A DNA stretch of 64,000 nucleotides, from NCBI GenBank assembly GCA_017309275.1, contig JAFKLT010000044.1, positions 1 to 64,000 of the forward strand, given 5' to 3'. Both the position numbers and the translations under genes were made by a program. The stretch is from Sphingomonadales bacterium (GTDB lineage: Bacteria > Pseudomonadota > Alphaproteobacteria > Sphingomonadales > Sphingomonadaceae). The notes beneath the pieces were generated by a model. The model had not been told where the DNA came from, made no database searches, and worked only from the letters and a program-made list of their open reading frames with translations. Positions 1 through 64,000 of the stretch are shown one piece after another; the first letter of the stretch is position 1; every line of letters begins with the position of its first letter.

Positions 1-553
1 TCCGCCCCCGGCAGGCCAGCTCGAGCGCGACCCAGCCGCGCAGGCGGAGGCCGGCAGGCGCCGACCCGTCGCGGACGAACACCATCGTGATCGTGCCATA
101 TTCGGGGCGCTTCGGATCCTTGACCTCGACGCTCAGCACGTCGTCGCTACCGGTCGGCAGTATCTTCGCATATTTGGTGAGGTCGCGGTCGGGGTCGAGC
201 AGCGCGCCGAGCGGCGAGTTCTTCACCGGCCAGCTCTGAACCTGTTTGACCTGATAATCGATCATGGTGAGGCGGCTGCCGTCGCCGACGATCAGCAGCG
301 GGACGTCCTTCTGATACTGGAAACGGATCTTGCCGGGGCGCTTCAGCGTCAGCTTGCCCGACAGGCGCTGGCCGTTGCGGTCGGTCTGGATGAAGTCGGC
401 GGTCATCGAACTGGTCGCCTTGAGGTGCGACTGGACCGAGGACAGCGTGCTGGCCGACTGGGCGATGGCGGGCGCGGCGACCGCGAAGCCGGCGACGAGC
501 ACTGGCGCGAGCGTAAGGGCCGCAAGGCGGGTCAGGTTGGTCTTGAAGATCAT
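1..553 (-). CDS. LolA-like outer-membrane lipoprotein carrier, 3' end beyond window
   Basis: Reading the minus strand from an ATG at 553 gives a protein beginning MIFKTNLTRLAALTLAP with a signal peptide ending near APAIAQ. The following segment (Q-S-H-L-K-A, then MTADFIQTDRNGQRLSGKL, then RPGKIRFQY) is the typical start of periplasmic LolA-type carriers, which ferry lipoproteins from the LolCDE machine to the outer membrane. The open frame runs off the left edge, so about 184 codons are visible and the C-terminus is missing. It lies just downstream of ftsK in the same direction; a LolA neighbour after FtsK is common in Proteobacteria. The last visible residues look less typical of the family, which may reflect the edge. 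Function is inferred from family resemblance. Confidence 0.8.
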   Translation of the reverse strand, partial: MIFKTNLTRLAALTLAPVLVAGFAVAAPAIAQSASTLSSVQSHLKATSSMTADFIQTDRNGQRLSGKLTLKRPGKIRFQYQKDVPLLIVGDGSRLTMIDYQVKQVQSWPVKNSPLGALLDPDRDLTKYAKILPTGSDDVLSVEVKDPKRPEYGTITMVFVRDGSAPAGLRLRGWVALELACRGR

Positions 554-664
554 CTGGCTCTCAATTCTGCGATTGGTCGGTCGGGAATGGCGCGCACGCA
601 TTGAACGCGCGGTGAACCCGGCCGTCAGAGGCTGTTCAAGTCGTGAGGCAGGCCAAAGGTTCCG

Positions 665-2998
665 TCACCTTTGCTGCCCATATTGGTCGGTCAGCACGTC
701 GCGGCGACCGACATGGTTCGGCGGGCTGACCAGCCCTTCCTCCTCCATCCGCTCGATCAGGCGCGCCGCGCTGTTGTACCCGATGCGGAGCTGTCGCTGC
801 AGCCAGCTGGTCGACGCCTTCTGGCTTTCGACCACGATCTGGCAGGCTTTCGCATACATGCGGTCCTCGGCGCTGTCGCCGCCCGCCGGCGCACCCTCCA
901 TCGCGAAACCGCCGTCCTCGGGATCCTCGGTGACGCTTTCGACATAGTCGGGGCGCCCCTGTCCGCGCCAATGGTCGGCGACCGCGCGAACCTCGTCATC
1001 GGAAACGAAGGGGCCGTGGATACGCGTGATCTGCTTGCCGCCGGGCACATAGAGCATGTCGCCCTTGCCGAGCAGCTGTTCGGCGCCGGCCTCGCCCAGA
1101 ATGGTGCGGCTGTCGATCTTTGACGTGACGTTGAAGCTGATGCGCGTCGGCAGGTTCGCCTTGATGACGCCGGTGATGACGTCGACCGACGGGCGCTGCG
1201 TCGCCAGGATCAGGTGGATGCCCGCCGCGCGCGCCTTTTGCGCCAGGCGCTGGATCAGGAATTCGACTTCCTTGCCGGCGGTCATCATCAGGTCGGCGAG
1301 TTCGTCGACCACCACCACGATCTGCGGCAGCGGCGCGTAATCGAGCGTCTCTTCCTCATAGACCGGCTGACCGGTGTCGGGATCATAGCCAGTCTGGACG
1401 CGGCGGCCGAGCGACTTGCCCTTGGCGAGCGCGCCGCGGACCTTGTCGTTGTACGACGCGAGGTTGCGCACCGACAGCGACGACATCATCCGGTAGCGAT
1501 CCTCCATCTGCTCGACCGCCCATTTGAGGGCTCGGATCGCCTTTTTGGGTTCGGTGACCACCGGGGCCAGCAGGTGCGGAATATCGTCATAGACGCTGAG
1601 TTCCAGCATCTTCGGATCGATCATGATCATCTTCACCTGGTCGGGCCCCAGGCGATACAGAAGCGACAGGATCATCGCGTTCAGGCCGACCGACTTACCC
1701 GAACCGGTCGTACCCGCGATCAGCAGATGCGGCATCGGGGCCAGGTCGGCGATCATCGCGTCGCCGCTGATATTCTTGCCCAGGATGATCGGCAGCGCCC
1801 CCGACTGGTCCTGGAACAGCGCGCTGCCGATGATTTCGTGCAGCACCACCGCCTCGCGGTGCGCGTTCGGCAGTTCGATGCCGATCACGGTGCGTCCGGG
1901 GATCGGCGCGATGCGGGCCGACAGCGCCGACATGTTGCGCGCGATGTCGTCGGCAAGGTTGGAGACGCGGCTCGCCTTCGTGCCCGGCGCGGGCTCCAGC
2001 TCGTACATGGTGACGACGGGGCCGGGACGTACGGCGGTGATGACGCCCTTGACCTGGAAATCCTCCAGCACCGATTCGAGCAGGCGCGCATTGCGTTCGA
2101 GCGCCGCCTTGTCGATCTGCCCCGCCGGACCGTCGGGCGCGGGCGCCAGCAGGTCGATCGAGGGGAGCTGGTAATTGGTGAACAGCTCGGGCTGCGGCTT
2201 GGTCTTGGGTTTCGAGGGCGCGGTGCGCTGCGCCGGGTCGGCGATCTCGGGCGGCGCGCGGTCGCTGGGTTCGGCGCGCGGTCGCGGCCGGATGACGCGC
2301 TCCATCAGATTGGGGCCCTTCACCGGATCGCTCGGCGCCGCCCTTGCGGGCTCGACGACGCGGCCGCCCTCGACGGCGGGAAGCTTGAAGCGCTGCGACC
2401 AGCCCTTTTCCAGGCGCAGCGCGCGCCAGGCAAGAAAGGTGCCGAGGCCCAGCAGCGCGAGGATCGTCGCAAAGCGGATCAGCGCCGACGCGGGATCGCC
2501 CGCCAGATCGAACCACGGCGCGACTGCGCTGCCGACGACGAGCGCGATGATTCCGCCCCAACCCGCGGGCAGCGGCGATCCGTTCGCGGGCGCCCATAGC
2601 TCGGCGCCAAGCCCGGCCAGCAATATTCCGGCGAAGGCATAGGCGAGCTGGCGCACCCAATAGGGCTGCGGCTCGCCGGCCCACAGCCGCCAGGCCATGA
2701 CGCCGAGCAGCGGCAGCAGCAATATGATCGGCGCGCCGCCTATCGAAAGGCCCAGGTCCGCGAACCACGCGCCGGGGGCGCCCATCCAGTTCGCGGCGCT
2801 GCCTCCCGCCGCGGTGTTCAACGCGGCATCGGTGCTGTCATAGGTCAGGAAAGCCAGCGTCAGGAACAGGGTGAAAGCGGCGAGCGCGACCGCCGCCGCA
2901 ATCACGAGGCTGCGGGCGATACTCTGGCGGAAAACGGTGCGCCAATCGGCCTTTGCGGCGACGGGCTTGCGGCTGGCCATGCTGAAAACGGTCCCCAT
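665..2998 (-). CDS. ftsK: DNA translocase FtsK
   Basis: A 777-residue FtsK/SpoIIIE protein that pumps DNA at the division septum and helps resolve chromosome dimers. The N-terminal ~190 residues carry about four hydrophobic segments, followed by a Pro/Ala-rich linker. The motor has a Walker A segment GTTGSGKSVGLNAM and a Walker B region VVVDELADLMM. The C-terminal gamma winged-helix domain that reads KOPS sites is present (KASTSWLQRQLRIGYNSAARLIE). Length and layout fit alphaproteobacterial FtsK. A second in-frame ATG six codons downstream is an alternative start. It is divergent from the ubiH-like gene and upstream of the LolA-like gene. Confidence 0.96.
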   Translation of the reverse strand: MGTVFSMASRKPVAAKADWRTVFRQSIARSLVIAAAVALAAFTLFLTLAFLTYDSTDAALNTAAGGSAANWMGAPGAWFADLGLSIGGAPIILLLPLLGVMAWRLWAGEPQPYWVRQLAYAFAGILLAGLGAELWAPANGSPLPAGWGGIIALVVGSAVAPWFDLAGDPASALIRFATILALLGLGTFLAWRALRLEKGWSQRFKLPAVEGGRVVEPARAAPSDPVKGPNLMERVIRPRPRAEPSDRAPPEIADPAQRTAPSKPKTKPQPELFTNYQLPSIDLLAPAPDGPAGQIDKAALERNARLLESVLEDFQVKGVITAVRPGPVVTMYELEPAPGTKASRVSNLADDIARNMSALSARIAPIPGRTVIGIELPNAHREAVVLHEIIGSALFQDQSGALPIILGKNISGDAMIADLAPMPHLLIAGTTGSGKSVGLNAMILSLLYRLGPDQVKMIMIDPKMLELSVYDDIPHLLAPVVTEPKKAIRALKWAVEQMEDRYRMMSSLSVRNLASYNDKVRGALAKGKSLGRRVQTGYDPDTGQPVYEEETLDYAPLPQIVVVVDELADLMMTAGKEVEFLIQRLAQKARAAGIHLILATQRPSVDVITGVIKANLPTRISFNVTSKIDSRTILGEAGAEQLLGKGDMLYVPGGKQITRIHGPFVSDDEVRAVADHWRGQGRPDYVESVTEDPEDGGFAMEGAPAGGDSAEDRMYAKACQIVVESQKASTSWLQRQLRIGYNSAARLIERMEEEGLVSPPNHVGRRDVLTDQYGQQR

Positions 2999-3104
2999 CA
3001 GTTAACCACGCCGATATGCGCATGGGGCGGACTCGCCGTCAAGCGGGGCGGAACGGGCCGCCCACAGCCTTCCCAATCCGCGCGCCGCAGGCTAAGGCGA
3101 GCGC

Positions 3105-4334
3105 ATGAGCGAAACCCTGCGAAGCGATGTCCTGATTTCGGGTGGAGGCCTTGTCGGGCAGGCGCTGGCGCTGGCGCTGGCGCACCATGGCCTTTCGTCA
3201 CAGATCGTCGATCCCGCCGATCCGGTCGCGACGATCGCGCCGGGCTTCGACGGCCGCGCGTCGGCGATCGCCAGCGCGACGTGGCAGATGTTCGACGTGC
3301 TGGGCATCGCCGATCGGCTGGCGGGGCATGGATGCCCGATTCACGCGATCAAGGTCAGCGACGGCGGCCAGGCGGGCGAGCTCGATTTCGTCACCGCGCC
3401 CGAGGATCGCGCGCTGGGAACGATGATCGAGAACCGCCAGCTTCGCCTCGCGCTCGCGGCCGCGCTGGCGGAGGCGCCGCTGGTGCGTCTGTTCATGCCG
3501 TCGAAGGTCGTCGATCGCGACGTCGGCGCACATGGCGTGACGCTGACGCTGGACGATGGAAGCCGTCTTGCCGCGCCGCTGCTGATCGTTGCCGAGGGAC
3601 GCCGGTCGCCGACCCGCGACGCCGCGGGGTTCAGCATCGCGAACTGGTCCTATCACCATCACGCGATGATCGGCGCGGTCGCGCACAGCAAGCCGCATGG
3701 CAGCGTGGCGCATGAAATCTTCTTCTCCTCGGGCCCCTTCGCGCTGCTGCCGCTCGTCGACGACGAGCAGGGCCGGCATCGCTCGGCCTTCGTCTGGACG
3801 GTGTCCGAAAAGGATGGACCGGGCTTTGCCAAGCTCGGCGACCGGGGGTTCACGGCGGAGCTGGAAAAGCGTGCCGGCGGGATGCTCGGCACGATGGAGC
3901 TGGTGGCGCCGCGGATGACCTATCCGCTCGGCTTCAATCACAGCGCGCGGATCGTCGCCGACCGTATCGTGCTGGTCGGTGACGCCGCGCACGGCATTCA
4001 TCCGATCGCGGGGCAGGGGCTCAACCTGGGCCTGCGCGATGTCGCGGCGCTCGCCGAAGTTCTCGTCGAAGGGGCGCGGCTGGGGCTCGACCTGGGCGAT
4101 GCGGCGCTGCTCGCGCGCTATCAGCGCTGGCGCGGGCTCGACAGCCTGATGGTCAGCCTTGCGACCGACAGCCTGACGCGGTTGTTCGGCATTCCGGGGC
4201 GCACCGCCTCCGCGGTTCGGCGCGCCGGGCTTGGCGCGGTGCAGCGGCTTCCGCTGCTCAAGCGCTTCTTCATGGACGAGGCGCGCGGCGAAGCCGGCGA
4301 CTTGCCGCGCCTGCTTGCGGGCGCCGAAATCTAG
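3105..4334 (+). CDS. UbiH/UbiF/COQ6-family FAD-dependent hydroxylase (ubiquinone pathway)
   Basis: A 409-residue flavin monooxygenase of the family that hydroxylates the aromatic ring during ubiquinone synthesis. The N-terminus has the FAD-binding GGGLVGQALALALA turn, followed by DGRASAIASATW. Near residue 290 is the family signature GDAAHGIHPIAGQGLNLGL, which contacts FAD. The start is the ATG that directly gives MSETLRSDVLISGGG. It is divergent from ftsK with about 106 bp between the starts and convergent with the Lon-domain gene. Which ring position it hydroxylates cannot be told from sequence alone. Confidence 0.93.
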   Translation: MSETLRSDVLISGGGLVGQALALALAHHGLSSQIVDPADPVATIAPGFDGRASAIASATWQMFDVLGIADRLAGHGCPIHAIKVSDGGQAGELDFVTAPEDRALGTMIENRQLRLALAAALAEAPLVRLFMPSKVVDRDVGAHGVTLTLDDGSRLAAPLLIVAEGRRSPTRDAAGFSIANWSYHHHAMIGAVAHSKPHGSVAHEIFFSSGPFALLPLVDDEQGRHRSAFVWTVSEKDGPGFAKLGDRGFTAELEKRAGGMLGTMELVAPRMTYPLGFNHSARIVADRIVLVGDAAHGIHPIAGQGLNLGLRDVAALAEVLVEGARLGLDLGDAALLARYQRWRGLDSLMVSLATDSLTRLFGIPGRTASAVRRAGLGAVQRLPLLKRFFMDEARGEAGDLPRLLAGAEI

Positions 4335-4373
4335 GCATTTTCCTTCGGAAAGCGGTCTTGTTCGGCGGGTAAG

Positions 4374-4397
4374 GCGCGTGGAAACCTGGCCACGCGC
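4374..4397. terminator. Stem-loop between convergent genes
   Basis: GCGCGTGG and CCACGCGC form a perfect 8-bp stem around an 8-nt loop, in the 63-bp gap between the convergent ubiH-like and Lon-domain genes, abutting the stop of the latter. The T-tract is weak on both strands (TTATTG on plus), so a shared bidirectional terminator is inferred from position and stem. Confidence 0.5.
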
Positions 4398-5048
4398 TTA
4401 TTGCAGCGTCGCGCGTCCGTCGTCGCCGTCGAAGCGGCCGAAAAACTGCATCATCTGGACGACCATCTCGGCGCGCACGTCGATCGGCGAGGCCTCGAGG
4501 AGCGCCTGTTTCGCCGCCGCGTCGAAGGGCGCGACCTGCGCGATGCCGTTGACGAGCGTCGCATCGTCGAGTTGCCCGACCGAATCCCAGTCGACGACAT
4601 AGCCCTGCCGCGCGGCGAAGCGCTTTGCTTCGCGCTCGAGGCTCGCGCGTTCGATGCTCGACATCACCGCATCTTCCTCGGCCTCGACCTCGATTTCCGC
4701 CTCGACCTGCCGGAACGGGGTGGTGACGTCGAGTTCGCGGCGCACGCGAAAGCGCGCGACGCCTTCGAGCACCAGGTTGAAACGGCCCTCGTCCAGCGCC
4801 TCGACATCGACGATCCGCCCGACGCAGCCGACGTCATAGAGCGCGGGCGGCTCGCGAAATTCGTCGCCGGGAAGCTGGCGCGGCTGGATCATCCCGATCT
4901 GACGGTCGCGCGCCAGCACTTCCTGCACCATCGCCTTGTAGCGCGGCTCGAAAATATGGAGCGGCAGGTGCAGCCCCGGAAACAGCACCGCGCCGGGCAG
5001 CGGAAAGATCGCGATCCGCTGGATAGTCAAAGGCGCGGCCTGGCCCAT
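4398..5048 (-). CDS. Lon N-terminal (substrate-binding) domain protein
   Basis: A 216-residue stand-alone version of the Lon protease N-terminal domain, without the AAA+ or protease parts. The opening IAIFPLPGAVLFPGLHLPLHIFEPRYK is the hallmark of the family, followed by a beta-rich core (VGCVGRIVDVE, GRFNLVLEGVARFRV) and a helical end. The start codon shares its A with the stop codon of the thioredoxin gene (TGATG), so the two are probably translationally coupled. Such proteins often sit next to CnoX-like genes in alphaproteobacteria; a proteostasis role is inferred. Confidence 0.9.
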   Translation of the reverse strand: MGQAAPLTIQRIAIFPLPGAVLFPGLHLPLHIFEPRYKAMVQEVLARDRQIGMIQPRQLPGDEFREPPALYDVGCVGRIVDVEALDEGRFNLVLEGVARFRVRRELDVTTPFRQVEAEIEVEAEEDAVMSSIERASLEREAKRFAARQGYVVDWDSVGQLDDATLVNGIAQVAPFDAAAKQALLEASPIDVRAEMVVQMMQFFGRFDGDDGRATLQ

Positions 5049-5959
5049 CAGCCGAACAGGATCAGCGACAGGCGGCGACGCTGCGCCGCGACCCACGGAT
5101 CTTCGAGTCCCACCGCTTCGAACAGCGAAAGCAGCTTCGTTCGCGCCGCGCCGTCGTTCCAGCCGAGGTCGGCGGCGACGATGTGGAGCAGATTGTCGGC
5201 GGCGGCATCGCGCTGCCCGGCGCCGATCTGCGCCGCGGCAAGGTCGAAGCGCGCCTGATGATCGTCCGGATTGGCGGCGAGGGCCGCCTCGAAACCGGCA
5301 AGTTCGCTGAGGTCGGGCGCGTCGGCGGCGAGCGCGAGCGCGCTCTTCGCCTGCGCGACCGCCGCATCGTCGGCGATCTCGGCCGGCACCGCGTCGAGCG
5401 CCGCCTGCGCCGCCGCGACGTCGCCCGCGAGCAGCAACGCGCGGATCAGCCCGCCATGTGCGGCGGCATTGTCGGGCGCCATTTCGACGATCTGCGCAAA
5501 GATGCCGACCGCGCGTTCGCCGTCGCCCTCGGCGATCACGCCCTCGCCCATCTCGATCAGCGGCGCGATCTCGACCGCCCGCGCGCTCGCCTCGCTCTCG
5601 ATCGGAAGCTGCGCGAGCAGCTGGTCGAGAATCGCCTTGAGCTGGCTTTCGGTACGCGCGTTGGTCAGGTTCGCGACCGGCTGCCCCTGAAAGATCGCAT
5701 AGACGGTGGGGATCGACTGGACCTGGAACTGGCCGGCGATGAAGCGATTCGCATCGACGTCGACCTTCACCAGCACGACGCCCTTGTCGGCATAATCCTC
5801 CGCGACCTTTTCGAGCACGGGGCCGAGCTGTTTGCACGGTCCGCACCATTCGGCCCAGAAGTCGAGAATGACGAGCTTCGTCATCGACGGATCGACGACG
5901 TCGCGGCGGAAGGCTTCGACGGCTTCCTTTTCCTGCGGGTTCAGACCAAGCGTGGCCAC
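5048..5959 (-). CDS. Thioredoxin-TPR co-chaperone, CnoX/YbbN-like
   Basis: A 303-residue protein with an N-terminal thioredoxin fold (active site WCGPC near residue 38, cis-Pro region SIPTVYAIF) followed by alpha-helical TPR-like repeats. This layout matches CnoX (YbbN), a redox-linked holdase that hands clients to chaperones. Unlike the E. coli protein it keeps a canonical WCGPC, as seen in other alphaproteobacteria, so it may also act as an oxidoreductase. It is the first gene of a two-gene unit with the Lon-domain protein and lies upstream of the tRNA-Gly locus. Confidence 0.9.
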   Translation of the reverse strand: MATLGLNPQEKEAVEAFRRDVVDPSMTKLVILDFWAEWCGPCKQLGPVLEKVAEDYADKGVVLVKVDVDANRFIAGQFQVQSIPTVYAIFQGQPVANLTNARTESQLKAILDQLLAQLPIESEASARAVEIAPLIEMGEGVIAEGDGERAVGIFAQIVEMAPDNAAAHGGLIRALLLAGDVAAAQAALDAVPAEIADDAAVAQAKSALALAADAPDLSELAGFEAALAANPDDHQARFDLAAAQIGAGQRDAAADNLLHIVAADLGWNDGAARTKLLSLFEAVGLEDPWVAAQRRRLSLILFG

Positions 5960-6232
5960 GGCAGCGATGCTCCTTGTTATCCATTTACAGCCCGACGCCG
6001 TCCCGCTTCGCCATCGGCTTCCCCAACCAGCTCATTCTGTGGGAGGCCGGACAGGTAACGGGGCCGGTGCCGCTTCCGCGCCGGCGGAAATGACTCTGAC
6101 GCTGCTTATGTGGGATTTGGCGGCGATATGCCAACCCTTCGCAGAAAATCACAAACAGGGCTTGCCGACTCCGAAAGCCGGTGCTAATCGCCCGCCTCAC
6201 CCGCTGGGACCCACCCGTTTCCAGCCGCCAGA

Positions 6233-6307
6233 GCGGGCGTAGCTCAGGGGTAGAGCACAACCTTGCCAAGGTTGGGGTCGAGGGTTCGAATCCCTTCGCC
6301 CGCTCCA
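6233..6307 (+). tRNA. tRNA-Gly (GCC anticodon)
   Basis: A 75-nt cloverleaf reads directly from the sequence. The acceptor GCGGGCG pairs with CGCCCGC, the D-arm is AGCTCAGGGGTAGAGC, the anticodon arm is CAACCTTGCCAAGGTTG with anticodon GCC, and the T-arm contains GGTTCGAATCC. The discriminator T and the CCA end are genome-encoded. It is followed by a T-rich stretch and then by accessory DNA, a typical layout for an island integration site. Confidence 0.97.
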
Positions 6308-6586
6308 GTTTTTCCAAACATTTTCAACGATTTAGCCGCCAAGGCGGCGTAATATGCCTTGTTACTTTCGCGGCAAATTTGCCTCGCGTAAGCAGGACGT
6401 AATATGCTCGGAGCGAGCTGCCGGGCCCTTCTGGCGCACGATCGGCGGCCAACGCGCCGCATGTCCGGGGTTGCCGCGCACCGGCCAAGCCTCTCAGAAA
6501 CGAGCAGGTCGATACCTCCAGCCTCTTTGTTGCGGGGGCCTGCGGAGATTCATCCGGCGCAAACCAATCTCAGGTATCGGCGCGAT

Positions 6587-7057
6587 ATGGCGAGCACCGT
6601 CAAACCCTATCCGGGCGAGCAGGCCGGTCCCATTTCACTCCGGCTCCTCGCCGATCAATATCGTCGTGCCGCCGTGCTGCTTCGGGATAGCGGCCAGCGA
6701 GGGCACCCGATGAGCTGGGCACCGTTCCGGCTCACCGCGGTGCAGGCGATCGAGCTGTATCTGACAGCGTTCCTCCTCCATCGCGGGAGCAGCGCCGTCG
6801 AGGTGCGGCGCATGGGGCATCATCTTGGATTGAGGGCGGAAGCCGCTGCCGTTGCCGGTCTCCAACTGCGCAAGCGGACTCACGACCATCTCATTTCGCT
6901 AAGTGCCTCGCGCGAGTATCTGGTCACACGCTACTGCCCCGACGGTCTCGAAACCGCGTCTCAGATCAACCGCCTCGCCGCAACGCTCGCGGAGGTGACG
7001 CACAAGACCGCTGTCGCGGGCGCCTCGTTTCCGAGCCAATCCGTCATCGATCGTTGA
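6587..7057 (+). CDS. HEPN-like small hypothetical protein
   Basis: A 156-residue soluble, helix-rich protein. The segment FRLTAVQAIELYLTAFLLHRG followed by GHHLGLRAEAA resembles HEPN-like four-helix proteins, a broad class that includes RNases and toxin components. The catalytic Rx4-6H motif of RNase-active HEPN proteins is not clearly present. The ATG at 6587 is preferred over the in-frame upstream start at 6404 because the extra residues are low-complexity and look untranslated. It is the first gene after tRNA-Gly. Function unknown. Confidence 0.6.
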   Translation: MASTVKPYPGEQAGPISLRLLADQYRRAAVLLRDSGQRGHPMSWAPFRLTAVQAIELYLTAFLLHRGSSAVEVRRMGHHLGLRAEAAAVAGLQLRKRTHDHLISLSASREYLVTRYCPDGLETASQINRLAATLAEVTHKTAVAGASFPSQSVIDR

Positions 7058-7208
7058 TCCTCGGCTCCTCAATCCTCCCCTGACCTGCGGCTCGGATGGC
7101 GCAGGTCCTCGTCAGCACAGTCCCTGCCGATCGATGCGTGGTAATTGCGATTGACTATCGTTCGCGATAACGGCAGGCGATTATTCGTTTACGCGAGCGG
7201 GGAAGGCG

Positions 7209-7742
7209 ATGATGGATTCCAAATATAAACTGACGTTGGGTGGCGCCTTGCTTGGTGCTTTCACGACCGCCGCAGTGCCCGCGACGGCCCAAACCATGGA
7301 CGTATCGGTCACGATCCCCCGGTTGACTGTCGCCGAATATCACAAGCCCTATGTCGCGCTCTGGATCGAGCAGGCTGGCAAGCCCGCGCGCACGATCAAC
7401 GTCTGGTACGACACGGGCAAGAAGAACAATGCCGGCATCAAGTGGCTGCGCGACATGCGCCAGTGGTGGCGAACGGTCGGCCGCACGACGCCGACCCCGC
7501 CGAATGGCGTGACCGGCGCGACGCGCGCGCCGGGCGCCGCGAAGATCAGCTTCACGGCTGGCAAGGGCGGCATGCCCGCGCTCACCGCGGGCAGCTACAC
7601 GCTGGTCGTCGAGGCCGCGCGCGAAGGCGGTGGGCGTGAAGTGGTGAAGGTGCCCTTCACCGTTTCTGCGGCCGGGACCGCGAAGGGTAGCGGCAAGGGT
7701 AGCTTCGAGCTGGGCGCGGTCAGCCTGACCGTCCGCCGCTGA
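7209..7742 (+). CDS. DUF2271 secreted protein
   Basis: A 177-residue protein with a signal peptide (cleavage near ATAQ) and the DUF2271 pattern: KPYVALWIEQAGKPARTINVWYD, KWLRDMRQWWR, GATRAPG and SYTLVVEAAREGGG. The family is periplasmic, beta-sandwich-like and frequently found beside DUF4198 and PepSY genes in metal or iron-linked operons. It is followed after 14 bp by the DUF4198 gene. Biochemical activity is not known. Confidence 0.85.
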   Translation: MMDSKYKLTLGGALLGAFTTAAVPATAQTMDVSVTIPRLTVAEYHKPYVALWIEQAGKPARTINVWYDTGKKNNAGIKWLRDMRQWWRTVGRTTPTPPNGVTGATRAPGAAKISFTAGKGGMPALTAGSYTLVVEAAREGGGREVVKVPFTVSAAGTAKGSGKGSFELGAVSLTVRR

Positions 7743-7756
7743 ACCGGGAGATCGAC

Positions 7757-8608
7757 ATGCTGAACTCGCGCAAATCGCTCCTGCTTCTGGCTGCAAGCGC
7801 CGCGCTCGCGCTTTCCACCGCCGCGCAGGCTCGCCAGTGGCTACTCCCGTCCGAGACCATGTTCACCGGCTCGGGCAACGAGTGGCTGACAGTCGACGCC
7901 GCCAATTCGACCGACCTCTATTATTATGATCATCCCGGCCAGCCTTGGGATGCGGTCATCACGGCGCCCGACGGCAGCACGGTTCCGGTCGAAAACCGCA
8001 TGGTCGGTAAGCTCCGCCAAGTGTTCGACGTGCCGATCGCGCAGGGCGGGACGTACAAGATCAGCATCACGAACGACCAGATGTTCGGCAGCTATATGCT
8101 GAACGGCGAGAAGAAGATGCTGCCTCGCGGCACGACGCCGGCGACGCTCGCCGCCGCCATTCCCGCAGGTGCGACCGAGGTCCAGACCGCGGAGGCAAAT
8201 AATCGCATCGAGACCTTCGTCACCGCGGGCGAGCCGACAACGAGCGTGTTCACCAGTGGCGGCAAGGGGATCGAAATGATCCCCGTGACCCATCCGAACG
8301 ATCTGGCGGTCGACGAGGAAGCGACCTTCCAGTTCCTGCTCGACGGCAAGCCCGCCGCGGACCTCGAGGTCGTCGCGATCCCTGGCGGCATCCGCTACCG
8401 GGCCGATCTCAAGCAGATAAGCGCGAAGACCGATGCCGAGGGCAAGGTCCGCTTCACCTGGCCTGAAGCCGGCATGTATTGGGTGAGCGTCAGCATCGGC
8501 GGTCGCCGCGGCGAAGGCGCAGGCGGACCGCCCCCTGCGACGCCGCCGCAGCCCGAAGCGCCCGAACGCCGCGCCTCCTATTCGATGACGGTCGAAGTGC
8601 AGGGATAG
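7757..8608 (+). CDS. DUF4198 periplasmic protein
   Basis: A 283-residue secreted protein with a signal peptide ending near AAQARQW, then two beta-rich domains: an Ig-like module with DLYYYDHPGQPWD and a C-terminal carboxypeptidase-regulatory-like repeat (VDEEATFQFLLDGKPAADLEV ... TDAEGKVRFTWPEAGMYWV). This matches DUF4198, a family linked to metal (often Ni/Co or Fe) uptake loci. It forms an operon with the DUF2271 gene. The tail (GGPPPATPPQPEAPER) is Pro-rich. A metal-handling role is inferred from family and neighbourhood only. Confidence 0.82.
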   Translation: MLNSRKSLLLLAASAALALSTAAQARQWLLPSETMFTGSGNEWLTVDAANSTDLYYYDHPGQPWDAVITAPDGSTVPVENRMVGKLRQVFDVPIAQGGTYKISITNDQMFGSYMLNGEKKMLPRGTTPATLAAAIPAGATEVQTAEANNRIETFVTAGEPTTSVFTSGGKGIEMIPVTHPNDLAVDEEATFQFLLDGKPAADLEVVAIPGGIRYRADLKQISAKTDAEGKVRFTWPEAGMYWVSVSIGGRRGEGAGGPPPATPPQPEAPERRASYSMTVEVQG

Positions 8609-8659
8609 GACCGCCGGGCGCGACGACAGCATGGCGCGGCCTCCGGGTTCGTATCGTCG

Positions 8660-9136
8660 CTACCGCGCCCAGAAATTCGAGCCCGAGGGTCCGCGCGGTT
8701 TGCTTCGATATCGCCTTTCGAGATGGGCGATAAGCCTTCGGTCGACCGAGCCGAGCATCGTCTCGAAACTCTTCCGGATGCCCGGCAGCCGAAGCGTGAC
8801 AAGCAGGCCGCTGCAACGATAGCTGTGAACGAGCCGCGTTCCGGTGCCATTCGGGGAGAGCGCGAAGCTCTCCCCGAATTTCAGCAGGAAGCTCGGCCGG
8901 ACGTCGATCGTCAGCAGACGCTCGGGGTAGGCTGCGAGGACCGTTGCCGGGACCTCCAGGAGCTTCGGCTTGTGCGGGTTCATCCGCAGCCAGTATCGCA
9001 GCGCGATCGGATCGCTGTGGAGGAGCTCGAGCCTGACGTAGGGATTCCACTGGCGATGGCTCTCGAAATCCAGGAGCACTGCCCAGACCTGCCCTGGAGT
9101 GAAGGCGAGATCATGCTCGCGCCGAAACTCCATCAT
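8660..9136 (-). CDS. SRPBCC (START-like) protein, copy 1
   Basis: A 158-residue protein of the SRPBCC helix-grip fold, a hydrophobic-ligand-binding family. MEFRREHDLAFTPGQVWAVLLDFESHRQWNPYVRLE is the characteristic N-terminus. The protein at 38923-39408 shares this opening and the HKPKLLEVPA and YRCSGLLVTLRLPGI segments, so the two are paralogues within the same region. Two tandem ATGs start the gene. It reads toward the DUF4198 gene (convergent). Ligand unknown. Confidence 0.85.
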   Translation of the reverse strand: MMEFRREHDLAFTPGQVWAVLLDFESHRQWNPYVRLELLHSDPIALRYWLRMNPHKPKLLEVPATVLAAYPERLLTIDVRPSFLLKFGESFALSPNGTGTRLVHSYRCSGLLVTLRLPGIRKSFETMLGSVDRRLIAHLERRYRSKPRGPSGSNFWAR

Positions 9137-9203
9137 CGCCGCGCTCCATCGGGCGAGGCTGGGCCGACGGCGAAGGAAACAGCCGAGGACGGGGACATGG
9201 AAG

Positions 9204-9719
9204 TCACCCTCCCGGCCGCTGGAGCGCCATCAGCACGATGTCGATCCACGCCCCTTCGACATATTGGGCCGACTTCAGCATGCCCTCGCGCTCGAACCCG
9301 GACCGCGCATAGAGACGGATTGCCGCCTCATTATGGGCGAAGACCTCGAGGGTGAGCCGCCGGAGATTGAGCTGGCGCCAGCAATAGTCGATCGCCAGTT
9401 CGAGGGCTTCGAAGCCGATGCCCTTGCCGCGCTCGGCAGCCTCGCCGATCCAGATCCCGATCTTGGCCGACCGGTGGACGGGCTCGATCTCGCGTATCTG
9501 GATATAGCCCGCGATCTCCGAGCGCGGCTTGATCCTGATGGCGAAGAAGATGCGCGAGGGATCCTGCTGAAGGAGCCAGAACTCCTCCTGCTCGTTCCAG
9601 CTCGGCGGGCGGTAGGTGCCGTTGATCGCCGCGTCCTCGGCGCTGTCGGTCCATTGAAACAGGCTCGTGAGATCAGGCGGCATGATAGGGCCCAGAACGA
9701 CCCTTTTTCCGAATATCAT
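9204..9719 (-). CDS. GNAT-family N-acetyltransferase, RimJ/RimL type
   Basis: A 171-residue GNAT protein. The acetyl-CoA pyrophosphate-binding loop is visible as IGEAAERGKGIGFEAL, followed by the second conserved block RLTLEVFAHNEAAIRLYARSGFEREG typical of RimJ/RimL-like enzymes. Likely substrates are a protein N-terminus, an amine or a small metabolite; the sequence does not decide. It lies between the SRPBCC and MliC-like genes on the same strand. Confidence 0.88.
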   Translation of the reverse strand: MIFGKRVVLGPIMPPDLTSLFQWTDSAEDAAINGTYRPPSWNEQEEFWLLQQDPSRIFFAIRIKPRSEIAGYIQIREIEPVHRSAKIGIWIGEAAERGKGIGFEALELAIDYCWRQLNLRRLTLEVFAHNEAAIRLYARSGFEREGMLKSAQYVEGAWIDIVLMALQRPGG

Positions 9720-9761
9720 GGGGGATGACCCTTTCAGCTTGGGGGAGGTTTGAACCGGCCG

Positions 9762-10139
9762 CTAGTCCACGCGCCTGCAGGACCGCTTCGGGGCGTTGAC
9801 CTGCTCGACGAAGGCGCGGTCCTCGCGGAACAGGATGTTCATGTCCTCGCCGACGAACGTCAGGTTCGGGGCCGGCGCGGACAGCGCGATCACCGTCGCG
9901 CTCTCGTTCCACCGAAGCCGAAGGTCACGGCGGTCGGCCGAGAAATCGGCGAGGAGCCGCGATCCGTCCGTGCAGCGGAAATGTTCCTGGCTGCGCTCGG
10001 CCCCGGCCGCGATGTCGCGATAATTGCCGCCCTCGGGCGGCTCCGAACAGGCGCCGGTGAGGAGCAGCACAAAAGGAGCGCAGAACAGGCGCCGAGCGCG
10101 TTGCCGGGTTGCGGGGGGTCGGGGGGCTGGAAACGACAT
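9762..10139 (-). CDS. MliC-like lipoprotein (C-type lysozyme inhibitor family)
   Basis: A 125-residue predicted lipoprotein: a basic N-terminus, a hydrophobic stretch and a lipobox LTGAC just before SEPPEGG. The mature part has FRCTDGSRLLADFSADRRDLRL followed by a beta-rich end, the small-barrel pattern of MliC/PliC lysozyme inhibitors. The family usually has a conserved Ser-Gly loop; here LSAPAPNLTF occupies that place, so inhibition of lysozyme is uncertain. The exact start could be a few codons downstream. Confidence 0.65.
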   Translation of the reverse strand: MSFPAPRPPATRQRARRLFCAPFVLLLTGACSEPPEGGNYRDIAAGAERSQEHFRCTDGSRLLADFSADRRDLRLRWNESATVIALSAPAPNLTFVGEDMNILFREDRAFVEQVNAPKRSCRRVD

Positions 10140-10289
10140 CGGGGGGTCCTCAAAGGGGGTGGGCCGGCTTCAGTTCGCCGGGAAAAGTTTCGCCGCGGGC
10201 GGGTCCAGGGCAAGGCGCCCGCGGCGTGGCCGCCTCCAGGGATGCAGGGCGGCCAATTCGGTCGGCATGGTGTCAGACGCGCCGCATGC

Positions 10290-10598
10290 TCAGAGGAGCT
10301 CGACGGGCAGCAGGGTCATGGCCCCGATGCCCTTCAGCTGGTGAAGCTGCGCCGCGAAACTCCGGAGCGTAGCGGGCATGTCGACGATTTCGACGATCAG
10401 CGGATAATTATGATCGAGGAAGCTCGTCGCATGAACGAGGTTCGAGTGACCGAAGCCGACGCGCCCGCGCAGCACCGTGACGCCGAGCAACTTATGGGCC
10501 TTCGCCTTTTCGAGAATGACCTCGAACAGCGCCTTGTCGCCGCTGACCGCCATCTCGTCGGTGTAGATGCGAAGCAGGGCATAATCCTTGTCTTCCAT
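10290..10598 (-). CDS. DUF190 PII-like protein, copy 1
   Basis: A 102-residue DUF190 protein (PII-like fold), beginning MEDKDYALLRIYTDEMAVSGDKALFEVIL. The start at 10598 is preceded by AGGAGA at good spacing; an in-frame upstream start at 10670 would add low-complexity residues. It is the last gene of the first czc operon. A related DUF190 gene (35237-35581) follows the third czc operon, so the association is repeated. By analogy to PII proteins, a sensory or modulatory role on the RND pump is an inference. Confidence 0.85.
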   Translation of the reverse strand: MEDKDYALLRIYTDEMAVSGDKALFEVILEKAKAHKLLGVTVLRGRVGFGHSNLVHATSFLDHNYPLIVEIVDMPATLRSFAAQLHQLKGIGAMTLLPVELL

Positions 10599-10671
10599 GG
10601 GATTTCTCCTTCGATTGGATTGCAAAAAGGGTCCGGCGGCCGCTGCGGGGGGTAAGCGGCCGCCGGACAAG

Positions 10672-13600
10672 TCAGCTTGCCGTGGCCGGTTCCACCGTAT
10701 CGCCCGGCCTCTGATTGGCGGCCGCGGACCGGCGATAGAGCCAGGCCGAGATCGCCGGCAGGACGAGCAGGGTGAGCGCGGTGCAAGTGATCAGGCCGCC
10801 GATCACGACCGTGGCCAGCGGGCGCTGGACCTCGGCGCCGGTTCCCGTTGCAAGCGCCATCGGCACAAAGCCGAGGCTCGCCACGAGCGCCGTCATCAGC
10901 ACCGGACGCACGCGCTCCATCGCGCCGCCGATGATCGCTTCATCATCCCCGATCCCCGCATCGCGGCGGCTGCGGATCGCGCTCATCATGACGAGGCCGT
11001 TGAGGACGGCGACGCCCGATAGCGCGATGAACCCGACCGCGGCCGTGATCGAGAAGGGGATTCCCCGCAGCAGCAGCGCGAAGACGCCGCCCGCGAGGGC
11101 CATCGGCACCGCGCTGAACACGATCGCCGCCGGCCGGAAGCCGCCGAGCGCCATGTAAAGCAGGGCGTAAATGGCGAGGAAGCAGATCGGCACCACGATC
11201 AGCAGGCGAAGCCGGGCCGACTGGAGGCTTTCGAACGTGCCGCCCCAATCGGTGTACATGCCCGCTGGCAGGTCGAGCGCTCCGATCTTGTCCTGCGCCT
11301 CGGTGACGAACCCGCCGAGATCGCGGCCGCGCACATTGACCTGCACCACGACCATCCGCTTGCCATTTTCGCGGCTGATCTGGTTGAGGCCTTGCGTGTA
11401 GCTGAACTTTGCTACTTCACGGAGCGGGATCGAGCTTGCGATCTGCCCGTCGCCCGCCGCGAGCATCACCGGGATCGAACCCAGTGTCTCGAGGTCGTCG
11501 CGCTGGGCATCGGGCAGGCGGACGACCACCGAGAAGCGGCGATCGCCCTCGAAGAGAAGTCCGGCCTCGCGGCCGCCGAGCGCAGCCGCAACCGTGTTCG
11601 CGACCTCTTCGACCGACAGTCCGTAACGGGCTGCCGCCTGGTGATCGATCTTGACGTCGAAGGTCGGAGCCCCCGACGTCTGCTCGGCGCTGACGTCGCC
11701 TGCGCCCGGAATACGTCGCAATACCGCCGCGATCCGGTTCGCCTGCACGCTCATGGCGTCGAGATCGTCTCCATAGAGCTTCACGGCCACGTCGGCGCGA
11801 ACGCCGGCGATCAGTTCGTTGAAGCGCATCTGGATCGGCTGCTGGATCTCGGTGCGATTGCCAATGAGCGGCTTCATCCGCTCCTCGATGCGGCGAAGAA
11901 TGTCCTCCTTGCTCTTCACCTCGGCCGGCCATTCGTCTTCCGGCTTCGGAATCACGTAGGTGTCCGACGCGTTGGGCGGCATCGGGTCGGTCCCGAGATC
12001 GGCGTTCCCGTTCTTCGAGAAGACGAGCGCAACCTCGGGCAGTGACTTCAGCGCATCCTCGATGCGAAGCTGCATCTGCGTCGACTGGTCGATCGACGCC
12101 GAGGGCACGCGGAAGTTGGTGACCGTGATGTCCTTCTCGTCGAGCTGCGGCATGAACTCCTCGCCGAGGAAGCCGAATGCCAGCACCGCGGCGAGGAAGA
12201 CGCCGACGCCCGACGCCACGAAGGGCTGCGGGCGCGCGACGGCCTTCTTCAGGAGCGGCTCATATTTCTCCTTGAACCAGCGGATCGGCTTGACCTCGGT
12301 CTCGCTGACCTTGCCCTTGATCACGATGGCGATCATCGCGGGGATGAAGGTCAGCGAGAGGACGAAGGCGGCGGCGAGTGCGAGCATCAAGGTGATCGCC
12401 ATCGGCGCGAAGGTCTTGCCCTCGACGCCCTGGAAGGTGAGCAGCGGCACGAAGACGAGGAAGATGATGAGCTGACCATAGACGGTCGGCCGGATCATCT
12501 CCTGCGCCGCAAGCGTGGTTTCCTCCATTCGTTCGGAGCGGCTGAGCAATCGCCCTTCATGCTCCTGCCTTTCGGCAAGCCGGCGCAGGGCATTTTCGAC
12601 GATGATGACAGCGCCATCGACGATCAGGCCGAAGTCGAGCGCGCCGAGGCTCATCAGATTGCCCGAGACGCCGAGCGCATTCATGCCCGATGCCGTCATC
12701 AGCATCGTGATCGGAATGACCGCGGCGGTGATCAGCGCGGCGCGGATGTTGCCGAGCAGCAGGAAGAGCACCGCGATGACGAGCAAGGCGCCCTCGACGA
12801 GATTCTTCTCGACGGTGGCGATCGTCGCATTGACCAGCTTCGAACGGTTGTAGACGGGTTCGGCGAACACGTCCGGCGGCAGGTTCTTGTTGATCGCCGT
12901 CAGTTTCTCGGCCGCGCTGGTGGCGACGATACGGCTGTTGTCGCCGGTGAGCATCAGCACGGTCGAGATGACCGCCTCCGAGCCCATGCGGCTGCCCGAT
13001 CCGGTGCGCACAGCGCCCCCGATTACCACTTCGCCGACATCCTTCACGCGAACGGGAACGCCCGCGCGCGTCGCGACAACGGCTTCCTGAATATCCTCGA
13101 TCGACTTCAGCCGGGCATCAGCGCGAACGAGAAAGCTCTCGCCGGCCCGGCGCACATAGTTGGAGCCCGCCGATAGATTGGCGCGTTCGAGCGCGTCGGC
13201 CAGCTCGGTGATCGAGAGGCCATAAGTCGACAGCGCGTTGAGATTGGGCTGGACGAGATATTGCTTCACATAGCCGCCGTTGGAATCGACGCCGGCAACC
13301 CCCGGAACCGTTCGCATCTGCGGACGGATGATCCAGTCCTGGACCGTGCGCAGATAGGCTGCCTTGGCCAATTCGGTCGTCAGCCGCTCGCCCTCGGGGG
13401 TGAGGTAGGCGCCGTCCGACTGCCAGCCGGGCTTGCCGTCGACGATATTTTTCTGCTTTCCATCCGGGTGGCGGAAGGCGACCGAGTAGAAGAAGATTTC
13501 GCCGAGACCGGTACTAAGCGGCGACAGGTTGGGCTGGACGCCGTCGGGCAGGCTGTCCTTGGCCTGCGCGAGACGTTCGGTCACCTGCTGACGCGCGAAA

Positions 13601-13911
13601 TAGATGTCGGTGTCATCGGTGAACACCGCCGTGACCTGGCTGAAGCCGTTGCGCGTGAGCGAGCGGGTCAGCGTCAGTCCGGGTATCCCGGCGAGCGCCG
13701 TCTCGACAGGAAAGGTTACCTGTTTTTCCATGTCGACAGGGCCGAGCGTCGGATTGAAGGTGTTGATCTGGACCTGGCGGTTGGTGACGTCGGGCACTGC
13801 GTCGATCGGCAGCTTGGTAATCTGCCAGAGGCCGAAACCGAAAACGATCAAGGTCAGGAAGGCGACGAACCATCGCCCCCTGACCGAGAGACTGAGGATG
13901 CGCGCGATCAT
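10672..13911 (-). CDS. czcA: CzcA-type heavy-metal RND efflux pump, copy 1
   Basis: A 1079-residue inner-membrane RND transporter that exports divalent cations using proton flux. Transmembrane helix 4 carries [15 protein letters not shown], the HME1-type (Zn/Co/Cd) signature with its key Asp and Glu residues. Periplasmic porter domains and twelve membrane spans are in the usual order. It overlaps czcB by 4 bp (ATGA), so translation is coupled. It has the same insertion (around residues 135-165, PDGKQKNIVDGKPGWQSDG) as the third CzcA, showing that these two copies are close relatives. Confidence 0.95.
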   Translation of the reverse strand: MIARILSLSVRGRWFVAFLTLIVFGFGLWQITKLPIDAVPDVTNRQVQINTFNPTLGPVDMEKQVTFPVETALAGIPGLTLTRSLTRNGFSQVTAVFTDDTDIYFARQQVTERLAQAKDSLPDGVQPNLSPLSTGLGEIFFYSVAFRHPDGKQKNIVDGKPGWQSDGAYLTPEGERLTTELAKAAYLRTVQDWIIRPQMRTVPGVAGVDSNGGYVKQYLVQPNLNALSTYGLSITELADALERANLSAGSNYVRRAGESFLVRADARLKSIEDIQEAVVATRAGVPVRVKDVGEVVIGGAVRTGSGSRMGSEAVISTVLMLTGDNSRIVATSAAEKLTAINKNLPPDVFAEPVYNRSKLVNATIATVEKNLVEGALLVIAVLFLLLGNIRAALITAAVIPITMLMTASGMNALGVSGNLMSLGALDFGLIVDGAVIIVENALRRLAERQEHEGRLLSRSERMEETTLAAQEMIRPTVYGQLIIFLVFVPLLTFQGVEGKTFAPMAITLMLALAAAFVLSLTFIPAMIAIVIKGKVSETEVKPIRWFKEKYEPLLKKAVARPQPFVASGVGVFLAAVLAFGFLGEEFMPQLDEKDITVTNFRVPSASIDQSTQMQLRIEDALKSLPEVALVFSKNGNADLGTDPMPPNASDTYVIPKPEDEWPAEVKSKEDILRRIEERMKPLIGNRTEIQQPIQMRFNELIAGVRADVAVKLYGDDLDAMSVQANRIAAVLRRIPGAGDVSAEQTSGAPTFDVKIDHQAAARYGLSVEEVANTVAAALGGREAGLLFEGDRRFSVVVRLPDAQRDDLETLGSIPVMLAAGDGQIASSIPLREVAKFSYTQGLNQISRENGKRMVVVQVNVRGRDLGGFVTEAQDKIGALDLPAGMYTDWGGTFESLQSARLRLLIVVPICFLAIYALLYMALGGFRPAAIVFSAVPMALAGGVFALLLRGIPFSITAAVGFIALSGVAVLNGLVMMSAIRSRRDAGIGDDEAIIGGAMERVRPVLMTALVASLGFVPMALATGTGAEVQRPLATVVIGGLITCTALTLLVLPAISAWLYRRSAAANQRPGDTVEPATAS

Positions 13912-15056
13912 TCCGCTGCCTCCTTTTCAAGCTCTGCCTTGAGCAGAAAGGCGTTGGTCGTCGCGATCGGCGTGCCGGCCTTGATCCCCGACAGGATCGA
14001 GACAAGCCCGGCGCTGCGCCCACCGACCTGCACGGTCTGCGCCCGGAAGCCCTTAGTGGTGCGGACGAAGACGACCGTGCGGTCGCCGATCGTCTGCACG
14101 GCGTCCTGCGGGACCATGACCCCGTTGGTGATGGCGCCGCCGCTCGCGAAGATGCGGGCCTTCACCAGCTGGCCGGGAAGCAGCGTGCCCGCGACCGAGG
14201 GGGTGATGACCACGGTCGCCGACCGGGTCGTGGGATCGACGACGCCGGTTTCGGAGCGCACGCGCCCTTCGATCATGCGGCCGTCGTTCGTCGTCAGCTC
14301 GACCCGGTCGCCCGCGCGGACGCGGCCGGCGTCGGCCGGCGGCAGGCTCGCGGTGATCTGCATCCGGCTGGGATCGGCAACCCGGAACAATTCGGACTCG
14401 GCGGCGACGAACTGGCCGAGATTGGCCTGCGCCGCGGTAACACGTCCGGTCACGGGACTGACGACCGCGACCGAGCGCCCGTCCGAGGCGACCTTTGCGG
14501 CCCCGGCAGCGGCGCTCGCGCGCCGCGCTTCCGCCTGCGCTACCGCGAGATTGGCCTCGGCGATTTCATAATCGGCTCTCGGGCTAACCCCCTGACCGAG
14601 CAACCTCTTCTCGCGTTCGAGCTGGCGGGCTGCCAGCCGCTCGCGAGCGACCGCGGCGTCGCGGTCGGTGGCGATCGTCGAGGCATCGCGGCTTTCGACG
14701 AGTGCCAGCGTTTCACCGGCCCGCACCGGATCGCCGATCCGCTTGAAGATGCGCGTCACCGTTCCCGGCGCGCGCGCCGTGAGCACGGCCACCGCATCGG
14801 GTGTCGCCTCCACCGTCGCTGCGGCGGGTATCGCGGCGTCGAGTTCGCCGCCTGCCGCGGGCGCGACCCCGATTTGCGAAAGCGAAATCCCGTCAGCCGA
14901 AATCACCACCTCGTTGGACGGCGCTGCTTCCGCTGGGGCCGCAGCCTCCGGAGCCGGGGTATCGGTCCCGGTCAGTTGTGCGATGCCGAAGCCGAGTGCC
15001 ACGGCAAGCGCCAGCGCAGTTGCCGCACCGGCATAAAAACGATTCTTCTCGGTCAT
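13908..15056 (-). CDS. czcB: CzcB-type RND periplasmic adaptor, copy 1
   Basis: A 382-residue membrane-fusion protein with an N-terminal membrane anchor, a lipoyl/barrel-sandwich domain (ARAPGTVTRIFKRIGDPVRAGETLALVES), a coiled-coil hairpin rich in Ala/Arg/Glu, and a beta-barrel end (VFVRTTKGFRAQTVQVG). It bridges CzcA and the outer-membrane CzcC. It overlaps both neighbours by 4 bp. It resembles the third CzcB (30812-31981) more than the second. Confidence 0.93.
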   Translation of the reverse strand: MTEKNRFYAGAATALALAVALGFGIAQLTGTDTPAPEAAAPAEAAPSNEVVISADGISLSQIGVAPAAGGELDAAIPAAATVEATPDAVAVLTARAPGTVTRIFKRIGDPVRAGETLALVESRDASTIATDRDAAVARERLAARQLEREKRLLGQGVSPRADYEIAEANLAVAQAEARRASAAAGAAKVASDGRSVAVVSPVTGRVTAAQANLGQFVAAESELFRVADPSRMQITASLPPADAGRVRAGDRVELTTNDGRMIEGRVRSETGVVDPTTRSATVVITPSVAGTLLPGQLVKARIFASGGAITNGVMVPQDAVQTIGDRTVVFVRTTKGFRAQTVQVGGRSAGLVSILSGIKAGTPIATTNAFLLKAELEKEAAE

Positions 15057-16321
15057 TGGATTTCCTCCCCTGTGATGGTGCGGCCCTGGAGACGGGCGAG
15101 CGCGGCGCGCGCGTCGAACCTCTCGGACAGCGCGTCGAGCAGCGTGCCCCGCGCGGCGCTGAGACCGCGCCGTGCAGCAATGAGTTCGATGAGCGGGGAC
15201 TTGCCCGCCTCATAGGCGATGCGAGCGAGCCGATAGGCCTCGTCGGCGGTCTCGAACGTCTGTTCGGCGGCGTCGACACGCTCGTCGGCCGCCTCGTTGA
15301 AGGCCATCGCCGACTTGATGCCCGCCTCGGCGTCGAGGCGCGCCGCCGTCGCACGCGCTTCGGCGCCCTGCTTTTCCGCGAGTGCCGCCGAGATATTGCC
15401 GCGGTTGCGATCGAAGAGCGGCAGCGGCACGCTGACGCCGACGAGCATGGCATTCCCCTTGTCGGCCTCGATACGGCGGACGCCGAGCGAGACGGTGACA
15501 TCGGGAATCGCCTGACGCTTCGCGACCTCGACGCGGTAGGCGGCCGCTTCGCGTTCCGCCTGTGCCGCGAGATAAGGCGCCGTTTGCAGCGGATCGGCCG
15601 GCCCATATTTGGGCGTTGCCTCGAACCGCGCCAGCACCCGCTCGGAGAGGCTGGTGTAGCTCATCCCCTGGCCCGCCAGCGCGGAGAGAAGGGCATAGGC
15701 CTGGACCCGCTCTGCCCTTGCCGTCGATATCGCGGCCTGAAGCGTCGCCACCTCGGTCTCGGCCTGCAGCCGGCGAAGCCGCGTTTCCTTGCCCGCATCG
15801 ACGAGCGCTGCGGCGATACGAAGGTCGTCGCGGGCCTCGCTGAGGCTGCCCTCGGTCAAGGCAAGGCGGCGGTCGGCGATCTCGGCCGCGGCATAGGCCC
15901 GAGCAAGATCATAGGCGTAGGTGAGCAAGGCTTCGCGCCCGCGCGCCCGCGCCGCCACGATGCCCGCTTCGCCTGCGGCGATGCGCGCCGAGCGCTTGCC
16001 GCCGAGTTCGAACGGCTGGTTATACTGGATCGTCGTTTCGGAGCGGTTGAACCCGCTATAGGGCTGCTTGCCGCCGATATTCTCGGCGAGGCCGCTGACG
16101 GTCGGATTGGGACGCACCCGGGCTTGCTCGGCAAGGCCTTCCGCACGGGCGATATCGGCTTCGATGATCTGCGTTCGCGGCGCCTCGGCGCTTTGGCCGA
16201 AGAGCTGGTCGAACGAAGGTGCGGGTTGCGCAGCAGCATTCGCGGCGGCAAGCGCGCCGGCGGCGGTACATAGGCCCAGGAACGCCCTGCGCAGGCGTCG
16301 CTGGCCGATCATATCGGTCAT
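15053..16321 (-). CDS. czcC: CzcC-type outer-membrane efflux protein, copy 1
   Basis: A 422-residue TolC-family protein with a signal peptide (cleavage near ANAAAQ) and two long helical repeats typical of the periplasmic tunnel. PNPTVSGLAENIGG and FDRNRGNISAALAE are conserved CzcC segments. It forms the outer-membrane channel of this RND system. It is followed by czcB and preceded by the small membrane protein gene. Confidence 0.93.
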   Translation of the reverse strand: MTDMIGQRRLRRAFLGLCTAAGALAAANAAAQPAPSFDQLFGQSAEAPRTQIIEADIARAEGLAEQARVRPNPTVSGLAENIGGKQPYSGFNRSETTIQYNQPFELGGKRSARIAAGEAGIVAARARGREALLTYAYDLARAYAAAEIADRRLALTEGSLSEARDDLRIAAALVDAGKETRLRRLQAETEVATLQAAISTARAERVQAYALLSALAGQGMSYTSLSERVLARFEATPKYGPADPLQTAPYLAAQAEREAAAYRVEVAKRQAIPDVTVSLGVRRIEADKGNAMLVGVSVPLPLFDRNRGNISAALAEKQGAEARATAARLDAEAGIKSAMAFNEAADERVDAAEQTFETADEAYRLARIAYEAGKSPLIELIAARRGLSAARGTLLDALSERFDARAALARLQGRTITGEEIQ

Positions 16322-16372
16322 GGAAAATCTCCTAGAATGAAGGATGCAGGCGCCGGCGAACGGCGCGCAGCC

Positions 16373-16759
16373 TCACATTCTAGGCGGTCGCAGAAGTCCC
16401 TCGGGCGCGGTGCTCGCCCAGTCGAGATCGAGGCGGTAAGCCCAACGGGCTCCGGCGAGCAGGAAGCCCGACCAGATTTGAAGTTGCGGCGAGATGTCGG
16501 CGAGACCCTGCATCATCCCGTGCGTGATCTTGTGAAGATCGATCTCGGGGGGTGAGGTCTCGCCATCGTCATGGTGCGCCACGGCCGCCGTAACCTGCGA
16601 ATCGTCATGGCCCGCGAGTGCCCCGTGCCAGCCGCTCGCACCCATCACATTGGCGAGCGCGAGAATGGCGAGCAGGGCGCCGAACCAAAGCGCGGCGCCG
16701 GGCAGCAATCGCATAACGCGACGCCGCGCCACCGTGGCGGAAGGACGCGCGCGCGTCAT
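16373..16759 (-). CDS. Small membrane protein with histidine-containing loop, at head of czc operon 1
   Basis: A 128-residue hypothetical protein starting MTRARPSATVARRR, with one hydrophobic segment (LPGAALWFGALLAILALANVMGA), then a short histidine-containing loop (GHDDSQVTAAVAHHDDGET) and a C-terminal helical part. The ATG at 16759 overlaps the MFS stop by ATGA, fixing this start over one five codons upstream. It lies between the MFS exporter and czcC. A metal-binding helper role is only a guess. Confidence 0.7.
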   Translation of the reverse strand: MTRARPSATVARRRVMRLLPGAALWFGALLAILALANVMGASGWHGALAGHDDSQVTAAVAHHDDGETSPPEIDLHKITHGMMQGLADISPQLQIWSGFLLAGARWAYRLDLDWASTAPEGLLRPPRM

Positions 16760-18096
16760 GGCTTGCCCACCCATCGCTCGTGGAGATCGTCGATCACATA
16801 GGGGTGGCTGGCGCCCCCCGCGTGCTGCCGGCGGAGATGCTCATGATCGGCCGGAAGATCGGGGTGATCGTGCGCAATCGCATCGGGATCGCTCGCAGGC
16901 CAGAGCAGGAGGCCGAGCAAGGTCCCGAAAAGGGCAATTGCCGCCATGGCGGCAAAGGCGGCGGTCATCGAGACCCCCGCGCCCAACTGTCCGACCAGCG
17001 GATAGGTTATGAGCCAGCAGATGTGACTGAGCGCGAACTGCGCTGCGAACAGCGCCGGCCGGTCTTGGGCATTTGCGGAGCGCTTGAGCAGCCGTCCCGA
17101 GGGGGTGATGCTCATCGAATAGGCAATGCCGAGAACCGCCCAGCCGCCGAGCAGGACATACCAATAGGTCATGCCCGCAGGCACGATGCTGCTGATCCAA
17201 GCGAGCGCGGCGAGCCCCGCCACGAGGATGGCGGCCGAAAGCAGCATCACCCGCCGATCCGGAATCCGGTCGAGGATGCGCGGCAGGATGAAGGCGGCAG
17301 CCATCGATCCGAAGCCATAGGCCGCAAGCGTGAGCGCGACATCCTGCTGGGTCATGCCAAGCCGGTCGCGGACGATGACGACCGTGTTGACGATGACCAT
17401 CGAGCTTGCCGCCGCGGCAGCGAGCGTGACGGCGAGCAGGCCGCGCAGCCGCGGCGTCTTCAGATAGATGCGGATGCCGCGCGTGGTCTTGGCATAGATG
17501 CTGGTGTCGCGACTGGACGAACGCTCGGGGCGCGGCAGCGTGACCGAGAGCACGAGCAGTGCAGAGGCGATGAAGCCGACGGCGGTCCCCGAAAAGAGCC
17601 AGTGGAAGTTGATCACGGTCAGGAGCGCCGCGGCGAGCAGCGGGCTCGTGATATTCTCCATGTCATAGGCGAGGCGCGAGAGCGACAGGGCGCGCGTATA
17701 GTCGCGCTCGTCGGGCAATACGTCGGGGATCGTCGCCTGGAACGTGGGCGTGAACGCCGCGGATGCCGACTGGAGAACGAAGATCAGAAGATAGATTTGC
17801 CAGATTTCGCTGACGAACGGCAGGCAGATCGCGACCGCAGCGCGAACGAGATCGAGCGTGACAAGAAGCGCGCGCCGCGGCACCCGGTCGGCGAAGGCTC
17901 CGGCGATCGGCGCGATCCCGATATAGGCGGCCATCTTGATCGCGAGCGCAGTGCCGAGAACGACGCCCGCATCGCCCCCGGCGATGTCATAAGCCAGAAG
18001 TCCGAGCGCAATCGTCGCCAGCCCCGTCCCGACCAATGCGATGATCTGGGCGAGCAGGAGATGCCGATAAGTGCGATTGGCGAGTACTGCGAGCAT
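16756..18096 (-). CDS. NreB-like MFS metal (Ni/Co) exporter
   Basis: A 446-residue major facilitator with about twelve membrane spans; the loop-2 motif is ADRVPRRALLVTLDLVRA. The C-terminal tail is enriched in His and Asp (DHPDLPADHEHLRRQHAGGASH), as in NreB/NrsD-type nickel exporters. It is divergent from a CsoR/RcnR-family sensor, with an inverted G-tract operator between them. It heads the operon MFS, small protein, czcC, czcB, czcA, DUF190. Substrate Ni or Co is inferred from family and regulator. Confidence 0.85.
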   Translation of the reverse strand: MLAVLANRTYRHLLLAQIIALVGTGLATIALGLLAYDIAGGDAGVVLGTALAIKMAAYIGIAPIAGAFADRVPRRALLVTLDLVRAAVAICLPFVSEIWQIYLLIFVLQSASAAFTPTFQATIPDVLPDERDYTRALSLSRLAYDMENITSPLLAAALLTVINFHWLFSGTAVGFIASALLVLSVTLPRPERSSSRDTSIYAKTTRGIRIYLKTPRLRGLLAVTLAAAAASSMVIVNTVVIVRDRLGMTQQDVALTLAAYGFGSMAAAFILPRILDRIPDRRVMLLSAAILVAGLAALAWISSIVPAGMTYWYVLLGGWAVLGIAYSMSITPSGRLLKRSANAQDRPALFAAQFALSHICWLITYPLVGQLGAGVSMTAAFAAMAAIALFGTLLGLLLWPASDPDAIAHDHPDLPADHEHLRRQHAGGASHPYVIDDLHERWVGKP

Positions 18097-18113
18097 TTTT
18101 CCGGGCTTGAAAT

Positions 18114-18133
18114 ATATCCCCCTGGGGGGATAT
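18114..18133. promoter_or_regulatory. CsoR/RcnR-family operator (G-tract inverted repeat)
   Basis: A perfect inverted repeat: ATATCCCCC and GGGGGATAT around a 2-bp centre (TG). This is the classic operator type of RcnR/DmeR/FrmR regulators, a C/G tract flanked by AT. It lies 17 bp before the MFS start and 104 bp before the sensor start, so the regulator likely represses the exporter operon and perhaps itself until metal binds. Confidence 0.9.
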
Positions 18134-18237
18134 GGGCCCTATAGACAAGCCGCCGCGATGACGTCAACTGCACCGCGGAAATTTGAGAGATATTAAGGTT
18201 GCGAGCCCAAGAGCTCCTCGACCGCAGAGATTTGACC

Positions 18238-18513
18238 ATGGCCGACCATCATCACCCGCACCAGCACACGACCCATCCCGCGATCATCAAGCGCCTCAAC
18301 CGCGCGACGGGGCATCTGAAGAGCATCGTCGGCATGATCGAGGAAGGCCGCCCCTGCACCGATATCGCGATGCAACTGTCGGCCGTCGAGAAGGCGGTCG
18401 CCAATGCCAAGCGCACGCTGATCGAGGATCATATCGGTCATTGCATCGGCGGCGACGCGGATGTGGGCGACAAGGCGATGGCCGAGTTTCGCGCCATTTC
18501 GAAATATCTCTAG
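18238..18513 (+). CDS. CsoR/RcnR-family metal sensor, DmeR/NreA-like
   Basis: A 91-residue all-helical repressor. MADHHHPHQHTTHPAIIKRLNRATGHLKSI opens with a His-rich tail; the metal-site Cys is in GRPCTDIAMQL and the second-helix ligands are in DHIGHCI. The DHIxHC arrangement is nearest to DmeR/NreA (Ni/Co) sensors. The start at 18238 gives the family N-terminus; an in-frame start at 18199 would add 13 residues. It is divergent from the NreB-like gene with the G-tract operator between. Confidence 0.9.
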   Translation: MADHHHPHQHTTHPAIIKRLNRATGHLKSIVGMIEEGRPCTDIAMQLSAVEKAVANAKRTLIEDHIGHCIGGDADVGDKAMAEFRAISKYL

Positions 18514-18547
18514 TTCCGGTCCCTTACGGATTCTTCCTGACCCGCTC

Positions 18548-18928
18548 ATGCTCCGCCGCTCGCGCCCAAGCCTTCTGACGCTGATGATGCTCTGCCTGAC
18601 GGCGGCGGCGATGCTGCTGTCCGTCGCCAACACGGCGGTCAGCCACAGCCCGGTCGCAATGCTCGCGGCCGAGGCCGAGCGGCACGCCGAGCTTGCTGCC
18701 GAGGTTGCCGATCATGGGCATTCCCATGACACCGGCGATGAGAGTGAGCGCGGCGCGGGTCATATGCACGGGCATAACCCGGCCGATCATAATCATGATC
18801 CGCCTCTCGCCACTGCGGCTCTCCGGATCGACCCGTCGGTCGTGACAGCGACCTGGACCGGTTTCGCGCCCGCGGCGCTCGACGGTCGCAGGGGGCCAAG
18901 GCTCGACCGCCCACCCGACCGCGCCTGA
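18548..18928 (+). CDS. Secreted histidine-rich small protein
   Basis: A 126-residue protein starting MLRRSRPSLLTLMMLCLTAAAMLL, a signal peptide or anchor. The mature part is His/Asp-rich (HGHSHDTGDESERGAGHMHGHN, HNHDPP), which suggests divalent-metal binding outside the inner membrane. It follows the CsoR-type sensor by 34 bp and precedes the HupE-like gene. No named family is recognised. Related-looking small secreted proteins head the other czc operons. Confidence 0.65.
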   Translation: MLRRSRPSLLTLMMLCLTAAAMLLSVANTAVSHSPVAMLAAEAERHAELAAEVADHGHSHDTGDESERGAGHMHGHNPADHNHDPPLATAALRIDPSVVTATWTGFAPAALDGRRGPRLDRPPDRA

Positions 18929-18984
18929 CTGCGAAATCGACGCCGCTTGTCGCGGCATCCATCTACGCATTTCAGGATAATTTT

Positions 18985-19716
18985 ATGATCAAGGCTCTTA
19001 CAGGGCCAGGGCGCATGGATAGTGCGCGCTGGCGATTCCTGCTGTTTTTCGTTCTCGCCGCCATGTCCTTCGCCTTCGCGACGGGTGAGGCCATGGCCCA
19101 TGCCGTCGCCGAAGGTGACAAGGGATATATCCAGGAGATCAGCGGGGTGAACATCCTCGCCTTCATGTATCTCGGCGCGAAGCATATGGTCACCGGTTAC
19201 GACCATATCCTCTTCCTCTTCGGCATCATCTTCTTCCTCTACCGGATGAAGCATATCGCGCTGTACGTCAGCCTCTTCGCGATCGGCCATTCGACGACGA
19301 TGCTGCTCGGGGTCTTCTTCGACTTCGGGATCAACAGCTACATCATCGACGCCATCATCGGCTTCTCGATCGTCTACAAGGCGCTCGACAATCTCGGCGC
19401 CTATCAGCGCTGGTTCGGCTTCCAGCCGAACACCAAGGTTGCGACGCTCATATTCGGCTTCTGCCATGGCTTCGGCCTCGCCACGAAGATCATCGAATAT
19501 GACATCTCGCCGGACGGGCTGCTGCCGAACCTGCTCGCCTTCAACGTCGGGGTCGAAATCGGCCAGCTTCTCGCGCTCGGCGCGATCCTGATCGTGATGG
19601 GCTTCTGGCGCCGGACCGACAGCTTCTGGAAGCACGCTTATACCGCGAACGTGGTCATGATGGCCGCGGGCTTCCTTCTCATCGGATATCAGCTGACCGG
19701 CTACGCGGTCTCCTAA
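18985..19716 (+). CDS. HupE/UreJ-family membrane protein
   Basis: A 243-residue integral membrane protein with a signal peptide-like start and about six spans. GYDHILFLFGIIFFLY and HSTTMLLGVFF contain the conserved HxxxD/His pattern of HupE/UreJ proteins, which are associated with Ni or other metal movement. It is followed after 15 bp by the anchor protein gene, and a strong terminator closes the unit. Direction of transport is unknown. Confidence 0.85.
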   Translation: MIKALTGPGRMDSARWRFLLFFVLAAMSFAFATGEAMAHAVAEGDKGYIQEISGVNILAFMYLGAKHMVTGYDHILFLFGIIFFLYRMKHIALYVSLFAIGHSTTMLLGVFFDFGINSYIIDAIIGFSIVYKALDNLGAYQRWFGFQPNTKVATLIFGFCHGFGLATKIIEYDISPDGLLPNLLAFNVGVEIGQLLALGAILIVMGFWRRTDSFWKHAYTANVVMMAAGFLLIGYQLTGYAVS

Positions 19717-19731
19717 TCAAGGACTTGTCTC

Positions 19732-20388
19732 ATGTATAATTCGAACATTCCCTCGAAGTCCGAGCTGCCGAGCACCGGCAAGCTCATCACCTCGACCGTC
19801 ATCGCCATGGCGACGGCGGGCGTGCTGCTCGTCACCGTTGTCCTGCCGTCCGAATATGCGATCGACCCGACCGGCGTCGGCCGCGTGCTTGGCCTGACCG
19901 AAATGGGCGAGATCAAGACGCAGCTCGCCGAGGAGGCGGCCGCAGACCGCGCCGCGGACAAGAGCGCCCAGATCGAGGCCGCGGCATCGGGCATGACGGT
20001 CGGCGAAGCCGAGGCCGCACCGGAGGATGCAGCGGCGGAGGCCGAGGGTGCGGCTCCGGCCGCCGCAGCCGGAGGACGTCAGGACGAGCTTCGCATCACG
20101 CTCGCACCGGGCGAAGGCGCCGAAGTGAAGTTGGTCATGAAGGCGGGCGGCAAGTCCAACTTCGCCTGGACCGCGGTCGGCGGCCCTGTGAACGTCGATG
20201 TCCATGGTGACGGCGGCGGCAAGTCGATCAGCTACAAGAAGGACCGCAATGTGACGCGTGACGAAGGCGTGATGACGGCCGAGTTCGACGGCAATCACGG
20301 CTGGTTCTGGCGCAACCGCGGCGATGCGCCGGTAACGGTAATCGTCAAGGCGCAGGGCGCGCACAGCGAAATGAAGCGCGCGATGTAA
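19732..20388 (+). CDS. Transmembrane anchor protein
   Basis: A 218-residue protein with one N-terminal membrane span (ITSTVIAMATAGVLLVTVVLPS), an Ala/Glu-rich periplasmic linker and a beta-rich C-terminal domain (DELRITLAPGEGAEVKLVMKAGG ... GNHGWFWRNRGDAPVTVIVKA). This type of protein is often annotated simply as a transmembrane anchor protein next to HupE genes. The C-terminal domain probably sits in the periplasm; its partner is likely the HupE-like protein. Confidence 0.8.
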   Translation: MYNSNIPSKSELPSTGKLITSTVIAMATAGVLLVTVVLPSEYAIDPTGVGRVLGLTEMGEIKTQLAEEAAADRAADKSAQIEAAASGMTVGEAEAAPEDAAAEAEGAAPAAAAGGRQDELRITLAPGEGAEVKLVMKAGGKSNFAWTAVGGPVNVDVHGDGGGKSISYKKDRNVTRDEGVMTAEFDGNHGWFWRNRGDAPVTVIVKAQGAHSEMKRAM

Positions 20389-20412
20389 GACTCGCGGAAG
20401 CGATCCATGAGG

Positions 20413-20449
20413 GGGCCGGGCCGCACACGCGACCCGGCCCTTTTCTTTT
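20413..20449 (+). terminator. Rho-independent terminator
   Basis: GGGCCGGG and CCCGGCCC form an 8-bp GC stem with a 12-nt loop, followed by TTTTCTTTT. It lies 25 bp after the anchor protein stop and ends the sensor, His-rich, HupE, anchor transcript. Confidence 0.9.
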
Positions 20450-20486
20450 GCGTTTGGCGCCGGGCATCAGCCCGCGGGCGCGGGGA

Positions 20487-21314
20487 TTACGGCCGGATCG
20501 CGTCCGGCTTTCGCCAGGCGGCGCTGAAGCTTGATCCGACCATGCCGACGGACAGACCCAGCGGTGCCGCGAGGCGAGCGAGCCATCGCGCGGCTCGAAG
20601 TTTCGCGGGCGATTGTCCCATCGCTTTGCGCGCCGCGCACCAGCGTGCGCCCCTGTCGGCGCGGTCGAGATTTTCATAGTCGGTGAAGGCGCGGACGAGG
20701 CGAAGCGGATTGAGGCCGCGCTGAAACTCTGACGTGCGTCCCGGCAGTTTGCGATCGACCCATCGCGGCCAATAATTGACGAACCAGCGTCCCGAATGAA
20801 CCTCGCGCGGCGCTAGGCGGCTCGCCGTTCCCGACACGAGCAAGAGCCCGCCCGGGCGCAGCAGCCGCCGCAGCTCCAGCAGAATATCCGCCAACTCCTC
20901 GCCCCGCACATATTCGAGGACGCTGATGGCGAGGACGATGTCGAAACTTTCGTCGGGAAAGGGAATGTGCCGCGTGTCGGGCATATGGCGAAGGTCCATG
21001 GCCGCGCCGGCACCATATCGTTCGGCGTTGAGCCTTGCGAGCGCGATGGCCTCTTCATCGACGTCGATCGCGGTGACCGCGGCTCCCATCGTCGCGGCAA
21101 CGATCGCGCTTGCGCCATAATTGCAGCCGAACTCGAGAAGGCTCTGCCCTTCAATGTCCCCGGCATAGGCGGCGAGGAGATGCCGGATTTCCTGCGCGGC
21201 GACGGAAACATAGCCTCCCACCCATTTGCTATCCGGATCGAGGCCGAGCGCCTTTGCCTGTTGCCTGAAACGGTGGTCGGCTGCGGTATCCGTGATGCCG
21301 GGGTCGGTCCACAT
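20487..21314 (-). CDS. Class I SAM-dependent methyltransferase
   Basis: A 275-residue Rossmann methyltransferase. Motif I is LLEFGCNYGASAIVAATMGAAV, followed by TAIDVDEEAIALARLNAERYG and LRRLLRPGGLLLVSGT. It follows the CDF gene by 5 bp in the second czc operon. The substrate is unknown; the family contains many small-molecule methylators. The frame continues upstream without a good start, so ATG at 21314 is chosen. Confidence 0.85.
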   Translation of the reverse strand: MWTDPGITDTAADHRFRQQAKALGLDPDSKWVGGYVSVAAQEIRHLLAAYAGDIEGQSLLEFGCNYGASAIVAATMGAAVTAIDVDEEAIALARLNAERYGAGAAMDLRHMPDTRHIPFPDESFDIVLAISVLEYVRGEELADILLELRRLLRPGGLLLVSGTASRLAPREVHSGRWFVNYWPRWVDRKLPGRTSEFQRGLNPLRLVRAFTDYENLDRADRGARWCAARKAMGQSPAKLRAARWLARLAAPLGLSVGMVGSSFSAAWRKPDAIRP

Positions 21315-21319
21315 CGAGG

Positions 21320-21928
21320 TCAATCCTCGCCGCTCGCCGGTTTGCGCGCCTCCGCGCGCGCGTCGCGCAGGATCTCGATGCCGCCCTTGATGGCGATCAG
21401 CGCGGTCGCGAACCCGACGAGAAGATCGGGCCAGTTCGTCCCGAGCCACCAGACGAGGACACCCGCGATCAGGATGCCGCCGTTCGAAATGAAATCGTTG
21501 AAGCTGAAGGTGGTCGCGGCGCGCAGGTTGACGTCTGGCTTCTGAATCCGCTGGAGCAGCTTCAGGCAGATATAGTTCACGACTGCGGCGACCGCCGACA
21601 TGATCATCATCGTCTGGCCGATCGGTTCGCTCCCCTGGAGATAGCGGCGCCCGACGTCGAAGAGAACGCCGGCGGCAAAGATGAGCAGCATGATGCCCGA
21701 TGCCGTGGCGGCGCGGGTCTTCCACAACAGGCCATGGCGGAGCGCCACGAGGCTTAGCGCATAGACGGCGGCGTCGGAGAGATTGTCGAGGCCGTTGGCG
21801 ATGAGCGCGCTCGAATCGCCGATAGCGCCCGTGACGAGAAAGGCGGCGGCGATCGCGGCGTTGAGCAGAAGGACGATCCAGAGGGTGCGTCGTTCGAGGT
21901 CGGCGTTCGCCTGGCTGTTCGTCATCAC
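21320..21928 (-). CDS. Small cation-diffusion-facilitator-like transporter
   Basis: A 202-residue CDF-type membrane protein with about six spans and no C-terminal cytoplasmic domain. The metal site normally built from HxxxD in helices 2 and 5 is altered: helix 2 reads DNLSD (DxxxD) and helix 5 reads DFISN (DxxxN). This matches a short CDF subgroup found in metal-resistance operons, with changed metal preference possible. It lies between czcA (copy 2) and the methyltransferase on the same strand. Confidence 0.82.
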   Translation of the reverse strand: MMTNSQANADLERRTLWIVLLLNAAIAAAFLVTGAIGDSSALIANGLDNLSDAAVYALSLVALRHGLLWKTRAATASGIMLLIFAAGVLFDVGRRYLQGSEPIGQTMMIMSAVAAVVNYICLKLLQRIQKPDVNLRAATTFSFNDFISNGGILIAGVLVWWLGTNWPDLLVGFATALIAIKGGIEILRDARAEARKPASGED

Positions 21929-21960
21929 CGTTTCCTTCCTTCGCTCTTCCTGAAGAAGGA

Positions 21961-21983
21961 GCGGAACCTCGACGAGGTTCCGC
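21961..21983 (-). terminator. Perfect stem-loop between czcA copy 2 and the CDF gene
   Basis: GCGGAACCTC and GAGGTTCCGC form a perfect 10-bp stem with a 3-nt loop. On the minus transcript it is followed by TCCTTCTTC, a weak U-tract. It sits inside what looks like one operon, so it may be a partial terminator that lowers expression of the CDF and methyltransferase genes. Confidence 0.6.
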
Positions 21984-22040
21984 CCAGTATGTCCCGTTGC
22001 CGCCTTCGTCGGGGGAGCGTCGCGGCGGCAACGGGGGGTT

Positions 22041-26456
<4,416 letters not shown>

Positions 26457-26460
<4 letters not shown>

Positions 26461-27692
26461 GGATTTGTCTCCGCAAGGTTGGCGGTGTCGAACCGGCCGG
26501 TGAGGCGATCGATTTCCGCGAGCAGGTCGCGGTAGTTCGTCATGGCCTCGGCCCATTGGCCCTGGATCTGGATGATGACGTCGGCGGCGTCCTGGACGTC
26601 GCTGAAGCGGAAGCCGCCGCGCCCATAGCCTTCGCGCACCTGAGCGAGCGTCTTCACCGCTTTCGGATAGACGTCGTTCATGATGCCCTCGGCGCGGACG
26701 CGCGCCGCATCGGCATCGGCCCGCAGCGAAGCCAGCCGCCGCAACCGGTCGAGCCGGTTCGCTTCTGACTGAAATTCGAGCTGTTGCCGTTCGGCCTGCG
26801 CCCGCGCGATATTGCCCTGGTTGCGGTCGAAGCGCCCGATCGGGATCGAAATCCCGCCGACGAGCGCGACGTCGTTCGTATCACGGAGGAAGCGCGTGCC
26901 TCCCGAGACCGTGACATCCTGTACGGCGCGGCTTTTCTCGACCACGACCCTTGCCCGGGCCTGGTCGACGGCGGCATCGAACACCGCGGCATCGGCCTCG
27001 GCGAGCGCCGGATCGCGCGGGTCGGGCTTCTCGATGCCTTCGGCGACCGTCAGATTTTCGACCGTACCGCCCCAGAAGGAGACGAGCAGCGCGCGCGCCG
27101 ACTGGCGTTTCGCCACCGCCTCTTTCAGGGCAAGCTCGGCCTCGGTGATACGGGCATCCGCGCGCGTCTCGACGAAGAGCGGATCCTTGTACCCGCGCAC
27201 GCGGCGGACGGCTTCGGACCGCATTTCCTTCTCGAGCTTGACGCGGTCCTCACCGATCCAGACGAGCTGCTCGGCGATCTGCACGTCGATATAGGCGCGC
27301 TGCACTTGCTGCGCGATGTCGAGCCGCACGACCCGCCATTGCGCTTCGGCCAGCACGACGCCGCGCTCGGCATAAGCCATGCGCGCCTCTCGCTTGCCGC
27401 CCCGTTCGAGCGGCTGCGCATAGGTGACGGTCAGCTCCGACTGCCGGAACAGGCCATAGCCTCCGGTTCCGGCGGCGTTTTCCATGTCGACGGACACGGT
27501 CGGATTGGGCCGGACCCGGGCCTGCAACTGGTCGGCGCGCGCGGCGTCGACCCCCGCTTCGCCCGCTCTAAGCTCGGGGGAAGCGGCAATGGCCCGCCCG
27601 ACCGCCTGGTCGAGCGTTAGCGGCTGAGCCCAAAGGGACTCCGCCAGCAGCGCAGCCCCGGCCAACAGGGCGGCGCGCATATGGATATGCAT
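26457..27692 (-). CDS. czcC: CzcC-type outer-membrane efflux protein, copy 2
   Basis: A 411-residue TolC-family protein with a signal peptide ending near ESLWAQ and the repeat segments PNPTVSVDMENAAGTGGYG and FDRNQGNIARAQAERQQL. It is the outer channel of the second RND system, coupled to czcB by ATGA. It is preceded by a short secreted protein and the interrupted DUF3703 gene. Confidence 0.92.
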
Positions 27693-27756
27693 AAATTCTC
27701 ACTCCTGAACGAGACGACTGAGCGCAGGCCGGAAAGGGCCGCGCGGCAGGCGTGGT

Positions 27757-28095
27757 TCAGGCGAGGGGAGGGTTCAGGGGTGGCGCGAGGGCGCGCGAAG
27801 CAAGGCGCGTCGCGGGCCGGGTATAGTGGAGACCGCCCGAAAAACAGCGCAGGTCGCCATGACCCGAAAGCGCCTGGTCCGGCGCCACCGGGCAATTATG
27901 GTGACTGCCGTGGAGATCCGCATCCTGCTGGCCGCCCGAGGCGTCGCCGCCCTGGATATGGCCAGGTTCGTCGATCAGAAGATGGTGGGCGTCGCCCGCA
28001 TGATGGGTGAGCGCAGCGTCCGCCGGCGCAGCAACGTGCAGCCCGCTGAGCAGCAGGACAATCACGAGCAGCAGGCGGAGAGGAGCGCCGGACAT
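27757..28095 (-). CDS. Secreted His-containing small protein at head of czc operon 2
   Basis: A 112-residue protein from ATG 28095 (MSGAPLRLLLVIVLLLSGLHVAAPADA), with a signal peptide and His pairs after cleavage (LTHHAGDAHHLLIDEPGHIQ, DADLHGSHHNC). No named family recognised. It lies 44 bp after the DUF3703 gene and 64 bp before czcC. The in-frame start at 28137 would add 14 residues before the signal peptide and is less likely. Confidence 0.65.
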   Translation of the reverse strand: MSGAPLRLLLVIVLLLSGLHVAAPADAALTHHAGDAHHLLIDEPGHIQGGDASGGQQDADLHGSHHNCPVAPDQALSGHGDLRCFSGGLHYTRPATRLASRALAPPLNPPLA

Positions 28096-28139
28096 GGGCG
28101 CGCCCCTATCAGCGAACGGTCCGAACCGAAACCCCAAAA

Positions 28140-28553
28140 TCAGGACGGGTCCGATTGCGGCGCTTTCGAAAGAGCCTGCCGCGCCTCTTCAATGCGAAGC
28201 GCAAGCGCACCTGGGACCGGCATGGGCCGAAAGGCGCTCACGCTCGCGCGGCCGCTGTTGCCCGCTGGAAGGCGGCCGGTCAGCGACCCCAGCGGAACGA
28301 GGAGGAGCCGCAGCGCCTGCCCGGCACCCTCCCGCCAGTTTCGCTGCGCGATCGCATAGCCCAGCATATGCCAATGCGATGCGAGGTGCGGAAGCATATA
28401 GGGCTGGCTCAGAATATGCTCCCATTCCAGCGCGCGCCACGCGGCCGCTTAATCGCCGAGTCGTCTTGCGTCTCGAAAAGCGGCCATTTGCTCGGTCAAC
28501 AGCGGCGCGGCCGCGGACCATGGCAGGACATCGGACGTCGGATTGGTCGACAT
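28140..28553 (-). pseudogene. DUF3703 gene interrupted by an in-frame stop
   Basis: Reading from ATG 28553 (behind a GA-rich ribosome site) gives MSTNPTSDVLPWSAAA ... AAFRDARRLGD, then a TAA at codon 35 (28449-28451), then in the same frame AAAWRALEWEHILSQPYMLPHLASHWHML and the family ending ASVSAFRPMPVPG. The two halves together match DUF3703, a family seen in metal-resistance operons with MerR-type control. A single-base change would restore the frame. It is the first gene of the second czc operon. A sequencing error or reinitiation at the ATG at 28397 is possible. Confidence 0.8.
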
Positions 28554-28587
28554 TTCGGCTCCCCTCTTCCTCGCGATCCCCTTTTGC

Positions 28588-28611
28588 ACCCTGTAGTAGA
28601 TACAGGGTCAA
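28588..28611 (-). promoter_or_regulatory. MerR-type promoter/operator
   Basis: On the minus strand a -35 box TTGACC (28606-28611) runs into a perfect inverted repeat, ACCCTGTA and TACAGGGT around 5 bp (28588-28608). A dyad lying in an elongated spacer right after the -35 is the hallmark of MerR-family promoters (CadR, ZntR, PbrR). The -10 is weak. It drives the DUF3703 and czc copy 2 operon. No MerR gene is seen on the divergent side. Confidence 0.8.
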
Positions 28612-28966
28612 GCCCTCCGGTTGCGGCGCGAAACGGAGCCCGGAATTGCTCCAACCGCAACGGCGCGCCTGCGCATTGCCTTGCAGATGACAGCGGGCCT
28701 TGAAGCGTAATGAGACTATATCGGCACGATTGCGAATAGAATGGGATATTAAAATCGTCAAATTCTTCTTTTACTGGTTCCGGTAGTTCGAAGAGTTATT
28801 GATGCATCGCAGGGATTGTTGGAACTGTATGTCGATCATCACTTATGCCACTGACGCCATGTAACACTATTACAGGGTCCGTTCGAGCCCTTTGGTGGAT
28901 GAGCCGAAGTCGATTGACAATCTTCTTCTTTCCTTTCGGTCGTCTCGATGCTAGGGGGCGGTTCCA

Positions 28967-29329
28967 ATGCGGCGGATGATCCTCCTTTTCTTGACCCTTC
29001 TCCTTGCATCCGGGACGGTTGTCGGGTCGCTCGCGCATGCCACCGAAGATCGTGCGGAGAAGACATCTCTGATCGCCGCGCTGGACGCGGGCTGCCTCTC
29101 CGAACAGGCAACCGAGCTCGCCGAAAGCGACAAGGAGAAATCCTCGTCGGGCGAGCAGCAGAAATTCCCGTCCGCACCGCATGGCTGTCACGGCCATCAT
29201 TCGGGCGTACCCGCCGAAGCGCTGATCGCTTCGACCGAAGAGCCGTGCAGCCAGTCGCACGCGCGCATCCTGGCGGCCGCCTTGCCGCCGGTCGCCTATA
29301 TCGGGACATTCCGCCCTCCAATCGCCTGA
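28967..29329 (+). CDS. Secreted Cys/His-containing small protein at head of czc operon 3
   Basis: A 120-residue protein with a signal peptide (MRRMILLFLTLLLASGTVVGSLAHA) and a mature part with HGCHGHH and CSQSHARI. No named family. It is preceded by 260 bp of AT-richer non-coding DNA, which includes a second TACAGGGT half-site (28871-28878). It reads into czcC copy 3. It resembles the other two small secreted proteins in layout but not closely in sequence. Confidence 0.65.
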   Translation: MRRMILLFLTLLLASGTVVGSLAHATEDRAEKTSLIAALDAGCLSEQATELAESDKEKSSSGEQQKFPSAPHGCHGHHSGVPAEALIASTEEPCSQSHARILAAALPPVAYIGTFRPPIA

Positions 29330-29394
29330 CGCTCTAGGTCTGTGCGCCCTTTTCGTGCGCGCCTCTCCCTGGAAACGTCAGGAGTCTCATTTTC

Positions 29395-30702
29395 ATGAAA
29401 TCCATAGTTGTCGCCGCGGCTCTCGCGGCGCTCGTTGCAGGCGCAAATGCCGCGCCCGCCGCTGCCCAGTCGGCAGGGGCGGAGCTGGTCGGCCCGCCTT
29501 CATCCACCGGCGAGGCGGTCCGCACCGGCCCGCTTCCCGCCCGATTGTCCCTTGCCCAGGCGATGGAGGAAGCCGACGCGCGTTCGCCGCGCGTGGTTGC
29601 CGCCGCCGCCGAAGTGGAGGCCGCGCGCGGTCGCCAGCGCCAGGCGGGCTATCGCTACAATCCGACGCTCAATGTCGATGTCGAGAATTTCGCGGGCACC
29701 GGACCCTATTCGGGGCTAAACGGCCTCGAAACGACGGTCTCGGTCAATCAGCGGCTCGACATCGGGGGCCGGCGCCGCGCGCGCATGACGCTCGCCGATG
29801 CCGAGTTTCTCGCGGCCCAGTACCGGCTCGAGATTGCCCGCGCCGACCTGGCCTTCGAGGTCCGGAACCAGTTCGCGACCGCGCTCGCCGCGCGCGACGG
29901 CCTCACGCTCGCCCGCGAGAATGAAGCCCGCGCGCGTGAACTCGTCCGCGTCGCCCAAGCCATGGTCGACACCGGCAACGAGCCGCCGCTCCGCGCCTTC
30001 CGCGCGAATGCGGCGCTCGTCCAGGCAACGGCCGAGCTCCGAACCGCAGAGGCCGAGGAAAGGACCGCCCGCCGTTCGCTGGCAGCACTCCTCGGAAGCT
30101 CGGTTCCGCCTGCCGAGCTGATCGAAGGCGATTTGTGGGTTGCACCGGTCACGGTGGACTCGCTGGCAACGCTCGATGTCCGCCTCGCGGAAACCGAGAA
30201 GCTGATCGCCGAGGCACGGCTCCAGGGGCAGCGCGCCGACGGGCGTCTCGATCCGTCGGTCGGCTTCGGTGTCCGGCAGCTTCGCGATACCGGCGACCGG
30301 GCGCTCATCGCCAATGTCTCGGTCCCGCTCCCCGTCTTCGACCGCAACCGCGGCAATATCTCGGCTGCCAAGTCCGATGTCGCCGCCGCGATCGCCCGGC
30401 GCGAGAATGCCGTGGTCAATGCCGAGGCGGAAATCGCCAATGCACAGGCCGAACTCGAAGCCGCCGAGGCGCGCCTTGCGGCGCTCGAAGGCAGCGGCAT
30501 CGAGCAGGCCCGCGAGGGCGTGCGGCTTGCCGAGCTCAGCTACCGCGCCGGCAAGTCGACGCTCGTCGAGCTGATCGACGCGCAGCAGGCCTATGCCGCG
30601 ACCCAGGCCGAGCTGATCGCAGCCCGGCAGGCCCGCGCCGAAGCCCGAGCGATCCTTTCCCGCCAGGCCGCGGCCGACGGCGACGCGGATCACCAGCCAT
30701 GA
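29395..30702 (+). CDS. czcC: CzcC-type outer-membrane efflux protein, copy 3
   Basis: A 435-residue TolC-family protein with a signal peptide (AAPAAAQS) and conserved segments YNPTLNVDVENFAGTGPY and FDRNRGNISAAKSD. A CAGGAG ribosome site precedes the ATG. It is the outer channel of the third RND system, whose order C, B, A, DUF190 matches the first. Confidence 0.93.
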   Translation: MKSIVVAAALAALVAGANAAPAAAQSAGAELVGPPSSTGEAVRTGPLPARLSLAQAMEEADARSPRVVAAAAEVEAARGRQRQAGYRYNPTLNVDVENFAGTGPYSGLNGLETTVSVNQRLDIGGRRRARMTLADAEFLAAQYRLEIARADLAFEVRNQFATALAARDGLTLARENEARARELVRVAQAMVDTGNEPPLRAFRANAALVQATAELRTAEAEERTARRSLAALLGSSVPPAELIEGDLWVAPVTVDSLATLDVRLAETEKLIAEARLQGQRADGRLDPSVGFGVRQLRDTGDRALIANVSVPLPVFDRNRGNISAAKSDVAAAIARRENAVVNAEAEIANAQAELEAAEARLAALEGSGIEQAREGVRLAELSYRAGKSTLVELIDAQQAYAATQAELIAARQARAEARAILSRQAAADGDADHQP

Positions 30703-30811
30703 TCGCGCCGGTCCCATCAAGCAGCGGGGCCGAACGCCCCGCCATTCACATCAGTCAACAGGGGGGCGCTGCCGGTCGGCGCGCGAACCGCATCAACAGC
30801 GGAGACAGAAT

Positions 30812-31981
30812 ATGATCACCAAGGACAAGCGCCTTCTCGGCACTGTCGCGGGCGCCATGGCGCTCGCCGCCGTCACGGGCTTCGGCGTCGCGCGCTGTAC
30901 CGCCGATCCGGCGCCCGCCCCGGCGGCCGAAGGCGGCGAGGAAGCGGCGAGTGAAGCCTTGCCCAGCAGCCTCGTCATCTCGCCCGAGAAGATCCAGGCG
31001 GCGGAGATCAGCGTCGAGACGATCAACGCGGGCGGACTCGGCTCCGAAATCATCTCGCAGGCGACCGTCACCGCCGCGCCGAGCGGCGAGGCAATCGTCA
31101 CGGCACGCGCGGGCGGCGCGGTGACCCGGCTGTTCAAGCGGCTCGGCGATCCGGTTCGCGCCGGCGAGACGATCGCAATCGTCCAGAGCCGCGACGCCGC
31201 GCAGATCGCGGCAGAACGGGTCGCGGCCGATGCACGCTCGACGCTCGCGCAGAAGAATCTCCAGCGCGAGAAGACCTTGCTCGACCAGCGCGTGTCGGCG
31301 CGCGTGGATTATGAGCGGGCGCAGGCCGAAGCGGCAGCCGCCGCGGCGGAGGCGCAGCGCGCCCGCGCCGCAGCGAATGCAGCGCAGGTAACGCGCGACG
31401 GCAGCAGCGTGGTCGTCGCGAGCCCGATCTCGGGGCGCATTACCGCCGAAAGCGCCAGCCTCGGCGCCTTCGTCCAGCCCGAGACCGAATTGTTCCGCGT
31501 CGCCGATCCCTCGCAGGTCCAGATCGAGGCTGCCGTCGGTCCCGCCGACGCGCAGCGCCTGAGCTCGGGGGACCGGGCGATCATCGAACTGCCCGACGGC
31601 CGGACGATCGACGCGCGCGTGCGCGCCGTGACCCCGGGCCTCTCCGGCGACACGCGGTCGGCGACCGCCGTCCTCGATGTGCCGGGGTCGCTCCAGCCGG
31701 GCCTCGCGGTCCGGGTGCGTTTGCTGCCGAGCCGGGGCGGCGAGACGGGCGGTCCCGCCCGGATCGTGATCGCGGACGAGGCGCTGCAGACGCTCGAAGG
31801 CCGCGACGTGGTCTTCGTGCGGACGAACAATGGCTTCCGCGCCCAGCAGGTCACCGTCGGCCAGCGCAGCGCCGGCCGGGTCGAGATCCTGTCGGGGCTG
31901 AAGCCCGGCCAGATCGTCGCGACCAAGAACGCATTCCTGCTCAAGGCCGAACTCGGCAAGGGCGCGGGCGAGGAGGAATAG
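30812..31981 (+). CDS. czcB: CzcB-type RND periplasmic adaptor, copy 3
   Basis: A 389-residue membrane-fusion protein: N-terminal anchor with a Cys (GVARCTADPAP), lipoyl domain (ARAGGAVTRLFKRLGDPVRAGETIAIVQSRDA), Ala-rich coiled coil and beta-barrel (VFVRTNNGFRAQQVTVGQRSAG). It aligns along its length with copy 1. A 109-bp gap separates it from czcC, unlike the overlapping genes in operon 1. Confidence 0.93.
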   Translation: MITKDKRLLGTVAGAMALAAVTGFGVARCTADPAPAPAAEGGEEAASEALPSSLVISPEKIQAAEISVETINAGGLGSEIISQATVTAAPSGEAIVTARAGGAVTRLFKRLGDPVRAGETIAIVQSRDAAQIAAERVAADARSTLAQKNLQREKTLLDQRVSARVDYERAQAEAAAAAAEAQRARAAANAAQVTRDGSSVVVASPISGRITAESASLGAFVQPETELFRVADPSQVQIEAAVGPADAQRLSSGDRAIIELPDGRTIDARVRAVTPGLSGDTRSATAVLDVPGSLQPGLAVRVRLLPSRGGETGGPARIVIADEALQTLEGRDVVFVRTNNGFRAQQVTVGQRSAGRVEILSGLKPGQIVATKNAFLLKAELGKGAGEEE

Positions 31982-31984
31982 ACC

Positions 31985-34900
31985 GTGATCGCAAAACTGA
32001 TGGCGCTATCCGTCCGGCAACGCTGGGCGGTGCTCTTCCTCTTCCTCGCCATCGCGGGCCTCGGCGTCTGGCAGCTCACCAAGCTTCCGATCGACGCGGT
32101 CCCCGATATCACCAACAAACAGGTCCAGATCAACACGATCGACCCGCGTCTGTCGCCGGTCGAAATCGAGAAGCTGGTTACCTATCCGATCGAAATCTCG
32201 CTGGCAGGCATTCCGGGGCTCGAGACGACACGCTCGATCTCGCGCAACGGCTTCAGCCAGGTGACGGCGATCTTCACCGACGACACCGATCTCTATTTCG
32301 CACGCCAGCAAGTGGGCGAACGCCTGCTCCAGGCGGGCGAAAATCTGCCGGACGGGGTGCAGCCGCAGATCGGGCCGGTGACGACAGGTCTCGGCGAGGT
32401 CGTCATGTACACCGTCGGTTACAAGAACCCCGACGGCAAAGGGGCCAAGAAGGTCGCCGGGCAACCCGGCTGGCAGCCCGACGGCAGCTATCTGACCCCC
32501 GAAGGCGATATGCTCACCGATGAGATTGCCAAGGCCGGCTATCTGCGCACGGTCCAGGACTGGATCGTGAGCCCGCAATTGAAATCGGTCGGCGGCGTTG
32601 CCGGCGTCGACTCGATCGGCGGCTATGCCAAGACCTTCGTCGTCGAGCCCGACCCGACCCGCCTCACCAGCTACGGCATTTCCTACAGCGAACTCGGTGA
32701 AGCCCTCGAACGCGCCAATCTCGCAGTCGGCGCCAACTATTACAACCGGGCCGGCGAGGCCTATCTCGTGCGCGTCGATGCACGCGTCCGCTCGGTCGAC
32801 GAAATCCGCAACGCCGTCGTCGCGACGCGCGGCGGGGTTCCCGTGACTGTGGGTCAGCTCGCCAATGTGAGGATCGGCGGCGACCTTCGCACCGGTGCGG
32901 GCAGCATGAACGGCAAGGAGGCGGTGATCGGCACCGTGCTCATGCTGATCGGGCAGAACAGCCGCACCGTGGCAGAGGATGTATCGGCGAAGATCGCGCA
33001 GGTGTCGAAGACCCTGCCGCCGGGCGTCGAGGTCAAGGTGGTGCTCGACCGCGCCAAGCTGGTGAACGCTACGGTCGGCACGGTCGAGAAGAACCTCACC
33101 GAAGGCGCGCTGCTCGTGGCGGCCGCGCTCTTCTTCCTGCTCGGAAACTGGCGTGCGGCAATCATCGCGGTGCTCGTCATCCCCTTCTCCTTCCTGATGA
33201 TGGCGATGGGCATGAACGCGTTCCGGGTGCCCGGTAACCTGATGAGCCTCGGCGCGCTCGACTTCGGTCTGATCGTCGACGGGGCGGTGATCATCATCGA
33301 AAACTGCCTGGCGAGATTGGCGCACAGGCAGGAGCATGAAGGGAGATTGCTCAACCTTCGCGAGCGTCTCGAAGAGACGATGCGTGCAAGCCAGGAGATG
33401 ATCAAACCGACCGTCTTCGGGCAGGCGATCATCCTGCTCGCCTTTGCGCCGCTGCTGATGTTCACGGGCGTCGAGGGCAAGACCTTCTCGCCGATGGCCA
33501 TCACCATCATGCTCGCGCTCGTCGCCGCCTTCATCCTTGCCATCACGCTGGTCCCCGCGCTCGTCGCGCTGATGATCCGCGGCAAGGTGGCCGAGAAGGA
33601 AGTATGGGCCATCCGCAAGTCCAAGGAACGCTATCTGCCTCTGCTCGACAAGGCGATCGCGAAACCCTGGACCTTCATCGCGGGCGGCTTTGCCTTCTTC
33701 CTGCTCGCGATCCCGGCGTTCGGTCTCCTGGGCTCGGAGTTCATCCCGCAGCTCGACGAGAAGAATATGGCGCTCGCCTCGACGCGCGTGCCGTCGGTCA
33801 GCCTCGAACAGTCGCTCACCATGCAGCGCAACGTCGAGGCCGCGATCACCAAGCTGCCCGAAGTCGAGCTGATGTTCTCGAAGACGGGTACGGCCGAGGT
33901 GGCGACCGATCCGATGCCGCCGAACATCTCCGACGGTTTCGTCATCCTGAAGCCGCAGGACCAGTGGCCGGCGGGTGTCGACAGCAAGGCCGACGTCGTC
34001 GAGCGGATCGAGAAAGCCGCCGGCGGCGAGCTCGGCCAGATGTTCGAGGTCAGTCAGCCGATCCAGCTCCGCTTCAACGAGCTGATCGCCGGTGTCCGCG
34101 GCGACGTGGCTATCAAGCTTTACGGGGACGACCTCGACAAGATGTCGCTCGCCGCAAACGAGATGGTGCGCGTGCTCCAGGGCATTCCGGGTGCGGGCAG
34201 CGTCAAGGCCGACCAGGTTGGCGGCGCTCCGACGCTCGACGTGAAGCTCGATCGCAACGCGATCGCGCGCTACGGGCTCTCGGTGCAGGAGGTTGCCGAC
34301 ACGGTGTCGGCGGCGCTCGGCGGCCGCGAATCGGGTCTGCTTTACGAAGGCGACCGGCGCTTCGACATCACGGTTCGCGTTCCCGACGCGACCCGCGTCA
34401 ATCTCGACGACATCCGCGCACTGCCTGTGCTGCTGCCGTCCGAGGGCGGCAATCGCGGACAGATCCCGCTCGCACAGGTGGCACAGATCCGGCTGACCGA
34501 AGGGCTCAACCAGATCAGCCGCGAAAATGGCAAGCGGCGCGTTGTCGTGCAGGTGAACCTCGAAGGCCGCGACGCGGGCTCCTTCGTGGCCGAGGCGCAG
34601 GCGAAGATTGCCAATGTGAAGCTTCCGGCAGGCTATTACCTCGAATGGGGTGGTCAGTTCGAAAGCCTTCAGGCGGCGTCGAAGCGGCTCTCGATCGTGG
34701 TGCCGCTCTGCTTCGCTGCCATCTTCATCCTGCTCTACATGGCGCTCGGCACCTTCGGGCGCGCGACCGCCGTGTTCCTTGCGGTGCCGCTCGGCCTCGC
34801 GGGCGGGGTGTTCACCCTCGCGCTGACGGGCATCAACTTCTCGGTGTCGGCGGCGGTGGGCTTCATCTGCCTTGCCGGCGTCGCGGTCCTCAACGGTCTC

Positions 34901-35227
34901 GTCGTCATGACGGCGATACGCGAGCGGCTCGAGGATGGAACGCCTCTCGTCGAGGCGATCCGCGAGGGCATGACCGAGAAGATGCGTGCGGTGATCATGA
35001 CCGGCTTCGTGCCCGCGATCGGCTTCGTGCCGATGGCGCTCGCGACCGGGACGGGTGCCGAGGTGCAGAAGCCGCTCGCGACGACCGTCATCGGCGGTCT
35101 CATCGCGGCGACGATCCTGACGCTTCTGGTTCTTCCCGCCATCGCCAAGGTGGTGCTCGGATCGAACTGGCAGCCCGGCTTCATGAAACGCAAGTCCGAA
35201 CCGGCCGAAGCGCCGGTCACGGAATAG
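31985..35227 (+). CDS. czcA: CzcA-type heavy-metal RND efflux pump, copy 3
   Basis: A 1080-residue HME-RND pump. Helix 4 reads [20 protein letters not shown]. It shares the extra segment PDGKGAKKVAGQPGWQPDGSYL with copy 1. The start is GTG, 3 bp after the czcB stop. It is followed after 9 bp by DUF190. A long open frame on the opposite strand is a high-GC shadow. Confidence 0.95.
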   Translation: MIAKLMALSVRQRWAVLFLFLAIAGLGVWQLTKLPIDAVPDITNKQVQINTIDPRLSPVEIEKLVTYPIEISLAGIPGLETTRSISRNGFSQVTAIFTDDTDLYFARQQVGERLLQAGENLPDGVQPQIGPVTTGLGEVVMYTVGYKNPDGKGAKKVAGQPGWQPDGSYLTPEGDMLTDEIAKAGYLRTVQDWIVSPQLKSVGGVAGVDSIGGYAKTFVVEPDPTRLTSYGISYSELGEALERANLAVGANYYNRAGEAYLVRVDARVRSVDEIRNAVVATRGGVPVTVGQLANVRIGGDLRTGAGSMNGKEAVIGTVLMLIGQNSRTVAEDVSAKIAQVSKTLPPGVEVKVVLDRAKLVNATVGTVEKNLTEGALLVAAALFFLLGNWRAAIIAVLVIPFSFLMMAMGMNAFRVPGNLMSLGALDFGLIVDGAVIIIENCLARLAHRQEHEGRLLNLRERLEETMRASQEMIKPTVFGQAIILLAFAPLLMFTGVEGKTFSPMAITIMLALVAAFILAITLVPALVALMIRGKVAEKEVWAIRKSKERYLPLLDKAIAKPWTFIAGGFAFFLLAIPAFGLLGSEFIPQLDEKNMALASTRVPSVSLEQSLTMQRNVEAAITKLPEVELMFSKTGTAEVATDPMPPNISDGFVILKPQDQWPAGVDSKADVVERIEKAAGGELGQMFEVSQPIQLRFNELIAGVRGDVAIKLYGDDLDKMSLAANEMVRVLQGIPGAGSVKADQVGGAPTLDVKLDRNAIARYGLSVQEVADTVSAALGGRESGLLYEGDRRFDITVRVPDATRVNLDDIRALPVLLPSEGGNRGQIPLAQVAQIRLTEGLNQISRENGKRRVVVQVNLEGRDAGSFVAEAQAKIANVKLPAGYYLEWGGQFESLQAASKRLSIVVPLCFAAIFILLYMALGTFGRATAVFLAVPLGLAGGVFTLALTGINFSVSAAVGFICLAGVAVLNGLVVMTAIRERLEDGTPLVEAIREGMTEKMRAVIMTGFVPAIGFVPMALATGTGAEVQKPLATTVIGGLIAATILTLLVLPAIAKVVLGSNWQPGFMKRKSEPAEAPVTE

Positions 35228-35236
35228 GAGAGGAAC

Positions 35237-35581
35237 ATGCAAAAAGCATCCAAGCTCTTGCGCGTCTACACCGACGAATCTGCCTTTTTCGGTGACCAGC
35301 GCGTCTTCGAGTTCATTTCCGAACTCGCCCGCCAGCAAAAGCTGGCGGGGGTAACCGTCCTTGAAGCGGTTCTCGGTTTCGGCCGCTCGGCGCATCTTCA
35401 CCGCAAGCATGCGCTGGAGAATGACCGGGCGGTCGTGATCGAGATCATCGACGACGAGCAGAAGCTGCGCGACTTCGCGGCGCAGCTCGCCGAAATACCG
35501 GACATCGGGCTCATCACGCTCGAAGCGGTGGATATCCTCGGCGGGAAATCCGCCGCGGAGTCCCCTGATGTCCAGAGCTGA
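35237..35581 (+). CDS. DUF190 PII-like protein, copy 2
   Basis: A 114-residue DUF190 protein (MQKASKLLRVYTDESAFFGDQRVFEFISELA ... LAGVTVLEAVLGFGRSAHLH), paralogous to 10290-10598. An AGGAG ribosome site precedes it. It follows czcA copy 3, repeating the arrangement of operon 1. A trimeric PII-like fold is expected; a regulatory link to the pump is inferred. Confidence 0.85.
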   Translation: MQKASKLLRVYTDESAFFGDQRVFEFISELARQQKLAGVTVLEAVLGFGRSAHLHRKHALENDRAVVIEIIDDEQKLRDFAAQLAEIPDIGLITLEAVDILGGKSAAESPDVQS

Positions 35582-35662
35582 CCGGCACCTTGCCGGTCTA
35601 CACCGCGGCGCAGGTCCCCGGCCTGCGTCGCGGACCAGCTTGCGCGAGCGAGGGGGCAGCCG

Positions 35663-36133
35663 ATGTTCTCGGTAGGTACCTCGCTCCGCTTGCCGGTCCC
35701 GATCGGGCGTGTCTGGCGCCTGCTCGTCGATATCGAGCGATACGGCGACTGGCATCCGACGCTCCGCTTCACCGATCGTCCCGGTGATGAAGAGCGGCTC
35801 GACTATGTCTATTCGCCGCGCGGGGCGCGTGGACCCGAACTGTCGGCCGAGGGCCGGATCACCGGTCTCGACTGGCTTTCGGGTTTCTCATGGCGGACCG
35901 GTATGCGCGGTCTGCTCGTCATCGAGGAGAGTTACCGGCTCGAAAAGCTCGGTCAGGGCGTCGAGGTCACACACCGGCTCGACTGCCGCGGCGTCTTCTC
36001 CTGGCTCGGCTATCCCTTTCTGCGCCGCGCCTGCTCGGTGTTCCTGCGCCGCTCGAACGCGGCGCTCGAAAAGCATTTCCGCCGCACGACCGTCCAGTCG
36101 CGTTATGCGCGGCCGAGCGGACGGCGCGCATGA
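35663..36133 (+). CDS. SRPBCC (START-like) protein, different subgroup
   Basis: A 156-residue SRPBCC protein (FSVGTSLRLPVPIGRVWRLLVDIERYGDWHPTLRF) with a basic C-terminus. It is less similar to the 8660-9136/38923-39408 pair than these are to each other. It follows the DUF190 gene on the same strand by 81 bp. Ligand unknown. Confidence 0.75.
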   Translation: MFSVGTSLRLPVPIGRVWRLLVDIERYGDWHPTLRFTDRPGDEERLDYVYSPRGARGPELSAEGRITGLDWLSGFSWRTGMRGLLVIEESYRLEKLGQGVEVTHRLDCRGVFSWLGYPFLRRACSVFLRRSNAALEKHFRRTTVQSRYARPSGRRA

Positions 36134-36212
36134 TTTTGAGTTCGAAACCTGGCCGTCGGAGGCCCCTCTCATTCGCCCCCCTCACCACGGGCAGGGGTCT
36201 CCGGCGGTCAGG

Positions 36213-36257
36213 GAGGTGCGGGAGCCGGGTCGCATCCCGAGAAGGTTCCCGCACCTC
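36213..36257. repeat. Long stem-loop between SRPBCC and P1B-4 ATPase genes
   Basis: GAGGTGCGGGA and TCCCGCACCTC form a perfect 11-bp stem across a 23-nt loop that itself contains a CGGG/CCCG stem. No T-run follows, so this may be a weak terminator or a processing signal in the 190-bp gap. Confidence 0.55.
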
Positions 36258-36323
36258 ATCCTGCCGTGCGTTTAACATGCGCCCGGACCGCAATGCCGAT
36301 CGCCAAGTGAAAAGGATCGCATC

Positions 36324-38864
36324 ATGAGTGACCAGTTGCGGCTCGATATTCCGCTACTCCTCCCCGAAGTCGCCGATACCGCCGACCGCTGCGTCGCGCG
36401 CCTGATGAGCGAACTCGAAGGACGCGAAGGCGTCGACAAGGTCCATGTGGTCCGGTCGAGCGACGCTTCGCCGCCGCAGCTCTGCATCCATTACCGTCCG
36501 GACATTCTCCCGCTCGAACGCGTGCGGCAGCTCGCGCGAAGCGCCGGCGCGGAGCTCACCGGCCAATATCAGCATCTCTTCTGGGACGATCTCGAGGGCG
36601 TCGGCCACGCGCGGCGCGCGCGGACGATCGGCCTTCGGCTTCGCGAAATGCCGGGCGTGATCGAAGCCGAAGTCGGCGCGGCGGGGACGCTGCGCGCCGA
36701 GTTCCAGCGCTCGGAAACCTCCATCGAAGCGATCAGAAAGGTATTGTCGGATATGGGCGTCACCCGGAAATCGGCTGCCGTCGCCGCGGCTGTCCCGGCA
36801 CAAGCTGGACATGTGCATGGTGACGATGGTCATGATCATGGCCCCGATCACACCCACGGACCCGACCATAAGCATGGCCATACGGGGCCGGACGATCATG
36901 ATCATGGTCATGACCATGGCGGGATATTCGGCGAACGCACCGAGCTGATTTTCGCCCTCCTTTGCGGTCTCGTCCTCGGCATCGGTTTCGCGATCGAGAA
37001 GTTCGAGGTCGCTCCCGGGTGGGTGAGCTTCGGCCTCTATCTTGCTGCCTATGGTTTCGGCGGCTGGTTCACCGTCCGTGAAGCGATCGAGAATCTGAAG
37101 CTCAAGCGCTTCGAGATCGACACGCTGATGCTCGTCGCCGCAGCCGGCGCGGCAGCGCTGGGCGCTTGGGCCGAAGGCGCGCTGCTTCTCTTCCTCTTCA
37201 GCTTGGGCCATGCGCTAGAACATTATGCCATGGGCCGCGCCAAGCGCGCGATCGAGGCGCTCGCCGAACTGGCGCCTCAGACCGCCGTGGTGAAGAACGA
37301 CGACGGCAGCACGCGCGAAGTGGCGGTCGAGCTTCTGCAGATCGGCGACACGGTCGTGGTCAAGCCCAACGAGCGGCTCCCGGCTGACGGTTTTGTCGTC
37401 GCTGGGCGAACGGCAGTAGATCAGGCGCCCGTGACGGGAGAAAGCGTTCCCGTCGACAAAGAGCCTGTGCCGAGCCGCTCAATCGCCGCAGCAAGTCCCG
37501 ATGCTATCGATTCAAAAAATCGGGTCTTCGCGGGTACGATCAACGGCTATGGGGTTATCCACGTTGCAGTGACACGGCTTGCCGGCGACTCTGCTCTCGC
37601 CAAAGTCGTTCAGATGGTAAGTGAAGCCGAAACGCAAAAGTCTCCGACCCAGCGATTCACCGACCGCTTCGAAAGGATTTTTGTTCCCAGCGTGCTCGCG
37701 TTGGTTTTTCTACTGCTCTTTTCCTGGGTCATTATAGACGAACCATTTCGCGACAGCTTCTATCGGGCAATGGCGGTCTTGGTTGCCGCTAGTCCCTGCG
37801 CGCTCGCAATAGCCACGCCGAGTGCTGTCCTTTCAGGGGTAGCCCGCGCCGCCCGTGGCGGTGTGCTCGTAAAGGGAGGTGGGCCGCTCGAAAGCCTCGG
37901 TTCGCTCACTGCACTGGCATTTGACAAGACCGGCACGCTTACGGAGGGGGAGCCACGGATTGTGTCCGTAATCCCTTCAGTCGATGTAACGGGCGACGAA
38001 CTATTACGGGTTGCAATTTCGGTTGAACAGCTGAGCGATCATCCGCTGGCTCGCGCCATAGCTCGTGATGGCCGAGAACTGCTGGCTTCCGGGAATATTC
38101 CGGAAGCGCAGGATTTTAGAAGCCGCACTGGTGAGGGTGTCTCCGCGACCGTTGACGGCGAAGACGTGCTGATCGGGAAATCCGAGATGTTCGGGCGTAA
38201 TGGTACGCCCCCCCTAGGTCCCGAACTCCTAGCAGAGATTGAGCGCTTGCGCTTGAACGGTCGGACCACAATGGCCGTTCGGAAGGGGACGCGCGACCTT
38301 GGGGTGATCGGACTAATGGACCAGCCCCGAAAATCAGCGCCTTCCACGATCTCTAAACTACGACACCTCGGGATTCGCCGCATGATCATGGTTTCGGGCG
38401 ACAACCAGCAGGTCGCGGAGGCTGTCGCTGGTGAAGTCGGTATCGACGAGGCATGGGGCGACCTCATGCCTGATCAGAAAGTTGACGCCATACGCGATCT
38501 GAAGGCCAGGCAACCTGTAGCGATGGTCGGCGATGGCGTCAACGATGCTCCCGCTATGGCAAATGCTACCGTCGGCATCGCTATGGGGGCGGCTGGATCA
38601 GATGTCGCTCTTGAAGCCGCCGACGTCGCTTTGATGGCAGACGATCTCGCGCATCTGCCCTTCGCGATCGGTCTTAGTCGCCAGACGCGGCGGATCATTC
38701 GCCAGAATCTGGTCGTGAGCCTCGGCGTGGTTGTTGTCCTCGTGCCGGCGACGATCTTCGGGCTCGGTATCGGTCCCGCAGTCGCGGCGCATGAAGGTTC
38801 GACGCTCGTTGTTGTCGCCAACGCGCTGCGCCTGCTCGCCTATCGCGACCGCGTCGCGGACTGA
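36324..38864 (+). CDS. P1B-4-type metal-exporting ATPase (Co/Zn/Cd), mosaic
   Basis: An 846-residue P-type ATPase. Motifs include TGES, an SPCALAIATP site in place of CPC, DKTGT phosphorylation, SDHPLA and GDGVNDAPA. The SPC motif plus HEGST in the final helices identifies the P1B-4 branch (CoaT/CtpD-like; Co, Zn or Fe). The N-terminal region has two HMA-like folds without CxxC and a His/Asp-rich loop (HVHGDDGHDHGPDHTHGPDH) that likely binds cations. The middle of the gene, roughly 37390-38640, is clearly AT-richer than both ends (about 50% GC in sampled blocks against about 60%) and uses TTA, CTA and ATA codons, suggesting recombination. Confidence 0.92.
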   Translation: MSDQLRLDIPLLLPEVADTADRCVARLMSELEGREGVDKVHVVRSSDASPPQLCIHYRPDILPLERVRQLARSAGAELTGQYQHLFWDDLEGVGHARRARTIGLRLREMPGVIEAEVGAAGTLRAEFQRSETSIEAIRKVLSDMGVTRKSAAVAAAVPAQAGHVHGDDGHDHGPDHTHGPDHKHGHTGPDDHDHGHDHGGIFGERTELIFALLCGLVLGIGFAIEKFEVAPGWVSFGLYLAAYGFGGWFTVREAIENLKLKRFEIDTLMLVAAAGAAALGAWAEGALLLFLFSLGHALEHYAMGRAKRAIEALAELAPQTAVVKNDDGSTREVAVELLQIGDTVVVKPNERLPADGFVVAGRTAVDQAPVTGESVPVDKEPVPSRSIAAASPDAIDSKNRVFAGTINGYGVIHVAVTRLAGDSALAKVVQMVSEAETQKSPTQRFTDRFERIFVPSVLALVFLLLFSWVIIDEPFRDSFYRAMAVLVAASPCALAIATPSAVLSGVARAARGGVLVKGGGPLESLGSLTALAFDKTGTLTEGEPRIVSVIPSVDVTGDELLRVAISVEQLSDHPLARAIARDGRELLASGNIPEAQDFRSRTGEGVSATVDGEDVLIGKSEMFGRNGTPPLGPELLAEIERLRLNGRTTMAVRKGTRDLGVIGLMDQPRKSAPSTISKLRHLGIRRMIMVSGDNQQVAEAVAGEVGIDEAWGDLMPDQKVDAIRDLKARQPVAMVGDGVNDAPAMANATVGIAMGAAGSDVALEAADVALMADDLAHLPFAIGLSRQTRRIIRQNLVVSLGVVVVLVPATIFGLGIGPAVAAHEGSTLVVVANALRLLAYRDRVAD

Positions 38865-38922
38865 GCGGTGACCAGGTCGCCGACGGCCCGGACCGCGCGT
38901 GCGAAGGAGGAAAGGAGACGTG

Positions 38923-39408
38923 ATGGAGTTCGAGCGGGAGCATGATCTCCCCTATAGTCCGGAGCAGATATGGGCGGTTCTCGGCGACTTCGAGAACCAC
39001 CGGATCTGGAATCCCTATGTCCGCATCGAGCGTTTGACCGAGGACCCGATCGCGATCCGCTATTCGATGCGAATGGATCCCCACAAGCCCAAGTTTCTCG
39101 AGGTTCCCGCTGCGGTAACGTCAGCGCGCCCCGGGGAAGAACTGATACTCGACGTGAAGCCTAGCTTCATCCTCCAGTTCGAGGAAAGCTACATCCTGAC
39201 GCCGACGGCAAGCGGGACGAAGTTCGTCCACCGCTACCGCTGCCGCGGGCCCTTTGCCTGGCTCCGGCTTCCCGGCATCAAGACCAGCTTCCAGAGAATG
39301 ATCGGGTCGATCGACGGCATCCTGCTCAGCTATCTCAAGTCCAAGTATAGCAAGCCGCAATCGCCGCCCCGGCGAACCAAACCGAAGTTCAGAGGTGGCC
39401 GGCGATGA
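38923..39408 (+). CDS. SRPBCC (START-like) protein, copy 2
   Basis: A 161-residue SRPBCC protein starting MEFEREHDLPYSPEQIWAVLGDFENHRIWNPYVRIE, paralogous to 8660-9136. The ATG at 38923 has AGGAGA upstream and is preferred over one eight codons earlier. Its stop overlaps the DsbB start (ATGA), so it is coupled to the redox pair. Confidence 0.87.
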   Translation: MEFEREHDLPYSPEQIWAVLGDFENHRIWNPYVRIERLTEDPIAIRYSMRMDPHKPKFLEVPAAVTSARPGEELILDVKPSFILQFEESYILTPTASGTKFVHRYRCRGPFAWLRLPGIKTSFQRMIGSIDGILLSYLKSKYSKPQSPPRRTKPKFRGGRR

Positions 39409-39839
39409 CGAGCTTTCCGCTTCTCGCTCCGCACAAATGGCGTCCGCTCGGCGCGGCCTGGACGATTGCCCTCTTGTCGAGCCTCGCCGTCCTCTTCGTC
39501 GGCGAGGTCATGGGTCAGGCACCGTGCGATCTCTGCTGGTTTCAGCGCGCCTTCATGTTCCCGCTCGCGATCATTCTCGGCATCGCCGCGTTCAAGTCGG
39601 ACCGCGCCGTCATTCCTTACGGGCTGGCGCTGGCCGCGGGAGGCAGCCTCGTCGCCCTCTATCATAGCCTGCTCTATGCCGGCGTCATTCCGGCCCCGAT
39701 CGTCCCCTGCACCGGCGGTCCCTCCTGCTCGGGCGAGAGCATGGCGATCGGAGGCGTGCCGCTGCCCCTCCTGTCGCTCACCGCTTTCGCGATCATCCTT
39801 ATCCTCTTGCTCAACTTCCAAAGGAGACTGAAATCATGA
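39405..39839 (+). CDS. DsbB-family disulfide-bond protein
   Basis: A 144-residue four-span membrane protein with the two periplasmic cysteine pairs of DsbB: CDLCW in loop 1 and CTGGPSC in loop 2. It reoxidises a DsbA partner using quinones. The start overlaps the SRPBCC gene and the stop overlaps the DsbA-like gene, each by ATGA, giving a coupled three-gene unit. Confidence 0.88.
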   Translation: MTSFPLLAPHKWRPLGAAWTIALLSSLAVLFVGEVMGQAPCDLCWFQRAFMFPLAIILGIAAFKSDRAVIPYGLALAAGGSLVALYHSLLYAGVIPAPIVPCTGGPSCSGESMAIGGVPLPLLSLTAFAIILILLLNFQRRLKS

Positions 39840-40480
39840 ACAGACGTATCGGAGTGGTGGCCACGCTTGTCGTTTCGGCACTCGCCTTCACCGGCGGCGC
39901 GATGCTCTACAGCGGAACCGCCGAGGGCGAACCCACGAAGAAGGTCGTGGCGGGGCCCGTCGACAGCCTCATTCGCCCGCACTCGCCGATCATCGGCCCC
40001 AAGAATGCCCCGGTCACGATCGTCGAATTCTTCGACCCGTCGTGCGAGGCCTGCCGCGCCTTCTATCCGACGGTGAAGGGCATCGTCGCCAAATATCCCA
40101 AGGATGTGCGTCTTGTGATGCGCTACCTGCCGCTGCACCCCGGCTCGGCCGAGGCGATCGTGATCCTCGAAGCCGCGCGCGTGCAGGGCAAGCTTGTGCC
40201 GGTGACGGCGGCGCTGCTCGAGGCGCAGCCCGACTGGCATGACGGGAAGATGGACGGCGCCTGGGCCGCGGCCGAGAAGGCCGGCCTCAATGTCGCGAAA
40301 GCGCGCGCGATGCCGACCGCCGATGCGATGTCCTGGATGGAACAGGACATTGCCGACGCGCGCGCGGTCGGCGTCAAGGGCACCCCGACATTTTTTGTCA
40401 ATGGCGAGATGCTCGTCCAGCCCAGCCCCGAACAGGTCGAGGCCCGAGTCCAGGCCGCCGTCGCGGCAAAGGGCAAATGA
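39836..40480 (+). CDS. DsbA-family periplasmic thioredoxin
   Basis: A 214-residue secreted thioredoxin-fold protein with signal anchor, active site CEAC in FFDPSCEACRAFYPT, and the cis-Pro loop GVKGTPTFFVNGEML. It is likely the partner of the DsbB-like protein in the preceding gene. The pair is often found with metal-resistance genes, where it may repair or fold periplasmic Cys proteins damaged by cations. Confidence 0.88.
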   Translation: MNRRIGVVATLVVSALAFTGGAMLYSGTAEGEPTKKVVAGPVDSLIRPHSPIIGPKNAPVTIVEFFDPSCEACRAFYPTVKGIVAKYPKDVRLVMRYLPLHPGSAEAIVILEAARVQGKLVPVTAALLEAQPDWHDGKMDGAWAAAEKAGLNVAKARAMPTADAMSWMEQDIADARAVGVKGTPTFFVNGEMLVQPSPEQVEARVQAAVAAKGK

Positions 40481-40485
40481 GGGCC

Positions 40486-40520
40486 GCACCCGCCCCGCTT
40501 CGTCCACGCGGGGCGGGTGC
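40486..40520 (+). terminator. Strong stem-loop after the DsbA-like gene
   Basis: GCACCCGCCCCGC and GCGGGGCGGGTGC form a perfect 13-bp stem with a 9-nt loop, 5 bp after the stop. No U-tract follows, so termination strength is uncertain, but position and stability fit an operon end. Confidence 0.6.
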
Positions 40521-40670
40521 CCACCATCCGTCGCGACGCTGTCTCTCCCGCCATCGGCCTGTCGCATGGACACGCCGGGTCACCGGCCGATCGGCGGCGG
40601 TGGAGGAAATATTCACAGCGCATTCAAGCATGAAGGGGGATTTTGACCGCCACGAAAAGGAGAGACTGAC

Positions 40671-40976
40671 ATGCGAAAACTGATGACGATCGCGGCTGCG
40701 ATGCTCGCCTTCGCGGTCCCCGGAACGGCGCTTGCCCAGCATCATGGCGATCGCGGCGGATATAGCCGCGGCCATGATGCGCCGCGTGGCCACGACCGCG
40801 ACTATCGTTCGAACCGGCACGACCAGCCCTATTATGGCAATGACCGGGGCTATCGCGGCTACGACCCCTATTATCGCGGATACGATCGCCGCTACGAACG
40901 CCGCGACCGCTACGAGCGGCGCTATCAGAAGCGCCGGATGCACCACCACCATCGCGGGCGTCACTGGCGCGGGTGA
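40671..40976 (+). CDS. Secreted Arg/Tyr/His-rich small protein
   Basis: A 101-residue protein with a signal peptide (MRKLMTIAAAMLAFAVPGTALA) and a mature part of repeated RGYD, YRGYD and ERRDRYERR units ending HHHHRGRHWRG. A strong AAGGAG ribosome site precedes the ATG. Such RY/His-rich secreted proteins are common in sphingomonads; no function is known. The strong positive charge suggests binding to envelope polyanions or metals. Confidence 0.75.
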   Translation: MRKLMTIAAAMLAFAVPGTALAQHHGDRGGYSRGHDAPRGHDRDYRSNRHDQPYYGNDRGYRGYDPYYRGYDRRYERRDRYERRYQKRRMHHHHRGRHWRG

Positions 40977-41041
40977 GCCGGCAGGGACGTTGGCGCCGGG
41001 ATAGTGCTCGTCTAGGAAGGGCCGCTTCTATGGGGGGATAG

Positions 41042-41458
41042 ATGATGCGGCACCGATCCGAGACATGGCTTGCCTGGTTTTCGCTTTTCGCGACGACGAT
41101 CCATTTCACCCTCGAAACCTGGTATCATATGGTCTGGGGGCAACCGCTTCAGGCGTTGCTCGTCGACTATATCAGCGTGGCGCTGATGATTTTCGGGGCC
41201 GTGACATCGCTCCGCATCAGGCCGCGTAGTGCGGCCGGCCTGCTGGCCGCCGCCTGGACCTACAATCTCGGCTTCGGGTGGCGGAGCGCCTTTGGCAGAC
41301 TGGAGGCGCTGGAGCGCGGCGCGGCGCCGGTCAACGGCGAGGCGTCCTTCGTTCTCCCGATCGTCGCGGCCTCGCTCATGATCGTGGCAATCGTGATGGT
41401 CTGGGCGCTCTTTCTCGCCTGGCGGCAGGCATTGAGCCCTTCACCGGCGAACGGCTGA
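41042..41458 (+). CDS. Small integral membrane protein, hypothetical
   Basis: A 138-residue protein with about four hydrophobic segments (LAWFSLFATTIHFTLETWYHMVWG, LLVDYISVALMIFGAVTSL, LLAAAWTYNLGFG, LPIVAASLMIVAIVMVWALFLAW). No family is recognised. It lies between the RY-rich protein and a convergent methyltransferase. Confidence 0.7.
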   Translation: MMRHRSETWLAWFSLFATTIHFTLETWYHMVWGQPLQALLVDYISVALMIFGAVTSLRIRPRSAAGLLAAAWTYNLGFGWRSAFGRLEALERGAAPVNGEASFVLPIVAASLMIVAIVMVWALFLAWRQALSPSPANG

Positions 41459-41484
41459 CGGCGGGCGAGACACCCGGCTGGTCG

Positions 41485-42153
41485 CTATCGCCGCGCGCGG
41501 TAGATCGAAATCGAGCCGGTCGGCGTGGGAATGATCCTTACCTCTTCGACCGCCTGGAAGCCCGCGTCCGCGAGGATTTCCGGCACGCAGCCCTTGGCGT
41601 TGGGCTCGGTATATTCGAACCCGTCGAGCAGCTGAATCTGGCGAAACAGCATGCGCATCAGGAGCGAGCGCTGCTCGCCATAGTCGGCGATGAAGAGGGT
41701 ACCGCCGGGCTTCAGGAGCCTGAACATCTGCGCGGCGATCGCTTGCTTGACCTCCATCGAACACTGGTGGAGGACGAGGCTCGAGACGATCTTGTCGCAT
41801 TGCTGGAGCGCGTCGATGGCGTCGAGTTCGTCGCCCATCGCCTCGAACCATCGGATATCAGCGCCCGCTGCGTCCGCCTTGGCGCGCGCGATCTCGAGCA
41901 CCGCCGGGTCCGGGTCGACCGCGAGCATAACGCTCGCAGGCGCCGCTTCTTTCAGCGCGATGGCAAGCGTTCCCGTTCCGCATCCGATATCGACAACCCG
42001 CTCGCCGGCTTGGGCAGCGACGAGGCGGACGAGGTCGCCGCGCCAGCGTTTCTCCCGCGTCATGAGCGCGATGGCGGCATCATAACGGTCGAGCGATCCG
42101 CTTTTTCCGAGCGCCGGGACGAAGTCTCTGTTCTTGTCGGTCATCCCGTTCAT
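41485..42153 (-). CDS. Class I SAM-dependent methyltransferase (UbiE/arsM-like)
   Basis: A 222-residue methyltransferase with motif I VVDIGCGTGTLAIALKEAAP and post-motif LLKPGGTLFIADYGEQ. This is the general UbiE/methyltransferase-11 type; whether it acts on arsenic, a lipid or a quinone is not clear. It follows the AraC-like gene on the same strand. Confidence 0.82.
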   Translation of the reverse strand: MNGMTDKNRDFVPALGKSGSLDRYDAAIALMTREKRWRGDLVRLVAAQAGERVVDIGCGTGTLAIALKEAAPASVMLAVDPDPAVLEIARAKADAAGADIRWFEAMGDELDAIDALQQCDKIVSSLVLHQCSMEVKQAIAAQMFRLLKPGGTLFIADYGEQRSLLMRMLFRQIQLLDGFEYTEPNAKGCVPEILADAGFQAVEEVRIIPTPTGSISIYRARR

Positions 42154-42190
42154 CTAGCGGCGCGGCGGCCCGCGCGCTTGAACGCAGGGG

Positions 42191-42880
42191 CTATGGCGCG
42201 AAGAGCAGATCGCTCGCGCGAATTCCGAACATCGCTTTGATCGTGCGCGCGAAATGGGCGCTGTCGGCGAAGCCCGCCGCATGCGCGGCGGCCGTCACAT
42301 TGTCCTGACCCTGAAGCGAGTCGAAGGCGATGATCAGGCGGCGCCAAAGAACATAGCGCTGGAAGGGCATTCCGAACTCGGATGCGAAGAGATGCCGGAA
42401 GCGACCGAGGGAGAGCCCGCTCACCTGCGCCGCATCGGCAAGCTGCACCGGCCCTTCCTTCATCCGTTGGTCAATCGATGCCATGGCGCCGGCAATGCGC
42501 GGATCGATCGCTCCCTTCGCTCCCTTCTTGAGCCACCGTTCCCAGAAGGTCGATTGATCGTGTCTTCCCACGACGATCGGCTCCGCCCCTTTCAGCCTGG
42601 CTCTCAGCTCGTCGGGCGGGCCGAAGGCGACGGTCGGTTCGATAAACCAGAGATCGGCGTCCCGCGCCGGCAGCAAGCGGTGGGCAGCGTCGGGTTCGAT
42701 CAATAGGCATTGGCCCTCGATCTGCCTGCCCTCAGCATCGACCGCGGCGATGGGCTCCTCTGAGAAGATCGCCTGAGCAGCGAAATGGCGATGCAAAACT
42801 GCATCGCCGACCGATCCCGACCAGCGCGCATAATAGCTTTCGAGGCGAAGCTGCCCCTTCCAGTCGGACGTGTCGCGCAT
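42191..42880 (-). CDS. AraC-family transcriptional regulator
   Basis: A 229-residue regulator with an N-terminal cupin-like ligand domain (DAVLHRHFAAQAIF ... LLIEPDAAHRLLP) and a C-terminal AraC HTH (VQLADAAQVSGLSLGRFRHLFASEFGMPFQRYVLWRR). The ATG at 42880 begins MRDTSDWKGQ; the upstream open frame lies in leader DNA. It probably controls the adjacent methyltransferase. Confidence 0.8.
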   Translation of the reverse strand: MRDTSDWKGQLRLESYYARWSGSVGDAVLHRHFAAQAIFSEEPIAAVDAEGRQIEGQCLLIEPDAAHRLLPARDADLWFIEPTVAFGPPDELRARLKGAEPIVVGRHDQSTFWERWLKKGAKGAIDPRIAGAMASIDQRMKEGPVQLADAAQVSGLSLGRFRHLFASEFGMPFQRYVLWRRLIIAFDSLQGQDNVTAAAHAAGFADSAHFARTIKAMFGIRASDLLFAP

Positions 42881-42970
42881 CGGGTTGCGATAGCAGCAAG
42901 CGGGCTCGGCCGTCACCTGCCTCCGTGGCGGGCTGTTCCGCCGCGAAGCGCGGCCCCCTTCGGCGGCCGC

Positions 42971-43022
42971 AGAGGGAGAGGAGAGAGGGGCCAGGTGACG
43001 GGTTGAAACCGGGAGAGAGTCT
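42971..43022 (+). promoter_or_regulatory. Conserved leader element 1 (before DUF932)
   Basis: AGAGGGAGAG (42971), then TGACGGG, a short stem GGTT/AACC, and CCGGGAGAGAGTCT. A matching copy precedes the ParB-like gene (44282-44335) in the same order, with a changed stem base pair (GGCT/AGCC). It may be a structured mRNA leader or protein-binding site. Confidence 0.6.
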
Positions 43023-43047
43023 TCCGGACCCGTCGCGGAGACACGCC

Positions 43048-44241
43048 ATGACACTTCTACCCAGCACCCTCGCCCGCGATTCGTCCCCGGGCTACAAGGT
43101 CGATATCTCGCGCGGCCAGCGCATCGGCCGCGTCTCGTCCGAATGGTTCTCCCGGCCCGACGACGAGCGCTACCTGTCGCTCTCCGACCTTTATGATGCA
43201 GTGCGCGCGCGGGCCGAGACCGCGACTGCGCGGACTGTCGAAACCCGCGCCATTCGCGTCATCGCCGCGCCCGAAGAACCCGAGCGGCTGAGCCTGCTCC
43301 TTCCCGACCGCGAAGCGCCGGTTGCACCCACGCACTGGTCTTTCGGGCAAATGTGCAGTCTCGTCGGGGCGCCGTCGGCCTATCTGCGCCAGCTTCCCGC
43401 CGCGTTGGCGGGCATCAACATGCAGCACGGTCTGCTCGCGCATCGCGGGGAATTGGTGAAGACGCTCGAGACCGGCAACGGACGTACCGAGTTGCGCGCC
43501 GTGACCGGCCCCGATTATGGCCGCATCTGGGATCATGAGCTTGTCGCCGCTGTGATGAAGATAGCGGGCAATGGCACCGGCGACACGCGGTGGAAGGTGC
43601 CGGGGCTCCTCGACTGGTCGACGATGCGCCACAATCCCTTCGTCGAGGTCACGAAGGATACGACGACGCTCTACGCCAGCGACCGCGACGTCTTCCTCTT
43701 CCTTGTCGACGATGCCAATCCGATCGAGGCTGGCCGCCTGCCCAACGGCGATCCCGATCTCTTCTTCCGGGGCTTCTACTGCTGGAACAGCGAGGTCGGG
43801 TCGAAAGCCCTCGGCATGGCGACCTTCTATCTCCGCGCCGTCTGCATGAACCGGAACATATGGGGCGCCGAGGGCTTCGAGGAGATCAGCATCCGGCACA
43901 GCAAGTTCGCGGCTGGTCGCTTCGCGCAGGAAGCGGCGCCCGCGCTCGAACGCTTCGCCTCTTCCTCGCCGGTTTCCTTCATGAACGGCATCAAGGCCGC
44001 TCGCGCGGCGATCGTCGCGCGCGATGATGATGATCGGCAGACCTTCCTGCGCAAACGCGGCTTCTCGAAGGGTGAGAGCGAGCGGATCATCCGGAGCGTG
44101 CTGCAGGAAGAGGGGCACCCGCCCGCATCGATCTTTGACTTCGTGCAGGGGATCACCGCGCTGGCCCGCGAGCGTCCGCATCAGGACGGACGCCTCGAGC
44201 TGGAGGCCAAGGGTGCCAAGCTTCTGGCCTCGGTCCACTGA
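43048..44241 (+). CDS. DUF932 protein (plasmid/ICE-associated)
   Basis: A 397-residue DUF932 protein, recognisable by HWSFGQMCSLVGAPSAYLRQLPAAL and by FYCWNSEVGSKALGMATFYLRAVCMNRNIWG. The family occurs on large plasmids and integrative elements and is of unknown biochemical role. The ATG at 43048 (MTLLPSTLARDS) fits the family start, with GGAG upstream. It is followed by the ParB-like gene. Confidence 0.88.
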   Translation: MTLLPSTLARDSSPGYKVDISRGQRIGRVSSEWFSRPDDERYLSLSDLYDAVRARAETATARTVETRAIRVIAAPEEPERLSLLLPDREAPVAPTHWSFGQMCSLVGAPSAYLRQLPAALAGINMQHGLLAHRGELVKTLETGNGRTELRAVTGPDYGRIWDHELVAAVMKIAGNGTGDTRWKVPGLLDWSTMRHNPFVEVTKDTTTLYASDRDVFLFLVDDANPIEAGRLPNGDPDLFFRGFYCWNSEVGSKALGMATFYLRAVCMNRNIWGAEGFEEISIRHSKFAAGRFAQEAAPALERFASSSPVSFMNGIKAARAAIVARDDDDRQTFLRKRGFSKGESERIIRSVLQEEGHPPASIFDFVQGITALARERPHQDGRLELEAKGAKLLASVH

Positions 44242-44281
44242 GCAAATCTCACGGTCGCCGCCGGCGTGGTCCTTTCCCTTC

Positions 44282-44335
44282 AGAGGGAGAGGGCTGCGCC
44301 GGAGCCATGACGGGCTGAGAGCCGGGAGAGAGTCT
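44282..44335 (+). promoter_or_regulatory. Conserved leader element 2 (before ParB-like gene)
   Basis: AGAGGGAGAG, TGACGGG, a stem GGCT/AGCC and CCGGGAGAGAGTCT in the same order as 42971-43022. One T-A pair in the first copy is C-G here, as expected if the stem matters. Confidence 0.6.
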
Positions 44336-44362
44336 CGCGGCGGCCTGTCATGGAGAAGCATC

Positions 44363-46480
44363 ATGACGAAACAGGCAAAAATCACCCTCAGCGGCGCGCG
44401 GGAAATCCCCTTCAGCGCGCTCGTGCTGAGCCAGGCCAATGTGCGGCGCGTGAAGGCCGGGGTGTCGATCGACAGCCTTGCGGCGGACATCGCGCGGCGC
44501 GGCCTCCTCCAGAGCCTGACCGTTCGAGCGCAGCGCGACGAGGCGGGCCAGGAAACCGGGCGCTTCGAAGTCCCGGCGGGCGGTCGCCGCTTCCGCGCGC
44601 TACAGATGCTGGTGAAACAGCGGCGCCTGGCGAAGACCGAGCCTGTGCCCTGCATCGTCCGCGAGGATGATGCCGTGTCGGCCGAAGAGGATTCGCTCGC
44701 CGAGAATGTCCATCGCGAACCGCTGCATCCGCTTGACCAGTTCCGGTCGATGCAGAAGCTCGTCGAACAGGGCACCGACGTCGAAACGATCGCGGCGACC
44801 TTCATGGTCACGCCGGCGGTCGTGAAGCAGCGCCTCAAGCTCGCGGAGGTCTCGCCCAAGCTCCACGACATCTACGCCGATGACGGCATGACGCTCGAAC
44901 AGCTCATGGCCTTTTCGGTGTCGAGCGATCACGCGCGGCAGGAACAGGTCTGGGATATGCTCGCCTCGAGCCACACGCAGCAGCCTTGGTATATCCGCGC
45001 GCGGCTGACCGAGGACAAGGTACGGGCATCGGACAAGCGCGTCCTGTTCGTCACGCTCGACGCCTATCGCGAGGCAGGCGGACATATTCTTCGCGATCTC
45101 TTCGAAAGCGATGACGGCGGCTGGCTCGAGGACGTCGCGCTGCTCGACCGGCTGCAGGCCGAGAAGTTCGAAGCCGAGGTGGCGCGTATCGCGGCGGAAG
45201 GCTGGAAGTGGATCGAGACCGCGGTCGACTTCCCTTATGGCCACACCTTCGGCCACCGCCCGCTCGATGGCGTGGCGGCCGAGACGAGCGCCGACGATGA
45301 GGCGCGGATCGAAGCGCTGCGCGAGGAAGCCGACCGGCTCGAAGACGAATGGGCGGGCACCGAGGACATCCCCGATGAAATCAGTGCCCGGATCGATGCG
45401 ATCGACGAGGAGATCGCGCCGCTCGTCTCGAAGCCGCTGATCTACGACCCGGAGGAAGTGGCGATCGCCGGCACTTTTGTCAGCATCGATGTCGACGGGT
45501 CGCTGCATATCGAACGCGGCTTCGTTCGTCCCGAGGACGAGCCGCAAGAGCCCGTCGACGAGGAAGCTGCGGGCGGCGAGGAAGCGGTCGGCGGAGCGGT
45601 CGGCGACGAAATGCAGGAAGATGCGGTCGGCGCGACATCTCCGGAGGAAGGCGGCACCGTCGAGGCCGAAGATCCGGACGATCTTGTCCGCCCGCTTCCC
45701 GACAAGCTCGTGACCGACCTCACCGCGCACCGTACCCTCGCGCTGCGCGACGCGTTGGCCGCAAGCCCGCTCGTGGCGTTTGCGGCGATGCTCCATGCCA
45801 TCGTGCTCGAATGCTTTTACACCTATGCCTCCTCGGCAAGCTGCGTCGGTATCGCGCTGCGCAACCATTCGATGGTCGGCTATGATGCGGCGCTCAACGA
45901 CACACCGTCCGCGCGGGCCATTCGCGAGCGCCACGAAGGCTGGTCCGAGCGGCTTCCCGATGCGACCGCCGATCTGTGGGACGTGCTTGCCGGTCTCGAC
46001 GCTGATGATCAGGCGGCACTGTTCGCGCATTGCGTCTCCTTCGGCGTCAATGCGGTGTGGGAGCCGGCGACCCGCTATAATGAAGGCCGGGTGTCGGCCC
46101 GCGCGGTGGCGAGCCGGATCGAGCATTCGCACATCCTCGCGCGGGCGTCGGGCCTCGACATGGTCCAGGCGGGCTGGGTTGCCACCACGGCCAATTACCT
46201 CGGCCGGGTGACCAAGCCGGGGATCCTCGATGCGGTCGAAGAGGCTTGCGGAGCCGAAGCGGCCGCGAGGATTGCGGGACTGAAGAAGCCCGAGATGGCC
46301 AGCGCCGCCGAGGACCTGCTCAAGGGCACCGGCTGGCTTGCACATCCGCTGCGCACCCCCGTCATCGACGAGCCCGACGGTGATGGGGAGCTGGCTGCGG
46401 CCAATGACGATGGCCCTGCAATCGAAGCGGGCCATGACGAGCTGGGCGACGACGACATCGACGCGATCGCCGCCGAATAA
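44363..46480 (+). CDS. ParB-like protein with long acidic C-terminus
   Basis: A 705-residue ParB/Srx-fold protein: IPFSALVLSQANVRRVKAGVSIDSLAADIARRGLLQSL is the N-terminal ParB motif, followed by ENVHREPLHPLDQFRSMQKLV and an HTH region (FMVTPAVVKQRLKLAEVSPKLHD). It is much longer than chromosomal ParB and has an acidic central part (PVDEEAAGGEEAVGGAV). This is the version carried by plasmids and ICEs of sphingomonads; it probably acts in element maintenance or gene regulation rather than chromosome segregation. GGAG precedes the ATG. Confidence 0.88.
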   Translation: MTKQAKITLSGAREIPFSALVLSQANVRRVKAGVSIDSLAADIARRGLLQSLTVRAQRDEAGQETGRFEVPAGGRRFRALQMLVKQRRLAKTEPVPCIVREDDAVSAEEDSLAENVHREPLHPLDQFRSMQKLVEQGTDVETIAATFMVTPAVVKQRLKLAEVSPKLHDIYADDGMTLEQLMAFSVSSDHARQEQVWDMLASSHTQQPWYIRARLTEDKVRASDKRVLFVTLDAYREAGGHILRDLFESDDGGWLEDVALLDRLQAEKFEAEVARIAAEGWKWIETAVDFPYGHTFGHRPLDGVAAETSADDEARIEALREEADRLEDEWAGTEDIPDEISARIDAIDEEIAPLVSKPLIYDPEEVAIAGTFVSIDVDGSLHIERGFVRPEDEPQEPVDEEAAGGEEAVGGAVGDEMQEDAVGATSPEEGGTVEAEDPDDLVRPLPDKLVTDLTAHRTLALRDALAASPLVAFAAMLHAIVLECFYTYASSASCVGIALRNHSMVGYDAALNDTPSARAIRERHEGWSERLPDATADLWDVLAGLDADDQAALFAHCVSFGVNAVWEPATRYNEGRVSARAVASRIEHSHILARASGLDMVQAGWVATTANYLGRVTKPGILDAVEEACGAEAAARIAGLKKPEMASAAEDLLKGTGWLAHPLRTPVIDEPDGDGELAAANDDGPAIEAGHDELGDDDIDAIAAE

Positions 46481-46498
46481 CGCCACCGACCATCGTTC

Positions 46499-46534
46499 GG
46501 GGAGTTCGGCGCTGTGCCGGGCTCCCCATTTTTT
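46499..46534 (+). terminator. Rho-independent terminator
   Basis: GGGGAG pairs with CTCCCC around an inner CGGC/GCCG stem, followed by ATTTTTT. It starts 19 bp after the ParB-like stop and closes the DUF932-ParB transcript. Confidence 0.92.
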
Positions 46535-46668
46535 CGCTGGCCCTTGAAATCAGGACGCTCCGCTCGAACATCGGAGGTGTCCGCCAGGGGCTGCCAGACC
46601 GCCGCGTGCCTTCCTGACCCGTTCCTCCGGGCAGGATCGCACGCAGCCTGTCTTCTGAAGGAGGCCCC

Positions 46669-47703
46669 ATGTCGAGTCCTGCAGCCGAGGTCGCGCGACG
46701 CCTCGCCGACGATGCCGAGGCGGTATGCCGCCGATATCTCTCCCATGGACGCCGCGAGGGACATAATTGGATGGTCGGTGACGTCCGTAATTCGCCGGGC
46801 CGCAGCCTTTACGTTCGCCTTTCTGGCACCGCCGACGGTCTTCGGTCCGCTGGCAAATGGACCGATGCCGCCAGCGGCGATCATGGCGATCTTCTCGATG
46901 TCATCGCCGCGAGCTGCGGCCATACATCCTTCCGCGACACGCTCGACGAGGCGCGCCTCTTTCTGAGCCTGCCTGCGGTCATGCCCGGCGACCGAAACCC
47001 GGCTCCGCGTAAAGCACCGCGTGGCACCCCCGAGGCCGCCCGCAGGCTATGGGCCGGATCGAAGCCGCTCAGCGGCACCCTTGCCCGCGCCTATCTGTCT
47101 GCCCGCGCGATCGGCGACCTTCGCGATGCCGAGTGGCTTCGTTTCCATCCCCATTGCTTCTATCATCCATCCGAGGACGACGCCCCCGATGTCCGCCGGG
47201 CCTGGCCCGCCCTGATCGCGGCGGTCACCGACGAGACGGGAAATGTCACCGGGGTCCATCGCACCTGGCTTGACGTCGCCGCCTGCGACAAGGCGCCGGT
47301 TGCCTATCCGCGGCGCGCCATGGGCCAATTGCTTGGTCATGGTGTTCGGTTCGGCGCGTCGGCTGCGGTCATGGCGGCGGGCGAAGGCATCGAAACCATC
47401 CTGTCCTTGCGGCAGATCACCCCGGCCTTGCCGATGATCGCCGCCCTTTCGGCAGCCCATCTAGGAGCGCTGAACTTTCCCAGCGGCCTGAAGTGCCTGT
47501 ATGTCGCGCGCGACGACGACCCGGCGGGTGCGGCCGCCTTTGCGACGCTTTGCGACCGAGCCCCGCCGCTCGGCATCGAAGTCATCGGGCTCGAAGCGGA
47601 TCGGGGCGACTTCAACGCCGATCTCATGACACTCGGCCGGCAGCGGATGATCGGCTCGCTTCGATCCCAGCTCCGGACTGCTGACCTTTCACTCCTGCTC
47701 TGA
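46669..47703 (+). CDS. Toprim-domain protein (DUF7146-type primase/helicase-like)
   Basis: A 344-residue protein with N-terminal RREGHNWMVGDVRNSPGRSLYVRLSG, typical of mobile-element primases, then a Toprim domain with GEGIETILSLRQ and LYVARDDDPAGAAAF. It probably acts in replication or transfer of the element. AAGGAGG precedes the ATG. A typical zinc finger is not evident. Confidence 0.87.
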   Translation: MSSPAAEVARRLADDAEAVCRRYLSHGRREGHNWMVGDVRNSPGRSLYVRLSGTADGLRSAGKWTDAASGDHGDLLDVIAASCGHTSFRDTLDEARLFLSLPAVMPGDRNPAPRKAPRGTPEAARRLWAGSKPLSGTLARAYLSARAIGDLRDAEWLRFHPHCFYHPSEDDAPDVRRAWPALIAAVTDETGNVTGVHRTWLDVAACDKAPVAYPRRAMGQLLGHGVRFGASAAVMAAGEGIETILSLRQITPALPMIAALSAAHLGALNFPSGLKCLYVARDDDPAGAAAFATLCDRAPPLGIEVIGLEADRGDFNADLMTLGRQRMIGSLRSQLRTADLSLLL

Positions 47704-47826
47704 CGGCTCAGCATCGGCCGGAAGGAAGGCGGGTGAGGGAAGGACCGGCGCTGATGCAGCACCACCGGGTGGCCGCGCTCCGGCCTTCGCAAGAGGGCGA
47801 CTGCGGCGAGCCGCACCGGGCCCGCA

Positions 47827-47906
47827 ATGGCGGGCGGGCGGCTATTTTCCGCAGGGGCGCGGGGCGCCCCTTTGCATCGCGAAACAAAATAGCCTTCGCC
47901 CGCCAT
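47827..47906 (+). repeat. Long imperfect hairpin in the 5' leader of the DUF2493 gene
   Basis: Arms 47827-47848 (ATGGCGGGCG ... GGCTATTTT) and 47886-47906 (AAAATAGCC ... CGCCCGCCAT) pair over about 19 positions; the loop includes a second GGGGCGCCCC palindrome. It sits in the 317-bp gap before DUF2493, which holds no gene I can support. Confidence 0.7.
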
Positions 47907-48020
47907 CCTCCGCCTTCGGCTTCGGCCGCGGCCTGGGCCACGGTGCAGTTCGGTACGGCGCGCCGCGAGTGGTCGCCGCGAAGGCCGCGCGAGCGCGGCA
48001 AAACCCGACTGGAGACGATC

Positions 48021-48953
48021 ATGTTGAGCCCCACCGAACCCGCCGACGATCCTGCCGACGCCGGCGCCACCCATCTCCTCCTTCAGGAGATGCAGCTCTT
48101 TGGACATCGCCCCTTCGAAGACGAACCCGACCCGCGCCCGCTGCCCGATGCCCGCCTGGCGGCCGGCGCTGTCGCTGATATCTTCGATGCGCTGGCCGGC
48201 TGTCTCGACGATACGCGGATAGAGCCCGATCTCGAAGAGCTCCTCTGGAACGTCGTCAACCTCTTCCACCGCGCGGGGGAGCGGGTCGAACGCAGCCTCG
48301 ACGACAATGAACAGGCGCAGCGCCGGGCCCAGCGCGAACAGGACGGCAGCGAGATCCGGTCGGTCGAGCTCGAACGCCTCGTGCAGCAGGGGATCAGCCT
48401 GATCGAACGGCGCGACGCGATGGAATTCTTCCGCGAGAGCGCCGCCGAACAATTTCGGACCCATTGCCGCAAGGCCTGGTCACCGCGCGCCGGATCGCGC
48501 GCGCAGCACCGGTCGATGACTGCGGCCATGATCGATAGCCGCGACTTCCTCGACGCGCGGTTGCGCCAGAAAGCGGCTGCACTTCTTCCCGAGGGCACGC
48601 GCATCCTGTTCACCGGCGGCGCCGATGTCGACGATCATAGGGCGATCTGGGATGCTCTCGACCGCGCACGCGACCGCCATCCCGATATGATCCTGCTCCA
48701 TGGGGCGACGCCGACAGGGGCCGAGCGCATCGCCGCCTGCTGGGCCGAAACCCGCAAAGTGACGCAGGTGGCCTTCCGGCCCGACTGGAGCCGCCATGGC
48801 AAGTCCGCGCCGTTCAAGCGCAACGACCGGATGCTCGAAGCGCTGCCGGTCGGGGTCATCATCTTCCCCGGCACCGGCATTCAGGACAATCTCGCCGACA
48901 AGGCTGCGAAGATCGGCCTTCCAGTCTGGGATTTTCGCAAGCGCGGCCGATGA
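48021..48953 (+). CDS. DUF2493 (SLOG-like) protein
   Basis: A 310-residue protein whose C-terminal ~130 residues (RILFTGGADVDDHRAIWDALDRARDRHPDMILLHGATPTGAERIAACW) form the DUF2493 Rossmann-like SLOG domain. The N-terminal half is helical and family-specific. The ATG at 48021 follows TGGAGACGATC. Common on sphingomonad plasmids and ICEs; SLOG domains often bind nucleotide-derived ligands, so a sensor role is possible. Confidence 0.85.
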   Translation: MLSPTEPADDPADAGATHLLLQEMQLFGHRPFEDEPDPRPLPDARLAAGAVADIFDALAGCLDDTRIEPDLEELLWNVVNLFHRAGERVERSLDDNEQAQRRAQREQDGSEIRSVELERLVQQGISLIERRDAMEFFRESAAEQFRTHCRKAWSPRAGSRAQHRSMTAAMIDSRDFLDARLRQKAAALLPEGTRILFTGGADVDDHRAIWDALDRARDRHPDMILLHGATPTGAERIAACWAETRKVTQVAFRPDWSRHGKSAPFKRNDRMLEALPVGVIIFPGTGIQDNLADKAAKIGLPVWDFRKRGR

Positions 48954-49011
48954 TGGCAGTCGGGGCATTCGGAGGCTTTCGGCAAAATGGCCCCAATCTG
49001 GTTCTATCTCC

Positions 49012-49034
49012 CGAATATATTTGAAATATATTCG
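49012..49034. promoter_or_regulatory. Perfect AT-rich 23-bp palindrome upstream of luxR
   Basis: Arms CGAATATATTT and AAATATATTCG around a single central G give a perfect 11-bp dyad, 59 bp after the DUF2493 stop and 162 bp before luxR. It stands out against GC-rich surroundings and has no T-run, so it is more likely an operator than a terminator. It does not match a typical lux box. Confidence 0.65.
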
Positions 49035-49196
49035 TAACATCCGCAAATTTGCATCATTGTAGATCGCTATGACCAGCGGCGATCACCCGTCGCCGGCGGG
49101 ACGGCCCATTGAGAGGGCCCCGCTCGCAGGCCATGACGAGGAGCAGGGACGGTCGGCCGGCTTGGCGACGACTGCCGTCTGCTGCCATGGGTCGCA

Positions 49197-49940
49197 ATGC
49201 CGACGATGGACGCTGCGCATGCTTTTGCGCTCGACGTCACGCGGGTGAAGGATGCGGCGGGTCTGGCCGATCTGCTGGCGGAAGCGTGTGCGCGCATGGG
49301 CTGTTCCTGGTTCGCGCTGAGCCATCACGTCGACTTCCTCGCCGCGCCGGACAGGGGCGTTCGCGTCCACAACTATCCCGAGGACTGGGCGCGCTGGTTC
49401 GACGAGCGCGGCCTTGGACTCACCGATCCGGTGCATCGTGCCAGCCACCGCAGCCTCGAAGGTTTCTTCTGGCGCAACATGAAGCCGCTTTCGGGCGAAC
49501 GCCCTGAGGACGAACTGGTTCTCAGCGAGGCGCAGCGGCACGGGATCGGTGACGGGCTTACCATACCGGCGCACATCCCGGGCGAGGCGCATGGCTCGGT
49601 GTCCTTCGCCTGGACGCCTGGGATCGCCGCCAATGATATGGCGCTGCTCTTTGCTAGAATGATCGGTGGGCCGGCCTTCGAAGCCGCGCGCCTGCTCGCC
49701 AATCCCGAACTCGCGCAGGTCGGGCCGCGGCTGACGGACCGCCAGCGCGAATGCCTGATCCTGTCGGCCAAGGGGAACAGCGCTCCGAAGGTCGGACGGA
49801 TCCTCGATCTCAGTCCCGACACGGTTCGCGAGCATCTTCGCAACGCGCGGCAGCGTTACGACGCGAATGGCGGGATCACGCTGACGGTGCGCGCGCTTTA
49901 TGCCGGCGACCTCAGCTACGAGGATATCGCCAAGCGCTGA
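49197..49940 (+). CDS. LuxR-family autoinducer-binding regulator
   Basis: A 247-residue regulator with an N-terminal AHL-binding domain (YPEDWARWFDERGLGLTDPVHRASH, keeping the conserved Trp and the DP pair, FFW and HGIGDGLTIP) and a C-terminal HTH (LTDRQRECLILSAKGNSAPKVGRILDLSPDTVREHLRNARQRY). The usual binding Tyr of the AHL pocket is Phe here. It lies directly before the AHL synthase on the same strand and likely senses its product. Confidence 0.92.
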   Translation: MPTMDAAHAFALDVTRVKDAAGLADLLAEACARMGCSWFALSHHVDFLAAPDRGVRVHNYPEDWARWFDERGLGLTDPVHRASHRSLEGFFWRNMKPLSGERPEDELVLSEAQRHGIGDGLTIPAHIPGEAHGSVSFAWTPGIAANDMALLFARMIGGPAFEAARLLANPELAQVGPRLTDRQRECLILSAKGNSAPKVGRILDLSPDTVREHLRNARQRYDANGGITLTVRALYAGDLSYEDIAKR

Positions 49941-50031
49941 ACTTTTTTCGCCGACACCCCCCGATCGTGCTATGGTGGAGCGGCAAAAAGCCGTTCAATT
50001 GGATGGTCTCTTTCGAAAAGGAGACACATCC

Positions 50032-50649
50032 ATGCTTTCGGTAATCGACCATTCCAACCGCGCGAACGAGCATCAATTGCTTCGCGCGATGTTCGAGGCG
50101 CGCAAGCGCGTCTTCATCGATCTTCTGAAATGGGACCTGCCGGTGCTCGCCGACCGGTTCGAGATCGATCATTTCGACGATCCCCACGCGACCTATCTGA
50201 TCGTCGGCGACCAAGACGGCGGGCATCTCGCTTCGGCGCGCCTCCTTCCCACCACGCGCCCGGCTCTTCTCGATGGTCTCTTCCCCGGCCTCGTTAACGG
50301 CATCCCGCCGTCCGGTCCCGACATCTTCGAAATCACCCGCTTCTGCCTGTCGCCGGGGATCGGTGCGCGCCAGCGCCGCACCGCGCGCGACACGCTTCTT
50401 GTCGGGCTGGTCGATTATGCGCTCGCCAACGGCATCCGCTCTTACACCGGTGTCGCCGAGCTCGACTGGTTCGCGCAGATCCGGACCTTCGGCTGGGACT
50501 GCACGGCGCTCGGCGAACCCGGCATTTACGACGGCCGCGCGCTGACCTCGCTGCGGATCGAGATCGACGCCGACACCCCCGCAAGGCTCAAGGCGGCGGG
50601 GATTGTTTCGGGCAGCGCCGCGACACCGGTCGCGGCCGACGCAGCGTGA
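50032..50649 (+). CDS. LuxI-type acyl-homoserine-lactone synthase
   Basis: A 205-residue AHL synthase. The conserved residues are visible: EARKRVFIDLLKWDLP (Arg, Phe, Trp), EIDHFDDPHATYLIV, SARLLPTTRP and EITRFCLSPG with its Glu and Arg. GGAG at the right distance precedes the ATG. The next gene, a dioxygenase, starts 13 bp after the stop. Confidence 0.94.
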   Translation: MLSVIDHSNRANEHQLLRAMFEARKRVFIDLLKWDLPVLADRFEIDHFDDPHATYLIVGDQDGGHLASARLLPTTRPALLDGLFPGLVNGIPPSGPDIFEITRFCLSPGIGARQRRTARDTLLVGLVDYALANGIRSYTGVAELDWFAQIRTFGWDCTALGEPGIYDGRALTSLRIEIDADTPARLKAAGIVSGSAATPVAADAA

Positions 50650-50662
50650 AAGGAGCGGGGCC

Positions 50663-51574
50663 ATGATCACCAATATCGCTCCAGTCGATAGCCATCAGCC
50701 ACCCTCTGCTCCGATGCGGGCGCTCAAGGAAGACGGCTATGCGATCGTCCGCAACGCCGTTCCCGCCGAGTTGATCGCGGCGATCGATCGCGACCTCGAT
50801 CCGCGCTACGCCGCGACGCCCTTTTGCGAGGGCGGCTTCTATGGCGAGCGCACCAAGCGCTTCGGCCGCCTGCTCATCCGCTCGCCGCACGTCGGCGCGC
50901 TCGTCATGAACCCGGCGATCCTCGCTCTCGCCGAGGCCGCGCTCGGCGACTGGTGCGAGCGTATTCAGCTAAATCTCGCCCAGGCGATCGAGCTGCATCC
51001 GGGAGCGCTTCCGCAGTTCCCGCATCGCGATCAAGATATGTGGCAGGGCACGCTCGGAGAAGTCGAGTATCTCGTGAACGTGATGTGGCCGCTGACGCCC
51101 TTCACCACCGAGAATGGCGCCACGATCATCTGGCCGAAAAGCCATGGGCTCGAGGCGCTCGTCGAGGAGCCGGCGGAAGAGCCCATTGTTGCCGAGACCG
51201 TGCCGGGCGATGCCATCATCTTCCTGGGTTCGACGCTGCACGGCGCTGGCGGCAATTGCAGCCCGTCGGTTCGGCGCGGGATCATCATCAGCTACTGCCT
51301 CGGCTGGCTGAAACCCTATGAGAACCAGTGGCTCGCCTATCCGCCGGACGTCGCGAAGGACTTTCCACCCGAGCTGGCGGCCTTGACCGGTTATGTCCAG
51401 CATCGCCCAAATCTCGGCAACTTCGAGGGTCAGTGTCCCTCGATCCTATTCCGCGGCTATCCCCCTGACCCGATCGCCGCCGTGGATGCGCTCCGGCCCG
51501 ATCAGCAGGCGCTTCTTGCCGACTATATCGGCGACCGACGATCGGCGGGCGGAGACGGGACGCTCGCGGCATGA
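50663..51574 (+). CDS. Phytanoyl-CoA-dioxygenase-like Fe(II)/2OG oxygenase
   Basis: A 303-residue PhyH-family protein. The metal-binding facial triad is recognisable as HRD in FPHRDQDMWQG and the second His in STLHGAGGN; the Arg that holds 2-oxoglutarate is in VRRGIIISYCLGW. Its position directly after luxI suggests modification of the AHL side chain or another linked metabolite. Its stop overlaps the GntR start by ATGA, so the two are coupled. Confidence 0.88.
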   Translation: MITNIAPVDSHQPPSAPMRALKEDGYAIVRNAVPAELIAAIDRDLDPRYAATPFCEGGFYGERTKRFGRLLIRSPHVGALVMNPAILALAEAALGDWCERIQLNLAQAIELHPGALPQFPHRDQDMWQGTLGEVEYLVNVMWPLTPFTTENGATIIWPKSHGLEALVEEPAEEPIVAETVPGDAIIFLGSTLHGAGGNCSPSVRRGIIISYCLGWLKPYENQWLAYPPDVAKDFPPELAALTGYVQHRPNLGNFEGQCPSILFRGYPPDPIAAVDALRPDQQALLADYIGDRRSAGGDGTLAA

Positions 51575-52209
51575 GCCCGGGCACCACGATGGAGCGGGTC
51601 TATCTGGACCTCAAGGCGCGTATCCTGTCGGGCACCTATCCGCCCGGTACGCGCCTAGAGGCGGCGCAGCTCGCAAAGTCGCTGGCGGCCAGCGCTACCC
51701 CGGTTCGCGACGCCCTGTATCGCCTGTCGGGCGAGCGGATTATAGAGAGCTGGCACCAGGAGGGGTTTCGGCAGCCCCTCCTCAATGAGGCGGACTTGGT
51801 CGAACTCTATTGGTGGACCGGCGCTCTCCTTTCGCTGGCGCTGAAAGGGAGGACGCCGAGGCCCGATTTGCCCGGTGGTCTAATCTCGCTCGCGAATCAC
51901 CAGGCCTATCCCGAGGGACTCGATGGCCTCTTCCGGACCATTGCAATCGGCAGCAGCAATGGCGAACTTCGCGCTTCCATCATCAATTGTGTCGAGCGAA
52001 GCATGACATTCCGCACATTGGAGGCTCGTGTCGACGGGTCCGCCAATGATGCGCTCACCGCGATGGCGGACGATTACCGGTTCGGCCGATGGAGCGCTTT
52101 GCGCAGCAAAATCACGCGCTTCCATCGCCGCCGCGCCTCCTATGCCGGCCGTGTCGCGGCCGAGATCCGGCGGCGGTCCGAGCCGCTGGATAATATTCGG
52201 AGAATATGA
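51571..52209 (+). CDS. GntR-family transcriptional regulator
   Basis: A 212-residue regulator with the GntR winged HTH (MERVYLDLKARILSGTYPPGTRLEAAQLAKSLAASATPVRDALYRLSGERIIE) and a helical C-terminal sensor domain. It starts inside the dioxygenase stop and ends 80 bp before the lasso precursor, so it may control the lasso operon. A short palindrome (52193-52207) lies at its very 3' end. Confidence 0.87.
   Translation: MSPGTTMERVYLDLKARILSGTYPPGTRLEAAQLAKSLAASATPVRDALYRLSGERIIESWHQEGFRQPLLNEADLVELYWWTGALLSLALKGRTPRPDLPGGLISLANHQAYPEGLDGLFRTIAIGSSNGELRASIINCVERSMTFRTLEARVDGSANDALTAMADDYRFGRWSALRSKITRFHRRRASYAGRVAAEIRRRSEPLDNIRRI
52193..52207. promoter_or_regulatory. Palindrome ATATTC-GGA-GAATAT before the lasso precursor
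   Basis: A 6-3-6 inverted repeat overlapping the GntR stop, 83 bp before the precursor start. It shares the GAATAT half-site with the 49012-49034 palindrome but in the opposite arrangement. A GntR or LuxR operator is a possible reading. Confidence 0.4.
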
Positions 52210-52289
52210 GTCGTATTTAATTCTTATACGGCGCGGCCTCCCTAGCTTTGAAGGGGCCGCAATTCCGCGGCATCATGGAGGAAACGATC

Positions 52290-52412
52290 ATGGATCGCGA
52301 AACCAACGACCTCGTCGAGCTCGGCAGCGTCAGCGCAGACACCCTCGGCGATTTCGGCCCCCCGGTCGAAATCGGCGGGAAGGACCTGCAGAACGGCATC
52401 AGCCTCGACTGA
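52290..52412 (+). CDS. Lasso peptide precursor
   Basis: A 40-codon gene missed by length filters. Residues 1-19 (MDRETNDLVELGSVSADTL) form a leader with the conserved Thr at position -2. The core is 21 residues: a ring GDFGPPVE, in which the alpha-amine of Gly1 can bond with the side chain of Glu8 (the only acid at positions 7-9), followed by the tail IGGKDLQNGISLD. The leader ending LGxVSxDT plus Gly1 is typical of proteobacterial lasso precursors. GGAGGAA precedes ATG 52290; ATG 52275 is the alternative start. Candidate plug residues in the tail are Lys12, Leu14 and Gln15. Confidence 0.88.
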   Translation: MDRETNDLVELGSVSADTLGDFGPPVEIGGKDLQNGISLD

Positions 52413-52467
52413 GCCGATCGTTCGGGTGTCGGCGCGACCCGCCGGCACCCGGATACGGTATGATGCG

Positions 52468-53118
52468 ATGAGCTGGAAACTCGCGCCCGGCGTGGGCTTT
52501 TGCACCGTTGGCCCGGATATGATCTTTCTCGATCTCCGGCGCGACCGCTACTTCCTTATGACCGATGTCCGGCGCGCGGCATTCGATCGGCTCCTCGCCG
52601 GCGAGCCCAATGACAGCGATGCTATGACGCTGCTCGTCGACACCGGCCTGTTCGTGCGCAGCGATTTGGGGTTTCGCATCGAGGCGCCCGCATTCGACGT
52701 TCCGGCAGACGATCTCAGCCGCCCGGACTCCAGGCGGAGCGGCCTTCGATCGATCTTCGGCGCCTGGTGCGCATTGGCTTGGGCGGCGCGGGCGCTGAAG
52801 CCCGACCGGCTACCTTCGACCATAGAGCAACTGCTCCGCGACAAGCTGCTTCTGGACAGAAGCGGGCAAGAGAGTGAACTGCGAGCGTTGGGGACGGCAT
52901 TCGCCCGCGCGCGGACCTTCGTTCCGATTGCGCCGCGGTGCCTTGTCGATTCGCTCGCCCTATACCGGATGGCCCTGCGCAGGAGCCTCGCGCCAACGCT
53001 GGTCTTCGGAGTGCGCACCAATCCCTTCGCGGCGCATTGCTGGCTCCAGTCGGGCGCATGTGTCCTGACGGGAACGGCGGAGGAAGCCCGAAACTATCAG
53101 CCGATTCTGGTCGTATGA
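52468..53118 (+). CDS. Lasso peptide B protein (RRE plus transglutaminase-like peptidase)
   Basis: A 216-residue fused B protein. The N-terminal ~80 residues (MSWKLAPGVGFCTVGPDMIFLDLRRDRYFLMTD) are a PqqD-like RRE that binds the leader; the C-terminal part is the Cys-protease-like B2 domain that cleaves it. The Cys is in APRCLVDSLALYR and the His in NPFAAHCWLQSG. The Asp normally about 12-13 residues after the His is absent: the segment reads VLTGTAEEARNYQPI. It overlaps C by ATGA. An earlier in-frame GTG at 52426 is a less likely start. Confidence 0.88.
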   Translation: MSWKLAPGVGFCTVGPDMIFLDLRRDRYFLMTDVRRAAFDRLLAGEPNDSDAMTLLVDTGLFVRSDLGFRIEAPAFDVPADDLSRPDSRRSGLRSIFGAWCALAWAARALKPDRLPSTIEQLLRDKLLLDRSGQESELRALGTAFARARTFVPIAPRCLVDSLALYRMALRRSLAPTLVFGVRTNPFAAHCWLQSGACVLTGTAEEARNYQPILVV

Positions 53119-54807
53119 TGCGGCGCGCTATCCTCGGGTTTCTGGGCGGCGACCCTTTGGCGACAGATCTTGCGTTGGCAGCCGGTAGGCATGGTCTGAG
53201 TTCGTTGGACCCGCTCGTTCCAAACCTGGCGCTTTTCGCAGGTAAAGGCATCGGTATCGCGCTCCGCGATCCGGGACGCCTGGTTCTCGGGGATTGCTTC
53301 GAGGATTCCGCCTCGACCGCTTGGGGCAATTATCTCGAGTTGATGGCGGACCAGGCCGAAGGCCTGACGATCAGCCGGGCTCCGATCACCGGGATGCCGT
53401 TATACTGGCTGGAGGCGGCGGGAGGAGTTCTGCTCTTCTCGCACCTCGAGCTGATTGAAGGCCTGGACGTAGCGCTCTCGGTCGATGAGGAATATCTTCG
53501 TTACCTCCTGTCATTCAGCAACTTTCGCACGGCGAGAACTGGGCTGTCGGGGGCCCAGGAGCTTCTGCCGGGAACGGCGCTCATCCTTGGCCGCGGCATT
53601 CCGGCAACTGAGACGTTCTGGTCGCCATGGCCGCATGCGCGAGGTCGCGTGGGCGAAAGTGATGCCCCCATGCTTCTTGAGCAACGCATTCGCGCATGCG
53701 TTACTGCTTGGGCCAACAGTCGCGACAGCATCGTTGTCGAGTTGTCCGGCGGCCTCGACAGCTCGATCGTCGCCGCGGCGTTGGCGCAGGGCGGACACAC
53801 CTTTTCCGCCGCGACGATCGCGACTGCCAGCCCCGATGGCGACGAACGACGCTTTGCTCGCGCCGTCGCCAAAAGCTGCGGCATCGACCTCGTCGAATAT
53901 GTGCATGGCGACGCTGTGCTCGACCTCACCGCAGGCCCCGCGTTCCTGGCACCGCGCCCGGCAACCTATGGCGTCCTCGCGGGGATCGACGCGGCTCTCG
54001 GTTCCGCGACCAATGAGATGTCGGGGGGGCAGCATCTTTACCGGGATCGGTGGAGACAATGTCTTCGCGATCAATCGGTCGATCATGCCGGCGCTCGACG
54101 CGTTGCTCTCGCTCGGTCCGCGCCCGCGCAGCCTTGCCGCTCTCGGCGACTGCGCTCGCCTCTGCAATGCAACCGTCTGGAGGGCCGCACGGGCCGTCTG
54201 GCGGCAATGGCGCGCCGGACGAGATGCCGATTGGCCTCGCGACGATGGCTATTGCGTGCGGACCATGCTCCCCGATGAGCCGTTGGCGCGCCCATGGGAC
54301 GAGGTCGTGGATGACCTTCCTGTCGGCAAGATCCGTCACGTCCAATCCATCCTGCGCATTGGCGACTTTCTGGATCGTCCCGGGCGCTGGTACGGACGCG
54401 ATGTCGTCGCGCCGCTGTTGTCGCAGCCGCTGGTCGAGCTTTGTCTCGCGATTCCGTCTTGGGCTTGGGTCGCCGGCGGCCGCGATCGGGCGGTCGCCCG
54501 TGCGGCCTTTGCAGACCATCTCCCCGGCATCGTCGCCTGGCGCCGCAACAAGGGACGGCTCGAGACGATGTGCGCCGAAGCGTTCCTGGCGCAGCGCCGC
54601 GCCCTTGCGCGGATATTGCTGGAGGGTCGGCTCGCACGCGAGGGTCTGATCGATCGGGACAGGGTTGAAGCCTATCTGGCGCGCGAGCGGATCGAGGGCG
54701 ACTATGACTATTTCCGCTTGCTCGAACTCGCCGATATCGAGCTTTGGATAGTATCGGTCGCCGGCTTGGGCGCCGGGAAGTTCAGGCCGGTCCAACGCGC
54801 ATATTGA
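53115..54807 (+). pseudogene. Lasso cyclase (asparagine-synthetase-like C protein), frameshifted
   Basis: The first part (53115 to ~54029) has a glutaminase-like N-terminal domain without the catalytic Cys and the ATP-pyrophosphatase loop VVELSGGLDSSIVAA. The reading then breaks: at 54023-54029 a run of seven G follows NEMS. With six G the frame would continue as GGSIFTGIGGDNVFAINRS, the expected C-protein motif, and on to the end at 54807 (LLELADIELWIVS). Apart from this +1 shift both halves are intact and together give about 563 residues, typical for lasso C. This could be a sequencing artefact in a homopolymer, a true null mutation, or programmed slippage. Confidence 0.82.
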
Positions 54808-56678
54808 TCTGCCTTGGCAGGATCGGGATCGATGTAGCCCTGCAGCCAGAAGCGGAACCAGTCGAGGTTGCGCTGGTACACAGCAAGCTTCTGTCTCGGC
54901 TCGGCCTTGATGTGCGGGGCGAAGGGAAAGACGTGGAGTTCACCCTTTCCGCTCGCGGAGAGGCGGGCCTGCAGCTCGGGCGAAAGTCGGGCCTCCTGCT
55001 CCGGGAGCTGCATCAGCACGACGGCGGTGATCTTGTCGACCTGGAGCGAGGGCGAGCGCCGCTTCCAATCGGCTGCATCGATGTCGGGCGCGCCGAGACC
55101 CCATTGAGTCTCGAGATTCTGGCGGAAGAAATCGCGTCCGATGCCGGCGTTGAACCAGTAATAGGCGGGCTCGGCCTGCACCGACGCGATCGAGACCGCA
55201 CTCAGAAGCTTGCTGTGGGTCGCTGTCCACATCGCAACCTCGCTGCCGAAACTGAGACCGCCCATCCCGACGCGGCCGGGGTCGACAAGCCCGCGGCGAT
55301 CCAGCTCCGCTACAGCAGCGCGCACCGCTGCGAGGCCCAGCTCATAACGGGCTTCGGCTTTCGCCCCGCCCGATGGCAGCTGGTTGATGCAAAGCGCGGC
55401 AATCCCGCTGGCGGCCAAGGCGCGAAGTGGCCACTCATTGCCGAGCCCGCCGCGAAGGTAACCGGCGCAGCGATAGTAAGTGATGAAAAGCGGCAGCCGT
55501 CCGGGGAACTTCGGGCGGACGAGCCAACCCGACGCACGGCTGCCGCCCACCTGCCACTCGATCGCCTCGGTGAGAAGATCGTCGTGGTCAGGAAGGTCGT
55601 TGGGTCGGTCGAGGACGAGGGTCCCGCTGCCATCCAGCGCAATTCGCTGCAGTTGTGGAGGCATGGCGGCGCTCTCGGCTACGCAGAAGGCCGCCGTTTG
55701 CGACGCCGCACATGGCGCCATCTCACCGCCGCCGCTCAAAAGGCCTGGGCTGGCCGCGAGGCGCGTCAGGCCGGTCGCCTTACCCCAGAGAAAAACGCTC
55801 TGACGAACTTTCCGGTCGCGCGTCGTCACCACGAAACGTCCATCGCCGACTGCCATTCCCTTCCAGATTTTTGGCGCGTCGGGATCGCCGCAGGGTGCTT
55901 CCACAGCGCAGATGCCGGCTTGCGACGCGGCCGCGCGAAAAGGCTCGGGAAGCGGTTGCGGCGATGGTCGGAGAAGCTCCGCCTCGATAGCGTGGGCGGG
56001 TCGCTCTCTCGCCGTAGTCGGATCCCGACGAACAATCTGTCGCGGCAATCGGTCGAGGAGCGCCTCCCGATCGAACCAGTCGCCATTGAGACGCTGGCTT
56101 GCGGGTCGGCCCGCGATCATTGCCCCTCGATAAAGCGTCTGCGCGAGATCGACCCGTCCATCGGCCAAAATGCCGCTGTCCCGCTCATTCTCTTCGGCCC
56201 GCGCGATCGCGGCACGCGAGGGCCCGAGTTCGAATATGATGCCGCCATCGGGGGCGACTGCAAAGCGTTCGATATCGGCGTCGCGAACGATCAATGGTGC
56301 GAGGGCGCCGCTGGGGCGGCCTTCCCATAGTCCCGTGGCGCCGTCCACCCGCGCGCGGAAATAGAAGCGGTCGCTTTCCGGCGACCAGGCGGCTGAGCCC
56401 GCCTCGACGATCCCGGTTCCATTCCAGCTCGCATGGCCGCCATCGCCGATCCTCCGTGGCGGTGTGGCTCCATCGGTGCCGACGAGATACCAGGCGGTCT
56501 CAATCTGTCCGCTCATGGTCGACGGGCGCTCGCGGCGGTAGAGCAGCCAGCGCCCGTCGGGAGAGACCGCGAGCCCAGAAAAGTCGGTCATCTCTACGAG
56601 CTCGCGGGGACTTGTCTGGGCGGCGGCCGGCGAAGCCGCCGCAAGGAAAACCGCCGCCCAGACCGCTTGTCTCACCAC
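54708..56678 (-). CDS. Lasso peptide isopeptidase (AtxE2-type)
   Basis: A 656-residue secreted prolyl-oligopeptidase-type enzyme with a signal peptide (AAASPAAAQTSP), a beta-propeller-like N-terminal part (SGLAVSPDGRWLLYRRE) and an alpha/beta hydrolase C-terminal domain. The nucleophile sits in GGLSFGSE and the His in FAPHIKAE, as in lasso isopeptidases that reopen the macrolactam ring. The start is GTG, overlapping the receptor stop by 7 bp, so it belongs to the same transcript as sigma, FecR and TonB receptor. Its 3' end overlaps the C gene on the opposite strand by 100 bp. Confidence 0.88.
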   Translation of the reverse strand: MVRQAVWAAVFLAAASPAAAQTSPRELVEMTDFSGLAVSPDGRWLLYRRERPSTMSGQIETAWYLVGTDGATPPRRIGDGGHASWNGTGIVEAGSAAWSPESDRFYFRARVDGATGLWEGRPSGALAPLIVRDADIERFAVAPDGGIIFELGPSRAAIARAEENERDSGILADGRVDLAQTLYRGAMIAGRPASQRLNGDWFDREALLDRLPRQIVRRDPTTARERPAHAIEAELLRPSPQPLPEPFRAAASQAGICAVEAPCGDPDAPKIWKGMAVGDGRFVVTTRDRKVRQSVFLWGKATGLTRLAASPGLLSGGGEMAPCAASQTAAFCVAESAAMPPQLQRIALDGSGTLVLDRPNDLPDHDDLLTEAIEWQVGGSRASGWLVRPKFPGRLPLFITYYRCAGYLRGGLGNEWPLRALAASGIAALCINQLPSGGAKAEARYELGLAAVRAAVAELDRRGLVDPGRVGMGGLSFGSEVAMWTATHSKLLSAVSIASVQAEPAYYWFNAGIGRDFFRQNLETQWGLGAPDIDAADWKRRSPSLQVDKITAVVLMQLPEQEARLSPELQARLSASGKGELHVFPFAPHIKAEPRQKLAVYQRNLDWFRFWLQGYIDPDPAKADQYARWTGLNFPAPKPATDTIQSSISASSSKRK

Positions 56679-59602
56679 CGGATCGTGGCCTGCAGCGAGA
56701 TGGTGCGTCCGAGCGGATTCGCCTTTTCGGGGTCATAGGCGAGCGCCGATGTATTGGTCCGGTTGTTCACATAGGGCGGATCGCGATCGAACAGATTGAG
56801 GATGCTCAGCCCCAGTTGCAGGCCGCGTTCATTGTCATCACCGCCGAAGCGTTGGGCGAGGCTGAGGTCGAACGTTGTCCAGGACGATACGCGCTCCGGG
56901 ACCGCGGGGATCTGGTTGAGATAGCCGCCGACATAGTTGGCGAAGAGGGTCGCCGCAAAACCTCCGCGCGACCAGCCGGCGCGTCCGCGCAGCCGCCACT
57001 TCGCCGGATTTGCGAATGTGCCCACGACGTCCACCGCCGGCGTGCCCGGCGTAAGCTGCCGATTGATCCGGAAGATGTGGCTTCCCGACAGACCAAGGTC
57101 AATCTGGCCGCCGGCGAGTTCCGTTGCGTAGCCAAGATCGAAATCGAGCCCGGTCTGGCGCATGGCGGACAGGTTGCGGACCTGACCGTCGAGAATGGCA
57201 TCGACATCGCCCGGCGCGAGGCCAAGCGGATTGGTGAAGGTCGGGAACGAGAAATAATAAGCGAGAAGTTCGGCCGACGGATTCTCGGTTACCACGCCGC
57301 CGAACAGGTCGCGGCGGGACAGGAAGCGAAGATAATCCTCGCTGACCGAGCCGATACGGTCGCGATAGTCGACATCATAATAGGTGACCGACGCTTTAAG
57401 CCCGCGGATCGACGGGGGCGCGACGTCGAGGCCGACCGTCCAGGTGGTAGCTTTCTCCGGCTTGATGCCGGGACCGTAGCCGAAGAGCCCGATGACGTTG
57501 GCGGTGCCTGTCGGCGAGCTCGGGTCGGGTACGCGCAGCGTCGTATAGTTCGAGACAGCCGGGCCAATCAGTTCGTCGAACGCAGGTGCGCGGAACGAGG
57601 TCCCGTAGCTGCCGCGCACAGCAATGCCGGGGAGCGCTTCCCAGCGGAGCCCGAGCGTCGGGTTGGTCGTGCGCCCGACGTCGCTATAGTCCTCGATCCG
57701 GCCTGCAAGCGAAAGGTCGAGCCGCTCGATGCCGGCAACGCTGTTGTCGGGACCAAAGAGCGGCACGAGAATCTCGGCATATGCGGAGCGTACGTGGCGC
57801 GGCCCCGGCAGCCCGGTGAGCGCGGTAGTGCTGGGCGTCGCACGGCTCAGGTCGTTGACCGTGAAATTCTCATAGCGTTCGCGGCGGTACTCGGCGCCGA
57901 AGGCGACCCGGATGTCGCCGCCGGGCAGGCGAATGAGCGAACCATCGACGCGAAGCGCCGCGGACCAGCTTTCATAATCGTCGCGCGATCCGATGCTTCC
58001 GCGAATGGCCGCTATGGTCGCGGGATTGTTCGCGGTTCCGTTACCGAAAACATTGAATGCCGTCGCGCGGTTGGTGTCCGCGATCGCCGCCGCAAGGCGC
58101 GCGCGGTTCGGAATGTTGATACTGTCGCTCCGGCTCTTCTGGCGCCCATAGGCGCCGCCAAGCTGGATCCGCCACGCGCCGATCGCCTGCTCGAGGCTGG
58201 CCGAACTGCTGATGCCTCGCACCCGTCCCGTGTCGATGGGCGCGCCGAGATCATTCGCGAAATTATAGTTCACGCTGACTTGTTGCCGCGTCCCGATAGG
58301 ATCGACGTAGAAGGGGTTGGTCACCGGCACCCGCACGATGCTGAGATACTGGTTGAGCGCAACTTTCCGATAGTCGCGCTGCGCAGCGAGCGTGCTTGCC
58401 CGGAACGTGAGGCTGTCCGTAAGGTCGAACTCGAGCGCGGCATAGGCGCTGTGGATGCGCTGGCGAGGAAGGAGATCGCTCGCCGCGCGGCGGTCTCCCG
58501 GATTGCGAGTTCCAGCGACGAGCTGGCCCGGAGTCAGCGCCGTCCCGTTCTGCCCGGCCGGAATCGCGAAGGTCTGCCCATTAGCCGCGGTGATCGTCCC
58601 CGGCACGGCGAACAGCGAGCGGTAGTCCGGCCCACCGAATGGACGCAGGTCTTCGGTCGCAAAATCCCGGTCTGCTGCGGCAAGCGCGTCCCGTTGGCTG
58701 AACTGGTAGGCGAGCACGAGATGGCCGCGGTCCCATTTTCGTCCGAATAGCTGGCCGATCTGGACTTCGCCCATATCCCCATCAGCGGTGCCGACCCGAA
58801 AGAGGGTTTCGGCTCCCTCGAACTGGTTCCTCAGCCGGATGTTCACGACGCCGGCGACAGCATCGGCTCCGTAGATCGCCGAGGCGCCATCGGTCAGGAT
58901 CTCGACCCGGTCGATCGCGCCTAGCGGGATCAGCGATACGTCGGCGAATACGCCTCCTAGCCCGCCGAGGGCGGGCCTGCTGCCGTCGATCAGAACAAGG
59001 GTCGAGGATGGGCCCAGTCCGCGCAGGTTGACGCTCGAACCATAGGTGCCGTCGGTTCCCGCGCCGTTTCGAGTGGTCGCTCCGAGGGTCGTCTCGTTAG
59101 GTCCGCCCGCAAAGGATTGCGGGAGCGCTTGAAGAAGCTGCTGCACCGATCCCGTGCCGCTCTTCTCGATATCGGCGCGACCAAGCGTGACGACTGGCGA
59201 TCCCACCGGTCCGGCGCCGCGAATGCGCGTGCCGGTCACAACGATCGCTTCGTTGACCCCGTCAGTCGATCCCGCCTCCGCCGCATCGCCGTTTCCCGCG
59301 CGCAGCACCCACGCGCCTTCCACCAGTTCAATGGTCAAGCCTGTGCCGGAAAGGAGGCGGGAAAGGGCGGCGTCGGGAGAGAGGCGCCCGCGGACACGGT
59401 TGCTGCGTCGGCCTTCGAGCAGGCTCGAAGCCGCGATGACCTCGCGGCCGGAAATGTCCGAATATTTGCGAAGTGCGTCGCTAAGGCGCTGGGCCTCGAT
59501 ATTGTATGTCAGCTCGCCCGTCTGCGCGCACGCGCTGGGTGCATAGAGTGCGGTCGCCGATACGCCCGAAGCCAGAACGGCCGCGAAAAATTTCATCGTC
59601 AT
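56672..59602 (-). CDS. TonB-dependent receptor with STN signalling domain
   Basis: A 976-residue outer-membrane receptor with a signal peptide (APSACAQTG), an N-terminal STN domain (LTYNIEAQRLSDALRKYSDISG ... TIELVEGAWVLRAG) that passes signals to FecR, a plug (VVTGTRIRG ... GADAVAGVVNIRLR) and a beta-barrel ending in the aromatic LQATIRW. Its position next to the isopeptidase suggests it imports the lasso peptide. GGAGGGA precedes the start. Confidence 0.92.
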   Translation of the reverse strand: MTMKFFAAVLASGVSATALYAPSACAQTGELTYNIEAQRLSDALRKYSDISGREVIAASSLLEGRRSNRVRGRLSPDAALSRLLSGTGLTIELVEGAWVLRAGNGDAAEAGSTDGVNEAIVVTGTRIRGAGPVGSPVVTLGRADIEKSGTGSVQQLLQALPQSFAGGPNETTLGATTRNGAGTDGTYGSSVNLRGLGPSSTLVLIDGSRPALGGLGGVFADVSLIPLGAIDRVEILTDGASAIYGADAVAGVVNIRLRNQFEGAETLFRVGTADGDMGEVQIGQLFGRKWDRGHLVLAYQFSQRDALAAADRDFATEDLRPFGGPDYRSLFAVPGTITAANGQTFAIPAGQNGTALTPGQLVAGTRNPGDRRAASDLLPRQRIHSAYAALEFDLTDSLTFRASTLAAQRDYRKVALNQYLSIVRVPVTNPFYVDPIGTRQQVSVNYNFANDLGAPIDTGRVRGISSSASLEQAIGAWRIQLGGAYGRQKSRSDSINIPNRARLAAAIADTNRATAFNVFGNGTANNPATIAAIRGSIGSRDDYESWSAALRVDGSLIRLPGGDIRVAFGAEYRRERYENFTVNDLSRATPSTTALTGLPGPRHVRSAYAEILVPLFGPDNSVAGIERLDLSLAGRIEDYSDVGRTTNPTLGLRWEALPGIAVRGSYGTSFRAPAFDELIGPAVSNYTTLRVPDPSSPTGTANVIGLFGYGPGIKPEKATTWTVGLDVAPPSIRGLKASVTYYDVDYRDRIGSVSEDYLRFLSRRDLFGGVVTENPSAELLAYYFSFPTFTNPLGLAPGDVDAILDGQVRNLSAMRQTGLDFDLGYATELAGGQIDLGLSGSHIFRINRQLTPGTPAVDVVGTFANPAKWRLRGRAGWSRGGFAATLFANYVGGYLNQIPAVPERVSSWTTFDLSLAQRFGGDDNERGLQLGLSILNLFDRDPPYVNNRTNTSALAYDPEKANPLGRTISLQATIRW

Positions 59603-59689
59603 TCGTCCCTCCCGTGCGGCCGATTTTGGCCGTCTGAAGGGAAAAAATGACGGGTGCTCCGAACACCCTATGGGTTTTTCTTGGGTGCC

Positions 59690-60610
59690 CTACTCGGATT
59701 TCGCGCCCAGAATTGGTCCGTTCGCACCGAACTCGACCTTGAGATCGAGCGCGGCGCCGAGCTTCAGTGCAAGTTTCCGGGCATCGGTCATGTCGAAGCG
59801 CCCCGTCACCTGCAGCGATGCCAACGCCGGATCGGCCAAGCTGATCTTGACGCCATTCTCGCGGCCCGCGCGGTCGAGAATCGCACCAAGCGGGAGATTG
59901 TCGGCCCACAGCGATTTGGCCGGGGCGTTCGCCTCCTCGCTCTTGATCGGCTGGGGACCGGTCGACCTGACCTCGGCGCGTTCGCCGGGACGGAGGCGAA
60001 GTGCCTTTCCGCCTTCGAGGCGCCGCACTTCGACCGAGCCTTCGACCAGCGCGATGCGCGGAACATCCGCGCGGAGATCGACCTCGAAGATGGTGCCGAG
60101 CGCGCGCGTGACCGAATCTCCCGCCTCGACGAGGAAGGGACGCGACGCGTCGTGTGCGACCTCGAACCTGGCGCGGCCGTCATGCAGAATGACGCGGCGT
60201 TCGCCGTCCGAGAAGCGCGTCTCGATGCGGGCGCCGTCCATCAGCGTCACGCGCGTCCCATCGGCGAGCTGGCTCTCGCCTTGCGCCGAATTGGTGGCGA
60301 TGATCGGCTGATCGCTGTCGCGACCGAGCAGATACCATGCGAACCCGACCGCGATCACCGCGGCGAGTATCGTCGCGAATGCCCATCGCCGCCCGCCGGG
60401 TTCTCGCTCCCGGGCATCGGCCCGCACATCGGAGGCGATCCGTGCAGTCGACATGTCTCCCGCCCAAGTCCAATTGTCGCGCGCTTCGTCATAGGCCTTG
60501 GCATTGTCCGGCTTCGCCAGCCACTCGTCGAACGCTTCCCGGTGCAGCTCGGCATCGGGGCCCATCATCTTGTCGAGCCAGGCGGTGGCTTCGCTCTCGG
60601 CGCGGCTCAC
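59690..60610 (-). CDS. FecR-type anti-sigma regulator
   Basis: A 306-residue inner-membrane protein: a cytoplasmic DUF4880 N-terminus (ATAWLDKMMGPDAELHREAFDEWLAKP) that binds the sigma factor, one membrane span (FATILAAVIAVGFAWYLLG), and a periplasmic FecR domain ending in an STN-like segment. It overlaps the sigma gene by ATGA and precedes the TonB receptor, forming a classic cell-surface signalling trio. Confidence 0.9.
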   Translation of the reverse strand: MSRAESEATAWLDKMMGPDAELHREAFDEWLAKPDNAKAYDEARDNWTWAGDMSTARIASDVRADAREREPGGRRWAFATILAAVIAVGFAWYLLGRDSDQPIIATNSAQGESQLADGTRVTLMDGARIETRFSDGERRVILHDGRARFEVAHDASRPFLVEAGDSVTRALGTIFEVDLRADVPRIALVEGSVEVRRLEGGKALRLRPGERAEVRSTGPQPIKSEEANAPAKSLWADNLPLGAILDRAGRENGVKISLADPALASLQVTGRFDMTDARKLALKLGAALDLKVEFGANGPILGAKSE

Positions 60611-61185
60611 TGCTTACCCCGCGCGCGTTTGATGGCCGCAAGGGCTTTGGTCATGTGGCTTTCGACCGTCTTCACGCTGATTCCCTTGATTCGAGCGATC
60701 TCGGGATAGCGTAGTCCTTCGAAGCGATGCATCAGGAAAATCTCGCGCGTGAGCGGAGATAGCCTCGAAATGGCTCTTTCTGCCCGGCGCAGGACGTCGC
60801 GCGCCTCGAGCGCGGCGTGCGGGTCGCTTGATCCCGCATGTTCATCGCTGAAGCTGTCGTGCTGTGACCGGTGACGGCGCCCGTCGGCGCGACCATATTC
60901 GGCGAGCAGCATCCGGGCGCTCTTCACGAGATAGGCGCCGGGGCCTTCGACCAGCGCAGCGAGGCCGCCGCGCGCACTCGCAAAGCGGCTGAAGACTTCC
61001 TGCACAAGGTCGCCGACATCCTGGGTCGGCGCACGGCTCTTGAAGAAGCGGATTATTTGCGGCCGGTGTTCGGAGTAGATCGCCTCGATGCGCGCCGAGC
61101 GCCCGACCCGCTCCCAATCCTCTGGCGGCAAGGGATCGCCGCCGGCAACACCGGGTCGCTCGCTGTCCTTGTCCTCGAAGTCCAT
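60607..61185 (-). CDS. ECF sigma-70 factor
   Basis: A 192-residue ECF sigma factor with region 2 (IYSEHRPQIIRFFKSRAPTQDVGDLVQEVFSRF) and region 4 (RLSPLTREIFLMHRFEGLRYPEIARIKGISVKTVESHMTKALAAI). The ATG at 61185 (MDFEDKD) is preferred over an upstream TTG at 61251. It is the first gene of the sigma, FecR, receptor, isopeptidase unit. The 300 bp upstream (61186-61485) holds its likely promoter and no gene. Confidence 0.9.
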   Translation of the reverse strand: MDFEDKDSERPGVAGGDPLPPEDWERVGRSARIEAIYSEHRPQIIRFFKSRAPTQDVGDLVQEVFSRFASARGGLAALVEGPGAYLVKSARMLLAEYGRADGRRHRSQHDSFSDEHAGSSDPHAALEARDVLRRAERAISRLSPLTREIFLMHRFEGLRYPEIARIKGISVKTVESHMTKALAAIKRARGKQ

Positions 61186-61485
61186 ACCTGCCGCCTTCCC
61201 GTTCGGGACAAAGGCGGCAAGCCGGGCGTTGAGAACTTGCTTAGCGAACAAGCGCCGCCGCCTTTAGCCCGAGGGCTTGGACATGCGCAGCGGCCACCCG
61301 GCAGGATGGAATAGGAAAACTAAGCTAAGCAGGTTCTCACGCCTGGCACCGTGCGCCTTGCCCGATGCACTTCAAAGCATAGCCTTGCCGCTGCGGCATG
61401 CAAGCCGACTGCACCGAGATAGATCCAGATCGAGTCTATTCTCCGGAAACGACGGCAGAAGAGCTTCGGTGCTGCCGGGCGTCGA

Positions 61486-62298
61486 CTATTTCGTTTCGGC
61501 GGTTTCGCCAGAGGCTTTTGCAAGCGCGACCCGCTCACGCCGGCGCCGCGCCCAAATATTGAGCCCTTCTACCCCGGCCGAAAATGCCATGGCGGTGTAG
61601 ATATAGCCTTTGGGCACCTTTGCTCCGAAGCCGTCGGCGATCAGAACGACGCCGATCATCAGCAGGAAGCCGAGTGCCAGCATCACGACGGTCGGATTGT
61701 CGCGGATGAAGTTGGCGAGGGGGTCGGCCGCGAGCAGCATGACGAGGACCGCCGAGATCACCGCGATCACCATGATCGGCAGATGTTCGGTCATGCCGAC
61801 AGCGGTCAGGATCGAATCCACCGAGAAGACGAGATCGAGCAGCAGGATCTGGACGATCGCCGATCCGAAGGTTAGCGCCTTCTTGCCCGCATTGAAGACA
61901 TCGTCGTTCGGGTTGGGGTCGACATTGTGGTGGATTTCCGAGGTCGCCTTCCAGATCAGGAAGAGGCCACCCGCGATCAGGATGATGTCGCGCCAGGAAA
62001 AGGCGGTCTCGAAGCTCGGTTTTCCATAGGCATCCGGCGCGCCCTGCAAGCCGAAGTCGACGACGATGGCGGTCAGCCCGACGAGCCAGGCAATGACCGA
62101 CAGCAGGGCGAGGCGCATGACCAGCGCGAGCGAGATGCCGATGCGCCTCGCCTTCTGGCGCTGGGCTTCGGGCAATTTGTTTGAGATGATCGAGATGAAG
62201 ATGAGATTGTCGATCCCGAGAACGATCTCCATCACCACGAGCGTCAGCAGTGCTGCCCAGACCGCGGGATCTTGAAACAGGGTGACCAAGCCTTCCAT
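61486..62298 (-). CDS. TerC-family integral membrane protein
   Basis: A 270-residue protein with about seven to nine spans and the two TerC signatures: [20 protein letters not shown] and [15 protein letters not shown], the acidic metal-site motifs. TerC proteins are linked to metal (often Mn) homeostasis and metal loading of exported enzymes. Downstream of it are the lasso signalling genes. No other ter genes are seen. Confidence 0.9.
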
Positions 62299-62513
62299 GT
62301 CGAACGCCCTTCCTCAGCGATGCTGCCACTGAACCGGTCGCGCGAAGGTGCAGATCGATGGGAACGCAGACAATTGCACCGAGCGTCGCTCGATGCGGTC
62401 CGACATCACGGCCGTCGCTGTACGACCGTCAGAGGGGCCCGGCCCGCGCTTCGCGATTTACGGCAAAACCGTCCTTCTCACAAGGGCTTCGCGGCGGGTC
62501 GCCGGTCCTTGGC

Positions 62514-63446
62514 TCAATGGTGATAGAGCGGGAATTGCCGGGAAGTGACGGGGCACTCGCACGGGGCGAGCACCGATATCGCGCGCGGTAAAACACGGAA
62601 ATGCGCCGGTGTCGCGGTGACGATCTCGCCGTCGGTGTTCACTGGCATCGGCCGCCGCGTCTCGATATCGAACTCGACGCATTTGGCGGTTCGCACTTCC
62701 TTCCACGCCCCATGCGTGCCGGACCGGAAGGCGCGAAGCATGAGGGCGAGCTTCCAGAGGTTTTTGACCTCGAGACTATAAAGATCGAGCGTGCCGTCAT
62801 CGATCGCGGCATTTTCCTCGACGACATTGCCTCCGCCATAAAGGCGCCCGTTGCCGATCGCGACCTGGTACGTGCTGACGGTCCTCGACTCGCCCTTCTC
62901 GCGGATCCTCGCCCGGAACCGCTGGGCAGCCAGGATGACCCGCAGCGCGGCGACGGCATAGCCGAGGCGGCCGAACCTCTTCTTGATCGCCGGATCGAGC
63001 TTCTGCGCAAGTTCGCTGCTGATCCCGATGCTCGCGACATTGAAGAAGGCATGGCCATTGACCGTGCCGACATCGATCCGCCGGCTGTGACCCTCGACAA
63101 TGACGTCGGCCGCCGCCGCGAAATCGAGCGGGATCGACAGGGTGCGCGCCAGGTCATTCGCGGTTCCGGCGGGAATGATTCCTAGCGGCAGGCCGCTCTC
63201 GATCACCGCGGGCGCAGCGGATGAGATCGAACCGTCGCCGCCGCACACGACAATGATATCGGCGGTCTGATGCAGGCGTGTCACGTCGCGTGCGATTTCG
63301 GGCAAGCTCTCGAACGGCTCGACCGTCACCAGCAGGCCGCCGGCAGCGAGGCGCTCGCGAACGGGAACCAGGGCCTGCTCGCCCTGCCGCGCCTTTGCAT
63401 TGTGCAGCACGAGGGCGCGCGTACCTTTTGGCCACGGCATCGACAC
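62514..63446 (-). CDS. Diacylglycerol/lipid kinase family protein (YegS-like)
   Basis: A 310-residue lipid kinase-type protein with the catalytic glycine-rich loop IIVVCGGDGSISSAAPAVIESGLPLGIIPAGTANDLARTL and the downstream YGGGNVVEENAAIDDGTLDLYSLE. It likely phosphorylates a diacylglycerol-like lipid. The start could be at ATG 63446 or the second ATG two codons later. It precedes TerC by 215 bp. Confidence 0.9.
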   Translation of the reverse strand: MSMPWPKGTRALVLHNAKARQGEQALVPVRERLAAGGLLVTVEPFESLPEIARDVTRLHQTADIIVVCGGDGSISSAAPAVIESGLPLGIIPAGTANDLARTLSIPLDFAAAADVIVEGHSRRIDVGTVNGHAFFNVASIGISSELAQKLDPAIKKRFGRLGYAVAALRVILAAQRFRARIREKGESRTVSTYQVAIGNGRLYGGGNVVEENAAIDDGTLDLYSLEVKNLWKLALMLRAFRSGTHGAWKEVRTAKCVEFDIETRRPMPVNTDGEIVTATPAHFRVLPRAISVLAPCECPVTSRQFPLYHH

Positions 63447-63809
63447 GATCCTGTTCAGCAGAGTTGCGACCGTCGAGCGCGTGCCTTCAGAAGGACCACG
63501 TCCGATAGAGCAGGCCTATATATCGCCGCGACGAGCCCGGGAAGCATCCGTATCGATGCAGCCCCTTTTTCGGCTTCGTCATATCCTTGGCGCGATCGCT
63601 CTCCCTGATCGCTCTTCCATTGTCGAAGTTCGACCGGTCCCACCCAAGAGCGCTCCGCCAATCTGGTCGGCGGCGTCGCCCGCGCAAGCGAGGCATAGCC
63701 TCACTCCTCCGCTGCGCTTCGGCCCTTCGGGTGCGCAAGCGCCTCAAGCCGCCGACCCGCCTGGCTGCACGCCCGGGATGGTCCCGGGCAAATCAGCAGG
63801 AGTATCGAC
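63447..63809. other. Gene-free stretch with leader hairpin before DUF736
   Basis: The 363 bp between the lipid kinase and DUF736 hold no convincing gene. Visible structures are a GAGG/CCTC mini-stem near 63690 and a perfect 19-nt hairpin GCCCGGGA-TGG-TCCCGGGC at 63771-63789, about 20 bp before the DUF736 start. The hairpin may shape the mRNA leader. Confidence 0.6.
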
Positions 63810-64000
63810 ATGGCGAGCATCGGCATCGTCAGCGGCAGCATCGAGAAGGGCTTTGTGGGCCAGCTCATCACGCTGTCGATCAAGGCACCGATCGAGATAC
63901 GCCCCAACCGCGGCAAGGCGAGCGATGTGCAGCCCGACTATCGCGTTTGGTCCGACGGCGTCGAGATCGGTGCCGGCTGGATCCGCGTCGCCGAGCAATC
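63810..64000 (+). CDS. DUF736 protein, 3' end beyond window
   Basis: ATG 63810 follows AGCAGGAGTATCGAC and reads MASIGIVSGSIEKGFVGQLI, then APIEIRPNRGKASDVQPDYRVW. This is the start of DUF736, a small protein found on plasmids and ICEs of alphaproteobacteria. It continues past the right edge. It supports the reading of the whole right part as a mobile element. Confidence 0.9.
   Translation, partial: MASIGIVSGSIEKGFVGQLITLSIKAPIEIRPNRGKASDVQPDYRVWSDGVEIGAGWIRVAEQ

Follow-up and report, generated by a model that had tools for sequence, protein, structure and literature searches.

A putative dedicated quorum-sensing locus for an exchangeable lasso peptide in Sphingomonadaceae, possibly wired through a GntR relay

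A luxR-luxI gene pair runs directly into a lasso peptide operon in the window (the whole 64,000-nucleotide stretch of Sphingomonadales DNA analysed here), and we propose, leaning only slightly in its favor, that this arrangement represents a dedicated quorum-sensing locus for an exchangeable lasso peptide, common to many Sphingomonadaceae and wired through a GntR relay. Coupling of the two systems is supported by their linkage across the genus, where 95 of the 126 luxI genes in 80 genomes lie no more than 25 kb from a lasso B gene (about four pairs would be expected by chance under uniform placement with one 4.2-Mb sequence per genome), by the two set layouts into which 91 of these 95 linked genes fall, and by the source genome itself, in which all three luxI genes are lasso-linked.

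Sequence reading and profile searches confirmed the head-to-tail plus-strand order luxR-luxI-phyH-gntR-lasso A-B-C (49197-54807) that a sequence-only reading had proposed, with every gene supported by a family profile match; the claimed gaps of 13 bp between luxI and phyH and 80 bp between gntR and A, and the ATGA overlaps of phyH with gntR and of B with C, were likewise recovered (Table 1). That reading had taken C for a single gene ending at 54807, whereas its frame is broken near 54023-54029, and had closed the cluster at the same point; the genes it placed there are present, but isopeptidase, TonB receptor, FecR and FecI genes, next on the opposite strand, also belong to the cluster. The locus holds the precursor A, protease B and cyclase C (interrupted in the window) of an isopeptidase-type lasso cluster, together with an Atxe2-family isopeptidase scoring above the curated cut-off. 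The core of precursor A is predicted to start where the Thr(-2), Gly1, Glu8 rule, which we assume to hold here, places it.

Table 1. Features of the quorum-sensing and lasso peptide locus in the window
Feature	Position	Strand	Evidence
LuxR-type AHL receptor/regulator	49197..49940	+	Pfam Autoind_bind 2e-24 and GerE
M1, probable lux box of luxI promoter	49955..49975	+	Motif conservation and co-variation with LuxR helix
LuxI-type AHL synthase	50032..50649	+	Pfam Autoind_synth 3e-19
PhyH-like Fe(II)/2-oxoglutarate dioxygenase	50663..51574	+	Pfam PhyH 4e-22
GntR-family regulator, proposed relay to lasso promoter	51571..52209	+	Pfam GntR HTH 6e-15
M2, operator-like motif of lasso promoter	52212..52230	+	Conserved motif upstream of A
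Dyad in lasso A leader, just 5' of ribosome site	52256..52271	+	Conserved in part of luxI-lasso loci
Lasso precursor A, predicted core GDFGPPVEIGGKDLQNGISLD	52290..52412	+	Subterisin 2e-8; benenodin 33.2 bits (cut-off 33)
Lasso protease B	52426..53118	+	lasso_biosyn_B2: Transglut_core3 and NF033537
Lasso cyclase C, frame interrupted near 54023-54029	53115..54807	+	Two pieces each match Asn_synthase
Atxe2-family lasso isopeptidase E	54708..56678	-	NF033523, 474 bits (curated cut-off 400); AtxE2 5txc
TonB-dependent receptor, STN + plug + barrel	56672..59602	-	Pfam; identity profile
FecR-type regulator	59690..60610	-	Pfam FecR
FecI-type ECF sigma factor	60607..61251	-	Pfam Sigma70_r4_2

The sequence-only reading had named conserved synteny as its own check, and the neighborhood is indeed conserved: besides the linkage across the genus, LuxI, PhyH, GntR and lasso B/C occur together in the stretch examined at 51 of 79 named loci (duplicates L001-L003 and L083 were excluded here and from the ATGA, M1, M2-shuffle, GntR-presence and leader-dyad counts, with other near-duplicates, the same contigs entered twice, retained in these counts and in the C-frame and identity comparisons). 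Within the genus, 31 of 126 luxI genes are unlinked, as are 57 of 149 lasso B genes, which lack a luxI in the 25 kb around them. By eye, no luxI-lasso coupling on one contig was seen in 284 genomes of the class from other families, among which draft contigs could hide pairs. Candidate "LuxR-solo" lasso clusters at L109 and L110 were set aside, since what they encode is a GerE-HTH protein with likely membrane segments rather than an AHL receptor.

LuxR carries autoinducer-binding and GerE domains and adjoins luxI, as in AHL quorum sensing, and the LuxI translation carries R24, F28 and W34, residues called absolutely conserved in the available text of PMC3704786. One LuxI set excluded L001-L003, L104, identical LuxI rows and LuxI matches shorter than 150 aa. 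Upstream of luxI lies a lux-type dyad, M1, of which the window copy is imperfect. This site is the sole match in the genome at up to three mismatches; across the genome, M1 patterns matched the three luxI promoters plus two weaker sites, and the same pattern search gave no match in its lasso promoters. With a matrix trained on the same loci that were counted and a search limited to 70 bp, an M1-type site was found in 92 of 94 GntR-linked luxI loci, where it precedes the LuxI profile match by 101-121 bases, vs 9 of 28 loci without GntR. M1 is probably a lux box because it co-varies with the LuxR recognition helix (TVREHLR in the window): in a set excluding M1 scores ≤9 and the duplicates L001-L003 and L083, helix residue E goes with CC at M1 bases 2-3 (14/15), Q with TC (15/18) and R with TG, TA or TT (13/14). 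LuxR would accordingly be expected at M1, as judged from these patterns, though GntR columns rank first in co-variation for M1 bases 1, 2 and 10. We also considered M1 as a GntR box, suggested by an M1-like dyad seen by eye upstream of A in L107, L111 and L119, which have GntR and no LuxR; this was dropped, as the three represent one or two related cassettes, their dyad lies further upstream, and the LuxR helix tracks M1.

Between the signal genes and the lasso operon, phyH encodes a protein in which H121, D123, H193 and R204, presumably ligands, do not vary across 29 sequences, and whose closest solved chains are PrhA/AusE. GntR has an N-terminal GntR helix-turn-helix, as the FadR/FCD group does, and the Pfam search returned no match past it, where that group would carry an FCD effector domain. 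GntR is present in 84 of 87 luxI-lasso stretches, and it is a plausible relay because gntR and phyH share an ATGA overlap at 83 of the 92 loci. The lasso promoter bears a motif, M2, unlike M1 in sequence, 72-98 bp before A. In leave-one-out scoring, M2 beat no fewer than 99 of 100 shuffles at 41 of 50 luxI-lasso loci and failed at 9. Co-variation of M2 with LuxR or GntR columns, for which 3 of the 50 (M2 score ≤8) were left out, pointed clearly to neither regulator. The window copy is the sole genome match at up to three mismatches, a reversed control pattern also giving one match, and M2 patterns found the three lasso A promoters only. M2 lies beside gntR in one of the two layouts and about 10 kb from gntR in the other, preceding A in both. 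M2 also occurs at L122 and L123, where no LuxR or GntR was found close by. L141, with GntR and no luxI found in its genome, was dropped as support for M2 after failing the shuffle test. Allowing up to two mismatches, 18 of the 48 non-redundant luxI-lasso loci carry the dyad of the lasso A leader.

Downstream, a TonB receptor with an STN domain, FecR and an ECF sigma factor make up a Fec-type cell-surface signalling set. In 14 locus pairs LuxR and LuxI are at least 90% identical but B and C less than 60%, with FecR at 96-99% in 13; in the identity profile the flanks are near-identical, and the receptor diverges from just after its STN domain. Lasso A-B-C, the isopeptidase and most of the receptor thus look as if they were exchanged between strains as a block. 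Because this product block seems swapped between constant sensing flanks, peptide, cleaving enzyme and receptor body may form matched specificity sets, and a constant circuit with exchanged peptide genes suggests crowd-controlled, strain-specific peptides.

We propose the following sequence of events. LuxI would make an AHL, and LuxR-AHL bound at M1 would switch on luxI-phyH-gntR and close a positive feedback loop; GntR, whose translation would keep pace with that of phyH, would act on M2 of the lasso operon (we infer both this action and its sign), so that cell density would reach the lasso peptide through the relay and its production would depend on AHL. The peptide would be exported and then recognised by its own TonB receptor, whose STN domain may signal to FecR and FecI for more receptor and isopeptidase, and the isopeptidase would open the imported peptide. 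The unit exchanged while the sensing flanks stay would be a matched set made up of precursor, B, C, isopeptidase and receptor plug/barrel.

A relay through GntR appears somewhat more likely than direct AHL control, given the near-universal GntR, its overlap with phyH and the enrichment of M1 at GntR-linked loci. We have marked it down because the M2 test failed in GntR-bearing lasso clusters without luxI: among 12 non-redundant examples 11 fail and the twelfth, L118, stops at a contig end, which means that having GntR does not by itself entail having M2. The nine M2 failures, L122/L123, the lack of a clear co-variation partner for M2 and the GntR columns that lead at three M1 bases also count against the relay. 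The sequence-only reading had envisaged AHL-dependent lasso production; a dedicated coupling stands on synteny and linkage, but AHL acting directly on the lasso promoter does not, with M1 at luxI and another motif at the lasso promoter. Under such direct control LuxR-AHL would itself bind M2, with GntR a separate metabolic gate or repressor. We consider this unlikely yet a serious contender, as M2 follows luxI over GntR (41/50 luxI-lasso loci vs 1/12 GntR clusters without luxI) and sits, by eye, where a class-II activator could; against it, M1 and M2 differ, M1 is the motif that tracks the LuxR helix, M1 patterns miss the lasso promoters of the source genome, and L122 and L123 have M2 with no LuxR found nearby.

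The unlinked luxI and lasso B genes, and the interrupted C of the window, count against a dedicated locus. The genes might instead be uncoupled neighbors that co-travel, for example on mobile elements, with the lasso operon under FecI or nutrients, and a DUF7146/Toprim gene with its neighbors upstream in the window and many relatives, the 57 lasso B genes without luxI and the linkage unseen in the 284 non-family genomes would fit this; the set layouts that cover 91 of the 95 linked loci, the gntR-phyH ATGA coupling, and an M2 kept both beside gntR and about 10 kb away make it improbable. Least probable is that the window strain no longer makes its lasso product and that luxRI serves other targets. 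The split C (separate Asn_synthase matches at 53115-54017 and 54049-54804) would agree with such decay, but the break lies at a run of seven G and may reflect misassembly, L056 and L118 carry the same 40-residue precursor with C in one frame, and the idea is silent on other loci; of 118 stretches with both C parts, near-duplicates retained, 115 keep them in a single frame, the exceptions being the window, L033 and L172. A dedicated locus with a GntR relay remains our preferred reading.

The locus resembles alphaproteobacterial isopeptidase-type lasso clusters (astexin, benenodin, sphingopyxin I/II) in its A, B, C, Atxe2-type isopeptidase and TonB receptor, and differs from them in that luxRI-phyH-gntR forms part of it. 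One lasso cluster of the source genome is nearly identical to a cluster with a structure-solved isopeptidase, and the L091 isopeptidase matches 5jrk/5jrl (1,659 bits), which we take to be that of sphingopyxin I; one AHL-linked cluster is presumably the sphingopyxin I cluster. Fec-type cell-surface signalling is a known system that likewise combines a TonB receptor with STN, FecR and FecI, whereas here the exchange seems to have affected plug and barrel and left STN and FecR in place. Quorum-sensing-controlled antibiotic clusters with their own luxRI exist, for example in Burkholderia, and there too signal genes adjoin the product cluster; in the present locus the product is instead a lasso peptide, accompanied by receptor and cleavage genes of its own, a GntR may serve as intermediary, and strains seem to have swapped the product block. 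Novosphingobium luxR-luxI loci have phyH adjacent in four of five cases, as here, and phyH was proposed to lie in a quorum-sensing-regulated operon, but the available text of that account names no gntR or lasso cluster, and "lasso" and "asparagine synth" are absent from it (PMC3704786). Searches of an open-access library turned up no published description of AHL genes linked to lasso clusters; quorum-sensing terms are absent from the available portions of PMC11006600, PMC5067487, PMC7549694 and PMC13352647, and that of PMC8498205 names quorum sensing once, in a general sentence.

Tentatively, and as a possibility rather than an expectation, the locus may represent a two-layer crowd-and-kin system, in which the AHL circuit sets when, and the exchangeable block which, peptide is made and heard, the peptide being a strain-specific second signal or a guarded carrier acting through STN-FecR-FecI. 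Neither what isopeptidase-type lasso peptides do in nature nor what triggers them is, to our knowledge, settled, and a dedicated AHL circuit ahead of many lasso clusters would provide a cheap, testable trigger for silent clusters. Matched sets of peptide, enzyme and receptor would make partner prediction and kin-recognition tests possible and, were the two-layer reading true, several such circuits could run in parallel per cell, three of them here.

The gene order luxR, luxI, phyH, gntR and lasso A (precursor), B (protease) and C (cyclase), read head to tail on the plus strand in the sequence-only reading of the window, was borne out with its spacings; the end of the cluster had been drawn too early, as an isopeptidase, a TonB receptor, FecR and FecI come next on the minus strand. 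The predicted core of the precursor is GDFGPPVEIGGKDLQNGISLD, with its boundary set by what we take to be the usual Thr(-2), Gly1, Glu8 rule. Lasso C has an apparent frame break and its two parts each match Asn_synthase separately in a profile search, sharing one frame in 115 of the 118 stretches having both (the exceptions are the window and the compared stretches L033 and L172). Directly 5' of the locus lies a set of ORFs also found beside many related loci, a recurrence that hints at a mobile or integrated element.

Sequence features of the lasso and quorum-sensing loci
Feature	Stretch	Position	Remarks
ParB-like ORF (by eye), DUF7146/Toprim protein, further ORF	window	44024-48953	directly 5' of the locus
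AT-rich inverted repeat	window	49012-49034	11-bp arms, ~160 bp 5' of luxR; partly retained in other Sphingopyxis loci
Motif M1	window	49955..49975	luxI promoter
Short inverted repeat	window	50006-50025	across the luxI ribosome site
Motif M2	window	52212..52230	lasso A promoter
Seven G	window	54023-54029	near the apparent frame break in lasso C
phyH and gntR in one open frame	L027	10693-12165	either a natural fusion or a sequencing error
Small GerE-HTH protein, probable membrane stretch	L109	2110-2619	before gntR, luxI-less lasso cluster
Small GerE-HTH protein, probable membrane stretch	L110	2659-3177	before gntR, luxI-less lasso cluster

A LuxI scan of genome contigs gave 79 loci from the best 80 of 83 matches, nearly all with titles that place them in the sphingomonads (by title, L081 is placed no more closely than in the alphaproteobacteria, and L029 and L063 no more closely than in the Proteobacteria). 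Within this best 80 of 83, profile annotation placed PhyH, GntR and lasso B/C together in 51/79 loci, PhyH and GntR with no lasso gene in the stretch in 9/79, PhyH alone in 12/79, none of the three in 4/79 and other combinations in 3/79. Across 80 genomes of the source genus, holding 126 luxI and 149 lasso B genes, 95 of the luxI have a lasso B at most 25 kb away, compared with about 4 expected under uniform placement, leaving 31 luxI and 57 lasso B unlinked at that distance. Linkage was seen for 15 of the 52 luxI in 119 family genomes, compared with about 0.7 expected, so the coupling is commonest in the source genus. A class sample of 289 genomes includes 284 from outside the family, and in none of these was a luxI-lasso pair seen on one contig. 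The conserved synteny across strains that the sequence-only reading proposed to look for is present, and the luxI-lasso coupling is real and conserved.

Linked luxI of the genus fall mainly into two layouts: type 1, that of the window, in which luxI and lasso B share a strand and B lies 1.2-3.2 kb downstream (58 luxI), and type 2, in which B lies 8-14.5 kb downstream and reads the other way (33 luxI); four were placed in neither. Type 1 made up 43 of 86 stretches in one comparison; in all 43 a loose pattern picked out an A-like ORF lying between gntR and lasso B, and a stricter pattern found lasso A in 73 of 77 luxI-lasso stretches. The source genome has three luxI genes, each in luxR-luxI-phyH-gntR beside a lasso cluster, which is type 1 in the window and type 2 on both other contigs, C74 and C32. 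The C74 cluster shares ten proteins, at 97.9-100% identity, with stretch L091, whose isopeptidase matches 5jrk/5jrl, which we take to be the sphingopyxin I isopeptidase, over 738 residues (1,659 bits); the cores of L091 and a further stretch, L092, are presumably sphingopyxin I and II.

No paper linking AHL genes to lasso clusters was found in the accessible text of open-licence PMC papers, and as most subscription papers lie outside that scope, the coupling can only provisionally be called undescribed in the literature found. In the text available for each, luxI-phyH linkage is reported with no match to 'lasso' (PMC3704786); a lasso cluster from a Sphingomonas, which includes an isopeptidase and a TonB receptor, is described with no match to quorum, LuxR, GntR or homoserine (PMC11006600); three lasso regions are reported in a Sphingopyxis with no match to quorum (PMC6771000); and one Erythrobacter carries both lasso and homoserine-lactone clusters, whose adjacency is not stated there (PMC9723273).

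M1, a dyad 18 bp long whose copy in the window is imperfect, precedes the LuxI profile match by 101-121 bases. Of the 94 GntR-linked luxI loci, 92 have a scoring site, compared with 9 of 28 without GntR, a contrast that leans this way as the matrix was trained on GntR-linked loci; in three of those nine (L011, L031 and L058) the stretch ends at most about 2.2 kb downstream of luxI. Among 51 LuxR representatives, a recognition-helix Glu accompanies CC at M1 bases 2-3 in 14/15, Gln accompanies TC in 15/18 and Arg accompanies TG, TA or TT in 13/14, the other four having Thr, His or an unreadable helix. Uncorrected for kinship, the top-ranked column belongs to LuxR for 10 of 13 variable M1 positions and to GntR for three (bases 1, 2 and 10), and six of the ten LuxR-led positions (bases 3, 4, 11, 12, 13 and 15) are tied to helix columns 197-204. 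One M1 variant agrees at 12 of 18 positions with what we take to be the TraR box. M1 is probably the lux box. The inverted repeat across the luxI ribosome site, with like repeats seen by eye before luxI elsewhere, possibly provides translational control.

GntR is present in 84 of 87 luxI-lasso stretches, in 12 of 20 luxI-less lasso clusters sampled from the 57 of the genus, in 5 of 24 such clusters sampled elsewhere in the family and, among luxI loci lacking lasso genes, in 1 of the 15 sampled from 31; this distribution and the ATGA overlap of phyH and gntR (83 of 92 loci) tie gntR to the luxI operon. PhyH, which resembles PrhA/AusE and in the window retains His121, Asp123, His193 and Arg204, accompanies luxI even in the absence of a nearby lasso cluster, and because it stays with luxI either way, our guess is that it acts on the signal rather than the peptide. 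In a LuxI tree of 98 rows, a 79-row set bounded by a weakly supported split takes in 60 of 62 rows with lasso and GntR, plus 11 with GntR only, seven with neither and one with lasso only; a supported 10-row set lacks both. In the luxI-phyH loci L126-L128, L131-L133, L135-L138 and L140, neither gntR nor lasso genes nor an M1 box was found, and those in the tree form a set of their own.

M2 lies 72-98 bp 5' of lasso A in both layouts, next to gntR in type 1 and some 10 kb away from it in type 2. In leave-one-out scoring, 41 of 50 loci outscored no fewer than 99 of their 100 shuffles. Across the whole source genome, M1 patterns match the three luxI promoters and two 2-mismatch sites and M2 patterns the three lasso A promoters only; reversed controls of both gave no match except one for window-type M2. 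Because this search did not find M1 at lasso promoters and gntR sits within the luxI operon, GntR is the first candidate reader of M2, with a roughly even chance of being so. Against it, 11 of the 12 luxI-less clusters that carry GntR do not pass the M2 test; their GntR proteins are more distant, 23-32% identical to that of the window in the six aligned, and so may read another site. LuxR, with AHL acting directly on the lasso promoter, is the second and distinctly less probable candidate. Of 20 non-redundant luxI-less lasso clusters, four pass the shuffle test: L118, which reaches a contig end, L170, about 21 kb from a luxI, and L122 and L123, in whose stretches no LuxR or GntR was found and whose genomes hold other luxI genes, making control in trans possible. 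A relay in which LuxR would activate luxI-phyH-gntR, and GntR would in turn act on the lasso promoter, seems somewhat more likely than direct AHL control, and AHL dependence is itself a prediction.

In 200-base bins, identity of the window to L004 is 88-98% up to about 52300, at A, falls to 35-68% and returns to 90-97% at about 59300-60300, where the L004 stretch ends; L007 has the same edges with 45-76% between, the drop against L005 starts already in gntR, and L056 stays at 76-100% throughout. The right edge falls near receptor codon 100, directly after STN (56-101) and before the plug (135-252). Pairwise protein comparison of 20 chosen type 1 loci gave 14 pairs with LuxR/LuxI at least 90% and B/C below 60% identical, 13 of them from six loci (the window, L004, L005, L007, L056 and L167) with FecR 96-99% and the other with FecR 49%; over 136 pairs, LuxR/LuxI identity correlates with that of FecR at r 0.85 and with that of B/C at 0.21. 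The reverse pattern, a shared block with differing flanks, is the weaker one: among these 20, no pair with a LuxR/LuxI identity of 85% or less reached 80% in B/C, but L005 and L020 share 91% in GntR, 82-89% in C and 84% in the receptor versus 76% in LuxR, 72% in LuxI and 54% in FecR. The final 16 residues of the precursor take 64 distinct forms among luxI-lasso stretches. The product block, from A-B-C through the isopeptidase to the receptor plug and barrel, appears to have been exchanged between strains.
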